Shown: in pieces, positions 1-64,000 of the stretch
How the letters are laid out: every line of letters begins with the position of its first letter
Numbering within the stretch: the first letter of the stretch is position 1
From: Siphonodentalium dalli
Taxonomy: Eukaryota; Mollusca; Scaphopoda; Gadilida; Siphonodentaliidae
Assembly (NCBI GenBank): GCA_032622095.1
Contig: CP136067.1
Span: 130,403,990-130,467,989, forward strand
DNA: 64,000 nucleotides
Direction: 5' to 3'
Made by a program: the position numbers and the translations under genes
Notes under the pieces: model-generated
What the model was told of the DNA's origin: nothing
The model's input: the letters and a program-made list of their open reading frames with translations, nothing else
Databases searched by the model: none

Positions 1-414
1 ATAAATGTATAACATGACGCAAAAATTCTAACATTTTCCAACAGAGACAATCGAAAGGTGGTAACATGTCAGAAAAATAGCATATTTTCACATTTCGGCG
101 GCCATCTTGGCCGCCATATTGGATTCTGGTGTCGGATTTTTGGCTAATTTGTAAGGGTTGTATATTAGCATAACGAATCGAGCGGAAAACAAGACGGTAT
201 GTGACATCATCTTTACTATAACGGCGATCAAAGAGACCTGGTGCATTTAAAAAAAATGGCCGCCATGATGGACGCCATCTTGTCTGGAGTCTCTGCGGCC
301 ACTTTTTTTTCTTGTTAACAAGTGAAAAAAATTAGAGGAGACCTTAAGGAAGAAAATTATTGGGGTGAAGTTAAGTCCTGGGGGGGGTGCAGAGGTCGAC
401 CAATATCTCCTGGA
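1..414. other. unassigned DNA with YY1-like motifs
   Basis: No gene is visible. Four GCCGCCAT/GGCGGCCAT-type stretches occur at about 97-123 and 254-283, partly as inverted pairs. They resemble the known YY1 core (GCCGCCATCTTG), which is common in retroelement 5' regions and promoters. No adjacent coding region supports a promoter call. Confidence 0.3.
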
Positions 415-1330
415 CTAAAATGGACTGGTAAAGTACCACAATTGGCTAACGTTGCGATTTTTTTCGACTTCTAGTCGAGAAAATCGCAACGTTAGCAAAA
501 TGTGTTACATTTCTGTCAAAATAGATTTGTATCCTTCTCATCACTTAATCTTGCCATCAATGCAAAAATCTCCAATGGATGATTCTTGCATGTAGATTTT
601 CACAATGCGACCCTCTTCGAGCGCACTTTGCTTACCACACTGTCATTAGAATCCAAGAAAATCGTAACGTTAATACAGTATACTACTTTCTCTATCAAAT
701 GGGGTTAGAATCCTTCTGAACACCCTCTATTTACATGTTTCGCGTGATATCCACGTGAGAGTCATCTTTTATTGAAATATGTTATGAGATAATGGTAAAA
801 TGGTACATATAAAAAATTTCCCCTTCTCAAATCGGTGTTTTATTCGTAGAAATATGTTTATTTGACAAAAAGAAACACACTTGATTTGGCATTATGGAAA
901 TTTGGTAGAAAACGCGCGGGCGTCGTTGACGACGCCATTGCGTTTTTCTACCAAATTTCCCGAATGTCAAATCAATTGTGTTTCTTTTTGTCAAAAAACA
1001 TCATATTTCTACGAATAAAACACCGATTTGATTCGGAGAAGTTTTATATGTACCATATTACCATTATCTCATAACATATTTCACTGAAAGGTAACTTATA
1101 CGAGTACACATTACAACGCTAGCGTCTTCGAATTTATTCGAAGACTTTAGCTTTTGTTAAAAATGCACTGGTAAAGTAGCACAATTTATTAATGCTCGGT
1201 ATTATTCTAAGTTCAGTGTGTCTAGCGAAGGGGAACGCCCTTCGCTTACCACACTGCCATTAGAATCCGAGAACAAAACGATAGATTACTAAATTATGCT
1301 CTTTTCTGTCAAAACCCCTTCGAAGCTCTT
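415..1330. repeat. two copies of a dispersed repeat with internal hairpins
   Basis: A phrase reading ACTGGTAAAGTA-C-ACAATT occurs near 424-443 and again near 1167-1186. A second phrase, GCTTACCACACTG-CATTAGAATCC, occurs near 628-653 and 1233-1258, so two partial copies lie in the same orientation. Each copy has a strong hairpin nearby: 445-496 (24-25 bp arms ending GCTAACGTTGCG / CGCAACGTTAGC) and 1118-1151 (GCTAGCGTCTTCGAA against TTCGAAGACTTTAGC). The stems differ in sequence between copies. The family is unknown. Confidence 0.55.
765..1092. mobile_element. palindromic foldback MITE
   Basis: About 160 bases at 765-927 are repeated in inverted orientation at 928-1092, meeting at a GGCGTCGTTGACGACGCC centre (919-936). 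The arms match with scattered differences, for example TTTGACAAAAAGAAACAC on the left against its complement near 980-1000. There is no coding capacity. The 70-codon frame across the palindrome is a by-product of the inverted repeat. The structure fits a foldback MITE. No clear target-site duplication was found, so the superfamily is unknown. Confidence 0.65.
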
Positions 1331-1353
1331 ACCTTACTCTTTGGAATCTAACA

Positions 1354-1485
1354 CAACCTCTGGACCGACGAGCCCGGTCCTGGGCCGGCACGCTGGTCCA
1401 CCCCTCGCTCGTCGGCACTCTGACACATGGGCCAGAGTGCCGGATCCCGGTTATGTGACCCGGCACTCTGGCCCACCCCTGATTC
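1354..1485. repeat. GC-rich nested inverted repeats
   Basis: A GC-rich island in AT-rich surroundings. A perfect 15-bp inverted repeat, GGGCCAGAGTGCCGG (1429-1443) against CCGGCACTCTGGCCC (1460-1474), has a 16-base loop. An outer pair, GACCGACGAGC against GCTCGTCGGC, lies around 1360-1415. It is probably part of a small mobile element. No gene is present. Confidence 0.5.
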
Positions 1486-2744
1486 TATTTCTGGATACCA
1501 TTGTTCCATAACTCGGTAAATCTTCAATTTAAGTAGTGCTAAAACTATGAGCCCTTACGAAAAGAATCAGAAACATTACCCAAAAACGTGTATTTCACAA
1601 ACTTGTAAGACTTACTGTGAATTTCATTATTGATGAAATGTGTTCATTGCCAAATATTGATTGTAAATATGTTAAAATCATAATCAATTGTAAATATGTT
1701 GATTGTTAATTATTGATGAAATGTAATGTTTCTGTAATGGCAGACCACACATTTCGAGCGCTGCTTCGGTAGTCATATTATTGTGGTATGTATCAATATC
1801 ATTTTCTTCGTTGGTAATGTAGTCTAAATTATGAGAAGAACGAACATTATAATCACCAGTTATATAGAGGATCTACAAAGAGTCCCCAGTTTATAGCTGA
1901 ATTCACAAAACGAATCCAGTAAATTCGGTCTGGACCGAGCCTTTGGCGAGGTTCACACCTAATTTGCTGAATGAGTTTGTAAATTCCGCTATAACATGGG
2001 GACGAGTTGTAGATTCTATTTATTACATGATCAAAGACCTGGTCAAAACATACTTAAATCAACAAATGGGACGCAAAACTGACATCGACTTTGTAAGGCG
2101 GCGATGACGTTTCAAGTAATTATGCGTTGTTTGCCAGCGTAAAGAAATAGTCCCAGATAAATAAATACTCGTTGGCGTATTAATGGCGTATATTTTGTGA
2201 CATAACTTTTCAAACTCTCCATTCATCAAAAATTGCAAGTTACCTGGCACTATTTCCTGTTATTAAACGAACGTTTAATATCACAATTTATAGAATGGGT
2301 TTATTGAATATAATAATGGTAGGATCGTGTAATAGAAACTCATCTGCAACATATCCTCGCCAAGAGCACTTTGTGCTGAACTCGATGGACAGTACCTTCT
2401 GGAGGATCATAGACTGTCCCAAAAATAATGTTAATGTCGTGCTGACACATTTCCAACCAATGACTATATGGATAATTGGTATGCAATATGCGCGTTGATG
2501 CCCCAAGTTCAGAATTTACGCTTAATGGTCCGCTAGAATTGACAAGCGATAGTTTTGTTCGATTTATCATATGCAGAACAAAGCCCGGAAGAACAAGATG
2601 GTCACAATTATCTGTCTTTGTGTCTGACATGCATAGCATATCGTAATTGCATAGCATATTGAAATTCAGGGTATGTCATTTTTTTGTCTTATCCCACAAA
2701 TATTTAAAACTAGTACTTTGATTTATAATTCCGAATAGTATGAC
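1486..2744. other. unassigned AT-rich DNA
   Basis: No gene or repeat family is recognised. Short open frames on both strands between 2059 and 2657 overlap one another and resemble no known protein. A duplicated ATTGATGAAATGT phrase (about 1632 and 1708) is the only local repeat noticed. Confidence 0.4.
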
Positions 2745-3125
2745 TATTTTCGAAATCATCATCATAATTACTACAGCCATCATCGCCATCAGCAACATCA
2801 AGGTCAACCTCAACAACATCAAAATATTCATGATGATCATCATAAACAATCATCATCATCATCGTCATCACCACCGTCATCATCATCATCATCATCATCA
2901 CCATCATCTACAACCAAATCCACATCACCATCATAATCATCATCATCATCATTATCATTGTGACCGCCATCATCATCTCAATCATTGTCAATGCCACCAT
3001 CATCACCACCGTGAACACAAACACCATCACCATCATCAGCATCACCACCGTCAGCATAATTATCATCATCATTATCATCATCATCATCATAATAATCATA
3101 ATCGCCATAATCAATATCAATACAT
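2745..3125. repeat. (CAT/ATC)n trinucleotide microsatellite
   Basis: An imperfect CAT/ATC trinucleotide tract of about 380 bp. It produces artificial open frames of poly-His, poly-Ile and poly-Met in several frames. These are not genes. Confidence 0.95.
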
Positions 3126-4781
3126 GTAAAATTATCACTGTCAATCAATTATCTAGTATGCTTCAATATATCCTAAATTGGGACTGTGACATGCAGGTTC
3201 TCGTTTTCGGTACAGTATATCTCATCACTTTCCCCTATGAATTGTGTGCACTCAGTGTACTCATTAATGACCTTGACATATACGGCAGAAATGCGGCATT
3301 GTTTGGTAAATTTAATATTCGATCTCGGGTACGGTTATAAATATTATTTTAGCCATCTAGATGTCATGCTAGTGTGCATGTCTGTAAAGAGCTAACATCG
3401 TGTTACATAATGGGGTATGGCAACAACGTCAGCCGATGTTGGTCTAGCGGTAAGTGACGAGTTGATAGGCCTTCAGTAGATAACTTTAGTTGTGATGTGG
3501 CAATATCAAGCATCAATGGTGACAGCAACAATGGTACATAAATATATATCTGAGCGTAAGTAAATAAAGCCCAGAACTGTCTCAATGTGGAAGTCGCACG
3601 GTGTAAATCCATGTAAACTCAGTAGAGTTATTCCCCCTATACAGCTTCTGATCTCTCGTTCGCATGACTCCCCCCGAGTTCCCAATTCACCCATGGTTTT
3701 ACATCATCCTTGAAATGCCTCGCTTAAACTCGTTAACATATATACCAGTCTGCTATGGACAAGGCAGAGATAAGAGGAACGCTAATTACTGTTGTATAAA
3801 AAGACATTCCAACTGACCGAATATATGTGAGGTCAAATGTGCACGGACATTTGTAAGGTTAAAACTAGATAGATACTCAGTCAAAGAAATATCGAAGGTA
3901 AATGCCGTGCGATCAGGGATGTTACTGGTAGGTGGGGGTATATTATGCATCAAGTGGCTACATAATCGGACCAAGAACGATCACAGACACACACAAGAGC
4001 ACTGTCGGTATTAGCAAGCCCGTTACAATCAAGAGGCACGCATTGTGATATCGGAGTTTGTTTGGCAATTGTCACACATTTACAAATGCGTTGTTGCGGC
4101 TTTGCCGGGTATTGTACAACAGACAGGGTGTCGTTGCTTTTCTCGGCACGAATGCAATTCACACGAATGCTGTGAACACAATCTGTCATCAATTCGCAAC
4201 CGTATGTGATCATCACTCAAGTATCCACGTCTATCACTATCCGTTTAATCATTGGGGTGTTAATAGAGACTTTTCGCAAAAGCACGGTTACAATTTCGGA
4301 TATGGACAATATCCTGCCAGTATACGGCCACAAATTCGATATTTACGCATGGGGTTCTTATGTGAGACGAAATATATCTCACGCAGTTTAATTAGATGTG
4401 CAGATTCTGTCAAAAATGATCCACCAGTTCTGCTTTTATGACGCTCTAACATTACCCGCGTGGTGTATAACACCCGGATACGACCATGGTATATAATAGA
4501 GATACCAATGACTTTTTCCATCAAAGTGTGTGTAACCAGGTATCTGTCTAACTGAATATAGTGGGGCGTATGCCGTCTCACCAATCAACCATCGTATGTA
4601 AGTTGTAATGGTGTCAACATTACTATAGGATATATATCCTATCCGTAATCGTAATAGTGATTTTGCGAAAGGTCTCTATTGACAAAAACTTGTTTCTTTC
4701 CGCGAGATGGCCCGAACGATCACGTGTCCAGTGAATAGATGTCAATACACAGTCATGTCTTAGATACACGTGGGTTCAAGT
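3126..4781. other. unassigned DNA with a small inverted pair
   Basis: No gene is recognised. A 127-codon frame at 4058-4441 (+) has no known motif. A phrase beginning AATAGAGACTTTTCGCAAAA (4263-4282) recurs inverted near 4660-4680, and ATAGGATATATATCCTAT (about 4624-4641) is a short palindrome between them. An old foldback element is possible. Confidence 0.35.
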
Positions 4782-4881
4782 GGGGATTTGTTTATATTTT
4801 CTGTAGGAATTTGTTTATATTTTCGGTAGGGATTTGTTTATATTTTCGGTAGGATTAGTTTATATTTTCGGTAGGGATTTA
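4782..4881. repeat. 24-bp tandem repeat, about 4 copies
   Basis: The unit reads approximately GGGATTTGTTTATATTTTCG plus GTAG, with small variants (CTGTAGGA, GGTAGGATTA). It is a minisatellite with no gene. Confidence 0.85.
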
Positions 4882-5144
4882 GGGATTAACCATGGCACGT
4901 CATTTTATTTTGTAAATAGTCAACTGATTGATCAATTGCAATTATAATTTGATCCGAATCAACATGACTGGCATGACATGCGAATTGATGATTGTGTTCA
5001 CTTGAAGCTGAGGTGTACAATGAAGTCGTCGCTTTCCTTAAACAAATATTTCACGATAATCCCATCCTTCATGAACATAGACCATTGTCAATGAAAGTGT
5101 GTTTATTACTGGTGTCGCAGAACATACTGATGTGAGCGTTTCCG

Positions 5145-5510
5145 TCAGCAGGAGCAGAAATTTGGGCTGGTATTTAGCTCCGCGCACTTTTTTTGTGGTA
5201 TGCTGCACGTAACTATATTAGCATTGTTAAATGTCTGAGACAGTTTATGGTATGCTAGATGGAACCACGTGATGACTCGAGAAACACTGGCGTTGGTATT
5301 TGTGGAATCATTTGTTCCCAGGTGAAGAGTGCTGTAAACGATTTTGTCATTGTCAATATTACGGTATGAAATGGCCTTCCCAATCAACTTATCAATCATG
5401 TTAATATGAGGCTCATTATATGAGCACCACCGAGCAGTCGGCATGTCAATACTAACGCTGAACAGGTCATTGTCGCATGGTTTCGAGCAAAAAGACACCC
5501 AGCATTTCAA
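5145..5510 (-). pseudogene. SGNH-hydrolase-like fragment of a LINE ORF1
   Basis: A 121-codon frame containing KIVYSTLHLGTNDSTN followed by VITWFHLAYHKLSQTFNNANIVTCSIPQ. The HxGTND block, followed by a hydrophobic helix and a second block ending in -SIPQ, is the pattern of block III and the next strand of SGNH/GDSL-type esterase domains found in ORF1 proteins of some LINEs. The N-terminal GDS block is not visible. It lies downstream, on the same strand, of the zinc-knuckle ORF1 fragment at 6102-6690, so both probably belong to one degraded ORF1. About 5440-5510 is related in inverted orientation to 5836-5900, so the locus is rearranged. The family call is inference; the element is non-functional. 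Confidence 0.5.
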
Positions 5511-5764
5511 ACTCTCGTTAGTGTATCACGTGATACAACTTGAATGACAACAATTTCGGCTTTTTCAAATTTACTGTAGCGCAAATACAATAGACTTCGG
5601 CGGTTTAAATATTGGTCCAATTTGGACAATAATCAAGGATACGGAACTGCGCTGCCAGTCAGACTCAAAGCCCATTTAAATTTCGTTGATATTTCACTCC
5701 GATCACAAACAAATAATTATCATAATATTAATATAGACGACTAAACAAAATTCCCGTTGTTTCA

Positions 5765-5870
5765 ATGTTTGGTGAGACTTTGAAATCCTGGGTGTCATTT
5801 TGTTTGTTTGGGACACCCTGGGTGTCTTTTTGCCCGTTTGAGAGATCCTGTGTGTCTTTTTGTCAAAACG
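5765..5870. repeat. 33-bp tandem repeat, about 3 copies
   Basis: Three units built on CCTGGGTGTCTTTTTG / TTTGTTTGGGA. On the minus strand they read as an 11-residue repeat (KKTHRISQTG, KKTPRVSQTN, KMTPRISKSHQ). They may be an expansion inside the linker of the neighbouring ORF1 remnant, or a simple minisatellite. Confidence 0.6.
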
Positions 5871-5965
5871 ATGCGACAATGACACATTCAGCAATACTAA
5901 CAACTCTACAGTTACTTGCGTTGAATATCAAAGTATCGATCGCATGCGGGTGTGGTTCGTTGTAA
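5836..5965 (+). repeat. inverted duplicate of part of the SGNH-like fragment
   Basis: The plus strand here (TGTGTCTTTTTGTCAAAACG, then GCGACAATGACACATTCAGC) matches the reverse complement of about 5445-5505. On the minus strand about 5920-5985 also reads YNEPHPHAIDTLI, resembling YNEPHINMIDKLI of the 5145-5510 frame. Two related pieces of the ORF1 therefore sit here in conflicting orientations, an inversion/duplication scar. Confidence 0.5.
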
Positions 5966-6101
5966 TCACTTTGTTTGTCCGGTGTTTGTTTAGCTTTTGT
6001 CTCGTGGTCCTGATGTGTGTTTTTGCGATTGGTGGGCGGAGCCTGTGGTTTATTTACAGTTTCACCAGTCGAATTCTTTAAGAAGTTGGCTACGTCAGTC
6101 A

Positions 6102-6690
6102 TCAGCATATCGAGCGATTGTTATATCTGTTGACGGGCATTGTAAGGCGCTTGCATTGTAGTACACGTGACTTAACCTTGATTTTTGTGTCCTTCACCTT
6201 AGCACTTACTGCAAACTTGCAAACTACGATTACTGCTGACTTCCTCTCTTCACATGTAGCTGTGGGAAAGTGAAGGGTCTCACAATACGCGCACTGTATC
6301 TGGGTCAAGTCGGAGAATACACGCAATGGATAGCCATGTACGTGAATAATATTTGGAATTTCCGAACAGTCCTTTATTTGTATAAATCTGTTACCATTGT
6401 CAATTGAATATTGCCTGACTTTACCCCTTATTATGGTTTCATTTACCACATCGCCATACTGTGTAAGCTGGTCAACGATGGTGGGATCAGGCAGTTCAAA
6501 TGGCGCGTCTTTAATGGTGACCATAGTGACTTTATTTTCAACATCAAATGGCTTGACCAAGTTTCCAAAAATTTTCATTCCCCTTTCCATGAGATTAGTT
6601 TTGGTTTCAATATTACTCACGGTGATGAAGCATTTCTCCATAGTAACTTGAATAGCGTGCACGTTGTCCAACTGAATAATTCGCTATATA
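6102..6690 (-). pseudogene. LINE ORF1 remnant: RRM-like region plus zinc knuckle
   Basis: A 189-codon frame with conserved blocks typical of an ORF1 seen in many marine-invertebrate LINEs: VTMVTIKDAPFELPDPTIVDQLTQYGDVV, then YSIDNGNRFIQIKD, then a zinc knuckle CAYCETLHFPTATC (C-x2-C-x3-H-x5-C). The protein would bind element RNA in the retrotransposition particle. Continuation towards 5863 (KNSTGETVNKPQAPP..., low-complexity linker) needs a frame change, and the SGNH-like part at 5145-5510 would be the C-terminal domain. No ORF2 for this element is seen nearby. It is broken and not expected to be functional. Assignment rests on motif recognition only. Confidence 0.6.
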
Positions 6691-6859
6691 CTCCGAGCTA
6701 CGTCCGTCTCGTTAATCCGGCCGAACATTCTAATGTCGAAAGCAACTGTCAAGTTACGCTTAATTTTAAATCCATTGTCAATGTGAATCCAACTGATATT
6801 TAATATAAAGTGGAATGAGTATCATAGTAACACACGTTTGCAGTGCCGAATACTAATCA

Positions 6860-7695
6860 ATTATGTCAACTAGATCGTAATATCCACCGCTTTTATAGCA
6901 CATACTCGACTATGGGTAAATAATCATATTCGACATTGCTATGTGGTTTACGCACCACAGACTGTTAACGGCCTAGCCAATGGCAGCATACGACATTATT
7001 GTAAACAATACGTAGTCTACCAATATTCATCTTACAATCATCTGTAAATTCATGTGAGGACTTGACAAATAATAGTGAGGTGTGGGATGAAGACATTAGA
7101 GATGATTGGACACCAATTCTGAGGATTTTATAAATTGATCAAAGAGTGTTTGGTGGGAAGATTACGTTGCATGATCGTTGAAAGTAGAAATAATTCGTCA
7201 AATTGATGTTTTAAGTTTCTCAATTAATTTTGTCGCTTGAATAATATATATATGATATTCGCACTTTTGTCGCTGGCCTGCGGTCACCAACAAAACCTTC
7301 TAATCGGAGTGGATGAGACATGTTATATGTCACTGTGATCCTGTGTATGACATGCAGCTAAAATGCGGGCATATAACTATATACCAGTGCATTTGTTAAT
7401 GCTATTTCTTTACTGCTTAGACAGCATGTCCACTGCATCAGTTATCTGAAATTCAGGATATCAGATAGGCAGTACAAAGTTCTGCTATATTTACAAGAAG
7501 AAAGCACCAGTGCTGTATACATTGAGAGTTCATTCCCAACAATACCCTGACTATCAACAGCTGGTGTGAATACTGAATACCATGCAGTGAAGAAAATATG
7601 TGATGACCGACATATATTTCAAACTTCAATACCATATATTTCCGTCACTTTTCTTGATAGTAATCTGCCAAGCTGTGCCACATTAAGATCAAAAG

Positions 7696-7698
<3 letters not shown>
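6860..7698. repeat. dispersed repeat 'family A', copy 1
   Basis: Aligns by eye with 17,220-18,370 and with parts of each 2,765-bp unit (for example 31,790-32,960 in the first). Shared phrases include TACTCGACTATGGGTAAA, GACTTGACAAATAATAGTG, TTGGTGGGAAGATTACGTTG and AATCTGCCAAGCTGTGCCAC. It ends directly in a (TA)n tract. No coding region is recognised; it may be a non-autonomous element or a LINE/PLE 3' region. Confidence 0.65.

Positions 7699-7741
<43 letters not shown>
7699..7741. repeat. (TA)n microsatellite
   Basis: About 21 TA units at the end of family A copy 1. A second family A copy (17.2-18.4 kb) also ends in TA/TG repeats. Confidence 0.97.
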
Positions 7742-7743
<2 letters not shown>

Positions 7744-7794
7744 CCAAAATAATGGAGACATGACTTATAAAACGATCATTTAATACATTTGTAA

Positions 7795-7840
7795 GTCTAG
7801 AGGCCTTTCGTGCTTAGTATCATTGCACTCTTCAGTAGAC
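7795..7840 (-). ncRNA. hammerhead ribozyme, type I, at the 3' side of a Penelope-like element
   Basis: Read on the minus strand from 7840 to 7795: stem I 5' side GTCTA, core CTGAAGA (CUGANGA consensus), stem II GTGC with an 11-base loop closing on GCAC, core GAAA, a minimal helix III/loop AGGCCT, cleavage triplet ending TC (predicted cut after position 7800), and stem I 3' side TAGAC. Stem I is a perfect 5-bp pairing and stem II a perfect 4-bp pairing, and every invariant core base is present. Hammerhead ribozymes with very short helix III are known in the pseudo-LTRs of Penelope-like elements. The position here, 65 bp past the endonuclease stop on the same strand, fits that. The self-complementary AGGCCT suggests it may work as a dimer. 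Self-cleavage in vitro is inferred, not shown. Confidence 0.85.
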
Positions 7841-7905
7841 TGTTATTGTCGTACGTAATAGACGCAAGGGAGATAACTCTCCCATGCACTTCCGGCTATT
7901 ACGTC

Positions 7906-8640
7906 TTACAGGATTTTGAAGAAATCTTCCCGAATATTGCGATGTATTTTGCTCTGGTACATCTTGCAGAACGGGAAGACATGGAAACTCTTTCTGCCAT
8001 AATCGTCCAGATGGGCACTCAATGGAATCTTCCTGTATTCTGGCTGCTTAATATGCTGTCAGTGGATTCGCATACGCTCAACCACAATATTGCCAGTTTC
8101 CCAAATATAGCTTTCTCCGCATCCATCACACATTATACAATATATCAGATTTACTGTCTTGCACGTCATATCGGCATCGGTGTATATCTTCATACCGTTT
8201 TTAAGGGTAATAGTATTTCCTTCTATGATGTGCTGGCACGCTTTACATCTGGGATCACCACATTTGTTGACTTTATATTACTTAGATATGTTTGTCTTGA
8301 ATTTAGCACCAGTGAGCATGTGTTTTAGGTTCCTTGGTTGACGCTTGCTGGGTAAAATGTCCGCTTTGGTATCCCAAAGATCGCATTTCATTACTGGTAT
8401 GAAGAATTGGTAGTAATTCTTGGGCTTTTGCAGATATATTAAAGTGGTGTGGATTGTGTGTTGTCACAAAAGGAATAATGTTAGTTTCTGAGGACTTCTG
8501 TTTGGCAGTTCGTAATTCATTTTCTCGAATGAGTTGGGCTCTCTGAATCCCATTTGTAATCAAACCTTTTGGATAATGTTGTTTCGATAAGAATGACTCT
8601 AATTCCTTTAGTTTGATTGAATCTGACTCTGCTGATATTT
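7906..8640 (-). pseudogene. Penelope-like element remnant: RT C-terminus and GIY-YIG endonuclease
   Basis: The minus strand reads DSIKLKELESFLSKQHYPKG, then IIPFVTTHNPHHFN (PFVTTxNP block at the end of Penelope-like RT). After a frameshift near 8320-8335 it continues RNLKHMLTGAKFKTN, CGDPRCKAC (zinc-finger-like C-x4-C-x2-C) and the GIY-YIG region NLIYCIMCDGCGESYIWETG, then FHVFPFCKMYQ to a stop at 7906. In Penelope-like elements the RT is fused to a C-terminal GIY-YIG endonuclease in this order. Here GIY is IYC and YIG is YIW, and there are at least two in-frame stops plus the frameshift, so it is dead. The N-terminal RT core is absent. The remnant is cut off at about 8616-8640, where the 8.6-14.0 kb inverted repeat begins. 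Confidence 0.85.
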
Positions 8641-10896
8641 AATATGTATTATTAATTGTTTGTATTCAATACAATGATCCGGAAATCATTCTGTGTTATG
8701 CGGGTCCGTCTTAACTTGAGTTCGAATTAAGATAAGTTCCCTACCTTAGCACTCACCTATTTTTATACCGATCGCCATTTTGTGTCATTGATCGCAGTCG
8801 CTTTACAAACTATTGTTTTTTTGGTAAAATGTTACCTTTTCTGGTGTGTACAGTTTTTATCAAGACGGTCTGATTTCGGTTCCTTTATTAGCAGGACAGG
8901 TTTCAATTCTACGAAAACCGGCTTAATCATTGACATTTTCCACTAAGTTGTGACAACTGGGCCGTATATGATCTGGAGTAGAGATTCATGGCATGATCTG
9001 AGGTCGGCTGTAACCTGACATAATCGGACTCAGCACTGATGTTGAAATAGACAGTGCTGTGACTACCAAAACACTGGCACATTTACTGACACAAGAGGAT
9101 AAAGGTACAGTTAACACGAGCTTCGATGTCAGCCAATAGTGACAATAATAACAACAACGAGCAGCTATTACTACTAGAATGTGGACAAGGACCTGTTGTT
9201 CAATCCAGTTGACATTATTCTGATTGGTTGAAAGCGCATGCATGTACATTTACAAGAGAGGATATACATGCACTGTCCGCACCAGTGTAATTAACAAGAG
9301 CTTCAATGTCAACAACAACACCGTAAACAATGAACCGACACCGCACAATATGGATGATCACATATCTACAATTCCAACTTACAAGTACAACTTTACAATT
9401 ACATAGACCAATTCATCCCGTGTTCATCAATTTTCATTGAAACGTGTGGATATGAGATATTGCCATCATTCGCAATGTTATCGTCAAGTTATAACGACAA
9501 TTTATCGGGAGTGCACTATAGGTTGGAAGGCCTTATCAAACTATCTTTACTCACTGATATTGATACTAAGTGTTGTGATACCAGTATACAGTTTGATGCA
9601 ACATGCTGTAAAATGTCATCGAAAAATGTTCGACTACAGGAGAACATTGTTGCCAAGTAATTATTGGATCTGCTGTTGTCTTGAAGGTTTCAATCCCAAC
9701 TAGCTGTTACTATTATATAGTGCCAGTAAAAAGAAGTGGTAATATTAAGCGCGCTATTTTCAAAATTGTGACATTTAAATCAAATTATTGCTTCTTCTAT
9801 ATTGTTTATTGTATAAATAGAGACAATGTTTAGATTTATATATAATTATAGTTGTAAATACTATATGTACACTATATTCACAGTATTTATCTAATAAAAA
9901 TATAACACTGTCGGGTCAGTATGAAATTTAGCGCGCTTAGTATCGCAATCTTTTGCGTTCAATATCGCAATAATAAGCGTGACATATTTTTGGTATTGTG
10001 CTATAATTACGCCTTTTTTAAATTAAGCGAGCTCAATATCACAATAAAGGTGCGCCTAAAAATACCACTTCTTCTGACTGGTACTGTATTGTTATGATTT
10101 ACAGATTAACCTGTTAACACACAAACTGTGTTTACAAGTGACTGAAAAATTTCACGCCTTAAAAAGTATGCCATTAAGATGTTTTATTTTTATATGTACA
10201 TAAATTTGAGTTTTAACTGTGAAACATGTAGTTTTGTTCTTTTTATGACTTAAAAGAGCATGCCGGTTCATGTTTTAGAAGGTCTAAATTAGTATTACTC
10301 ATAACTGAATAGTAATGGGTTGGCTTTTCAGCTATTACCAGTATCGATTTTTATTTACAGCCATATTTATACAGTAGTTAGTGAAATGCGAGCACATTAC
10401 GCGTGCGCGGCCTTTTTCCGGATTTAATTCCACGAGGCAGATAACTAGTTTGATCCTCTGCAATTGAGGATTTATATTTTATCAAAACTATGATCGTAAT
10501 AGAAGAACTGGGATGTATTTTTCAGTTACGAATAATAATAGTTTCGACAATTCAAAAACATATTAATCGTAATGCCTACCGGGAAATCATATTGTCACAA
10601 TGGGAACCTGGCTAATTCTACGGTAAATTAGCAAATTAAGAGCTAAAAATTGGTGTTGACCCATGAGAAATACCATTTGTCTGACCTTTATTAGTTACGG
10701 TCTTCATATTCATTAAACGGCGTTGAACCGTAAAAAATACAACGGTCTGACAGTTACTGGTTAAAGTCTGCCAGTTACTTAAACGGTTTTATACCGTGGA
10801 ACATGCCACAGCTTGACCTTATGTTTAACGGTCAAAGGTTGGTAGCGATGTTGCACGGTCTCAGACGTTAAAGCGACGGGCTTTTTTCTAACAGTG
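8616..10896 (+). repeat. left arm of a 5.4-kb head-to-head inverted repeat
   Basis: Over its whole length this arm is the reverse complement, with many small differences and indels, of 11,559-14,031. Examples are TCTGCTGATATTTAATATG (8628) against CATATTAAATATCAGCAGA (14,002), and ACGGTTTTATACCGTGGAAC (10,782) against its complement near 11,655-11,675. It contains a nested MITE (9720-10,085) and ends in an ACGGT/ACCGT-rich tract closing with CTAACAGTG. No protein-coding region was recognised. Confidence 0.85.
9720..10085. mobile_element. nested MITE with CCAGT-AAGAAGTGGTA terminal inverted repeats
   Basis: Ends read GTGCCAGTAAAAAGAAGTGG on the left and the complement of GTACCAGTCAGAAGAAGTGG on the right. 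The interior is rich in variants of ATATTGCGATATTGAGCGC. A mirrored, longer copy lies at 12,424-12,923 in the other arm, so it was inserted before the arms were duplicated or inverted. No coding region. Confidence 0.65.
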
Positions 10897-11558
10897 CAGT
10901 AATAAAGTAATATATGTTGATGTTGTTGCATTCCATATGTATGCATGCATAGATGTGGGTGGTGGTAGAAAATACAGTTTTTAGTGAAATAAAGTGTTGC
11001 CGAGTCATACGCGCATAGCGCACAAAGGAACCACAGGCCCCCTGCAGCTGAATAAATGGTCACAACAGGAGTCTGTTTCCATATATGCATAAACTGGGTG
11101 CTAATATGGTATTTTGATTTGCGAGTTCATCAGTGTGAACATAAGTAATGAATGTTGTCTTTGTTGTGAAAGCTGTACATTGAGTGTTAATCGAAGGAGT
11201 GCTGGTATACCCGGAAGATGGCGAATGGACGCAGTCTGACCTCCTGCCAGTGGGTATCGTTCAGTAGATTTGCAGGAACTCGATTAGAAAAACCACATTC
11301 CCGGGCCGGCACTACATGTAACACAGTGTAAAACAATACCCACGACGCCACATAGCGCTAGTTTAATCTTTCAATTGAGTGTAAATCTGATGAAAGTTTG
11401 TATAAAATATAAAAATTAGCTCGAAGCGCGCTTTTTCAATATCATAATGTGCGCTCCTCACACACATCCGCTCCCAAATAAAGGCTCCTGAATGGAGCAT
11501 GTTTCAGTTAGTACATATAGTTATAAAGCATTGTATATTGTGTTGCGTTACATGCTTA
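10897..11558. other. spacer between the inverted arms
   Basis: A 662-bp single-copy loop between the arms. It starts with sequence resembling 14,250-14,540 (CATGCAT-ACGTGGG, GGTAGAAA-TACAGTTT, GTGAAATA-AGTGTT) and contains TTGTCTTTGTTGTGAAAGC, resembling family A at 31,250. The arms therefore appear to sit inside an older repeat. No gene is visible. Confidence 0.5.
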
Positions 11559-14031
11559 CACTGTTAGAAAAAATACCGTCGCTTTAACGGTCTGAGACCG
11601 CGCAACATCGCTGCCAACATTTGACCGTTAAACATACGGTCAGGCCGTCGCATGTTCCACGGTATAAAACCGTTTAAGTAACTGGCAGACCGTAACCAGT
11701 AACTGTCAGACCGTTGTATTATTTACGGTTCAGCACCGTTTAATTAATATCAAGACCGTAACTAATAAAGGTCAGACAAATGGTATTTTTCATAGGTCAA
11801 CACCAAGTTTTTGCTCTTAATTTGCTAATTTACCATAGAATTAGCCAGGTTCCCATGGTGACAATATGATTTCCCGACAGGCATTACCATTCATACGTTT
11901 TTGAATGGTCGAAACTAGTATTATTCGTAACTGAAAAATACATCTTAGTTCTTATGTTACGATCACAGTTTTGATAAAATGTAAATTCTCAATGCATAAA
12001 GTGATAGACAATACTTATGAAACTTTGCAGTTTGCAGAGGACCAAGCTTGTTATCTGCCTCTTAGAATTTAATCCGAAAAAGGCTGCGCACGCGTAATGT
12101 GTTCGCCTTTCACTAACTACTGTATAAATATGGCTGTAAATAAAAAACGATACTAGTATTAGCTTATAAGCCAACACATCACTATTCAGTTATGAGTAAT
12201 ACTAATTTCGACCATTCTAAAACTTGAATCGGCATGCCCTTTTAAGCCACAACAAGAGCAACAAGGCTCCATGTTTCACAGTGAAAACTCAAATTTGTGT
12301 ACATGTAAAAGTAAAATACCTTAATGGCATACTTGTTGGTAACATGTAAGGCGTGAAATTGTCCAGTCACTTGTAAACACAGTTTTTGTTTTAACAGGTG
12401 AATCCGTACATCATGATAATACAGTACCAGTCAGAAGAAGTGGTATTTTTAGCCGCACCTTTATTGCGATATTGAGCTCGCTTAATTTAGAAAAAGGCGT
12501 AATTATAGCACAATACCAAAAATATGTCACGATTATTATTGCAATATTGAACGCAAAATATTGCGAAACTAAGCACGCTAAATTCCATACGTTCCCGGAT
12601 AGTGTTAAATTTATATTATATAAATACTGTGCATATAGTGTACATATAGATAACATATAGCATTCACAACTATAATTATATACATATCTAAAACATTGTC
12701 TCTATTTATACAATAAACAATATAGAAGAAGCAATAATTTGCTTTAATGTCACAATTTTGAGCGCAAATGTCGCAATATTAAGCGCAAAATATTGAGATA
12801 TTAAGTGCAAAATATTGCAATAATATCACTAGCGACATGCTTATAAGCGTTTCCACTTGCAATATTATTGCGATATTGGGCGCGAAAATAGGCGATTAAT
12901 ATACCACTTCTTTTGACTGGTACAGTATATCAATAACAGCTAGTTTGGATCGGAACCTTCAAGACAACAGCAGATCCCATAATAACTGTGCACAATGACT
13001 TGGCGACAATGTTCTCCTGTTCTCGCACATTTTCCAAGAAATTTTAAAGCATGATGCATCAAACTCACTGTATACTGGTATCACAACACTTAGTATCAAT
13101 ATCAGTGAGTCAGCCAAAGGTAGCTTGATAAGAACATCCAACCAATAGTGTACTCCCGGTAAATTGTTGTAATAACTTGACGATAACATGGCGAGTGATG
13201 ACACTGTCTCATATCCACACGTTTCAATGAACATTGATGAACACAGGATGAATTGGTCAGTGTAATTGTAAAGTTGGAATTGTAGAAATGTGATCATCCG
13301 TCACTGCGCGGCGTCAGTTCACTGTTTACGGTGTTGTTGTTGACGATACTGAAGCTCTTGTGAATTACATTGGTGCGTACAGTGCATTTACATGTATATC
13401 CTCTCTTGTAAATGTGAATGCATGTGCTTTGAAACAATCTGATTCAGAACACTGTCAACTGGATTCTCAACATTCCAATAGTAATAGCTGCTCGTTGAGT
13501 CGTTGTTGTTATTATTGTCACTATTGGTTGACACCGAAGCTCGTGTTAATTGTACCTGTATCCTCTCGTGTCAGTAAATGTGCCAGTGTTTTGATACTAA
13601 GTCACAACACTGTCAATTTCAACATCATCACTGAGTCGAATGAAGTCAGAACCCCGATCACGCAATGAATCGATTGGCATGAATCTCTACTATCTAGTTT
13701 AGTGGAAATTGTCAATGATTAAGCCAATTTTCGCAGAATTGAAATTTGTCCGGTTATCAAAGGAACCGAAATCAGACCGTCTCAACAACTGTCCACAATC
13801 GAACAGGTAACAGTTTCCCCAAAAAACGATAGTTTGGATCAAATATGCAACGCCAAAGAAAAATGGCGAAAAAAATGATATGATTGCTAAAACGCGAACT
13901 TAAACCCGGAATAACGTACTAATCAATATACGTACCGATCAATATACTCATCAATATACGTTCTGACCGCATAACACAGAATGAATGCCGGATTAATAAT
14001 ACATATTAAATATCAGCAGAGTAAGATTCAG
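11559..14031 (-). repeat. right arm of the 5.4-kb inverted repeat
   Basis: The inverted partner of 8616-10,896. It begins CACTGTTAGAAAAAATACCG, the mirror of the left arm's inner end, and ends with TATCAGCAGAGTAAGATTCA. It is about 190 bp longer than the left arm, largely because its nested MITE is longer. Divergence by eye is far higher than in the 2,765-bp units, so this is an older structure. Confidence 0.85.
12424..12923. mobile_element. nested MITE, mirrored copy in the right arm
   Basis: Starts GTACCAGTCAGAAGAAGTGG and ends with CCACTTCTTTTGACTGGTAC. Interior repeats of ATATTGCGATATTGGGCGC type occur near 12,770-12,890. It is the partner of 9720-10,085. Confidence 0.65.
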
Positions 14032-14154
14032 TCATACTGTATGGAGTCATTGTCGTATATAATATGGTCGCCGATAAATATACTATTGAATTTTGACGGC
14101 ATGACTTTGAATCACGAAAATATTTAATTTAGACAATTTTCATGGGCACATAAA

Positions 14155-14250
14155 ATAACGGTATGGGACCGTCAAACTGATGAAACGATATTGGACCGTA
14201 GATTATGACGGCCCGAAACCGTCGAACCGACAGCAATTTCTAACAGTGTA
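14155..14250 (+). repeat. additional ACGGT/ACCGT-rich element terminus
   Basis: Repeated ACGGT / GACCGT motifs (ACGGTATGGGACCGTC, GGACCGTAG, GAAACCGTCG) run up to TTTCTAACAGTG, the same terminal phrase that closes the inner ends of both inverted arms. Arrays of short subterminal motifs next to a fixed end are typical of DNA transposons, where transposase binds. The superfamily is unknown. Confidence 0.5.
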
Positions 14251-14689
14251 CATGCATATACGTGGGTCGGGGTAGAAAGTACGGTTTGGCTGCTGAATAA
14301 AGACTCCAAATGGGGGTGGGGTCTGTTCAAGATAAATATGTGCGCGAAGCGCACATGCACACCAAGGGTCATATGCCTCCTCCGCCTTGAATACATATTC
14401 CAGAATTGCGTTTGTTTCAGTTAGTATATAGTAATACAGTAATATGCTGATTTTGTTTCGTTCCATGTATGCATGCGTATATATGGGGTAGGCGCATAAA
14501 TACAGTTTGTAGTGAAATAGAGTGTTCCCACGCGCATGCATGGAATGACACAAATGACAACAAAAATAGAGAGACGCGTGACCATTCCATTTTTATCTAA
14601 TACAGAGATGAGAAATATTTGTTCATGACCGCGGGCACCAGAAAGAAACAAGGATTAGTTATATACCCGTCATTTTGTGACGGGCAATC
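14250..14689. other. dispersed-repeat DNA, no gene
   Basis: Resembles the 10,897-11,050 spacer in short phrases such as GTTTCAGTTAGTA and TGTATGCATGCGTATA. Overlapping minus-strand frames here have no recognisable protein content. Confidence 0.4.
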
Positions 14690-15030
14690 TCCTAGTAGCT
14701 ACATAATACTCTATGATTCGACACAATAATGGTCGTGTGCGACGTGGTTACTGAGAATTACTGTCACAGGCAAACCAGATAGATTTTAATCGGTATGACT
14801 TTATCCGAAATGTTCAACATAAAGAAGCATATGTTGAATTTTCAACACACTTACATTATTTGCCGTAAATGTGACAACCAATATGACAGCTATAGTTACA
14901 ATTTCAGATCCTAATGATATTTATTACATGTTATATGTAATAATAGCAACCACACGCATGCCGTTCGTTATTTGCGTACAGGCTTGACAACTGTGTAGAC
15001 ACTATTACACCGGAAGTCGTGATATCGCCG
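14690..15030. repeat. dispersed repeat 'family A', upstream part of copy 2
   Basis: Aligns with 31,342-31,636 in the first 2,765-bp unit. Shared stretches include GTGCGACGTGGTTACTGAGA, GATTTTAATCGGTATGACTT and GGCTTGACAACTGTGTA. The match stops near 15,020 and resumes near 17,050, so about 2 kb lies in between. Confidence 0.7.
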
Positions 15031-17040
15031 GTATTGTGATGGTTCTTGACTGATTTGTTACGGTTCCTTATGATCAAAAATAATCATTTTCGGGACATTA
15101 TAGATGTCTTGAATACATTAGACATTCCCAAACGAACATGATGGACTATATGAAGGGAGAGCTGGCTCAAAAAGATATCAGCCCAATATATATGACGCAT
15201 ATCTCATGACGGCAGATAATAGATAGATAAATGTCAACATATGTATTTTACTAAAATGTTTTTTTTGATTTCAGGGAATCCACATGTAACTATACAAATT
15301 GTAACAATAAATTGAATAAATTAAAACAAAAACCGAACAGAGGCATGAATACGAGCCGTTTTATCGAAACCTGAACTTTAGATCACAATTAACTCTGATA
15401 TAGCTTGTTAAGTTTGTAATTATCAGCATGTAATTACTGAAAATCAAGCCATGTAAACGTAATTCCTTTGCTTTCGGTGGCATATCGACTGTGAAACACA
15501 TTCTGAACACGAACACTGAGTATAACATATACCCGTGTTATTATTCGGTACAGTAGCTGATGAAATATCCCAACATGGTTGATAATTTGGAGCATTAGTC
15601 TCATAATACCAACTTAATATTAGTGCTACGGTTCTATTCCAATGCAATCACGACTGTTACGGTTCTCTGCATGATATTTAGTCCAACATGTTCTGCACTT
15701 TGGGCAAGTACAGTTTTGTGTATCAGATGGTTCAAACCGGATAATGACTGTAGCGTATGCTATCTACATAATCCAGCATGGATATTAATAAATAAGTTTA
15801 TAGCTGCCTATGGTATCACATAAGATTAAGTGACATTACCTTCACTTAGATTGGCAGAGAAAACATACATATTGGAAGTCATGTGGTGTTTAGGATAATA
15901 TGTAGTCACGTTCGCCCATATTATTGACCCAATGAAATTAGACTGCTCATGTCATGATATTATGATCGTTTTAAACGGACACGGCTCATTGCGGCTTCAA
16001 AATTATGTCTGGATGATTTGGTAGTATGTATCAAAGTGTTTGCAAAATACAAGAACTATTGATATATAAACCGGCGTCCTATGCTCTGAGAAATACTTAC
16101 CCATGGTCCCAGCCCTTTTCCAGTTGTCTCCTATTTTGTGCACAGAAGTGAAACAAACGCTCTTTGTTTCTACCACAGTTACCAAGAATAGCCTAATACG
16201 GATAGACCATTTATGTTCCATGCCATGCAAATGGCTATTGTTGTTTGGAACCCAAACATCGGGTTCAAAGTTGTATTTTTCAGTACTCCAATGCGGTTTC
16301 TTGGACATAATTTTGCTGCTCGTAGAAAGGTAGGACAAGTGTTTGTCGACCTATTTCTATATCGGGAAAACTTTAAAGCGAATATTATTACGTGTATTGT
16401 GGAGCGCACACCGCAAATGCGTAAGTAATCCTAAAATAGAGTCGAAAAGAACTTAACTACAAACTATATATCATTATACGAACTGGGTAAATAGAGTCAG
16501 ACTCACATCATCGTTCATACTGCTTCCAGGTGCAATTACAACTGTGGGCGTCGCGTCAGAACTGAACTGTTCAATCTCCTTTTTGGCGAGAAAATGAGAT
16601 ATTGGAATCTTTCGAGTCGGCGCGGAATTTCCTGTCCAAATATCTTGTCTAACGCATACAACATTTGAATGACAGGCTGTGTAAATATTAGTTTGTCTTA
16701 TACGGTCAATCGAAATCGGATTTCGGTATCGATGTTTTCGAATTTAGCACGCTACTTCCGGTTTGATCAGGGACACAACTGTGTGGAGATTGATAAAGCG
16801 CGGAGTCATCAATATACCAAGGCGCTGAATTGTTAGTTTGGTTTAGGCAAATTACGTTGATTAGTTCAACGATACCATTGAGTACGTGGTCACGTGACAT
16901 AATGTTTTGTTTTTCTGGCTAGATTCTTCATTGAACTAGTGAATTATTACCACCAAGACAGCATTCTATCGGATGTAGAGGGAAATATATATCGCACTCT
17001 TCTAGTGTTCGCTGAATATGCTGTAGCTTGGGAAAGCTGG
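15031..17040. other. unassigned 2-kb segment inside family A copy 2
   Basis: Absent from the homologous position in the 2,765-bp units, where the flanking matches are only about 10-20 bases apart. It is either an insertion here or a deletion there. Overlapping frames at 16,003-16,428 on both strands resemble no known family. No TIRs or tail were identified. Confidence 0.4.
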
Positions 17041-18370
17041 CATTTTCATCAAATAGATTTGTCTCTGATCTTGACGGCGGAATTTCACCCTCCGCATAAG
17101 GGCGCTCGGTTGACATTCCGATCTCGAGCAGGCGATAATAAATTTCATTGACTCATTCAAGCGCCGGCGACACCTGAATAATTTACTTACATATTTCCCA
17201 AACAATCGACTCGTGCTGCCCTCATTTGCATCAATCACACATACTCAACTATAGATAAAAAACCATATTCCACATTGCTATGCGGCTTACGCATTGTGGC
17301 ATGCTAACGACATAGTCAATGGCAGCATGTGATGTCACTTTAAACAATAAATAATCATCCAATATTCATCTTGCAACCAATTATGCATATATGTACGGGT
17401 TTGACAAAGCATCGTGATGATAGAGATGAAATCAGAAGAGAGGATTGGACACCAAACCTGAGGCTTTTATAAAAGTGTTAAACATTTTAGAACCAAGAGT
17501 GTTTGGTGAGAAGATTACGTTGCATGATCTTTTCAAGTAGAAATAATTCATCATATGGATTTTTTTAAATTCCACAATTATTATTTCCTTTAAATTATAT
17601 ACATGATACGACAAAACCTCTTTATGGTAGGTAATGAGATGCATATGTCACTGGCATCTGATAAGTGTTTCATTAATTTTACCTCCATACTACAAAATAC
17701 TAATACTAACTAATTATATTAGCACTCGCACAAATCGTACAAAACATCCATTATGTATAGTGTCATTCCTTAAACACAAATTTTCCTCGACCAGTAGCCA
17801 GCCTCGTTCTAGTCCGATAATCTCTGGAAGGCAATACATATTACGTACCTCAAATCTTATCACCATTTAAATACATTTGTATCGTCATCTTGATTTCATG
17901 TGTGTTGTTCTATTGTATTGGGAGAGGGGCTTCATAAGTTGTAAAAACTTGTGCCCCAATCCCCTTTGTATATTATGCAAATAAAATATGTTTCAAGTCA
18001 AGTCATCTGATATGCAGCTGGAATGCTGGAATATAACAATAGACCAGTACAATTATTGCGGCTATATATTTACTGATTAGACAACATGTCCACCTTGTAC
18101 GTTATCTGAAATTCAGAATGTCACAGTACCAGTACCAAATTCTACCCTATTCCCCAGAAAAAAAATACCAGTGGTGTATACATTGGGATTTCACCCAACA
18201 ATAATTATGACTACATAGTCAGCAGACTCTGAGGGTGTGAATACTGAATGCCATGCAGTTAAGCACATATGTGAAGACGGACATATATTTCACACGTCAA
18301 TACCATTTATTTCTGTCCCTTTTCTGAATAGTAATCTGCCAAGCTGTGCCACATTAAGATCAAAGGCCTG
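17041..18370. repeat. dispersed repeat 'family A', downstream part of copy 2, with empty MITE site
   Basis: Matches 6860-7698 and 31,650-32,960 (for example TTTGTCTCTGATCTTGAC, AAGTAGAAATAATTCATCA, AATCTGCCAAGCTGTGCCAC). A single TTAA at 17,478-17,481 sits exactly where the 2,765-bp units carry a TTAA-flanked MITE, so this copy preserves the empty target site. Confidence 0.7.
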
Positions 18371-18400
18371 ATATATATGTGTGTGTGTGTGTATATATAG
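18371..18400. repeat. TA/TG microsatellite at the Foldback element's left edge
   Basis: (TA)n-(TG)n-(TA)n directly precedes the left TIR at 18,401. The element may have inserted in this simple repeat, which hides any target-site duplication. Confidence 0.9.
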
Positions 18401-18616
18401 ATCTTATTTTGTGATAGGTACCCACAACCCGCGACCACCGCGACCCGTTACCTGCGTTACCCATATACGTTACTGTCCGATTTGGACGGTAATGCGCTTG
18501 AAATGGATGCAAATTTCAAATATTCATTCTCCAGACGATATTCTGATGAACTTCACCTTGAAATATTAACAAAATGTTCACACAGTAAACCCCCTTTGTA
18601 CCGCTTTCGCAGTAAT
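18401..18616 (+). repeat. left terminal inverted repeat of the Foldback element
   Basis: 216 bp, inverted match to 30,464-30,679. It contains the GC-rich phrase ACCCGCGACCACCGCGACCC and the small inverted repeat GTCCGATTTGGAC. The inner end, GCAGTAAT, is followed by the LINE insertion. Confidence 0.9.
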
Positions 18617-18878
18617 CATAATGCTTTATTCTCTGATCCAGGTTACATGATAGGATATTGAGACAGAAGTATATACAAAGAGATGAAGCATATAAACAAT
18701 ATTTACATCCGGTTTTACATGGTCTCAAAACCTTACATACAATTACATGTGCAATTTATATAATAAGTGTGTTGCTGTCGAGATAACGGGTTTTATTACA
18801 TTTATATGTTGTGTATCATGTGTATATGGTAGATTCATTGCTTATGCGATAACAACAACAACAACAACTTCAACCACG

Positions 18879-19535
18879 TTATGTGCTGCGAGTCTTTTCT
18901 ACTTCACTAAATATAGTTTTGATAAAAGTACATAACTTGCGTAGGAAATGTGGGTCATTTGAGTTCAGAACGTCACTCATTATTACTACATTAGCCCGTT
19001 CAGCATGTCTATTTTGGATTAGATGAGATCTTTGAGTCTTGAATTTGTTACATTCTAAAAGGTAATGAAATTCATCTCCAATTTGACTCTTGCTACACAA
19101 AATACATTTCCTGTCCTTATGGTCTGTGTTATCCCATCTTCCGGTTTCGATTGGTAATTTATGGTTGGATGTTCGAAATTTACATAAAATTGTTCGATTT
19201 TTGTAGTTCAGTAGGTCGAGATATTTCTCAAAGTAAATTTCGTGTTTGAATATCTGGTAAATTTCCCCCCTACTGGAACCGTTGTTCATATCAGCTCTCC
19301 AGGTTAATTGATTTATTATACTACAACGCACATAATCCAGAAATTGGTTCGGGTTTTGTATTCTTTGAGCATCTATTAAGTGGGATTGATTACACGAAGA
19401 GAGAATCTCTCGAATTTTCAGGTTCCACTTGAAAGATTTCGTGTCATTGCCATTTAGTAGACATTCAGATAAATCAAACAATATCTTCCCAATTCGATTT
19501 GTATTCATGTTTTTCAGGTGTACCCAGTATTTCAT
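18879..19535 (-). pseudogene. LINE ORF2 C-terminal domain with zinc knuckle
   Basis: Same frame as the preceding piece, separated by two nonsense codons (19,638-19,640 and just upstream of 19,535). It contains the post-RT finger CILCSKSQIGDEFHYLLEC (C-x2-C-x9-H-x4-C), common at the C-terminus of this LINE group, and ends EVEKTRST. About 260 bp of 3' UTR follows to 18,617, with AATAAA near 18,627. Confidence 0.85.
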
Positions 19536-19637
19536 TAATCGTACTTTGATTTCAATTTATATGGGTTGTCTACCTGATTCGCCGTACACCATATAGTCTG
19601 GTGTAGACTGCTTCAGGTTCATAACATGCTTGCAGAA

Positions 19638-20162
19638 TTATTTGTGAACTTTCTCGATAATATTGTTGTCACTAAACCCCCAAATTCCACTGCCGTATAG
19701 AAGAACCGGCAACACGCACAAGTCGAATAATTCAAATGTACTTTTTACAGATAGACAATTTAAACGTGATTTACTAATAACAGCATACATTGCACGCGTC
19801 CCCTTGTTTGATAAAATCTTTTTGGCTTCCGAGTAGGAACCAGATTTTGTCTGTATTATGCGAAGGTAGTTAAATTTTTTTACGATTTCTATTTCTTTCT
19901 TATCGTATGTGAATCGGGTATTTTTTGGCGCGCTTCGCTTCGATACCAATAAAATCTTTGTTTTCTCAACATTGACGGTCATTTTCCACTTCTCGCAATA
20001 TCGGGCGAAAATATCAAGTTCATTTTGTAACCTTTTGGGGGTTTCTGCCATTAAGACCGTGTCATCGGCATATAAAATTAGTAACAGTTTTAAGTATATA
20101 TTCAAGTGTTCCTGGATATGCAAGGATAGTTTTTGGAGTCCAGGTGCGCCTTGCGCAGTCAT
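19638..20162 (-). pseudogene. LINE ORF2 continued, YADD motif and thumb
   Basis: Continues the RT after the frameshift: LLILYADDTVLMAETPKRLQNELDIF (catalytic YADD, motif C), KMTVNVEKTKILLVSKR (motif D) and a thumb region KKFNYLRIIQTKSGSYSEA. It ends at NIIEKVHK followed by an in-frame stop at the position where the next residues (FCKHVMNLKQSTPDYMVYGESGR) continue without a gap, so the stop is a point nonsense mutation. Confidence 0.88.
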
Positions 20163-21676
20163 AAACGCTTCCAGATCGTTAAGGTAAATTGTAAATAGGA
20201 GAGGGGATAGGTTTCCCCTTGTCTAACGCCTAAAAGGCATGGGAAGGCTGAGGTCAAGCTATTTCCTAACCGGACACGAGATTTAATATTCGAGTACATG
20301 TTTTTAACAACTCTTAGAAATCTTCCATTTATTCCGGCTAGTAGCAACTTATGCCAAAGACCCTGTATCCATACTCTATCAAAAGCGTTCTCGAAGTCAA
20401 TGAATGCACAATAAAGGTTTATATTCAACTTTCTAGTAATTTCGGTCAGCATGTGTAATATGAAGATGTTATCAGCTGTTGAGTATCCTTTTCGAAACCC
20501 AGCCTGATTTTCAGGTATGGTTTCGCTGTCTTCAATATACGCCGATAATCTATTTGTGAGAATTTTGGTGAATAGTTTTCCAAAACAGCTTAATATTGTG
20601 ATAGGTCTGTAGTTTTTTGGGTCATTTGAGTCGCCCTTATTTTTATAGATAGGTATAATTACTCCTATGCCCCAAGAATCTGGTATACAACCGGTTTCCA
20701 TTACAAGGTTAAAAGTTCGTAAAAATATATTATGCAGATTCTCTGGGGCTGATTTAAGGTATTCGTTCAGTAATTTGTCTTCTCCTGGCGATTTGTCATT
20801 CTTCAAAGAGTGTAACGCGGTTTTCAATTCCTGCATTGTTATCGGTTTGTCTAATGTGTCATTTGTTCCTATCACTAAGTCATCCTGTAAGATCCTATAG
20901 TCATCTTCATACTCTGTACCATTGAGTATCTTAAAAAAAATTTCTAACATTTGAATATCAATATTTGAAGTTGGGCTCTTGCTTCGGCTGTTTATTTTTT
21001 TCCAGAACTGTTTGGAATTACTATGTTTCAGTTTAGACATGTGTAAAGAGAACTTTTCGCCGTGAATACTAATGGATTGTTTTAATTCGCGTTTATATTC
21101 CCTAGCCTTTTCTCTCATGTATAGTCTTGATCTATGGTTTCGCCCTGTTCTGTGGCTCCTAACTGCACGCCGGTATTCTTTGCGGGCAGATCTACAACTA
21201 CGTGAGAACCAAGGTTTATTATTGTTAGGTTCCTTTTGTTTTCTGTGCAAATGTTGTTTCGTCGCAAATGTATCGTCTACCGCATCAAGTATTGTTTTTG
21301 AAATAAGATTGTTCACTTCGTCTAAGTGAGATGAACTCAATTTGTTATCTTGTATACTATCAAGGAGGGATATCAATGTACTTATTGCGACGGGATCCAC
21401 GTTCCATTGAAACTCACATACTTTAGTTGGGTCCCATTTTCGGTGACTTTTCGGTAGTGAATCGCTTGTTTCTATAGTTATTATTTCAGTTAATGGCACA
21501 TTTATAGTGAACATAATCGGACAGTAACAATCGGACCACAAAGGGTTAAATTCTCCAACCGCAAAGTCATTTAAAATTGGCACGGCTTCTAGTGAACAAA
21601 CCATATAGTCTATTACTGAACAGTCCCGACATGTATAATCCCCAATCTTGGAGTCGGTGCCTATCCGGCCGTTCAT
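20159..21676 (-). pseudogene. LINE ORF2, endonuclease C-terminus and reverse transcriptase
   Basis: A 505-codon frame. Residues 1-60 are the end of an APE-type endonuclease (GDYTCRDCSVIDYMVCS, then WSDCYCPI in the SDH position, with H replaced by Y/C). RT blocks follow: KSPGEDKLLNEYLK, NYRPITILSCFGKLFTKILTNRL, NQAGFRKGYSTADNIF, FIDFENAFDRVW (motif A) and GVRQGETYPLS (motif B, broken). Near 20,206 one base is missing, so the true continuation SPLLFTIYLNDLEAFM lies in the next frame and the final ~15 residues here are frameshift product. Clade: CR1/Jockey-like by eye. Non-functional because of truncation and the frameshift. Confidence 0.9.
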
Positions 21677-21713
21677 GATAAAGAAGCCATTGTTTTAAGC
21701 AAGCCATTGTAAT

Positions 21714-23740
21714 AAGCAACCGCATTCATCGCTACATGCGGGGGTAGGGTACCCGAGTCTCAAACAGAGATGCGCACATCACCCCTCATGTTCTATAGTG
21801 AAACAACGTAGACTACTCTATCGCAATCTAATTGTAATTAGACTGAAACTTTGCCTATACGGTCATCTAAATTTAACCGCCTGCGTGCTAATGTCGCTAT
21901 ATGCGGCCAAATGGTATCAGTTTTTAACACAGAAATGCGCACGAACTAAAAGACCAGGGCACCTATCATTGCCTGATATGATACACAATATACTACTTTA
22001 TTGTGATATAACTATAAATAGGCTGTCTTTTACCGTATAAGGCCATAACAACTTAACAATTGTTAATAAGTAACCGCATTTATCGCTAAATTCGGGAAAA
22101 GGGTACCAGATTCTCAAACATAAATGCGCACAAATTAAGTACCCGTGGCAGCTATCATGACATATTGTGATACATAGTATCATACTCTATCACGATCTAA
22201 CTGCAAATAGGCTGGCTTTTTCCGTATAAGGCCATACAAACTTCACAATTGTGTGTTAATAAATACGACATGTATCGATATATATATACGGGAAAAGAGT
22301 ACCCGATTCTCACACATAAATGCGCACAAAGTAAAACACTCGGGGCACATATCGTGACCTATTCTGATACATAATGCACCACTCTATCATGACCTAACCG
22401 CTAATAGGCTGTCTTTTACCGTATAAGGCCATAACACTTTAATTGTTTGTTAATACGTAACCGCATTTATCGCTATATATGCGGGAAAAGGGTACCCAAT
22501 TCTCAGTAAAAAATGCGCACAAACTAAAGCAACCGCGGTACCTATCATGACATATTGTGATACACATTATATGACTCTATCATTATCTAACTGCAAACAG
22601 GCTGTATTTTATCGTATAAGGCCATAACAACTTAATTGTTTGTTAACAAGTAACCGCATTTATCGCTATATGAGGGAAAAGGGTGCCAGATTTTCACACA
22701 AAAATTCGCACAAAGTAAAGCAACCACTGCACCTATCATGGCATCGTGTGATACACAATATATCACTCTATCATGATCTAAATGCAAATAGGCTACCGTT
22801 TACCGCATAAGGCCATAACAACTTAATTGTTGGTTAATAAGTAACCGCATTTATCGCTATATGCGGGAAAAGGGTACCCGATACTCAATCATAAATGCGC
22901 ACAAACTAAAGAAACCGCGGCACCTATCATGACACATTGTGACACACAATACAATACTCTATTACGACCTAACTGCAAGTAGGCTTTTACCTAAAAAGCC
23001 ATAAAAATTTAACAACTGTTTGTCAACAATTAACCGAATTTATCGCCATATGCGGGTAAAGGGTGCCCGATTTTCAAACATAAATGCGCACAAACTAAAG
23101 CAACCGCGGCATTTACCATGACACATTGTGATACACAATATATCACTCTATCATGATATAACTGCATATATGCTGTCTTATACCGTATAAGGTCATAACA
23201 ACTTAATTGTTTGTTAACAAGTAACCGCATTTATCGCTATATGAGGGAAAATGGTGCCCAATTTCACACAAAAATGCGCACAAAGTAAAGCACCCGCGGC
23301 ACCTATCATGGCATGGCGTGATATACAATATATCACTCTATAATGATCTAACTTCAAATGGGCTGTCTTTTACCGTATAAGGCCGTAACAACTTAATTGT
23401 TTGTTACTACGTAACCACATTTATCGCTATTTGCGGGAAAAGGGTACCCGATTCTCAATCAAAAATACGCACAAACTAAAGCACCCGCGAAACCTATCAT
23501 GGCATGGTGTGATACACAATATATCACTCGATCACAATCTAACTGCAAATCGGCTGCCTTTTACCGTATAAGGCCATCACAACTCAATTGTTTGGTAATA
23601 AATAACCGAATTTATCGCTCAATGCGGGAAAGGGGTACCCGGTTCTCAATCACAAATGAGCACAAACTAAAGCAACCGCGGCACCTATCATGACACATTG
23701 TGCTACACAATACAATACTCTATCACGACCTAACTGCAAA
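21714..23740 (+). repeat. ~190-bp satellite, left arm (about 10-11 monomers)
   Basis: Monomers are marked by CCGCATTTATCGCTATATGC near 22,078, 22,460, 22,651, 22,844, 23,032 and 23,222, giving a ~190-bp period. Each carries ACTGCAAATAGGCTG, CCGTATAAGGCCATAAC, GGGAAAAGGGTACCC and CTATCATGACA. Open frames are incidental. Confidence 0.95.
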
Positions 23741-23778
23741 AAGGTAAAAGGCAACCTATTTGCCGTTAGGTCGTGATA
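23721..23778. repeat. palindromic centre where the satellite reverses orientation
   Basis: TATCACGACCTAACTGCAAA (23,721-23,740) faces its near-perfect complement at 23,759-23,778 across an 18-base loop. Pairing continues outward for well over 100 bp. No unique central sequence remains, so there is no room for a transposase. Confidence 0.9.
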
Positions 23779-26700
23779 GAGTATTGTATTTTTTGTCACA
23801 ATGTGTCATGATAGGTGCCGCGGTTGCTTTAGTTTGTGCGCATATAGCGATAAATGCGGTTACTTATTAACAAACAATTGTTAAGATTGTATGGTCTTAC
23901 ACGGAACAAGGCAGCCTATTTGCAGTTAGATCGTGATTTTGCAGTGCATTATGTACCTCAATATGTCATGATAGGCGGTCCTGTTGCTACATTTTGTGCG
24001 CATTTTTGTGTGGGAATCGGGTGCCCTTTCTCGCATGTAGCTATAATAGCGGTTTTACTTATTACAACAAAAACATTTGTATGGCCTTTTGTGTTAAAAG
24101 GCAGCCTATTTGCAGTTAGATAGAGTAGTATGTTATGTATCACAATATGTCATGCTAGTTGCCACGTGTGGTTTAGTTTGTGCGCATTTATGTATGAGAA
24201 TCGGGTACCCTTTTCCCGCATATGGCGATAAATGCGGTCACTTGTTAACAAACAATTGTTAAGTTTTTATGGCCTTTTCGGCAAAAGGCAGTCTATTTCC
24301 AGTTAGGTCGTGATAGATTATTGTATTATGTATCACAATATGTCATGATAGTGCCGCGATTGATTTAGTTTGTGCGCATTTATGAGTGAGAATCGGTTAC
24401 CCTTTCCCCGCATATAGCGCTAAATGCGGTTACTTATTAACAAACAATTGTTAAGTTTTTTATGGCTTAAAATGGTAAAAGGCAGCCTACTTGCAGTTAG
24501 ATCACGATAGTGATATAATGTGTATCACAATATGTCATGATGGGAGCCGAGGTTTCTTTAGATTGTGCGCATTTTTTATTGAGAATCGGGTACCCTTTTC
24601 CCGCATATAGAGATAAATTCGGTTACGTATTAACTGTAAACAATTAAGTTGTTATGGCCTAATACGGTAAAAGACAGCGCATTTGCAGTTAGATAACGAT
24701 AGAGTAGTGTATTGTGTATCACATCCGGCCATGATAGATGCCACGGGTGCTTTACTTTGTGCACATTTATGTGTGAGAATCGGTCATCCTTTTCCCTCAC
24801 ATAGCGATAAATGCGGTTACTTGTTAACAAACATTCAAGACGTTATGGCCTTATACGGTAAAATACAGCCTAATTGCAGTTAGCCCATGATAGTGTGATA
24901 TATTGTGTATCACACCATGCCATAATAGGTGCCGCCGGTGCTTTACTTTGTGCGCATTTTTTATTGACACTCGGGTACTTTTTACCGCATATAGCGATAA
25001 ATGCGGTTGCGTATTAACAAACAATTAAGTTGTTATGGCCTTAAACGGTAAAAGACAGCCTACTTGCAGTTAGCCCATGATAGTATGATATATTGTGTAT
25101 CACACAATGCCATAATAGGTGCCGCGGGTGCTTTACTTTGTGCGCATTTCTGTGTGAAAATCAGGCACCCTTTTCCCTCACATAGCGATAAATGCGGTTA
25201 CTTGTTAACAAACAATTAATTTGTTATGGCCTTATACAGTAAAATACAGCCTACTTGCAGTTAGCCCATGATAGTGTGATATATTGTGTATCACACCATG
25301 CCATAATAGGTGCCGCCGGTGCTTTACTTTGTGCGCATTTTTTATTGACACTCGGGTACTTTTTACCGCATATATCGATAAATGCGGTTGCGTATTAACA
25401 AACAATTAAGTTGTTATGGCCTTAAACGGTAAAAGACAGCCTACTTGCAGTTAGCCCATGATAGTGTGATATATTGTGTATCACACCATGCCATAATAGG
25501 TGCCGCGGGTGCTTTACTTTGTGCGCATTTCTGTGTGAAAATCAGGCACCCTTTTACCTCACATAGCAATAAATGCGGTTACTTGTTAACAAACAATTAA
25601 TTTGTTATGGCCTTATACGGTAAAATACAGCCTACTTGCAGTTAGCCCATGATAGTGTGATATATTGTGTGTCACACCATGCCATAATAGGTGCCGCGGG
25701 TGGTTTACTTTGTGCGCATTTTTTATTGACACTCGGGTACTTTTTCCCGCATATATCGATAAATGCGGTTGCGTATTAACAAACAATTAAGTTGTTATGG
25801 CCTTATACGGTAAAAGACAGCCTACTTGCAGTTAGCCCACGATAGTGTGATATATTGTGTATCACACCATGCCGTAATAGGTGCCGCGGGTGCTTTACTT
25901 TCTGCGCATTTCTGTGTGAAAATCAGGCACCCTTTTCCCTTACATAGCGATAAATGCGGTTACTTGTTAACAAACAATTAATTTGTTATGGCCTTATATG
26001 GTAAAATACAGCATATTTGCAGTTAGATCATGATAGAGTAATATAATGTGTATCACAATCTGTCATGATAGCAGCCGTGGTTGATTTAGTTTGTTCGCAT
26101 TTTTTATTGAGAAATGGGTACATTTTCCCGCATATAGCGATAAATGCGGTTACGTATTAACAAACAATTAAGTCGTTATGGCCTTATACGGTAAAAGACA
26201 GCATATTTGCAGTTAGACTATGATAGTGTGATATATTGTGTATCACACCATGCCATAACAGGTGCCGCGGGTGCTTTACTTTGTGCGCATTTCTGTGTGA
26301 AAATCAGGCACCCTTTTCGCTCATATAGCGATAAATGCGGTTACTTGTTAACAAACAATTAAGCTGATATGGCCTTATACGGTAAAAGACAGCCTATTTG
26401 TAGTTAGATCATGATAGTGATATAGTTTGTATCACAATGTGTCATGATATGTGCCGCGGTTGCTTTGGTTTTTTGCCCATTTTGTGTGAAAATCGGGCAC
26501 CCTTTTTCCTCATATAGCGATAAATGCGGTTACTTGTTAACAAACAATTAAGTTGTTATGGCCTTATACGGTAAAATACAGCCAATTTGCAGTTAGATCA
26601 TGATAGAGTGATATAATGTGTATCACAATGTGTCGTGATAGGTGCCGCGGTTGCTTTAGATTGTGCGCATTTTTTATTGAGAATCGGGTACCCTTTTCCC

Positions 26701-29700
26701 GCATATAGCGATACATGCGGTTACGTATTAACAAACAATGTGTCATGATATGAGCCGCGGTTGCTTTTGTTTGTGTGCATTTATGATTGAGAATCGGGTA
26801 CCATTTTCCCACATATAGCAATAAATGCGGATACATATTAACAAACAATTAAGTTGTTATGACCGTATACGGTAAACGGCAGCCTACTTGCAGTTAGATC
26901 ATGGTGATAGAGTGATATATTGTGTATGACAATGTGTCATGATATGTGCCGCGGTTGCTTTAGTTAGTGCGCATTTTTGATTGAGAATCGGGTACCCTTT
27001 TCCCGCATATAGCGATAAATGCGGTAACTTATTAACCTATAATTAAGTTGTTATGGCCTTATACGGTAAAGGGTAGCCTATTTGCAGTTAGATCATGATA
27101 TAATGATATAATGTGTATCACAATATGTCATGATAGGAGCTGCGGTTTCTTTAGTTTGTGCGCATTTTTGTGTGAAAATCGGGCACCCTTTTCCCGCATA
27201 TAACGATAAATTCGGTTACTTGTTAACAAACAATTGTTAAGTTTGTATGGCCTATTCGGTAAAAGGCAACCTATTTGCAGTTAGGTCGTGGTAGCGTGTT
27301 GTATTGTGTTTCACAATATGTCATGATATGTTCCGCGGTTTCTTTGGTTTGTGCGCATTTTTGTGTGAAAATCGGGCACCCTTTTCCCTCATCTAGCGAT
27401 AAATGCGGTTACTTGTTAACAAACAATTAATTTGTTATGGCCATATACGGTAAAATACAGCCTAGTTGCAGTTAGATCATGATAGTGTTATATAATGTGT
27501 ATCACAAACTGTCATCATAGGAGCCGCGGTTGCTTCAGTATGTGCGCATTTATGATTGAGTATCGGGTACCCTTTTCCCGCATATAGCGATAAATGCGGT
27601 TACTTATTATCAAACAATTAAGTTGTTATGGCCTTATACGGTAAAGGGTAGCCTATTTGCAGTTAGACCATGATAGAGTGATATACTGTGTATCACAATA
27701 TGTCATGATAGGAGCTGCGGTTTCTTTAGTTTGTGCGCATTTTTGTGTGAAAATCGGGCACCCTTTTCCCGCATATAGCGATAAATTCGGTTACTTGTTA
27801 ACAAACAATTGTTAAGTTTGTATGGCCTTTTCGGTAAAAGGCAACCTATTTGCAGTTAGGTCGTGGTAGCGTGTTGTATTGCGTTTCACAATACGTCATG
27901 ATATGTTCCGCGGTTTCTTTAGTTTGTGCGCATTTTTGTGTGAAAATCGGGCACCCTTTTTCCTCATATAGCGATAAACGCGGTTACGTGTTAACAAACA
28001 ATTAAGTTGTTATGGCCTTATACGGTAAAATACAGCCAATTTGCAGTTAGATCATGATAGAGTGATATAATGTGTATCACAATGTGTCGTGATAGGTGCC
28101 GCGGTTGCTTTAGATTGTGCGCATTTTTTATTGAGAATCGGGTACCCTTTTCCCTCATATAGCGATACATGCGGTTACGTATTAACAAATAATTAAGTTG
28201 TTGCGGCCTTATGCGGTAAAATACAGCCAATTTGCAGTTAGATCATGATTGAGTGATATAGTGTGTATCAAAATGTGTCATGATATGTGTCGCTGTTGCT
28301 TTTGTTTGTGTGCATTTATGATTGAGAATCGGGTACCATTTTCCCGCATATAGCAATAAATGCGGATACATATTAACAAACAATTAAGTTGTTATGGCCT
28401 TATACGGTAAACGGCAGCCTATTTGCAGTTAGATCATGATAGAGTGATATATTTTGTATGACAATGTGTCATGATATGTGCCGCGGTTGCTTTAGTTAGC
28501 TCGCATTTTTGATTGAGAATCGGGTACCCTTTTTCCGCATATAGCGATAAATGCGGTTATGTATTAACAAACAATTAAGTTTATATGGCTTTATACGGTG
28601 AAAGACAGCCTATTTGCAGTTATATCACGATATATTAGTTTATTGTATATCACATCAGGCCATGATAGGTTCCCTGTGTTATTTACTTTGTGCGCATTTA
28701 TGTGTGATAATCGGGTACTCTTTCTCGTACATAGCGACAAATACGGTTACTTATTAACAAACAATTAAGTTGTTATGGCTTTATACGGTAAATGGCAGCC
28801 TATTTGCAGTTAGATTATGATAGAGTGATATATTGTGTATCACACCAAGCCATGATAGGTGCCGCGGGTGCTTTACTTTGTGCGCATTTTTATGTGAAAA
28901 TCGGGGACCCTTTTCCCTCATATAGCGATAAATGCGGTTACTTGTTAACAAACAATTAAGTTGCCATGGCCTTATACGGTAAAAGACAGCCCATTTGAAG
29001 TTAGATAATGATAGAGTGATATAGTGTGTATCACAATGTGTCATGATATGTGCCGCGTTTGCTTTTGTTTGTGCGCATTTATGTGTGAGAATCGGGTACC
29101 CATTTCCCTCATATGGCGATAAATTCGGTTACTAAGTCTTGTAGACAAATAATTGTTAAGTTGTTATGGCCTTTTCGGTAAAAGTCAGCCTACTTGCAGT
29201 TAGGTTGTGATATAGTATTGTATTGTGTGTCACAATGTATCATGATAGGTGCCGCGGTTGCTTTAGTTTGTGCGCATTAATGATTGAGAATCGGGTACCC
29301 TTTTCCCGTATATAGCGATAAATGCGGTTACTTATTATCAAACAATTAAGTTTTTATGGCCTTATACGGTAAACGGCAGGCAATTTGCAGTAAGATCATG
29401 ATAGAGTGATCTATTGTGTATCACAGCATGCCATGATATGTGCCGCGGGTGTTTTACGTTGTGTGCATATTTGTGTGAAAATATGGCACACTTTTCCCTC
29501 ATATAGCGATAAATGTGGTTACTTGTTAACAAACAATTAAGTTGTTATGGCCTTATACGTAAAATACAGCCCTATTTGCCCTATTAGATCATGATAGAGT
29601 GATATAATGTGTATCACAATGTGTCATGATAGGTGCCGCGGTTGCTTTAGTTTGTGCGCATTTTTTATTGAGAATCGGGTACCCTTTTCCCGCATATAGC

Positions 29701-30463
29701 GATAAATGCGGTTACGTATTAAAAAACAACTAAGTTGTTATGGCCTTATACGGTTTATAAAAGACAGCCTATTTGCAGTTAGGTCATGATAGAGTAGTGC
29801 ATTATGTATCAGAATAGGTACGATAGGTGCCCCGAGTGTTTTACTTTGTGCGCATTTATGTGTGAGAATCGGGTACTCTTTTATTATATATATAGCGATA
29901 AATGTTGTTATTTATTAACACACAGTTGTTAAGTTTGTATGGCCTTATACGGAAAAAGGCAGCCCATTTGCAGTTAGATCGTGATAGAGTATAATATTAT
30001 GTATCAATATATGTCATAATAGGTGTCACGAGTGCTTAATTTGTGCGCATTTATGTTTGAGAATCGGGTACCCTTTTCCCGCATATAGTGATAAATGCGG
30101 TTACTTATTAACAATTGTTAAGTTGTTATGGCCTTATACGGTAAAGGGCAGCCTATTTGCAGTTAGATCACAATATCATACCAGGCCATGATAGGTGCCC
30201 TGGTCTTTTATTTCGTGCGCATTTCAATGTGAAAAACTGATACCATTAATTTGGCCGCATATAGCGACATTAGCACGCAAGTGGTTACATTTAGATGACC
30301 TTATAGGCAAAGTTTCAGTCTAATTGCAGTTAGATTGCGATAGAGTAGTCTATGTTGTTTCAATTTAGAACATGAGGGGTGGCATGATTTCTTCCGATTG
30401 AGCGCATCACTGTTTGAGACTCGGGTACCCTACGCCCGCATGTAGCGATGAATGCGGTGGCTT
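23759..30463 (-). repeat. ~190-bp satellite, right arm (about 35 monomers)
   Basis: The same monomer in reverse orientation (GCGATAAATGCGGTTACT every ~190 bp). It shows local higher-order structure: a ~381-bp dimer at 24,880-25,990 and a ~570-bp trimer at 27,060-27,920. A partial deletion within a monomer lies near 26,735. The GGTACCC phrase occurs both here and in the TIR. Confidence 0.95.
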
Positions 30464-30679
30464 ATTACTACGAAAGCGGCACAAAAGGGGTTAACTGTGT
30501 GAGCATTTTGTTAATATTTCAAGGTGAAGTTTATCAGAATATCGTCTGGAGAATGAATATTTGAAATTTGCATCCATTTCAAGCGCATTACCGTCCAAAT
30601 CGGACAGTAACGTATATGTGTAACGTAGGTAACGGGTCGCGGTGGTCGCGGGTCGCGGGTACCTATCACAAAATAAGAT
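30464..30679 (-). repeat. right terminal inverted repeat of the Foldback element
   Basis: Inverted partner of 18,401-18,616, uninterrupted at its junction with the satellite. The outer end, AAAATAAGAT, is followed by (CT)n(TA)n. Confidence 0.9.
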
Positions 30680-30685
30680 ATCTTT

Positions 30686-30687
30686 CC

Positions 30688-30741
<54 letters not shown>

Positions 30742-30742
30742 C

Positions 30743-30768
<26 letters not shown>
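30686..30768. repeat. (CT)n(TA)n microsatellite
   Basis: (CT) run followed by two (TA) blocks separated by GC. It lies between the Foldback element and the first 2,765-bp unit. Confidence 0.95.
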
Positions 30769-30773
<5 letters not shown>

Positions 30774-33523
30774 TGAAAATTAAGAAAGGTATCCGTTCAT
30801 TGTTGAATATTTATTACATGTATGTACATACAGCTATACCGGTTTCGACACATTCAAATATATATATAACCCGCCGTATGTGTATCTGTTTATATTCGTG
30901 TGTGTATAGGTATGGGTGTCCAAATCGGTCACGCTTTTGGCGCGTTTATGCATGTAACTGTTCAACCGTGCGTCCAGCATGACCAAATTGGAACCACGGC
31001 CTATAATGTGCTGTGTAAGATGACTCACCAAATATTACGCCGATTTATAAAAGAAAACCTAAGATAGAAGATGGTCTCCAAATGCCGTATTAGCGCTCAA
31101 CAAGGCGCTCATCCAAGGCGTTGTTGGGAATGGGCGCTATACATTACTTTGTCAGTTCAGGTTGAGTGTGAATAGAAGTAATGCAGAATTAATGGGTGCT
31201 AAATGGTGTTTTAAATTGCCACTGTAGTGTTAATATAAGTAATATATATTGTCTTTGTCATGAAAGTTGTGTATTGAGTGTGAAATTAAGATAAAATGTC
31301 CTGATTGTTACATACCACTCTATTGATACAACGCCGGCCGAGTGCGACGTGGTTACTGAGAATTACTGTCACCGGCAAACCAGATAGATTTTAATCGGTA
31401 TGACTTTATCCGAAATGTTCAACATAAACAATCATTATGTTGAATTTTTAACACATACACATTGCTTTTATATCCGTAAATTTGCCGCCATTATGACAGC
31501 TATAATGACAATTTCAGACCCTAATTAAATTTATTGTATATCTAGGTAATAATAGCAATCACACGCATGCTGTGCGTTATTTGCGAATACGTTACGCGAA
31601 GGCTTGACAACTGTGTATGCACTGTTACGACGGAAGTAACAATCAAGGAGATTTGTCTCTGATCTTGACCGGAATGTCACCCTCTAATATGAGGGCGCTC
31701 GAGTGACATTCCGATATCGAGTGGGCGAGAACTAATCATTTACGTACATATTTGGCATAACATACTACTTGTGTTGCCCTCGTTTGCATCGACCGTACAT
31801 ATTCGACTATAGGCAAAGAATCATATTCGATTTTTGGCTTACGCACGGCAACATAGGACGTTACCATACACAATAAGTAGTCCTCCAATATTCATCTTAC
31901 AGTCAATTAACCATAAATGCAAGGACTTGACAAATAATAGTGTGGTTTGAGATGAAAACATAATTGAGGATTGGGCACCAATCCTGAGGCTTTGAAAAAC
32001 TTAACCCTTTACCAAACAGAAGGGCCCTGTGCCAATGCATTCTCTTATATATGCGAGTCGACCATAGGTCGCCTCGCATATATAAGAGAATGCATTGGCT
32101 TAACACATTAAAAATTATAAAATTGTTAAAGAATGTAAGAAAAAATGGTAAAAAGTGTTAAAAAAAGATTTTTTTTAGGCCAATGCATTCTCTTATATAT
32201 GCGAGGCGACCTATGGTCGACTCGCATATATAAGAGAATGCATTGGCACAGGGCCCTTCTGTTGGGTAAAGGGTTAAGTTAGTGGAACCAACAGTGATTG
32301 GTGGGATGCTTACGTTGTATGGTCTTTGAAAGTAGAAATAATTAATCAAATTGATGTTTCAATATTCACAATCCAGACAGATTATAATATCTAGAGAGAT
32401 TATAAAATCACATGTCGCGCAATCCCTCGAACAATGATATAATCACAATGAAATGTCCGAGCAGACATTTAGTGAGTGCTGGCAGTGTGGCTCAGCTCTC
32501 TCTGTAATTCTCAATGCAGCTCATATCCGAAATGCATTGAGGATTCACCCAATGAGCGTGGCCAAAAAACAAAAAACAAACATAACAAATAATATAATAT
32601 AAGCTAACCGGGGGTCACTGCTTGTAAATATATATTTGTATTATATATCTGTAAATATGTTTTGTTCATGTACTAATGCACTTATGTTCTGTGTTGATTT
32701 CCAGCTAAGGCATAATAAACTTATCAAACAATGAGTTATGTCGTTTAAATTATGTATACGATATTCGAACATGTGTCCATGGCCTGCAGTCACCAACAAA
32801 ACCTGATAATCGGAGTGGATGGGACATATATGTCACCGGCATCCGGTGTATGGTATGCAGCTGAAATGCGGGCATATAACTATATTCCAGTACATTAATT
32901 GCGTCTCTATATTTACTACGTAGACAACGTGCCCATCGTGTACGTTATCTGAAATTCATGCCGGGTTGATTGGGTGGTTGAAACAGCCGGAAACAGTTGT
33001 ACACACTCTCTCGGATTTGGTTTACTGAAGACATTAAAATACCTGATATAGGCTGTGTAACACTTATATAAACATATCTTAACTACAAAAACACCATAAA
33101 TATATAATTTAATAGGACCTCATTTAGGCCACAGTGGAAATGGCTGGTGACATTCTACAAGTTATGGTGCGTTGAATAATTATGGGATAGTAAGGTGAAA
33201 AACTGTTTTCCTGATACCATTCGGCATGGAACATTTCAGAAAAAACTTGAGTGAGATCTGGAATCAAGTATGTTCGTCAAAATGGTAAGTAAAAACTGAC
33301 TAGAGACCAGCGAGTGTGGAGACTTTAACAATCTTGTAAATAGAACATTTTAGAAAATTTTAAATAAACCAGATCGTTTTTTTGTCCGAAATCGCATATT
33401 TAGCCATTACATATTTGGTTGATGGGGGACTTGATTCTCACTGGGTACGTGCAATACTGTTTTGTCAAATTTGATGCATATGCCTTATATCAGCGCTAGT
33501 GTGCGCAGCTGCTACCAGCTGAT
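30759..33523 (+). repeat. 2,765-bp tandem unit, copy 1
   Basis: Begins in TA repeats then AGTTTGAAAATTAAG and ends CTACCAGCTGAT. It contains family A segments (31,340-31,640 and 31,650-32,960) and a TTAA-flanked MITE. It differs from copies 2 and 3 at a few sites (for example GGGCCCTGTGCC where the others have GGGCCATGTGCC). Short frames at 30,773-30,982 and 31,903-32,106 recur in each unit and look non-coding. Confidence 0.95.
32005..32273. mobile_element. piggyBac-like MITE with palindromic arms, copy 1
   Basis: 269 bp, flanked by TTAA on both sides (32,001-32,004 and 32,274-32,277). The ends, CCCTTTACC...GGTAAAGGG, match the CCYT-type start known for piggyBac elements, which insert at TTAA. 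Each ~100-bp terminal arm contains a nearly perfect 67-bp palindrome (32,032-32,098 and 32,180-32,246), so the element can fold as two hairpins or one long foldback. No coding capacity; it would depend on a transposase elsewhere. Confidence 0.8.
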
Positions 33524-36288
33524 ATATATATATATAGTTTGAAAATTAAGAAAGGTATCCGTTCATTGTTGAATATTTATTACATGTATGTACATACAGC
33601 TATACCGGTTTCGACACATTCAAATATATATATAACCCGCCGTATGTGTATCTGTTTATATTCGTGTGTGTATAGGTATGGGTGTCCAAATCGGTCACGC
33701 TTTTGGCGCGTTTATGCATGTAACTGTTCAACCGTGCGTCCAGCATGACCAAATTGGGACCACGGCCTATAATGTGCTGTGTAAGATGACTCACCAAATA
33801 TTACGCCGATTTATAAAAGAAAACCTAAGATAGAAGATGGTCCCCAAATGCCGTATTAGCGCTCAACAAGGCGCTCATCCAAGGCGTTGTTGGGAATGGG
33901 CGCTATACATTACTTTGTCAGTTCAGGTTGAGTGTGAATAGAAGTAATGCAGAATTAATGGGTGCTAAATGGTGTTTTAAATTGCCACTGTAGTGTTAAT
34001 ATAAGTAATATATATTGTCTTTGTCATGAAAGTTGTGTATTGAGTGTGAAATTAAGATAAAATGTCTTGATTGTTACATACCACTCTATTGATACAACGC
34101 CGGCCGAGTGCGACGTGGTTACTGAGAATTACTGTCACCGGCAAACCAGATAGATTTTAATCGGTATGACTTTATCCGAAATGTTCAACATAAACAATCA
34201 TTATGTTGAATTTTTAACACATACACATTGCTTTTATATCCGTAAATTTGCCGCCATTATGACAGCTATAATGACAATTTCAGACCCTAATTAAATTTAT
34301 TGTATATCTAGGTAATAATAGCAATCACACGCATGCTGTGCGTTATTTGCGAATACGTTACGTGAAGGCTTGACAACTGTGTATGCACTGTTACGACGGA
34401 AGTAACAATCAAGGAGATTTGTCTCTGATCTTGACCGGAATGTCACCCTCTAATATGAGGGCGCTCGAGTGACATTCCGATATCGAGCGGGCGAGAACTA
34501 ATCATTTACGTACATATTTGGCATAACATACTACTTGTGTTGCCCTCGTTTGCATCGACCGTACATATTCGACTATAGGTAAAGAATCATATTCGATTTT
34601 TGGCTTACGCACGGCAACATGGGACGTTACCATACACAATAAGTAGTCCTCCAATATTCATCTTACAGTCAATTAACCATAAATGCAAGGACTTGACAAA
34701 TAATAGTGTGGTTTGAGATGAAAACATAATTGAGGATTGGGCACCAATCCTGAGGCTTTGAAAAACTTAACCCTTTACCCAACAGAAGGGCCATGTGCCA
34801 ATGCATTCTCTTATATATGCGAGTCGACCATAGGTCGCCTCGCATATATAAGAGAATGCATTGGCTTAACACATTAAAAATTATAAAATTGTTAAAGAAT
34901 GTAAGAAAAAATGGTAAAAAGTGTTAAAAAAAGATTTTTTTAGGCCAATGCATTCTCTTATATATGCGAGGCGACCTATGGTCGACTCGCATATATAAGA
35001 GAATGCATTGGTACAGGGCCCATCTGTTGGGTAAAGGGTTAAGTTAGTGGAACCAACAGTGATTGGTGGGATGCTTACGTTGTATGGTCTTTGAAAGTAG
35101 AAATAATTCATCAAATTGATGTTTCAATATTCACAATCCAGACAGATAATAATATCTAGAGAGATTATAAAATCACATGTCGCGCAATCCCTCGAACAAT
35201 GATATAATCACAATGAAATGTCCGACCAGACATTTAGTGAGTGCTGGCAGTGTGGCGCAGCTCTCTCTGTAATTCTCAATGCAGCTCATATCCGAAATGC
35301 ATTGAGGATTCACCCAATGAGCGTGGCCAAAAAACAAAAAACAAACATAACAAATAATATAATATAAGCTAACCGGGGGTCACTGCTTGTAAATATATAT
35401 TTGTATTATATATCTGTAAATATGTTTTGTTCATGTACTAATGCACTTATGTTCTGTGTTGATTTCCAGCTAAGGCATAATAAACTTATCAAACAATGAG
35501 TTATGTCGTTTAAATTATGTATACGATATTCGAACATGTGTCCATGGCCTGCAGTCACCAACAAAACCTGATAATCGGAGTGGATGGGACATATATGTCA
35601 CCGGCATCCGGTGTATGGTATGCAGCTGAAATGCGGGCATATAACTATATTCCAGTACATTAATTGCGTCTCTATATTTACTACGTAAACAACGTGCCCA
35701 TCGTGTACGTTATCTGAAATTCATGCCGGGATGATTGGGTGGTTGAAACAGCCGGAAACAGTTGTACACACTCTCTCGGATTTGGTTTACTGAAGACATT
35801 AAAATACCTGATATAGGCTGTGTAACACTTATATAAACATATCTTAACTACAAAAACACCATAAATATATAATTTAATAGGACCTCATTTAGGCCACAGT
35901 GGAAATGGCTGGTGACATTCTACAAGCTATGGTGCGTTGAATAATTATGGGATAGTAAGGTGAAAAACTGTTTTCCTGATACCATTCGGAATGGAACATT
36001 TCAGAAAAAACTTGAGTGAGATCTGGAATCAAGTATGTTCGTCAAAATGGTAAGTAAAAACTGACTAGAGACCAGCGAGTGTGGAGACTTTAACAATCTT
36101 GTAAATAGAACATTTTAGAAAATTTTAAATAAACCAGATCGTTTTTTTGTCCGAAATCGCATATTTAGCCATTACATATTTGGTTGATGGGGGACTTGAT
36201 TCTCACTGGGTACGTGCAATACTGTTTTGTCAAATTTGATGCATATGCCTTATATCAGCGCTAGTGTGCGCAGCTGCTACCAGCTGAT
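33524..36288 (+). repeat. 2,765-bp tandem unit, copy 2
   Basis: Nearly identical to copy 1 and closer still to copy 3 (it shares GGTACAGGGCCCATCTG in the MITE). The junction with copy 1 is CCAGCTGAT-ATATATATATATAG. Confidence 0.95.
34771..35038. mobile_element. piggyBac-like MITE, copy 2
   Basis: Carried within tandem unit 2, flanked by TTAA (34,767-34,770 and 35,039-35,042). One T shorter in the central T-run than copy 1. Confidence 0.8.
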
Positions 36289-39053
36289 ATATATATATAT
36301 AGTTTGAAAATTAAGAAAGGTATCCGTTCATTGTTGAATATTTATTACATGTATGTACATACAGCTATACCGGTTTCGACACATTCAAATATATATATAA
36401 CCCGCCGTATGTGTATCTGTTTATATTCGTGTGTGTATAGGTATGGGTGTCCAAATCGGTCACGCTTTTGGCGCGTTTATGCATGTAACTGTTCAACCGT
36501 GCGTCCAGCATGACCAAATTGGGACCACGGCCTATAATGTGCTGTGTAAGATGACTCACCAAATATTACGCCGATTTATAAAAGAAAACCTAAGATAGAA
36601 GATGGTCCCCAAATGCCGTATTAGCGCTCAACAAGGCGCTCATCCAAGGCGTTGTTGGGAATGGGCGCTATACATTACTTTGTCAGTTCAGGTTGAGTGG
36701 GAATAGAAGTAATGCAGAATTAATGGGTGCTAAATGGTGTTTTAAATTGCCACTGTGGTGTTAATATAAGTAATATATATTGTCTTTGTCATGAAAGTTG
36801 TGTATTGAGTGTGAAATTAAGATAAAATGTCCTGATTGTTACATACCACTCTATTGATACAACGCCGGCCGAGTGCGACGTGGTTACTGAGAATTACTGT
36901 CACCGGCAAACCAGATAGATTTTAATCGGTATGACTTTATCCGAAATGTTCAACATAAACAATCATTATGTTGAATTTTTAACACATACACATTGCTTTT
37001 ATATCCGTAAATTTGCCGCCATTATGACAGCTATAATGACAATTTCAGACCCTAATTAAATTTATTGTATATCTAGGTAATAATAGCAATCACACGCATG
37101 CTGTGCGTTATTTGCGAATACGTTACGTGAAGGCTTGACAACTGTGTATGCACTGTTACGACGGAAGTAACAATCAAGGAGATTTGTCTCTGATCTTGAC
37201 CGGAATGTCACCCTCTAATATGAGGGCGCTCGAGTGACATTCCGATATCGAGCGGGCGAGAACTAATCATTTACGTACATATTTGGCATAACATACTACT
37301 TGTGTTGCCCTCGTTTGCATCGACCGTACATATTCGACTATAGGTAAAGAATCATATTCGATTTTTGGCTTACGCACGGCAACATGGGACGTTACCATAC
37401 ACAATAAGTAGTCCTCCAATATTCATCTTACAGTCAATTAACCATAAATGCAAGGACTTGACAAATAATAGTGTGGTTTGAGATGAAAACATAATTGAGG
37501 ATTGGGCACCAATCCTGAGGCTTTGAAAAACTTAACCCTTTACCCAACAGAAGGGCCATGTGCCAATGCATTCTCTTATATATGCGAGTCGACCATAGGT
37601 CGCCTCGCATATATAAGAGAATGCATTGGCTTAACACATTAAAAATTATAAAATTGTTAAAGAATGTAAGAAAAAATGGTAAAAAGTGTTAAAAAAAGAT
37701 TTTTTTAGGCCAATGCATTCTCTTATATATGCGAGGCGACCTATGGTCGACTCGCATATATAAGAGAATGCATTGGTACAGGGCCCATCTGTTGGATAAA
37801 GGGTTAAGTTAGTGGAACCAACAGTGATTGGTGGGATGCTTACGTTGTATGGTCTTTGAAAGTAGAAATAATTCATCAAATTGATGTTTCAATATTCACA
37901 ATCCAGACAGATTATAATATCTAGAGAGATTATAAAATCACATGTCGCGCAATCCCTCGAACAATGATATAATCACAATGAAATGTCCGACCAGACATTT
38001 AGTGAGTGCTGGCAGTGTGGCGCAGCTCTCTCTGTAATTCTCAATGCAGCTCATATCCGAAATGCATTGAGGATTCACCCAATGAGCGTGGCCAAAAAAC
38101 AAAAAACAAACATAACAAATAATATAATATAAGCTAACCGGGGGTCACTGCTTGTAAATATATATTTGTATTATATATCTGTAAATATGTTTTGTTCATG
38201 TACTAATGCACTCATGTTCTGTGTTGATTTCCAGCTAAGGCATAATAAACTTATCAAACAATGAGTTATGTCGTTTAAATTATGTATACGATATTCGAAC
38301 ATGTGTCCATGGCCTGCAGTCACCAACAAAACCTGATAATCGGAGTGGATGGGACATATATGTCACCGGCATCCGGTGTATGGTATGCAGCTGAAATGCG
38401 GGCATATAACTATATTCCAGTACATTAATTGCGTCTCTATATTTACTACGTAAACAACGTGCCCATCGTGTACGTTATCTGAAATTCATGCCGGGATGAT
38501 TGGGTGGTTGAAACAGCCGGAAACAGTTGTACACACTCTCTCGGATTTGGTTTACTGAAGACATTAAAATACCTGATATAGGCTGTGTAACACTTATATA
38601 AACATATCTTAACTACAAAAACACCATAAATATATAATTTAATAGGACCTCATTTAGGCCACAGTGGAAATGGCTGGTGACATTCTACAAGCTATGGTGC
38701 GTTGAATAATTATGGGATAGTAAGGTGAAAAACTGTTTTCCTGATACCATTCGGAATGGAACATTTCAGAAAAAACTTGAGTGAGATCTGGAATCAAGTA
38801 TGTTCGTCAAAATGGTAAGTAAAAACTGACTAGAGACCAGCGAGTGTGGAGACTTTAACAATCTTGTAAATAGAACATTTTAGAAAATTTTAAATAAACC
38901 AGATCGTTTTTTTGTCCGAAATCGCATATTTAGCCATTACATATTTGGTTGATGGGGGACTTGATTCTCACTGGGTACGTGCAATACTGTTTTGTCAAAT
39001 TTGATGCATATGCCTTATATCAGCGCTAGTGTGCGCAGCTGCTACCAGCTGAT
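36289..39053 (+). repeat. 2,765-bp tandem unit, copy 3
   Basis: Ends at CCAGCTGAT (39,053), followed by unique GTTGGGTTACC. Private differences include GTTGGATAAA near 37,795 and a C for T in ATGCACTCATG near 38,213. Confidence 0.95.
37536..37803. mobile_element. piggyBac-like MITE, copy 3
   Basis: Carried within tandem unit 3, flanked by TTAA (37,532-37,535 and 37,804-37,807). Its right end reads GGATAAAGGG, one base different from the other copies. Confidence 0.8.
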
Positions 39054-39880
39054 GTTGGGTTACCGCGTATGTCCAATCAATGCATCTATACAATCGAATT
39101 TCCATTTAGCAGTGTGGAATTTGACGACCCAGGTTGGCATAGTATGCATGCACTCTCCTCACACACTGACCTGGAAACTTGAATGCATGTATACGGTAGA
39201 CAAATACCTATCAACAATTTTGTAAAAGTTTTATTTTCATTTTTGATAGTGTATGCTACCGTTGCACGAGCTGCTAAAATGGTCAAACTTTCATTTTGTA
39301 CAGTGCCAAAATGGTATGAGCGACATACGTGGGTGCTTTGTCCGATTTCGGACAAAACGTAGTGTGGTGCGGGTTATAATGTTGGGAGGATACCAGGCAC
39401 TGCCACATCAATACATTTGGCATATACAATTGTTTTCCTCTTGCTAATCACGACGGTATATAACCATATCGCAAATCGGTACTACACGTTTTATCAACTG
39501 CCCGAAATACCTATCCATGCCCATATTTTAGACATAATGTGCGTTTTCCCAACACATGTTCATAGAAACCAATTCCACGAGAACCGGACCAACCCGCAGG
39601 GTTCCTCCACCACCAAGTCATGCGGGATCAGCAGCTGTGTTATCATCAATAGTTACCACATCTGAAGTGTTGCAACATCCACAATACACCACACTCGACC
39701 AAAGTATGGCCGATAATGGCTCATTACAGTGCACTTATAGCCTGATATCCAGTCACGAGGGCTCAGCTGGTGTGTTTTCAAACATTTTGCTACATATGAA
39801 GGGGTCCATCATGCACTGTAATCTTTCCTGGCCCCATAATGGGCTAGCTATGCACCATTTCGTGCTTGTATAACGTATTG
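39054..39880. other. unassigned single-copy-looking DNA
   Basis: No gene or repeat recognised. A 105-codon frame at 39,556-39,873 (+) begins in a proline-rich stretch but has no family motif. Confidence 0.35.
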
Positions 39881-40371
39881 CTTGAGCTCATGTAATGAGG
39901 GTTTAGCAGGTGATGTGTAGTGTAGGAGTCCTGGGGGTACTAGGGCGGCCTTTTCACGTAAGGCACCGACCCGCGGAAACGGCTTAGCTCGTAGTCTTGT
40001 TTGGTGCTACATCTCTTCGAGACGGGTGGTTGAGTTGACCCTCAATCGGTAGGCTATATCACGCCTCTCGACAGTGTTTAATATTACATTTCTGCCATCT
40101 GTTGTAGTTGTATTTGTTTTTCTGGTGTCTAGTTGTGTTTCTCATACATGTTGTGGCTTTCATGTCATGTCTATTTGCATTTCGACTTCATGTCTGTTAA
40201 ATGTTTAAATCTTGTACTGTTCATGCCTGTGTTACTGTGGTGAGATAACGGAATGCTGCTATATGCAGTGGCTTAACGGGTAACCACTTCAGCTATATAC
40301 CAGTCTTTGACCGAACCATAATTCGACGAGTAGTCCGAGGCGGCTGCTGGGCTAGTTGTCGATTATCTGCA

Positions 40372-40680
40372 TATGGCAACTCAAACCAAGAGTAAGATTG
40401 ACCACCCGCCAAGTTTCACTGATTCTGATATCTATCCGCAGTAACTGGTACTTGATTTTGATCCAAATGCCAGAAAACCTTCTGTATTTCTGATTGATAA
40501 AACGCTACAAAGCATCGCCGGAAAATTTCGAATTCGTCAAACCGATCAGCACTGGGCAACTATGTGGCTCTCTTCGGATATAATGTTCAAGAAAAATTCA
40601 AGTGAACGCTCTTATGCAGTCAACATATATTGCATAAACGCCAGTATTGATAGCTCCTCACAAGACATTGAGCAGTAGAA
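40372..40680 (+). pseudogene. LINE ORF1, N-terminal part
   Basis: Begins MATQTKSKIDHPPSFTDSDIY, meets a stop after PQ (about 40,441), then continues in frame as LVLDFDPNARKPSVFLIDKTLQSIAGKFRIRQ and WATMWLSSDIMFKKNSSERSY before a second stop. No known domain is recognised in this part. The link to the knuckle-containing part at 42.4 kb is inferred from order and strand. It would have encoded the RNA-binding ORF1 protein. Confidence 0.5.
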
Positions 40681-40799
40681 GAGTTGTCCTGAGAACTCAC
40701 AATACAGCTGTCTTTTCTGATTCAGATATTGGCTGAGTTAGCACCGCAGTGAGTTACAGAAGACAGTGGATTTACTAAGACAGTTGATAATCCTCTGAA

Positions 40800-42380
40800 T
40801 AGTTATCATCCACACGGGTCATAGAATGCGAAGACTAGCAAATGCTGAACTGTCAAACTGCTTTGACTGGTGATGTTGTAATAAACTATCAATAAACCCT
40901 TCCAAAAGTACATTTTTGATGATCCACCCAAAAAAACGATGATAATAAATGGAGAAACTTTAGACTCAATTTGAACGGCGATGATTTAATCAGAGTTGGT
41001 AACAACATGCAGGAGACATCGATACAATTTCTAGGTATCACAATTGATGAAAATCTAACTTTTAAATACCATATTTCCTCACTTCGTAACAAGCTCAATG
41101 GCTCTATCTATTTACTGAACAAAGTTAAACGCTTTTTGCCTAAGAAATCGAGAAAAATACTTTATTATTCACTGGTGTACAGTCATTTAACATATGGTAT
41201 ACAGATATGGACAAATGCCAGTCAAATTGGCACAATCACTACTCTACAGAAAAAAGCAATCCGAATTATGTGTAATGCTAAATACAGATGCTATACCGAA
41301 CCCCTTTTCAAACGAGAGCGGATATTAAATTTAAAGATTTGCACTTCGTAAATGTTTCTTTATTTATGCATGACTGGACACGAAACATTCTGCCTAAATC
41401 TTTCGCAAATTCTTATGAGTATGCCAACAATGTTAAGTCCAGAAGAACAAATAACATAAGGTTGAAAAAGCCAAGACCTTGTTTTTCTGCAGCTCTCCCA
41501 AAACACTATTTTCCGGACATTTGGAACCCCTTAGATCCAAAAAATGAAAGATTGTAAATATAGACATAACTTTAAAAAGAGTCTAACGAATCACATATTA
41601 TCAACGTACTCCTTTACTTATAAATTCACCGGTCGAGCGTGTTATATATGTCAACATTAACAAATTAGCTTCACGTCTTAGCATTATATAAAGCCAACTT
41701 AGGTTGATTGTATAGATATCCTCCCTGAATCCACCGCCCTCTCGGTTACCTTGTTTTAGCCCTCTGAAATGGAACAAGGCAACCAAATCACGTATACTCT
41801 TAGTTTAGTGTGTCCTAAATAAAGTTTGTGTTTCTTTAATTTCCGCTTCGCGTCCAAGTCTGGAACAGCATGTATATAGCATATACTTAAAGATGTATTC
41901 AGGGTTATTGATATCGTGTAAACACTCTTGCTTAATAAGCACCATAATGCATAACACACATTTGCGTTGGGGAAAATAATCAGTCAAGTCTAGAATTCAT
42001 GTTATTTAGTGGAATACTTTAGGGACAATTAAATTGACAGTATAAATTTTTTTGTTTTTTTTGTTGATAATTTTATAACCTATGCAATTGTGTCGACTCT
42101 GCTTATAGTAAAACTGTTCAGCGTCACTAAGCTAGTGGCCATCCCAGAAATAGACTTTATAAAATATATTGGTGCCGTATCTAGAGGTATCGAACCATGA
42201 ATACATCTTTGAATTCATCCGCCATCCTTATGTATATATATATATATCATTCAGGGGCAGCACGAATACGACCAACTATGGTCATGCTGCTCCTGTACAA
42301 TACTTATCATATACTTGTTCATAATTTTGTTGTTATATCATTTGTTATTGTACAAATAAAAAACAATCAATCAAAATCTG
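40800..42380 (+). pseudogene. 5'-truncated LINE fragment (RT thumb to 3' end) inside ORF1
   Basis: Reads KLSINPSKSTFLMIHPKK (motif D), then at 40,971-41,351 FLGITIDENLTFKYHISSLRNKL, LPKKSRKILYYSLVYSHLTYGIQIW and LQKKAIRIMCN, continuing after a frameshift (41,288-41,557) as FMHDWTRNILPKSFANSYEY. This is the post-RT region of a CR1/Jockey-type LINE, a different family from the element around it. The 3' UTR runs to TACAAATAAAAAACAATCAATCAAAA (two pieces of about a dozen bases, 42,350-42,375). It has frameshifts and no catalytic RT core. A clear target-site duplication was not found, so exact edges are approximate. Confidence 0.75.
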
Positions 42381-42408
42381 ACCTTCAGTCAATGCAAACA
42401 TACTGACA

Positions 42409-42863
42409 TTGAAGGTTGGATATATGAAGATGGATTTAAGCTCATATGTTCCAAACCCATTGCGATGTTTTAAATGTCAGGGGTATGGCCATGAACAGGA
42501 GCATTGTAGAAGTAAAGAAACATATGTGCACGATGTTCTATTTCTGGTCATGATCATAAGGATTGTAATCTGGACAACAAAGTGGATGCCCAAGTTCTAT
42601 CAGACTACCTTAGTGAATACCAAATTCGTCATTCAGTAATTCGCATTCTCCGCGGTGGAAATTACGACGGTCCAATCTCGGCACGTATAAATGTTCATGT
42701 TCAAGATTTTGAAGAAGTCATGGAGAGCGGTTTCTGGCCAGAGGCTGTATTCTGCAGACCCTGGCTTTCTCAGAGTTCATTCGGCGACAGACGTCCAACA
42801 ACAAACCATGTCCATCTCAACCGTCGGTCAAATCAGTTTGGAGAGGATCGCGAGGATGTTTAA
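42409..42863 (+). pseudogene. LINE ORF1, two CCHC zinc knuckles and C-terminus
   Basis: Frame 1 gives LSSYVPNPLRCFKCQGYGHEQEHC (knuckle C-x2-C-x4-H-x4-C). A frameshift follows, and the other frame gives CARCSISGHDHKDC (second knuckle, same spacing, starting at 42,525), continuing NLDNKVDAQVLSDYL... and ARINVHVQDFEEVMESGFWPEAVFCRPW. The YVPNPLRCFKCQ-GH block is typical of ORF1/gag-like proteins of Jockey/I-group LINEs and binds nucleic acid. It ends about 150 bp upstream of ORF2. Confidence 0.75.
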
Positions 42864-43017
42864 TATCCCGAATGTTGTAGAAATTTCTTCATTTCCAAAT
42901 CTAGAATATTCCTAATGTTGTCACAAAATGATTCGCACTGATACTTATAGTATTGTGTATAATAACTCGCACAATCGTAGGTCTTCTGCACTGTCAATTT
43001 GCATTTGCTTACTCGTG

Positions 43018-44193
43018 ATGTTGAACATCGTCACGTGGAACGCCACTGGGGCGATGGGTAGCAGTTGCTACATGTCAGATATACTTGCAAATCAGGAGGT
43101 GGACTTTTTTGGTATCAGCGAGCATTGGCTCCACAATCACAATGTGCACATACTTGATACTGTTAGCAACAATTACCGTTACCACGCAGTTTGTGATTTC
43201 TCAGAGAGACTACCCATGCAGAGGGGGCGTGACAAGGGCGGTGTAGCGATTTTCTGGCACAGAAGGCTGGATAATGCTGTCTCAACACTTGACCTAAATG
43301 ACGATAGACTGTGTGGTATCCAATTACAGTTAGATAACTCGCAGTACATTTATATTATACAGGTCTATCTGCCCTCAACGAACTACACAGTCGCATTTTA
43401 TCGTGATTACTTAAATAAGCTGGACATTAAGATTGATTATTACTCATCTATGGGTACCGTCATTGTTATGGGTGATGCCAGAAATCGCAGTTTCAAGAAA
43501 CTTATCGCACGCAGGAATCTCGTTTCTGTGAATCAATCTGATCCGGTCACACGTTTGATTGCTACACACATTCCAGCTTCCACCGCAAGCGATTCAGGCA
43601 CCACGATCGATCATATACTTATACACAAATCAAATCTACACCGTGTAAACGACATAAGAGTCATCGTTGACTCTGCCACTGATTACTCCAACCACCGTCC
43701 TATCAAAATGCTAATCGAGCTAGGTAATCACTGCACTCGTCCAAATCCCGAGCGCTGCTCTGTCAACTTGAAGAAGTTTTTATCTTCAGACTCTTCAATA
43801 GCGAGTTATCAAAATTGTGTCGATGAACTTCTACCCAATAGTCCCATTACGGACTCTGCTAGCCTTGACGAATATTACTCAGGTATTATCGAAGCTATTA
43901 ATTATGCGTCGTCAATCTTCATTCCAAAAAAATCGTACAAATCCCACATTAAACCATACTGGAATGAAAAACTGAAGGAACTTCATAGTCAAATGCGTAA
44001 CTTCAAACGTATATGGAACAGTGAAGGTCGCACAAGAGGTCGGGCTCATCTTTCATATGTATACTATAAAGCAGCGAAGTGTGCGTTCCGCAGAGAACTA
44101 CGACATAGCAACTTGAAATTCTTATCGAGCCAAAACGACCATGTATACAATGCTGCGGAAATCAACCAAGAGCAGTTTTTTTCGGTTATTTAA
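43018..44193 (+). pseudogene. LINE ORF2, APE endonuclease domain
   Basis: Start chosen at ATG 43,018 (MLNIVTWNATGAMGS) because endonuclease motif I begins at once; the frame is open 90 bp further upstream without motif content. Catalytic blocks visible: N in VTWNATG, E in FFGISEHWL, GGVAIFWHRRL, VIVMGDARNRS (GDxN-like), TIDHIL and DYSNHRPI (SxH). This domain nicks target DNA to prime reverse transcription. After ~390 codons a one-base gain in a T-run near 44,173-44,180 throws the frame off at NQEQFFSVI-stop, and the protein continues in the next frame. Confidence 0.9.
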
Positions 44194-45199
44194 TAAAAAC
44201 AAATATAGAACTAGGGCAACTAATAATAACTTTTTCGAGGTTGACAATGTTACGCTCCGTATTACTGAAGAAATCACAACTGCGTGGGCTGATTATTATG
44301 AACGATTGTATTGCCAACTTGAGTCGGACGCATTCGATCATCATCATTATGATTATGTCAATAGTTCAGTTGAAGACATTGCATCTAGCATACACACACA
44401 TGGTGTATCTACCCCACTAGATAAACATATGCTATATCCTATTTCTATTCAGGAGCTGAATGAAATTCTCAAGTCAATGAATATGGGGAAAGCTCCTGGT
44501 CCGGACATGATCTGTTACGAGCACATTGTGTATGGAGGCGAGTCGTTACAAGAACGGTTAGCGTTCGTCTTGAGCAAAATGTTAGAGTTACAACATATAC
44601 CTGCTATGGCAAAATCTGGCCTGGTAGTTTCTCTGTATAAGGGTGGTGATAAGCCAACAACTAAATTCGATAGCTACATGGCAATTACTCTTCTACCAGT
44701 GCTGTATAAGACAATAGAAAAAATAATGCTGTTTCGCATGGAACGCAACACGCCAAATATAATTAAAGTTCATCCCCTTCAAAACGGTTTTCAGAAAAAT
44801 GTCAGTTGTTTTATGTCGTCATATGTATTGCACGAAAGCGTGAACTTCACAAAAGAACAACAGTCTAAACTATTCGCATGCCTCTTGGATGTACATAAGG
44901 CATTTGACACAGTATGGATCAATGGCTTATTGTTGAAGCTACACATTCGTGGATTCCAAGGCAAAATTTGGCTCCTCCTAATAGAGTTTCTGAGTAATAT
45001 TTCATGTGTAGTCAAACATACGCACATTCTGTCTAAGTCAATTTCAATAAAACAAGGAGCAAGGCAAGGGAATATTTTATCCCCTTTGTTCTATATGATG
45101 TACATAGATGATCTCTTGTATGAACTTGAAGCTTCAAACTTTGGATTTCGACTTTTATCCTCCAACTGCTCGTCTCCAACACAAGCTGATGATATATGA
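44141..45199 (+). pseudogene. LINE ORF2, reverse transcriptase domain
   Basis: Continues from FFRLFNKNKYRTR. RT blocks: MNMGKAPGPDMI, FDSYMAITLLPVLYKTIEKIM (usual R of SYRxI replaced by M), HPLQNGFQKNVS, CLLDVHKAFDTVW (motif A), KQGARQGNILSPLFYMMYIDDL (motif B) and QADDI (motif C, with A before DD). A 2-base gain in GATGATATATGACAC (45,187) ends the frame right after the catalytic DD; without it the text would continue TLLFLSS. The first ~10 residues of this frame overlap the previous frame and are not native. Only two frameshifts break an otherwise clean ORF2, so this copy is fairly young. Confidence 0.9.
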
Positions 45200-46434
45200 C
45201 ACTGTTGTTCCTCTCAAGTTACGGCTTACAACGTTTATGCGATATATGCACATCGTATAGTCAAAAGTGGCGCTTCATGTATAATCCTAACAAATGTAAG
45301 GTCATCGTTGTTAACGAAACGTCTCGCCAAAGCTGCAGCACAAGTAGACGATGGACTGTCGCTGGCAGTACCGTGTCCGAAACAGACGAAATCACTCATT
45401 TGGGCATACAAGTAAACAAGTACAGCTTTGTCAAAGAATTTGTTGAAGTCATTGTAGACAAAATCAGGTCAAATTTTTTCCTCTTAAGTAATGCTGGACT
45501 TTATGCCGGAGGGATCACTCCGTCGAGATGTGCCATCATATACAAAACGATGGTGCTGCCAAAAGGATTATATGGTTCAGAATTTGTGTGTGGCATGTCT
45601 GTGGCGGACACTACCTCGCTCGAGAAAATCCATCGATTTTGCTTGAAACGCATTCAAGGGCTGCCTGTAAGGGCGAGAACCGATATTGCCCTAGGTCTCA
45701 TGGGCCTTGGTCCCATTTCATCTTTTATAGACGCACGAAAACTCAGTTTGTTTGGTAGCCTTTGTCGAATATCGCCTTCCAAGGTATGCAAGGAAATTTT
45801 TGTATCAAGACTTCACATGCACCTTTCTCGGCAATATACTAATCCGCAGTCATACTTTGCTGACATTGAACGCATTCTTATTTCTCATAACTTGAACCAA
45901 TATCTTCAGCAATTCGCAATAGTCGGTACGTGTCCAATCCGCCCAGAGTGGAACCGACTGATCAAAACGGAAGTCAACAGTAAGCGCGATATCGACTGGA
46001 CGCAAAATGTTCAAAACGACCCAACACTAGCATGTTTCTATCAAATCCAAAGTCACTTACAGATGTCCATACTTTGGCGTTGCTGTCGGCAATATCCAGA
46101 GCGGAAGAGAGAATTTTTCACCGTTGCCCAACTTATTGTGACCACTGCTACCAAACACCAGGGTACTTGTGCGTTATGTCACTTGGAATACGACGACGTG
46201 GTAATACACGTTATTATTTATTGCACTCACCATATATTGTGCTCTCGTCGTAATGACATGTGGTACCAATTGATTGACACATTTGGATTGCTGTTCTATC
46301 TTTGGGTGGACGAGCTTGACGATGATGAACTTGTTATGATTCACCTTACAAAACTTCCCTCTGAAATATTTTCTTTCATTGATGACCCTATGTTGTTCGT
46401 ATCATTTATAGTTCACCATACCCACATATTATGA
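45196..46434 (+). pseudogene. LINE ORF2, thumb and C-terminal CCHC domain
   Basis: 412 codons. QKWRFMYNPNKCKVIVVNE (motif D), ITHLGIQVNK (thumb), YKTMVLPKGLYGSEFV, LEKIHRFCLKRIQGLPVRARTDIALGLMGL, and near residue 330 the C-terminal finger CALCHLEYDDVVIHVIIYC (C-x2-C-x9-H-x4-C). It ends in TTTGGATTGCTGTTC...HHTHIL, then stop. The element 3' UTR follows to 47,121. The initiating ATG is a product of the frameshift and not a native start. Confidence 0.88.
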
Positions 46435-47098
46435 TTATCACACAGGATGCTGTCAAGTCTTCATTCTGAGTAATCACCAAACGTTTTAACGAAAATCCAC
46501 AATGGCATATCAGGAGCCAGTCTGATTGGAACCATAGGGTATGGTTTTAAGCAGACTGCACTCACCCATGCGGATATGATGTTACCGGTGTGAATGTAAC
46601 AATATACGACGTACATTCGCTCATGTGTGCACCTTTATACTCCTTGTAATTATGCTTTGTCATACATCAGTTGTATATGAGCAGTTATCGACACAATAAT
46701 AACGTTTAAATAACATTCCATGTATAACAGTTTGCCGCCAGTAAATTAGAAAATGCGAGTCTAAGCATTTATCCTGTGTACCTTTCGGATTTTATCAGCA
46801 TAATGTAAATATGTTTAGACTGAAAGTTATGTTTGCGTGGCTGTGTTTGTCTGCATGTCTGCATATTATGTCCGAGTGTCGGTATGTCCGATTGTATGTC
46901 TGAATGTATACCTGCCTGTGGGTAAGGTTACTCTCTAGTTTGACCCAACTTGTATACCATGTCTTGGTGGCACTTGTGTCATTCTGTGTACATACTATCA
47001 TTTGTTAAATGTCATGTTGACCAAAATGTTTGGCTACCTTTGATACTGTATTATGTATATACCATTTGTTAAACTCTTCAATTATGGAGGACAATAAA
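46435..47098 (+). other. 3' UTR of the plus-strand LINE
   Basis: No coding content. It contains serial variants of TGTCTG-ATGTCTG / GTATGTCCGATTG near 46,850-46,920 and ends with AATAAAGATATA. Confidence 0.6.
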
Positions 47099-47121
47099 GA
47101 TATATATATATATATATATAG
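47099..47121. repeat. (TA)n tract, likely LINE tail
   Basis: TA repeat directly after AATAAAG at the end of the LINE. Confidence 0.85.
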
Positions 47122-48634
47122 ATAAGAAAAAAGTTGGCCCTCGGCCATCCATTTCTACCGTGAAAATGTGATTATATACTCAACACGTCAGTTTCTTTCA
47201 GAGGTTTTAGTCGATGTGTGCAGCGCCTTACAATGCGTGAAAAATAAGCGCATCACCACACGCTGTATGTTGGCTTTAAGCCACATTGATAACCACAATG
47301 TTTCGACTCTATTTACACAGAACTAGCATGTATAACTATGAAGGTTGAATCTTAATCAGAGGCACGACCTTATATTGAATGGGTATTTACATTATATATG
47401 TATGTACTCATTTTTGTTTTTTTCAGTAATTTATCTCTTTCTTATTAGAAGAGGATTTATGGGATATTTGCATGGTCCCAATCAGTGCATGTTTGTGCGT
47501 TTTGAGGATGTCGTTTGCACCCAACGCGATTTAATGTCACAATTTGCATGTATCTGGTGCCTGTGGCACAGTATTAATTTAGATTTACCTCGTTTTTCGT
47601 TCTCTTCCTGGCATGGTTTGTTCGCATTGCCGGCATTTCCCTCGAGGAAAAGGCGTGGTATGAAGCGTCCAGGAGCAATATGGTCTCTGTAATCACTTTC
47701 TTTGAATTAGTGCTGTACCCGGCATGATGTCCAGGCTATTTCGTTACATGAGATTTCAATGAGATAGGCATCTCAATTGGGTGCTATCGATGTGGCTATT
47801 GAAGTCAGAGGTCGTAGATTTCTAATCAATCAATATGTCATGTTATGCCAATACTTATCTGGCGATTGTGGAATCCGAGTAGGTTATAATCTTGTTTGAT
47901 CAACGGATTCAAAACCCGAGAGAATGTGCCAAAGCTCTTTTGTGATTTCTCTGTATTTATTAATTTTTTGTTTTGGCTTTATTTTGTTTTTGTTTTTTAG
48001 CTAATTTGCTTTTTATTTTATTGTTTTGGGGTTTTTTATTATTATTTTTAAACATTCTGTTTTATTTTGCTTTCGTATTTTATATCTACCATTTTGTAGA
48101 TCGAGTTATAAATAATGCAGTTTTGCTATATCGTAATCAACCATGAAATTGTGTGTATCAGACTGTGTACCTTTATTAGTGTAGATTTGATTTTTATTTG
48201 TGGTATTTTTATTTAGTGTATTCCGTCGTTGAGTTGTCTGAGACCTTCAGCTATATACTCCTTGGTGTCAAGTATGACAGTTGTGTTGTTATTGTCCGCT
48301 TTAAGTATCATTATATCAGCGTTACCTTTCAAGTTATTTATGGCTTTCCGATGCTCGGGTGAGAGATTATCTTTGTATCTGATTTTGTGGCCTGATATGT
48401 TCAGTTTGCATTCGTATAGATAGTCTTTCAGTGTATTACCACACAATGGTGGACTATAGTTGGATTTGTTTTTGAATACGATTTTTTTTCAGCAGACCCT
48501 TTATTCTTTAGTTTGTATAGTGCAATGGATCGTTCATGTCCATTTTGGACAATGAATTCAAGATTCAACGCTGTAAAGCTGAGAAGCATCTGTCATATAT
48601 AGATAATACAAAAGTTGGCCCTCGGCCATCCATT
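47112..48634. repeat. segment bounded by a 42-bp direct repeat
   Basis: ATATATAGATAA...AAGTTGGCCCTCGGCCATCC, followed by ATTT, occurs at 47,112-47,153 and 48,593-48,634 in the same orientation, with a small difference in the middle. The segment between holds the Penelope-like fragment, an unassigned 115-codon frame (47,345-47,692, +) and T-rich DNA (47,940-48,060). It may be a duplication scar or the short terminal repeats of a decayed retroelement. Confidence 0.55.
48213..48500 (-). pseudogene. Penelope-like element fragment, N-terminal RT region
   Basis: The minus strand reads FKNKSNYSPPLCGNTLKDYLYECKLN, KIRYKDNLSPEHRKAINNLKGNADIMILKADNNNTTVILDTKEYIAEGLRQLND. The LSPEExxAIxxLKxNxxIxILKADKGxxTVVxDxxxY pattern is the start of the RT domain of Penelope-like elements (ADKG is here ADNN). 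It stops abruptly after QLNDGIH, with no downstream RT. It is a different part of the protein from the 7.9-8.6 kb remnant and could come from a different copy. Confidence 0.75.
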
Positions 48635-49021
48635 TTACAATTTACATACTCAGCAATCGTGTCTACAAAAAAGTGTGTTGATACCAGCACTCCGACACAG
48701 ACTCAAACTAAACTTGTCAGTATATCACTAGCAACACAAGTGGAAGAGACTGGTGTTATTCCTGTTCCAGAACCTGTAGCGCAGATAATGGATACAGTCT
48801 CCGCTGTTGCGACATATCATCCAAGACAAACTATGCAAGTTGATCATATTGTTCCAAAACACAAATCTTCAAAATCTGTCAAATCTCTTGACTCTCAGAA
48901 ACAGAGGTTGATCATTGGGTTTTCAAAGCTCGATACTATGCTTAGAAAGAAAATATTAACTTGGGGGAAGGAACACCCTGTATGTTTTGTGGACGGATGC
49001 TGGCTGTTGTGCGAGAAATGA
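48536..49021 (+). CDS. hypothetical protein or retroelement ORF1 fragment
   Basis: 161 codons, MSILDNEFKIQRCKAEKHLSY..., rich in Thr, Ser, Gln and Lys in the middle (TSTPTQTQTK), then basic (PKHKSSKSVKSLDSQKQR), ending LTWGKEHPVCFVDGCWLLCEK. No known domain is recognised. Its N-terminal codons overlap the 42-bp direct repeat (DNTKVGPRPSI). It may be part of an unrecognised retroelement ORF1, or chance. Function unknown. Confidence 0.25.
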   Translation: MSILDNEFKIQRCKAEKHLSYIDNTKVGPRPSILQFTYSAIVSTKKCVDTSTPTQTQTKLVSISLATQVEETGVIPVPEPVAQIMDTVSAVATYHPRQTMQVDHIVPKHKSSKSVKSLDSQKQRLIIGFSKLDTMLRKKILTWGKEHPVCFVDGCWLLCEK

Positions 49022-51079
49022 TCTACTGAGGCAACCACCCGATTGTCAAAATGATGAATTGATTATGATTCACGCCTGATTCAACATATATTATACATAA
49101 CTTATCAGTCGTCCAGGATGCTTGTTGTCAGCTACTTCAAATATTATGATATGCCGGAGCCTTGTTAAATTAAATTATTTACATTTGCTGATTAATTTTA
49201 TGCAGGTTTTATATCTTGGCTGTTGTCAAAGCAGTATTGCTGTCTCTTTTGATATTCTGTTTTATGTGTTGGCACAATGGTCAGTTTCTGAATAGTTCTG
49301 ATCCCAAATCGAGCACTCTCGCTCTGATTTGGGTGTTCTATTTGTATAATTTTGTTTCATTTTAGTCTAATTCATGGTTAGGTCTATAAAGTTGCCTCCT
49401 TAATTCTGATTCAGTTTCTATCAGTCGTGATGTGGCCTAACGGCTAAAACGACGTAATACTCTAACTAAACAAACAAACAAAGTCTGGTCAGTCATAACC
49501 TAGATGGTCGAGGTCACAGGCCGACACCATATCGTGGACAAATGTGCAGTCTCGAGTTCACTCACAGACTTAAAAACAGTTTTATAATTTTACAAGGAGA
49601 AATAACATTTGTACAGATGAACAATTCTGATAAATCTCGAAAAATATGACATATACGGACGGTTTTTCTGGAAAAAAAATAGTACTTGGATGACAACAAA
49701 ACGCCCCTTGACACGACGCGTGTGGGTGGACATTGCATGTGGACATTACCATGCACACAGAAGGCACAATACCACGCAGAACAACTTAGTAAAATAAACA
49801 TCGATGTACGCCAATGTAATACAATATATATTTTGGCCTGAACATTGCGTAGTATATATAGGTATATATACTGTCGACGCAATTGAATATGTATATTGCT
49901 TACGTTTGCATATCAAGCAATACATGTTTGACTCGAACAATGCATTCATATTGTCAATATATTGTTGGGTACAGAAGAACAGTAGCTCATTTACTGCTGC
50001 AATTATGTTTATGATATAATTATACCTTAGTATTCAAATGAGCCTCTACCGACAAGTAATTGCATTATGGTGTCCATAAGCATTGTACATATGCTTATTC
50101 TTGTGGGCGGATGTAGCAGTTAAGTCGTTATCTGTAAGAGGCATCCGTAGCGAGGTCACTGTGCATACATTTGGGGGCATGGATGTTCTAGATTACGAAT
50201 GTCGACTTGTGGTATAAAGAATTGAACCTTCCAGATTAAGAATGTCGACATGTTGTATAAAGCATGTTATACCTTGCCCTTTCGAGAAATAGTAGGTCGA
50301 AGTATAACAAAGGAACTGCTTTTGTAAATATTGTATATGCCTCAAGTATGTGTCACACTATCTAACAATGGCCAAGTGACTGCCCATCAACCATCACAAG
50401 GATCTCACGTGTGGCTGTATTATCCCAATTACGGTTGCTATTATGGCAGCTATCATACTGGTAGAGTAGTATATGTGTGTGCTGAAATATCCCATTTATC
50501 TCACTCTTCCCTGTTGCGACGTCCGTCAATGATTTAAAATTGTTCGCATCTGTATGTGTATCTGCTTGGAAGTGCGTCTTCTAATTTAACTTAATGGAAT
50601 TTTAATTATTGTTTATTCAACTTTTATTCGCTCAATTAAAATCAACATTTTCTAAAATGTGTTTTTCAATCTAAGTATCTGCCTTCGTTATATAATGTCT
50701 TTGGTTTGAATGCCATTAGCGATACCCATGCATGTAGGGAGTAACTGAGACATAGTCCATTATTCCGATCCGACTCATTTATTTTTCGACTGTAGTATAC
50801 AAATGTGACACAAATAAGGGAAATCCAGGACAATGTATAACATGATAATATGAACCATAATGTAATAAACATGACAACATACATAGTGAAAAACAGAGGG
50901 AACAAACGTCATGTGTAATAATCATGAAAACATAGAACATCGGCTTGAGAAATCGCCAAATATATGAATTGTGAGCACAATAACAATTGAGTGTCATAAT
51001 ATTCAGAACACATGTATATAAATCATATCAGTCATATAATGTCATGATAAAATGAAATACATATATTACATATTACATA
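49022..51079. other. unassigned AT-rich DNA
   Basis: No gene recognised. A near-duplicate of about 40 bp (AGATTACGAATGTCGAC / AGATTAAGAATGTCGAC, each followed by TTGTATAAAG-like text) lies at about 50,190-50,270. Frames at 49,562-49,949 and 50,666-50,997 are Cys/Tyr-rich and look non-coding. Confidence 0.35.
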
Positions 51080-54000
51080 TGTTACATTTAGGGTCCCGAC
51101 TCGTCCCACCGAGGCGTCCTGTCCCAGTTAGAGTTAAGAATAGAGTACCCTACCAACTCGCCCCGGATAGGTTGATGATCCCGTCGCGTGTAATCCAGTT
51201 ACGACTAGGGTTATAGTTATGGTCCAGTACCGACCAAACACGTCCAGGTTATGTTCCCGTCCCGTCCACATCGGAAAGGATAAAGGTTAAATCCCGTCCC
51301 GGTTAGGGTTATGTGACCCGTCCCATCCCTGTTAGTGTTAGGGTTAAACTCCCGCCCAGAGCCGTCCAGTTATATAAGAGTAAGGATTATGTTTAGTGTT
51401 AGTGTTAATTTCCGGGCTCATGCCTACCGGTGTAGGCGGGGTTCCCGTCCCGGTTAGAGGGTGAATTTGGTGATGCGAGCCCACCGTTCGTGATAGCGTC
51501 AGTTCCTTCCGAGTTTGAGTTAGGGATCGGGTAAAGGTCACACTGGCGTTAGGGTCCGTTCTCGACTCGTCCATATTAGGGTTATTGTTAAATTCCCGCC
51601 CGAGCCGTCCAGTCCAGAGTGGGGGATATGGCTATGGTTATGGTTAGGTTAAGGCTAACTATACCCGTCCCAGTAAGATCACGTCCCTAGTGTCAGGATC
51701 CACCACATTTTGGGTTAGAGTTAAGATTAAGGTCCCGTTTCATACGGTTGAGATTATATTGAGGTTTAAGGTCCCATTCTCGGTTATGGTTAGGGTTACA
51801 GTCCCAGTTAGGGTTAAGGTCCCATCCCTCCCGGTTTGGTTAAGAATTAAAGTAATGGTTCAGTCCCAGTTAGGGATAGGATCCCATCTCATCGTGGTAA
51901 TAGTTATGTCTAAGGCCCGTCCCGGCTATGGCTAGAGTCCCACCCGCCGCATTTTGGGTTAGAGTTAAGGTTATGGTCCCGTTATGTTAGTTGGGTTAAG
52001 GTCACTGAACGACCCGATAAGTGTTAACGTTCCCTACCCTGTTACATTTAGTGTCCCGACTCGTCCCACCGAGTCGTCCTGGCCCAGTTAGGGCCAATAA
52101 TAAGTTACCGTACCAACCCGCCCCTGATATGTTGAGGGTCCCGTCGCGGGTCATCTAGTTACGACTAGGGTTATAGTTACGGTCCAGTCCCGACCAAACG
52201 TGTCCAGGTTATGTTCCCGTCCCGTCCACATCGGAATGGGTAAAGGTTAAATCCCGTCCCGGTTAGGGTTATGTTACCCGTCCCATCAATGTTAGTGTTA
52301 TGGTTAAACTCCCGTCCAGAGCCGTCCAGTAATATAAAAGTAAGGATTATGTTTATTGTTAGTGTTAATTTAAGGTACAGGTAAAGGTCACACTACTGTT
52401 AGGGTCCCTTCTCGCCTCGTCCATATTAGGGTTATTGTTAAATTCCCGTCCCGAGCCGTCCGGTCCAGATTGGGGCTATGGTTATAGTTAGGTTAAGGCT
52501 GGATACGCGTCCCTGTAAGGGCTAAGTTCCCGTCCCGTTTAGGGTTAGGGCTCGATTAGGGTTATGGTCCCGGTGAAGTTTAGGATCCCGGTTAATGTTT
52601 GGTTAGGGTTAAGGTCCCATCCCTCCCGGTTTGGTTAAGAGTTACGGTAAGGTTCAGTCCCAGTTAGGGATAGGATCCGATCTCATGTCTAAGGTCCGGG
52701 CTCTGGCTAGTTATAGTTATGTTTAAGGTCCCGTCCCGTTTAGGGTTAGTGTCCCGGTCCGCCGCATTTAGTGTCCCGAGCCGTCCGGTCCAGATTGGGG
52801 CTATGGTTATAGTTAGGTTAAGGCTGGATACCCGTCCCTGTAAGGGCTAAGTCCCGTCCCGTTTAGGATTAGGGCTCGATTAGGGTTATGTGTTAAGGTT
52901 AAGGGTTGGTTCCCATATACGGCCAGGGTCCCGTCCCGGGTAAGGTCGCAGTTAGAGTTAGGGTTAAAGTCCCATCACTCCCGGTTTGGTTAAGAGTTAA
53001 GGTAAGGTTCAGTCCCAGTTAGGGATGGGATCCGATCTCATGTCTAAGGTCCCGCCCGGGCTCTGGTTAGTTATAGTTATGTTTAAGGTCCCGTCCCGTT
53101 TAGGGTTAGTGTCCCGGTCCGCCGCATTTTGGGTTATAGTTAAGGTTAAGCTCCCATTCCATGCGGTTGAGATTATATTGAGGTTTAAGATCCCATTCCA
53201 GATTAGGGCTAGGTCCCCGACCCGTGCCGCCGGTTATGGTTAGGCTTCATACTCAGTCCCACTCCGTCCCTTTTAAACTTAGGTGTGGGGTTAATGTCAC
53301 TTAACGACCCGATAAGTGTTGGTATTCCCTCCCTGTTCGATTTAGGATCCCGACTTGTCCCGACCTGACTGGTTTAGGATTATGGCTGAAAGTCTCGAGG
53401 CGTGTTGCCCCAGTCAGGGTTAAGAATAATTTCCCGTACCAACCCATCCCGGTTAGGTTGAGGGTCGCGTCCCGGGGTCATCAAATTCTGATTAGGGTTA
53501 TGATTACGGTCCAGACACGACACGACATGTCCAGGTTATTTTCCCGTCCCGTCCGCACCGGATAGTGTTAGGATTTAGTCCAGGTTAGGGTTAGGCGACT
53601 CGTCCCATCCCTGTTATTGGTAGGGTTAAATTCCCGTCACGAGCCGTCCAGTCCAAGTAAGAGTAAGGATTATGGTTATGGTTAATGTTAATGTCCATGA
53701 CTAACGCGTGCCGGCTAGGTTTCTTGTTATTGTTAGGCCTAATGTCCCGTGCCGGTGAAGATTGGGTTCCCGTCGCGGTTAGGGCTAGGCTTAAGGCCAC
53801 CTACGAGTTAGGGATCGGGTTACGGTCCAGTTTATGTCAGCATTTGGGTCCATTCTCGTCTCGTCCCTACTAGGGTCATTGTTAAAGTTATTAAAGATTA
53901 GGGTTAGGGTTGTGGTTAGGGTTAAGTTCCCGCCCAAACTCGTCTAGAATAATGTTGGATACCAGTTCCGGTAAGGGTTAAGGCCCCGCCCCGGTTAAGA

Positions 54001-56125
54001 TCAGGGTCCCGATCAGTGTTAAGGTCCATGTTAGTGTTACGGTCCGGTTAAGGTTATGGTACTGGTTAATGTTAGGTTCCCGGATATGGTTATGTCCCGT
54101 TAGGTTAGGCTTAAGTCCCCGTCCTGGTTAGGTTTATGGTCCCGACTCGTCCCGTCCCATCGCAGTTAAGGGTAAGGTCCAATAACGTTCTAATCAGCGT
54201 TATGTTGAGATCTCGACCCGGCTTTAGGGCACCGTCCTTGTTGAGTTATCGTCTCGCCCTGTTCCGTCTCTGGTTAGGGTCCCAATTCGACCAATCCCTG
54301 TTAGGGTTATAGTTACCCCACCGTCCCGGTTAGATTTATCGTCCCGACCAATCCAGGTTAGGGTTATAGTTACAGTCCCATCCCCACACGCCACGTCCAG
54401 GTTAGTCAAACGTCCCGCATTAGGGATAACGTCCCGTCCCGGTTACGGTCCCGTTCCGGTTAGAGTTAGGGGCCTGGTTACGGTCCCGACCCGGTTAGAT
54501 TTAGGTTCCCGAGTAGCCCCGTTCCGGCTAGAGTTAAGCTATCGCCTCGAGTCAACGTTAAGCTAAGAGTTATAGTTAATTTTAAAGTCCCGTCCAGGTT
54601 AAGATTGGGGTCCCGTCACGGATAGGGTGAATGTCATGCCCCTATCCCTAATTATTAATTAATGTCCCAGTTTGGGTTGGGATCCCGTCCCAGTTAGGGT
54701 TAAGAACCGTCCCACTTAGGGTTGCGGTTGCGGTTAGAGTTATGGTAAAGTCACGTCTCAGTCGGGCTTAGTGTTAAGATCCAGAACCTGCAATTCCAAT
54801 TCCAATTAGCTATAGGGCCCGGCCCATGTTAAGGTGATAGTCCCAGTCCCACCCTGTTCCTTCTCGGGTTTTAGGGTACCAAGTCGTCCCGTCCCGGTTA
54901 CGGTTAAGGTTACTGTATCGTTCCCACCGCCAAATCCATGTTAGCTTACCGACACTGATAGGGTTGTGGTTAAGGTCGCGGCCCGGTTAGTTAGGGATCG
55001 GGCTATGGTCTAGCTTAGTGTTAGAGGGCTATGTTTAAATTCCCGTATCGAGCCGTCCAGTGTCAGGGTTATGGTCCCGACCCAACTCGTCCAGGTCAAG
55101 GTTGGGTCTCCTTCTCGGCTATAGTTAAGGTCCCGTCTATGGTTAGGGCTAAGATCCCCCACTGATAGGGTTGTGATTAAGGTCGCGTCCTGTTAACGTT
55201 AGTGATCGGGCTAAGGTCTATGTTAGTGTTAGAGTCCCGACTCGTCCCGTCCCTTTTAGGGTTATGTTTAAATTCCCGTGTCGAGCCGTCCAGGGTTGGG
55301 GTTATGGTACCGCCCAACTAGTCCAGCTCAAGGTTTGGTCTCCTTCCCGGCTATGGTTAAGGTCTCGTCTAGGTTCCCGGTTAGTGTTAGGCCCGGTTAC
55401 GATTAGCGTCCGTTCCGGTTATGGTTGGGACCCAACTCCAGGTAGGGTTAGGTTATGACTCGTCCTGTCCCGTTTCGGTTAAGATTATGCTTGTGGTTAC
55501 GGTTAAGTTTCTGTCCCTTCCCAGTCGGGGTCAGGAATAAATCCCGATCCCGCCGCCCCCGCCATCCCGGTTAGTGATAGTGTACAGTCCAGGTTAAGGT
55601 TATGGTCGCACTGTTCTGACTCTGGTTAGTATCCCGACTAGTCCCGTCCTGGTTAGGGTTAGCGTTAAAGTCGAGTCCCGGCTAGGGTTAAGGTCCCGTC
55701 CCGGTTATAGTTATGGATCGGATTAATGTTAGGGTCCCGAATCGTCCCGTTTAGGTTAGGTTTAAGGTCCCGTACCGATCGTAGTTAAGGATCGGGTTAA
55801 GATCCCTTCCAGTTCGTGTTAAGGTCCCTTCATATGCCGTCCCGTTTAAAGTTAGGTCCTGTTCCGGTTAGTACTAGCATTAAGGTTCCGCGCCGACAAG
55901 CCACGTCAGGTTGGGATCCCGTCCCGGTTAGGGTTAGGGTTAATGTATCCCCGTTTAGGGTTAGGGTTAATGTCCCGCCCCGGTTAGGGTTAGGGTTAAG
56001 GTCCCACCCAGGTTAGGGTTAGGGTTAATGTCCCGCCCCAGTTAGGGTTAAGGTCCCGCCCCGGTTAGGTTTTGGTCCCGCCCCGGTTAGGTTTAGGGTC
56101 GCGAATCGTCCCGTTCCGGCTAGTG
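51080..56125 (+). repeat. 5-kb degenerate telomere-like satellite
   Basis: Composed throughout of GGTTAGGGTTAAGGTCCC-type units: TTAGGG/TTAAGG blocks alternating with GTCCCGTCCC blocks. Longer-period copies are visible: about 51,090-51,410 recurs at 52,045-52,370 and, more diverged, at 53,335-53,640. At 55,910-56,090 the array is nearly regular, with GGTTAGGGTTAGGGTTAA next to GTCCCGCCCC in a ~30-bp unit. The G-rich strand is the plus strand. Related to the metazoan TTAGGG telomere repeat. Short frames in it are not genes. Confidence 0.92.
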
Positions 56126-56689
56126 ATTTATGACCAATTTTTTAAGCTTGACCCAAATTGTTTTTGGTCCTGTTGACCGCTCACGAATTTGAGGTCATTT
56201 GCCACCATTCACAGACTTTGTCGAATAAGGAAGAAGTAACGGACGGAATTCACGTTGTTTGAAGATTACAAGATCCACGGTCCGAGACTGACATTATTAC
56301 GTTTACTACACCAGAAAATAACTAGATCGTAGTAACGACCCAATATATAGGAGGTTGTGACCATGTTCAGCTATCGACTTCCAAAAATGCAGAAATTCCA
56401 AAGATTGTCTATTATTAAGACAAGTTTTGAAAGCGGTCGATAATAACGGGTGTTCTCAATTATCATCATGTGTGCTCGTTTTCAACGTATTTTCGTATTT
56501 TCTATGTACAAATTTGAGAGATGCATTTCAAATATTTTGAAACGTCCGTTTAAGACGTTAGTACATGTCACTGGAATGTGCATTCCTGCTCAATCTCAAA
56601 CATCGTAGCAATCATATTACATCGAAATATATTCTGCATGCAGATGTATTTTCGACCGAAATAGTTAACTATTGTTCATATAATCTAAG
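56126..56689. other. unassigned DNA
   Basis: Ordinary AT-rich sequence between the telomere-like array and the trinucleotide tract; nothing recognised. Confidence 0.4.
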
Positions 56690-57010
56690 ACTATGGTGAC
56701 GATTAAGACGGTGATGATGAATATGATGATGCCGGCGATGATGATGTTGACGACGACGTCGGCGATAATGATGCTGACCATGTATGTGACGGTGATAATG
56801 ATGATGGTCATGATGACTGTGATGATGATGATGATTACGATGATGACGGCGATAATGATGATGACGACGTCGACGATAAGGATGACGACGACGACGATGA
56901 TGATGATTATAACCGTGATGATGATTGTGATGATGATTTTGACCGTGGTGAAGATGATAAGTAAGATGATGATGATGATGAACATGATAATGACGACGTC
57001 GGATTATGAT
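56690..57010. repeat. (GAT/GAC)n trinucleotide microsatellite
   Basis: About 320 bp of GATGATGAC-type repeats giving artificial Met-, Asp- and Ile-rich frames. Complementary in type to the CAT tract at 2745-3125. Confidence 0.95.
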
Positions 57011-59039
57011 GTCGATGAAATATAATAGCTGCAATTATTGTTTCTATGAAACTAAGTACATTGCCGTCATAACATGGACAAACATAGCACATTATTGCAT
57101 GCATATCAAGTTATCCATGATACATTTATAACAAGGGTTATGAATAATATATGATTTGGTAAATGTTGCTGAACGGTTAGCTAACACATCATAATTTCAT
57201 CAAATTTTCACAGGATGCTTTACTCTTGAAAATACGTGGTAAAAGTCCCCTCATCTTTCTCTCTGGACATGTCCGTAAGTTGCTGTGTAGTGAATTTTGT
57301 TTATGGATACCGACCAACTGCTCATCAACGTTGTGATTGAAGACTATCGAAGTTTCCACAAATTTGCAGTTGTATGACCTGGCTGCCTTTTTTCCCTCTG
57401 TAAAACAATATACATTGGAGTATTTAGATTAGTATTAAGGTGGGGAAGAAGTAGCCTGTTTCAGCAATGTTAGGCATGGGCAAACATCGAAATATAAATT
57501 ATTCATAAGCAAGGCCACATCATCAAACGAGTGGATACTTTGATCTGAAACTCGAGAGTGATTAGCCAATGTAGCAGTTTGTCTATTTGTCATCGAATAT
57601 ACCATTTGAGTTATTTGACACACATCTTCCAACACAAAACTTATTGGTTTACAAGACAAAAACAATCCCACAAGCAAATTGAATCGGCTTGAGCTAATTG
57701 CCCAGTGTGCTGTGTAATAGTATCAGCTTTCAGTTTGTGATGTTCATAAGGATTCACTCAAGTTAAATTTAATTTAGATTTTAAAATTGATAGTTCTGCC
57801 CAAGACACATGTCGCATATTTATGACGTATGTGCTATCTCCCTTTTTATTTAATCAATAATATAGTTCATGAACGATGTCTAGTGTATTAGGAATGCGGT
57901 TCAGTGGCATCATGTCATCCAATTGAGAGTTCTATGTGGTTGGAAACATTGGTCGTCTCAGCACCACCAAAAGATTCCCAATCATTACATGTTGAACAGG
58001 TTTAAATTTTGAATTAAGTATGACAAGGAACGTGGTCAGCATTGTTTTTGGTACTCATATGTTTAGGTGTTATGTGCGATGTGAATCCAAATTAAAGACA
58101 TATAGTTTCAAGTGCAATATCAGCAGTGTTATAATGCTAAACTGCTACATAATACAAGAATTACGAAATAATTACGAAAAGGAAGATTTAAACTCGATGT
58201 TAGCGGTGGTATGCTGCTATTAAAGTGATGTGAAACGTAAATTGAACCTCACAATTGAGTTCCATGCGTTATTCTGTGGAAAGACTGAATAAAATAACCC
58301 CCATACACGAAATGCCCCAACAAGATATCAGTTTGTACTAATTATACGGCCACGTAACTAACTATTTACTTTCCCTCAATCGGGACGAATAATTCCACTG
58401 TAAACGCCAAATAAATACACCAACGAGTTGTCGTGTGCAGTCGCGGAAACACCCGAACACTTCCGACTTGGTCGGGATTGAGTCGGCTTTCGTTCTCAGA
58501 AATAGCTTCCGTGGAGGGAGGCCGTTTGCTGGAATAGCGTAACATCAGCTTAATAAAACGAAAAACAAGCGGTATAGTCAATTCGAATGGGAGGGATATA
58601 AAAGGAATTATTGCCTGAAATCACCAATGGAAGAACATTGACCGAGTTATGAAAGAATTATAATCAAAGTGGTCATGATCGAGCAATCAACAACGGTAAC
58701 AGTTGAAAATGTTACTATTTATAGAAATTTGTAATCGTTGCAGATCGTTGACCGATTTTATGATCGAACTACAGCAGGTACAGTCTCGTGCATAAAGAGT
58801 TGTCTTACATGTGTATTTCAAACTGTTTAATTACCTTGCAATGCTACAAGTGTGCCATATTGCTATTCACTATTCTAGTACAGACCGTATTTGTTTGGGA
58901 CAGCGATGGTGATATAGATATCCATATGGAATTATGTTTTCTTCAATTTTTGAGTTTATATAGGCCCAAATAAATATACCATAAGATGGACTCAATCATT
59001 GACAGTTAAAATTGGATGGAAGTAAAGAAGTGTTGTGTA
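57011..59039. other. unassigned DNA
   Basis: No gene recognised. A GC-richer block at 58,375-58,540 (CGGAAACACCCGAACACTTC, TTGGTCGGGATTGAGTCGG) could be a non-coding exon or element end; its 71-codon minus frame has no known motif. Confidence 0.35.
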
Positions 59040-60320
59040 TTTGCACTAAGTAAGCGCAATTGCGTTATGCTTAAGCGTAAATATTTGTATGCAAATAAAT
59101 AATAAATGTAAAAAAGACTCCCATGTGATTTGCTCTAAACTCAAATTAACTCAGGCCATAAAACATTACTCAAACATAGGTGAGGACTCCACCCAGATCC
59201 CATACTAAGATGGATATTCAGACTGAGGAAACCAGTTGGAGATAGGTACATGTATTTGCTTAAGCATAATTCATTTCAATTACGCTTAAGTGTAAATGAA
59301 ATCCACTTAAGCGTAAATGAGTTGCGCTTAACCGTAATTCATATACACTCCCATTGAACTCCACATACTCAAGCTGAAATGGATGCAGCCACATTACTAA
59401 TGCCAGTAAGTTAACATCCATCAGATTATACAAATATACATATAAGGTAAGACAGCCGATGAAATTATTGCTCTTAATATAATTCCAATGTATTATGATA
59501 ACGCATAAGTCAATTATGCTTAAGCGTAAATGATTACATTAAGCGTAACTGATTTATGCTTAAGCGTAAATTATTTACGCTTAAATGCAATTAGTTAATA
59601 TAAAATGTGAAAATGAATCATTTGCCCTTAAGCGCAAGTATATGTCTATCAATATATTTGCGCTTAAGCGCAAATACCTAACACTCCCTTACTTCCCTCT
59701 GATTGTGAATGATAGAGTCCATCTCATAGTATATTATCATGGACCCATAGTAGTAGCCCCATATAATACTGAAACATTGAAGAAAAAATATTTCCATATG
59801 CATATATCAGCATCTCGGTCCCTGGTGTCCCAATAATTGGTGCCTCACTCCCAGAGCTCTAGTATATTTTATTAAAGGGACATCTCCTACACAGATATAT
59901 ACCATTTCCATGGCCATAAATATGGAATTCGGGCTTACTGGGGACTCGCTTCCCTCATATGGTGTACTTATTGACTTGAAATTGGGGAAAACCCCAATTT
60001 TCATATTATCAGCATCCCTGTCCCCAAGAATTTGTGTCTCCATCCCAGAGATCTAATATATTTTATAAAAGAGATATATCCTGCACATATCTCAGTCTAC
60101 CATTTCCATGGTCATAAAAGAGATATTGGGGTTACTGGGGGGGGGGGGGGGGGGGGGTGCTTCCCTCATATGGTGGGTCTGTGCCATTTAAAATTAATTC
60201 AGGGAGGTGATATCAATGCATATTAATTTTTATTTGCGCAAATGATTTACACTGAAGCGCAAATGATACATGTTATTTTGCGAAATATTTGCGCTTGATC
60301 GTAAATGAATAATAAATGTG
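59040..60320. repeat. cluster of CGCTTAAGCG palindromic motifs
   Basis: About a dozen or more variants of ATTTRCGCTTAAGCGYAAAT occur, e.g. 59,068-59,082, 59,258-59,345, 59,515-59,585, 59,626-59,670 and 60,231-60,305. Many are exact self-complementary CGCTTAAGCG or one-sided half-sites (TTAAGCGTAAAT). They are irregularly spaced and not a simple tandem array. No gene is visible. Confidence 0.75.
59801..60205. repeat. ~203-bp tandem duplication
   Basis: ATCAGCATC-C-GTCCC, CCCAGAG-TCTA-TATATTTTA, CCATTTCCATGG-CATAAA and CTTCCCTCATATGGTG recur in the same order about 203 bp apart. The second copy contains a run of ~19 G at 60,139-60,157 where the first has TACTGGGGACTCG. Confidence 0.75.
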
Positions 60321-62090
60321 AAATGGGTATCCCATACATGAAATGCCGTATCTATATGCTATAGCGCGTATATCCTACAGGTCTGGATGAACCACCGATC
60401 AATCAATAACAGCCCGATCGTGCTAAAATAGACCGATCGTTCTTTCACAGTCAGCTTGAATCTTGGATAAAGGGAGTAGGCCTACTCTAAATTGTTCTTT
60501 CAAGTTACAACCATTTTTTTGTAAAAAAATTATTCTGATTCATTTTGAAACTAATGAAAGACAATTTTGAAACTAATGAAAGACAATGTATAATTTTTTG
60601 CTGGTATATTCATCATAAATTTGAACAAATCTTCAAGCAAAAAAAATTTCAATATTCAAGAAATCTCTTACAACAGTGTCAGGAAGACCAATCGATCTAG
60701 CTCAGCACGATTGGTCTATCATAGTGTGATGTCAAATATTATTGAAATATTGCTTATAATTTACATTTACAGAAGTCAATAATTCGCATGCAGATAACTT
60801 CACCTTGTATTCGGCCAAATATGTTGACGTTAGATTAGAAGGCAGAATTCCCAGATTTGTTTATTATTGGTGAACCTGGATAATTTCGGAGGTGTGCCAA
60901 TCGTCTTTTGCACACTGTGAATACGTACTCATTCTCTCCTAAATTTGCAAAAATTCCATATATATATAAATATATATACAGAGTGTGAAAACTTTGTTAG
61001 TTGCCAAATAATTGTCGACATTTTACTTAGAAAACTTGAATGCAAAAACTATGATAGGCCCCCTCTTATTTTGTTTGTTTTTTTCTCTTTTTGTTGGATC
61101 TACTTTCGTTATCGACATGCCGGCCTTTGTTTTGGCTGTTCTCCCAGTCGTGCGTGCCAGCCGATCGTCGTTATTTCGGGTGGTTCCGATTTCCTCCGAA
61201 TATAATTCCATGAGACTCCGCGCGCTGATTCGCTCCGAAAATGTGTTGGTATCTGAGAAGATTTCTTACTCTGATCGCAGTTTTCAACAATTTAATACAG
61301 GGCGAGTACCGCACTAATAATATGCCACATTGGGGTTTTCTATCTAGTTTTTTATGACCTTTCTTGTGGTATATCGGGCACAGTTCTGTCTGACATCAAA
61401 TATATGCCCACCGGGAGTGAAGCTAATGACTTTAATGGAAGAATTAAGAAAAGTGAGTTTCAAACCACATGGTTTTGCTATATATGTAAAGGTTCCTCTC
61501 AATTAAAACTTTTGTTCTCGTTTTGGACGTAAAAATAAAGGCCATTGTTACATTAGCTTATGACATTTCGGCAGCGAGGTGTCAAAGGTGACCCTGCATC
61601 GTTTGGTATATTCTATTCGTTGAAATAAATTTGTCATTCCAGATAATGTGGTTGTTGTACATGTTCTCCAATGCGTCATTCTAAAGCAAAATTATAAACA
61701 AATATGTGCACGAATAAAGAGTCTTCAACTGGTGAACATGTCTGAAGATATTTGCCCATTGCTTGAATATTTGTAACTCTAATTATAATAGTTGATGTGG
61801 TTGATCTAATAATATGCAGTTAATATCAACACTCACAATGTCCCCAGAAGCTGTTAACCATTAATTAGTAAATAATTTATCCATTATGTATAACAGTATA
61901 TATTGGATCAGTAGCCGGGAGATATTGGCAGACGACAAACGAACAGAAAACATTGCAGAAGGAATCATATATATTGGTGGGAAATGTTCAGATAATAAGT
62001 TCAACACTGGCCGTTTGTATAACTTATTGTATGAACACTTCCTACCGAAACAACTAACGCATGAGTGTTTCGTAAGGAATGGGTACTCAC
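60321..62090. other. unassigned DNA, possibly intronic
   Basis: Contains a 22-bp duplicate (TTTTGAAACTAATGAAAGAC twice, about 60,544-60,588) and an inverted pair near 60,415 and 60,700 (ATAGACCGATCG against the complement of CGATTGGTCTAT). If the RGK exon belongs to a live gene, part of this is its downstream intron. A 101-codon frame at 61,012-61,317 (+) starts with a hydrophobic stretch but matches no family. Confidence 0.35.
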
Positions 62091-62274
62091 CACCGGCGGC
62101 AATGACCTTTGTCCTGACCAGATAGCACTTGTTCTCCACCAAAATGATGGGCTTGGACACTTTGCTCACTCGGCGCAAATGGGACAGAACGTCAATGGCG
62201 TGGCAGAAGGACTTCCGGTCTCCTCGTGAGTAGACCACAACGTAGATTTCGCAGTCATGAGTTGGAACCATATT
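62091..62274 (-). CDS. internal exon of an RGK-family (Rad/Rem/Gem/Kir) small GTPase
   Basis: The minus strand reads NMVPTHDCEIYVVVYSRGDRKSFCHAIDVLSHLRRVSKVSKPIILVENKCYLVRTKVIAAG over 184 bp. VVVYSxxDRxSF...LxxLRR...PIILVxNKxxLVR is the G-domain core of RGK GTPases, Ras relatives that bind and inhibit voltage-gated calcium channels and affect the cytoskeleton. Splice signals fit: pyrimidine tract CTCTCCCTTTTACAG before the exon and GTGAGT after it. The exon starts in phase 0 and ends after one base of a codon. GC is higher than in the flanks, as expected of an exon. Oddities: the G4 motif NKxD reads NKCY, losing the guanine-specific Asp, and the preceding Gly of VGNK is Glu. Neighbouring exons were not identified, so a pseudogene or divergent paralogue is possible. 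Confidence 0.7.
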
Positions 62275-64000
62275 CTGTAAAAGGGAGAGCAACCAGGTAA
62301 GCTTAAACTCTTAAAGCAGTAGGCGTCCTCGTTGTGTGACCTGATTGTCTAGTGAACGTACAGTAGTGTTATAGTATGTAATAAGTTAAACACTCAACAT
62401 CGTGGGAATTTTTGTTGAGTGATTTGCTTACATCAAACTATAACTGTATTGCATTACCTTCCAGCATTGGTGTTTATCTTTTATGAATAAAAACATTACA
62501 TGAAACATACTCGAATTGGCGGAAAACACACTGTTAAAAATCGACAGCATGTAATGATGCGCACATATTTCACGTATTGTAATGTTCTACATACATCGAC
62601 TAAAATTTCTGAAAGGAATTGAGGTGTTGATTATATAAATGCGTTATCACTTGATAAAATGACAGATACATCACTATATTACGACATAGTCACTTGCACT
62701 ACATATAGAACGAGCTTCGGAACTATTGTGCTAAAATATAAACATAAAGGTTCTGATTAAAAGTTCCTGTGCATGGAATATATTAACAGAGATAAGTTCG
62801 AACCGGTATGTGGCAGTTGAATGAAATACATCGTTTTCTTAAAAATAACTAGTTGAAGTAACATCTCTAAGTGTTCAGGCAAGTCATAACTAACAGGTTA
62901 AATCTTACCTGAAAACAAGCTCACCCTCGCCATCCATATCCGCTTGTTACCGTGATCCACATTCCGAGTGAGAGGATCACACTGGTTGTTTTAAGTTAAC
63001 ATCATGAAGTAATCAGACCAAGATCTATGTGATTCTATATAGTACGAAGAACCACGACACTTCGGATATCTGTATTGAATGTATCATGTTCCGTTTCATA
63101 TCTATTACGATACATGTTGTCCAATCTTACATGTATTTTGGAGGTACTACACAACCAGATTCCGATACATCACAATGCGCATTGGTAAAACATGACCATA
63201 TTATATTTTGGCTTTCCGTATTATAAAGTTACTACAACATGTAACTTGTGGCATTTTAGTTATGTTCACTGAAGACGGTGTAGAATCCAGGGACAAAATT
63301 TACTAAGCCCAGGTAGTAAGTGAGATGTATCGTGATATGACATGATTTGCCAGATATCACTATGCAGATGCCACATATACCACAGCTGACAGTGGATTCT
63401 GCACGTATCCATCTTTTAGAAATTCAATCACTGGCATGCAATTGGGGGGGGGGTGTAAAATATTTGCAGGAAGGTATGCCGTTTTTTTTTTGCATCTGGC
63501 ATTTTCGGGGACCCACCACCCAAACCTGCTAAAACAAGAATGTTTTACTAGCAATTTTTTGACACCCACCATCCAAATTTCACTAAATTTGGTCTACCAC
63601 CGCACAAAACTCTACTGATATCACTCATATGACTGGGAATTATCTCATTTAGTTCAAATACCAGTTTAACCTGTTTCAGAAGCTGTTTGTATTGAATTTT
63701 TTTGTTTATAAATTGATGATCATCTGTAAACCCAGGTCATTGTGCAGGATACACACAATTTCATATTTTCTAACTATATCCTGATTAGCCTACCAACCAG
63801 CCCATTATCTAACATATTCCATACCACTTATGTTAATCTGCTGGGGAAACTTCTATTATACTAATCTAGCTGAAACAGGTTCCCTTCGGGAGACTATATT
63901 CAGCGTCGTAGATACATGTGGCCCCCTATGTGGGACTTGCGCTCATTTTGATCTTAGACAGGGCCTTTATTTAGCGGCGGTCCCTTTGTGCGCTTCGAGC
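62275..64000. other. unassigned DNA, possibly upstream intron
   Basis: No further exon could be placed with confidence. Contains a G-run at 63,445-63,454, a T-run at 63,482-63,490 and partly repeated CCCACCACCCAAACCTGCTAA / CCCACCATCCAAATTTCACTAA text (63,511-63,590). Confidence 0.35.

What the first reader, a model, noticed from the sequence alone, without database searches (positions are those of the whole stretch)
18401..30679. Giant Foldback element whose arms are satellite DNA
Seen directly: 216-bp TIRs, then ~190-bp satellite in opposite orientations on each side, meeting at a palindrome near 23,750 with only an 18-base loop. FB, TU and Galileo elements are known for tandem-repeat inverted arms, but arms of 2.0 and 6.7 kb made of 190-bp monomers with no central unique DNA would be an unusual extreme. 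It suggests satellite arrays may be seeded, moved and amplified by a TIR element.
Basis: partly seen in the sequence, partly recalled or inferred. Interest (0 to 1): 0.85.

Follow-up and report, generated by a model that had tools for sequence, protein, structure and literature searches.

The report
Foldback-like element with satellite arms
A 12-kb stretch of what looks like animal DNA is a large mirror-image structure built of satellite repeats between matching ends; it is most likely a non-coding 'foldback' jumping element, a kind already known to breed satellite DNA, with repeats paired across the mirror unusually clearly.

Summary
The structure is real, with corrections. A 216-bp inverted pair (18401-18616, 30464-30679; 95.4%) bounds ~190-bp monomers, 11 pieces in one orientation and 37 in the other, turning at an 85-base palindrome (79/85) with an 18-base loop. 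But 18617-21708 is an inserted minus-strand LINE (RVT_1). Without it the arms stay homologous well beyond 216 bp: monomers 1-9 match rank for rank (91.4% in register, 80.9-84.8% at 24 other registers; 0 of 100,000 random pairings as good; 6 of 9 rank pairs are tree sisters). The inverted repeat is thus ~1.95 kb, 91.9% identical; only the inner right arm holds recent duplications. Best reading: a non-autonomous foldback-type DNA transposon, close in design to Tetris and to the longest Galileo copy, both published; so not a new kind. Not shown: transposase, clear target-site duplication, second copy. The genome search did not complete in 12 attempts, so mobility is inferred, and an inverted segmental duplication remains possible.

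The parts
18401..18616 (+). left terminal inverted repeat, non-satellite part (starts ATCTTATTTTGTGATAGGTACCC; exact end uncertain by a few bases)
   Evidence: 95.4% over 216 bp to the reverse complement of 30464-30679
18617..21708 (-). nested LINE fragment (reverse transcriptase, frame broken; 5' truncation inferred); an intruder, not part of the original element
   Evidence: RVT_1 in 2 of 3 frames scanned, E 4e-19 and 5.7e-13; the arms' homology breaks here and resumes; GTAAT at 18612-18616 and 21709-21713
21714..23740 (-). left satellite arm, monomers L1 (outer) to L11 (hinge)
   Evidence: profile hits, minus orientation
23656..23843 (.). hinge palindrome: 85-base arms 79/85 identical, loop 23741-23758
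23759..30463 (+). right satellite arm, 37 pieces R37 (hinge) to R1 (outer), 34 of them at least 120 bp
   Evidence: profile hits, plus orientation
24798..26316 (+). dimeric higher-order block R31-R24, 381-bp period
   Evidence: R26/R28/R30 96-98%, R27/R29/R31 95-97%; TRF row 23839-26739 86% at 381 bp against 81% at 191 bp
26511..28532 (+). block duplications in the inner right arm (R11=R19, R13=R22, R14=R17, R15=R18)
   Evidence: 95-99% pairs; tree sisters
28729..30463 (+). outer right arm R9-R1, rank partners of L9-L1
   Evidence: 91.4% in register, 0 of 100,000 random pairings as good
30464..30679 (-). right terminal inverted repeat, non-satellite part

Best explanation
It is a non-autonomous foldback-type DNA transposon without coding capacity of its own, whose long inverted repeats (~1.95 kb) consist of a 216-bp end and at least nine ~190-bp tandem repeats in fixed order, with no middle domain beyond more satellite and an 18-base loop. 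Shown from sequence: rank-for-rank homology of the two arms, the hinge, recent duplication confined to the inner right arm, and a nested LINE. Inferred: it was once moved by a transposase encoded elsewhere that recognises the ends (and perhaps the repeats, as in Galileo); the arms became copies of each other by an inverted duplication (fold-back priming) and/or arm-to-arm conversion; afterwards unequal exchange or slippage enlarged the inner right arm (28 pieces inside rank 9, against 2 on the left), and a LINE landed in the left arm.
For: TIR pair. Register test over 26 blocks: offset 0 gives 91.4%, score 2465; offsets 2-25 give 80.9-84.8%, scores 1398-1731; offset 1 gives 91.5% only by opening 398 gap columns, score 1884, i.e. 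it re-finds the same register. Mean same-rank identity 0.907 over 9 ranks; 0 of 100,000 random pairings reach it (maximum 0.872); the same-rank partner is the best of 34 for ranks 1-4 and 7, and 3rd, 7th, 2nd and 3rd for ranks 5, 6, 8 and 9. Sisters in the tree for 6 of 9 ranks (1, 2, 3, 4, 6, 7), 4 of them (1, 2, 4, 7) at the tool's starred support. 13 within-arm pairs at 94% or more among 34 right-arm monomers, none among 11 left-arm pieces. Identity falls from the ends inwards (Spearman -0.81, p 0.005 on 10 points; -0.80, p 0.01 on the 9 monomers alone). Same design in Tetris and Galileo.
Against: No second copy seen: own genome not searchable, none in the rest of the window. No target-site duplication: best candidate AGATCT/AGATAT, 5 of 6; nothing of 7-11 bp with at most one mismatch; exact matches 3 bp or shorter. 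No transposase domain in the 28 of 33 frames of at least 110 aa that were scanned. No significant similarity between TIR and monomer (99 and 343 of 1000 shuffles as good for the left TIR, 107 and 175 for the right; terminal 40 bp 39 and 52 of 1000, uncorrected), unlike the 37-bp stretch reported in Tetris. Ranks 10 and 11 do not pair (0.79, 0.82), and rank 9 is not paired in the tree. The lower divergence of the TIR is marginal (10/216 against 145/1695, p 0.047).
Confidence: 0.66

Rival explanations
1. An inverted segmental duplication: one chromosomal stretch, a satellite edge plus 216 bp of flank, was copied in mirror image; nothing ever transposed. The 216 bp are simply the flank that was included.
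For: No target-site duplication and no known second copy; a hinge with a short loop fits fold-back duplication (established idea, recalled); satellite macro-dyads are reported in Tribolium (PMC13081366, passages).
Against: Homology stops within a few bases on both sides, next to unlike simple repeats. Copying from this hinge outwards predicts that hinge neighbours pair; L11/R37 do (0.926, 81 bp) but L10/R36 (0.758) and L09/R35 (0.746) lie below the mean of left-right pairs, 0.797: the mirror is kept from the outside. Later growth of the right arm could however have pushed the old partners apart.
Confidence: 0.25
2. The inversion at 23,741-23,758 is an assembly join of two satellite arrays or a palindromic read artefact.
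For: Tandem repeats and palindromes are error-prone; reads are not available here.
Against: A read artefact should give near-identical arms at the hinge; they are 79/85 identical and beyond that unpaired. A chance join does not explain paired TIRs and rank-locked outer monomers.
Confidence: 0.07
3. Not exclusive with the best reading: the arms are actively mirrored. Arm-to-arm gene conversion through a hairpin overrides ordinary array homogenisation, so that each outer monomer evolves with its opposite number and not with its neighbours.
For: 6 of 9 rank pairs are sisters; identity highest at the ends and longest exact run 86 bp, 13 of 2000 shuffles as long.
Against: One old inverted duplication followed by independent decay gives rank pairing too; 8.1% divergence with 16 gap events between the arms and the LINE present in one arm only argue against frequent recent conversion.
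Confidence: 0.2

Closest known systems
Tetris (Drosophila virilis foldback transposon; PMC4079207: abstract, first part of Results, first part of Discussion)
   Same: Without conserved ORFs; long TIRs with an outer unique domain and ~220-bp internal tandem repeats of variable number; the repeats also form satellite arrays of up to 66 copies.
   Different: Tetris has a middle domain, an inner TIR domain and 8-10 bp target-site duplications, three structurally complete copies and further rearranged ones; its unique end is up to 866 bp. Here no middle domain and a 216-bp unique end; duplication and further copies not shown.
Galileo, longest copy 112 of Drosophila willistoni (PMC4168063, passages)
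   Same: 9,021 bp (here 9,182 without the LINE); two long TIRs only, no transposase segment, ~140-bp tandem repeats in unequal number in the two TIRs, other TEs inside.
   Different: Galileo is a P-superfamily element, mostly with 7-bp duplications; its tandem repeats lie ~1.7 kb from the ends, here they begin after 216 bp. Arm lengths here differ more (2.0 against 6.7 kb of satellite). Sequences not compared.
Satellite macro-dyad symmetries of Tribolium (PMC13081366, passages)
   Same: Multi-kilobase satellite arrays in two opposite subarrays with defined inversion sites.
   Different: Found in multi-megabase (peri)centromeric regions; words beginning with TIR do not occur in that text, and the passages seen mention no rank pairing. 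Here one bounded 12-kb unit.
FB (Drosophila melanogaster) and TU (sea urchin) foldback elements (recalled; PMC4079207 lists foldbacks of both organisms)
   Same: Inverted repeats made of tandem repeats, often with little or no middle (recalled).
   Different: Much shorter repeat units (recalled); sequences not compared.

Membership tests
Foldback-type DNA transposon | Long terminal inverted repeats containing internal tandem repeats | tested here: met
   Arms of 1,937 and 1,951 bp, 91.9% identical, nine ~190-bp repeats in register
Foldback-type DNA transposon | Target-site duplication (7-10 bp in Galileo and Tetris) | tested here: inconclusive
   Best 5 of 6, AGATCT/AGATAT; none of 7-11 bp with at most one mismatch; flanks are simple repeats
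Foldback-type DNA transposon | Several dispersed copies | not testable with these tools
   Own-genome search unanswered 12 times; none in the rest of the window
Foldback-type DNA transposon | Autonomous relative with transposase sharing the ends | not testable with these tools
   Same; in the window no transposase domain in 28 of 33 frames of at least 110 aa (5 simple-repeat frames not scanned)
Tetris | Internal repeat shares a stretch with the outer TIR domain (37 bp, ~80%) | tested here: not met
   No significant match of TIR to monomer consensus
Galileo (P superfamily) | P/Galileo transposase or THAP-binding ends, 7-bp duplication | tested here: inconclusive
   No transposase domain found in the frames scanned and no 7-bp duplication; binding sites not tested, Galileo sequences not held
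Satellite DNA | Tandem arrays of a monomer of ~150-200 bp | tested here: met
   48 monomer pieces, most of ~180-190 bp
Satellite DNA | Arrays outside this element, high genome abundance | not testable with these tools
   Genome search not answered; none outside the element in the window

The most novel reading that the evidence does not exclude
Mirror-locked satellite: in a foldback element each outer satellite monomer evolves together with the monomer of the same rank in the opposite arm (by hairpin-mediated conversion or repeated copying), while the inner part escapes the lock and amplifies in one orientation. Foldback elements could then be a source of satellite macro-dyads, which a 2026 paper (PMC13081366, passage) says are documented only in Tribolium.
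Probability: 0.15. Interest if true: 0.72.

Novelty: new member of a known kind. Interest (0 to 1): 0.45.

Why it matters
It is a single locus in which the step from transposon arm to satellite array can be read monomer by monomer: the outer nine ranks are kept as a mirror, while the inner right arm has been amplified in dimers and blocks. If other copies exist with different arm lengths, one can test directly whether satellites are born inside foldback elements in this genome too, and whether the hairpin keeps the arms alike.

Tried and rejected
Own-genome search for the 216-bp end: the same request was sent 12 times and never answered. Exact patterns from the TIR and the monomer in viral contigs: 0 and 0; little is to be learnt from that, since the window looks like animal DNA and near records may be left out. 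Rfam on the window: 0 families at the gathering score. TIR-to-monomer homology as the origin of the repeats: not significant. An empty site from the window paralogue of the left flank (7348-7708): beyond 7740 that copy shows no match to 30680-33521, so it gives no empty site. Copying of the left arm from the hinge outwards: L10/R36 and L09/R35 are only 0.758 and 0.746 identical, so not supported in its simple form. Organism: not determined; I judge it an animal from the LINEs, a weak Ras-like frame (E 0.0011, under Pfam's cut-off) and degenerate GGTTAGGGTTA repeats; this is inference.

Papers: PMC4079207 outline and abstract, first of two parts each of sections 9 and 16; PMC4168063, PMC3688188 and PMC13081366 passages only; the others as search listings with the start of the abstract.

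Full report
Observation. Self-comparison finds a 216-bp inverted pair, 18401-18616 and 30464-30679, 95.4% identical. Tandem repeats of ~191 bp fill 21.9-23.7 kb and 23.8-30.2 kb. A profile built from them gives 49 hits; with one 31-bp hit left out and the hinge hits cut, 11 pieces lie in minus orientation before the hinge and 37 in plus orientation after it. The hinge is an 85-base inverted pair, 79/85 identical, with an 18-base loop at 23741-23758. Neither the end nor the monomer is found in the rest of the window at E up to 1.

Correction: a LINE in the left arm. Between 18617 and 21708 lie minus-strand frames, two of three with a reverse transcriptase domain (E 4e-19 and 5.7e-13; the third has no Pfam family), i.e. 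a non-LTR retrotransposon fragment; that it is 5'-truncated is my inference from its 3,092 bp and the lack of an endonuclease match. On its two sides the sequence resumes as in the right arm, with GTAAT on both sides (18612-18616, 21709-21713). Five bases is a short duplication, and the scan found two other 5-base matches nearby; the case for insertion rests on the resumed homology.

Correction: the inverted repeat is ~1.95 kb long. With the LINE left out, the two arms align for 1,937 against 1,951 bp at 91.9%, with 16 gap events. Tandem repeats can align in any register, so register was tested: monomers L1-L9 against 26 nine-monomer blocks of the right arm. Offset 0 gives 91.4% (score 2465); offset 1 gives 91.5% only by opening 398 gap columns (score 1884), the same register again; offsets 2-25 give 80.9-84.8%, scores 1398-1731. 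Same-rank pairs average 0.907, which 0 of 100,000 random pairings reach (maximum 0.872). The same-rank partner is the best of 34 for ranks 1, 2, 3, 4 and 7, and 3rd, 7th, 2nd and 3rd for ranks 5, 6, 8 and 9. In a tree of 45 of 48 pieces, 6 of 9 rank pairs are sisters (1, 2, 3, 4, 6, 7), four of them (1, 2, 4, 7) at starred support; ranks 5 and 8 are unresolved, and rank 9 is not paired. Ranks 10 and 11 do not pair (0.79, 0.82).

Amplification. Among 34 right-arm monomers 13 pairs are at least 94% identical, all within R11-R31; among 11 left-arm pieces none. R24-R31 form a dimeric block (381 bp), R14-R15 recur as R17-R18, and R11 and R13 as R19 and R22. So the recent duplications are confined to one arm's inner part. 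That the left arm was also shortened is not excluded.

Mechanism. Shown: mirror order of the outer ranks, hinge, one-sided inner duplication, nested LINE. Inferred: mobilisation in trans by a transposase, by analogy with Galileo, whose transposase THAP domain binds near the end and in the internal repeats (PMC3688188, passages); origin of the mirror by fold-back priming or by arm-to-arm conversion. A fall of identity from the ends inwards (Spearman -0.81, p 0.005 on 10 points; -0.80, p 0.01 on the nine monomers) and one 86-bp exact run (13 of 2000 shuffles as long) fit conversion or constraint at the ends, but also paralogy among inner monomers. Simple copying from the present hinge outwards is not supported: L11/R37 are 0.926 identical over 81 bp, but L10/R36 and L09/R35 only 0.758 and 0.746, below the left-right mean of 0.797. 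Nothing in the anatomy shows that it is still mobile.

What is missing. No clean target-site duplication; no transposase domain in 28 of 33 frames of at least 110 aa; no second copy, because the genome tool did not answer in 12 attempts. The TIR is not visibly the source of the monomer. The flanks are simple repeats (TG/TA left, TC/TA right), where a duplication would decay quickly. I therefore say 'works like a foldback element' with more confidence than 'is a member of a named family'.

Comparison. Tetris (PMC4079207) is the closest in concept: its ~220-bp TIR repeats gave satellite arrays of up to 66 copies. Galileo copy 112 (PMC4168063) is the closest in size and form: 9,021 bp, TIRs 4,246 and 4,680 bp, ~140-bp repeats in unequal number, no transposase segment, other TEs inside. 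Satellite macro-dyads are described in Tribolium, and that paper states they are documented only in that genus. In the searches I saw no title or start of an abstract that reports rank-locked monomers in a foldback element; the library lacks most subscription papers, lists were capped, and four papers were opened.

Verdict. A real structure, most likely a new foldback family of a known kind, with the idea 'foldback elements seed satellites' already in print. What it adds: monomer-by-monomer mirror order plus one-sided inner amplification, readable in one locus.

Noticed in passing
8300-14300: Second large inverted repeat: arms about 8806-10896 and 11559-13836, in BLAST pieces of 79.6, 87.8 and 91.3% identity, ~0.66 kb between them; no match to this TIR or satellite.
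   Followed up: partly
30756-39053: Three head-to-tail copies of a 2,766-bp unit, 99.2-99.5% identical, starting 76 bp right of the element's end; each has an internal imperfect palindrome of ~283 bp (31998-32280 in the first).
   Followed up: partly
6899-7708, 14731-18378: Diverged pieces of the 2,766-bp unit and of each other, i.e. a dispersed repeat family; the element's left end lies at the simple-repeat tail of one copy.
   Followed up: partly
42919-46431: Another non-LTR retrotransposon on the plus strand: endonuclease-like frame (Exo_endo_phos 5.7e-05, 23.4 bits, just under the 24.5 cut-off) and RVT_1 frame (4.8e-14).
   Followed up: no
51001-56100: 5 kb of degenerate GGTTAGGGTTA / GTCCCGTCCC repeats, G+C 0.47-0.52 per kb from 51 to 56 kb, against 0.34-0.45 elsewhere.
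   Followed up: no
61861-62307: Minus-strand frame with a weak Ras-family match (E 0.0011, under the curated cut-off), perhaps a host small-GTPase exon.
   Followed up: no
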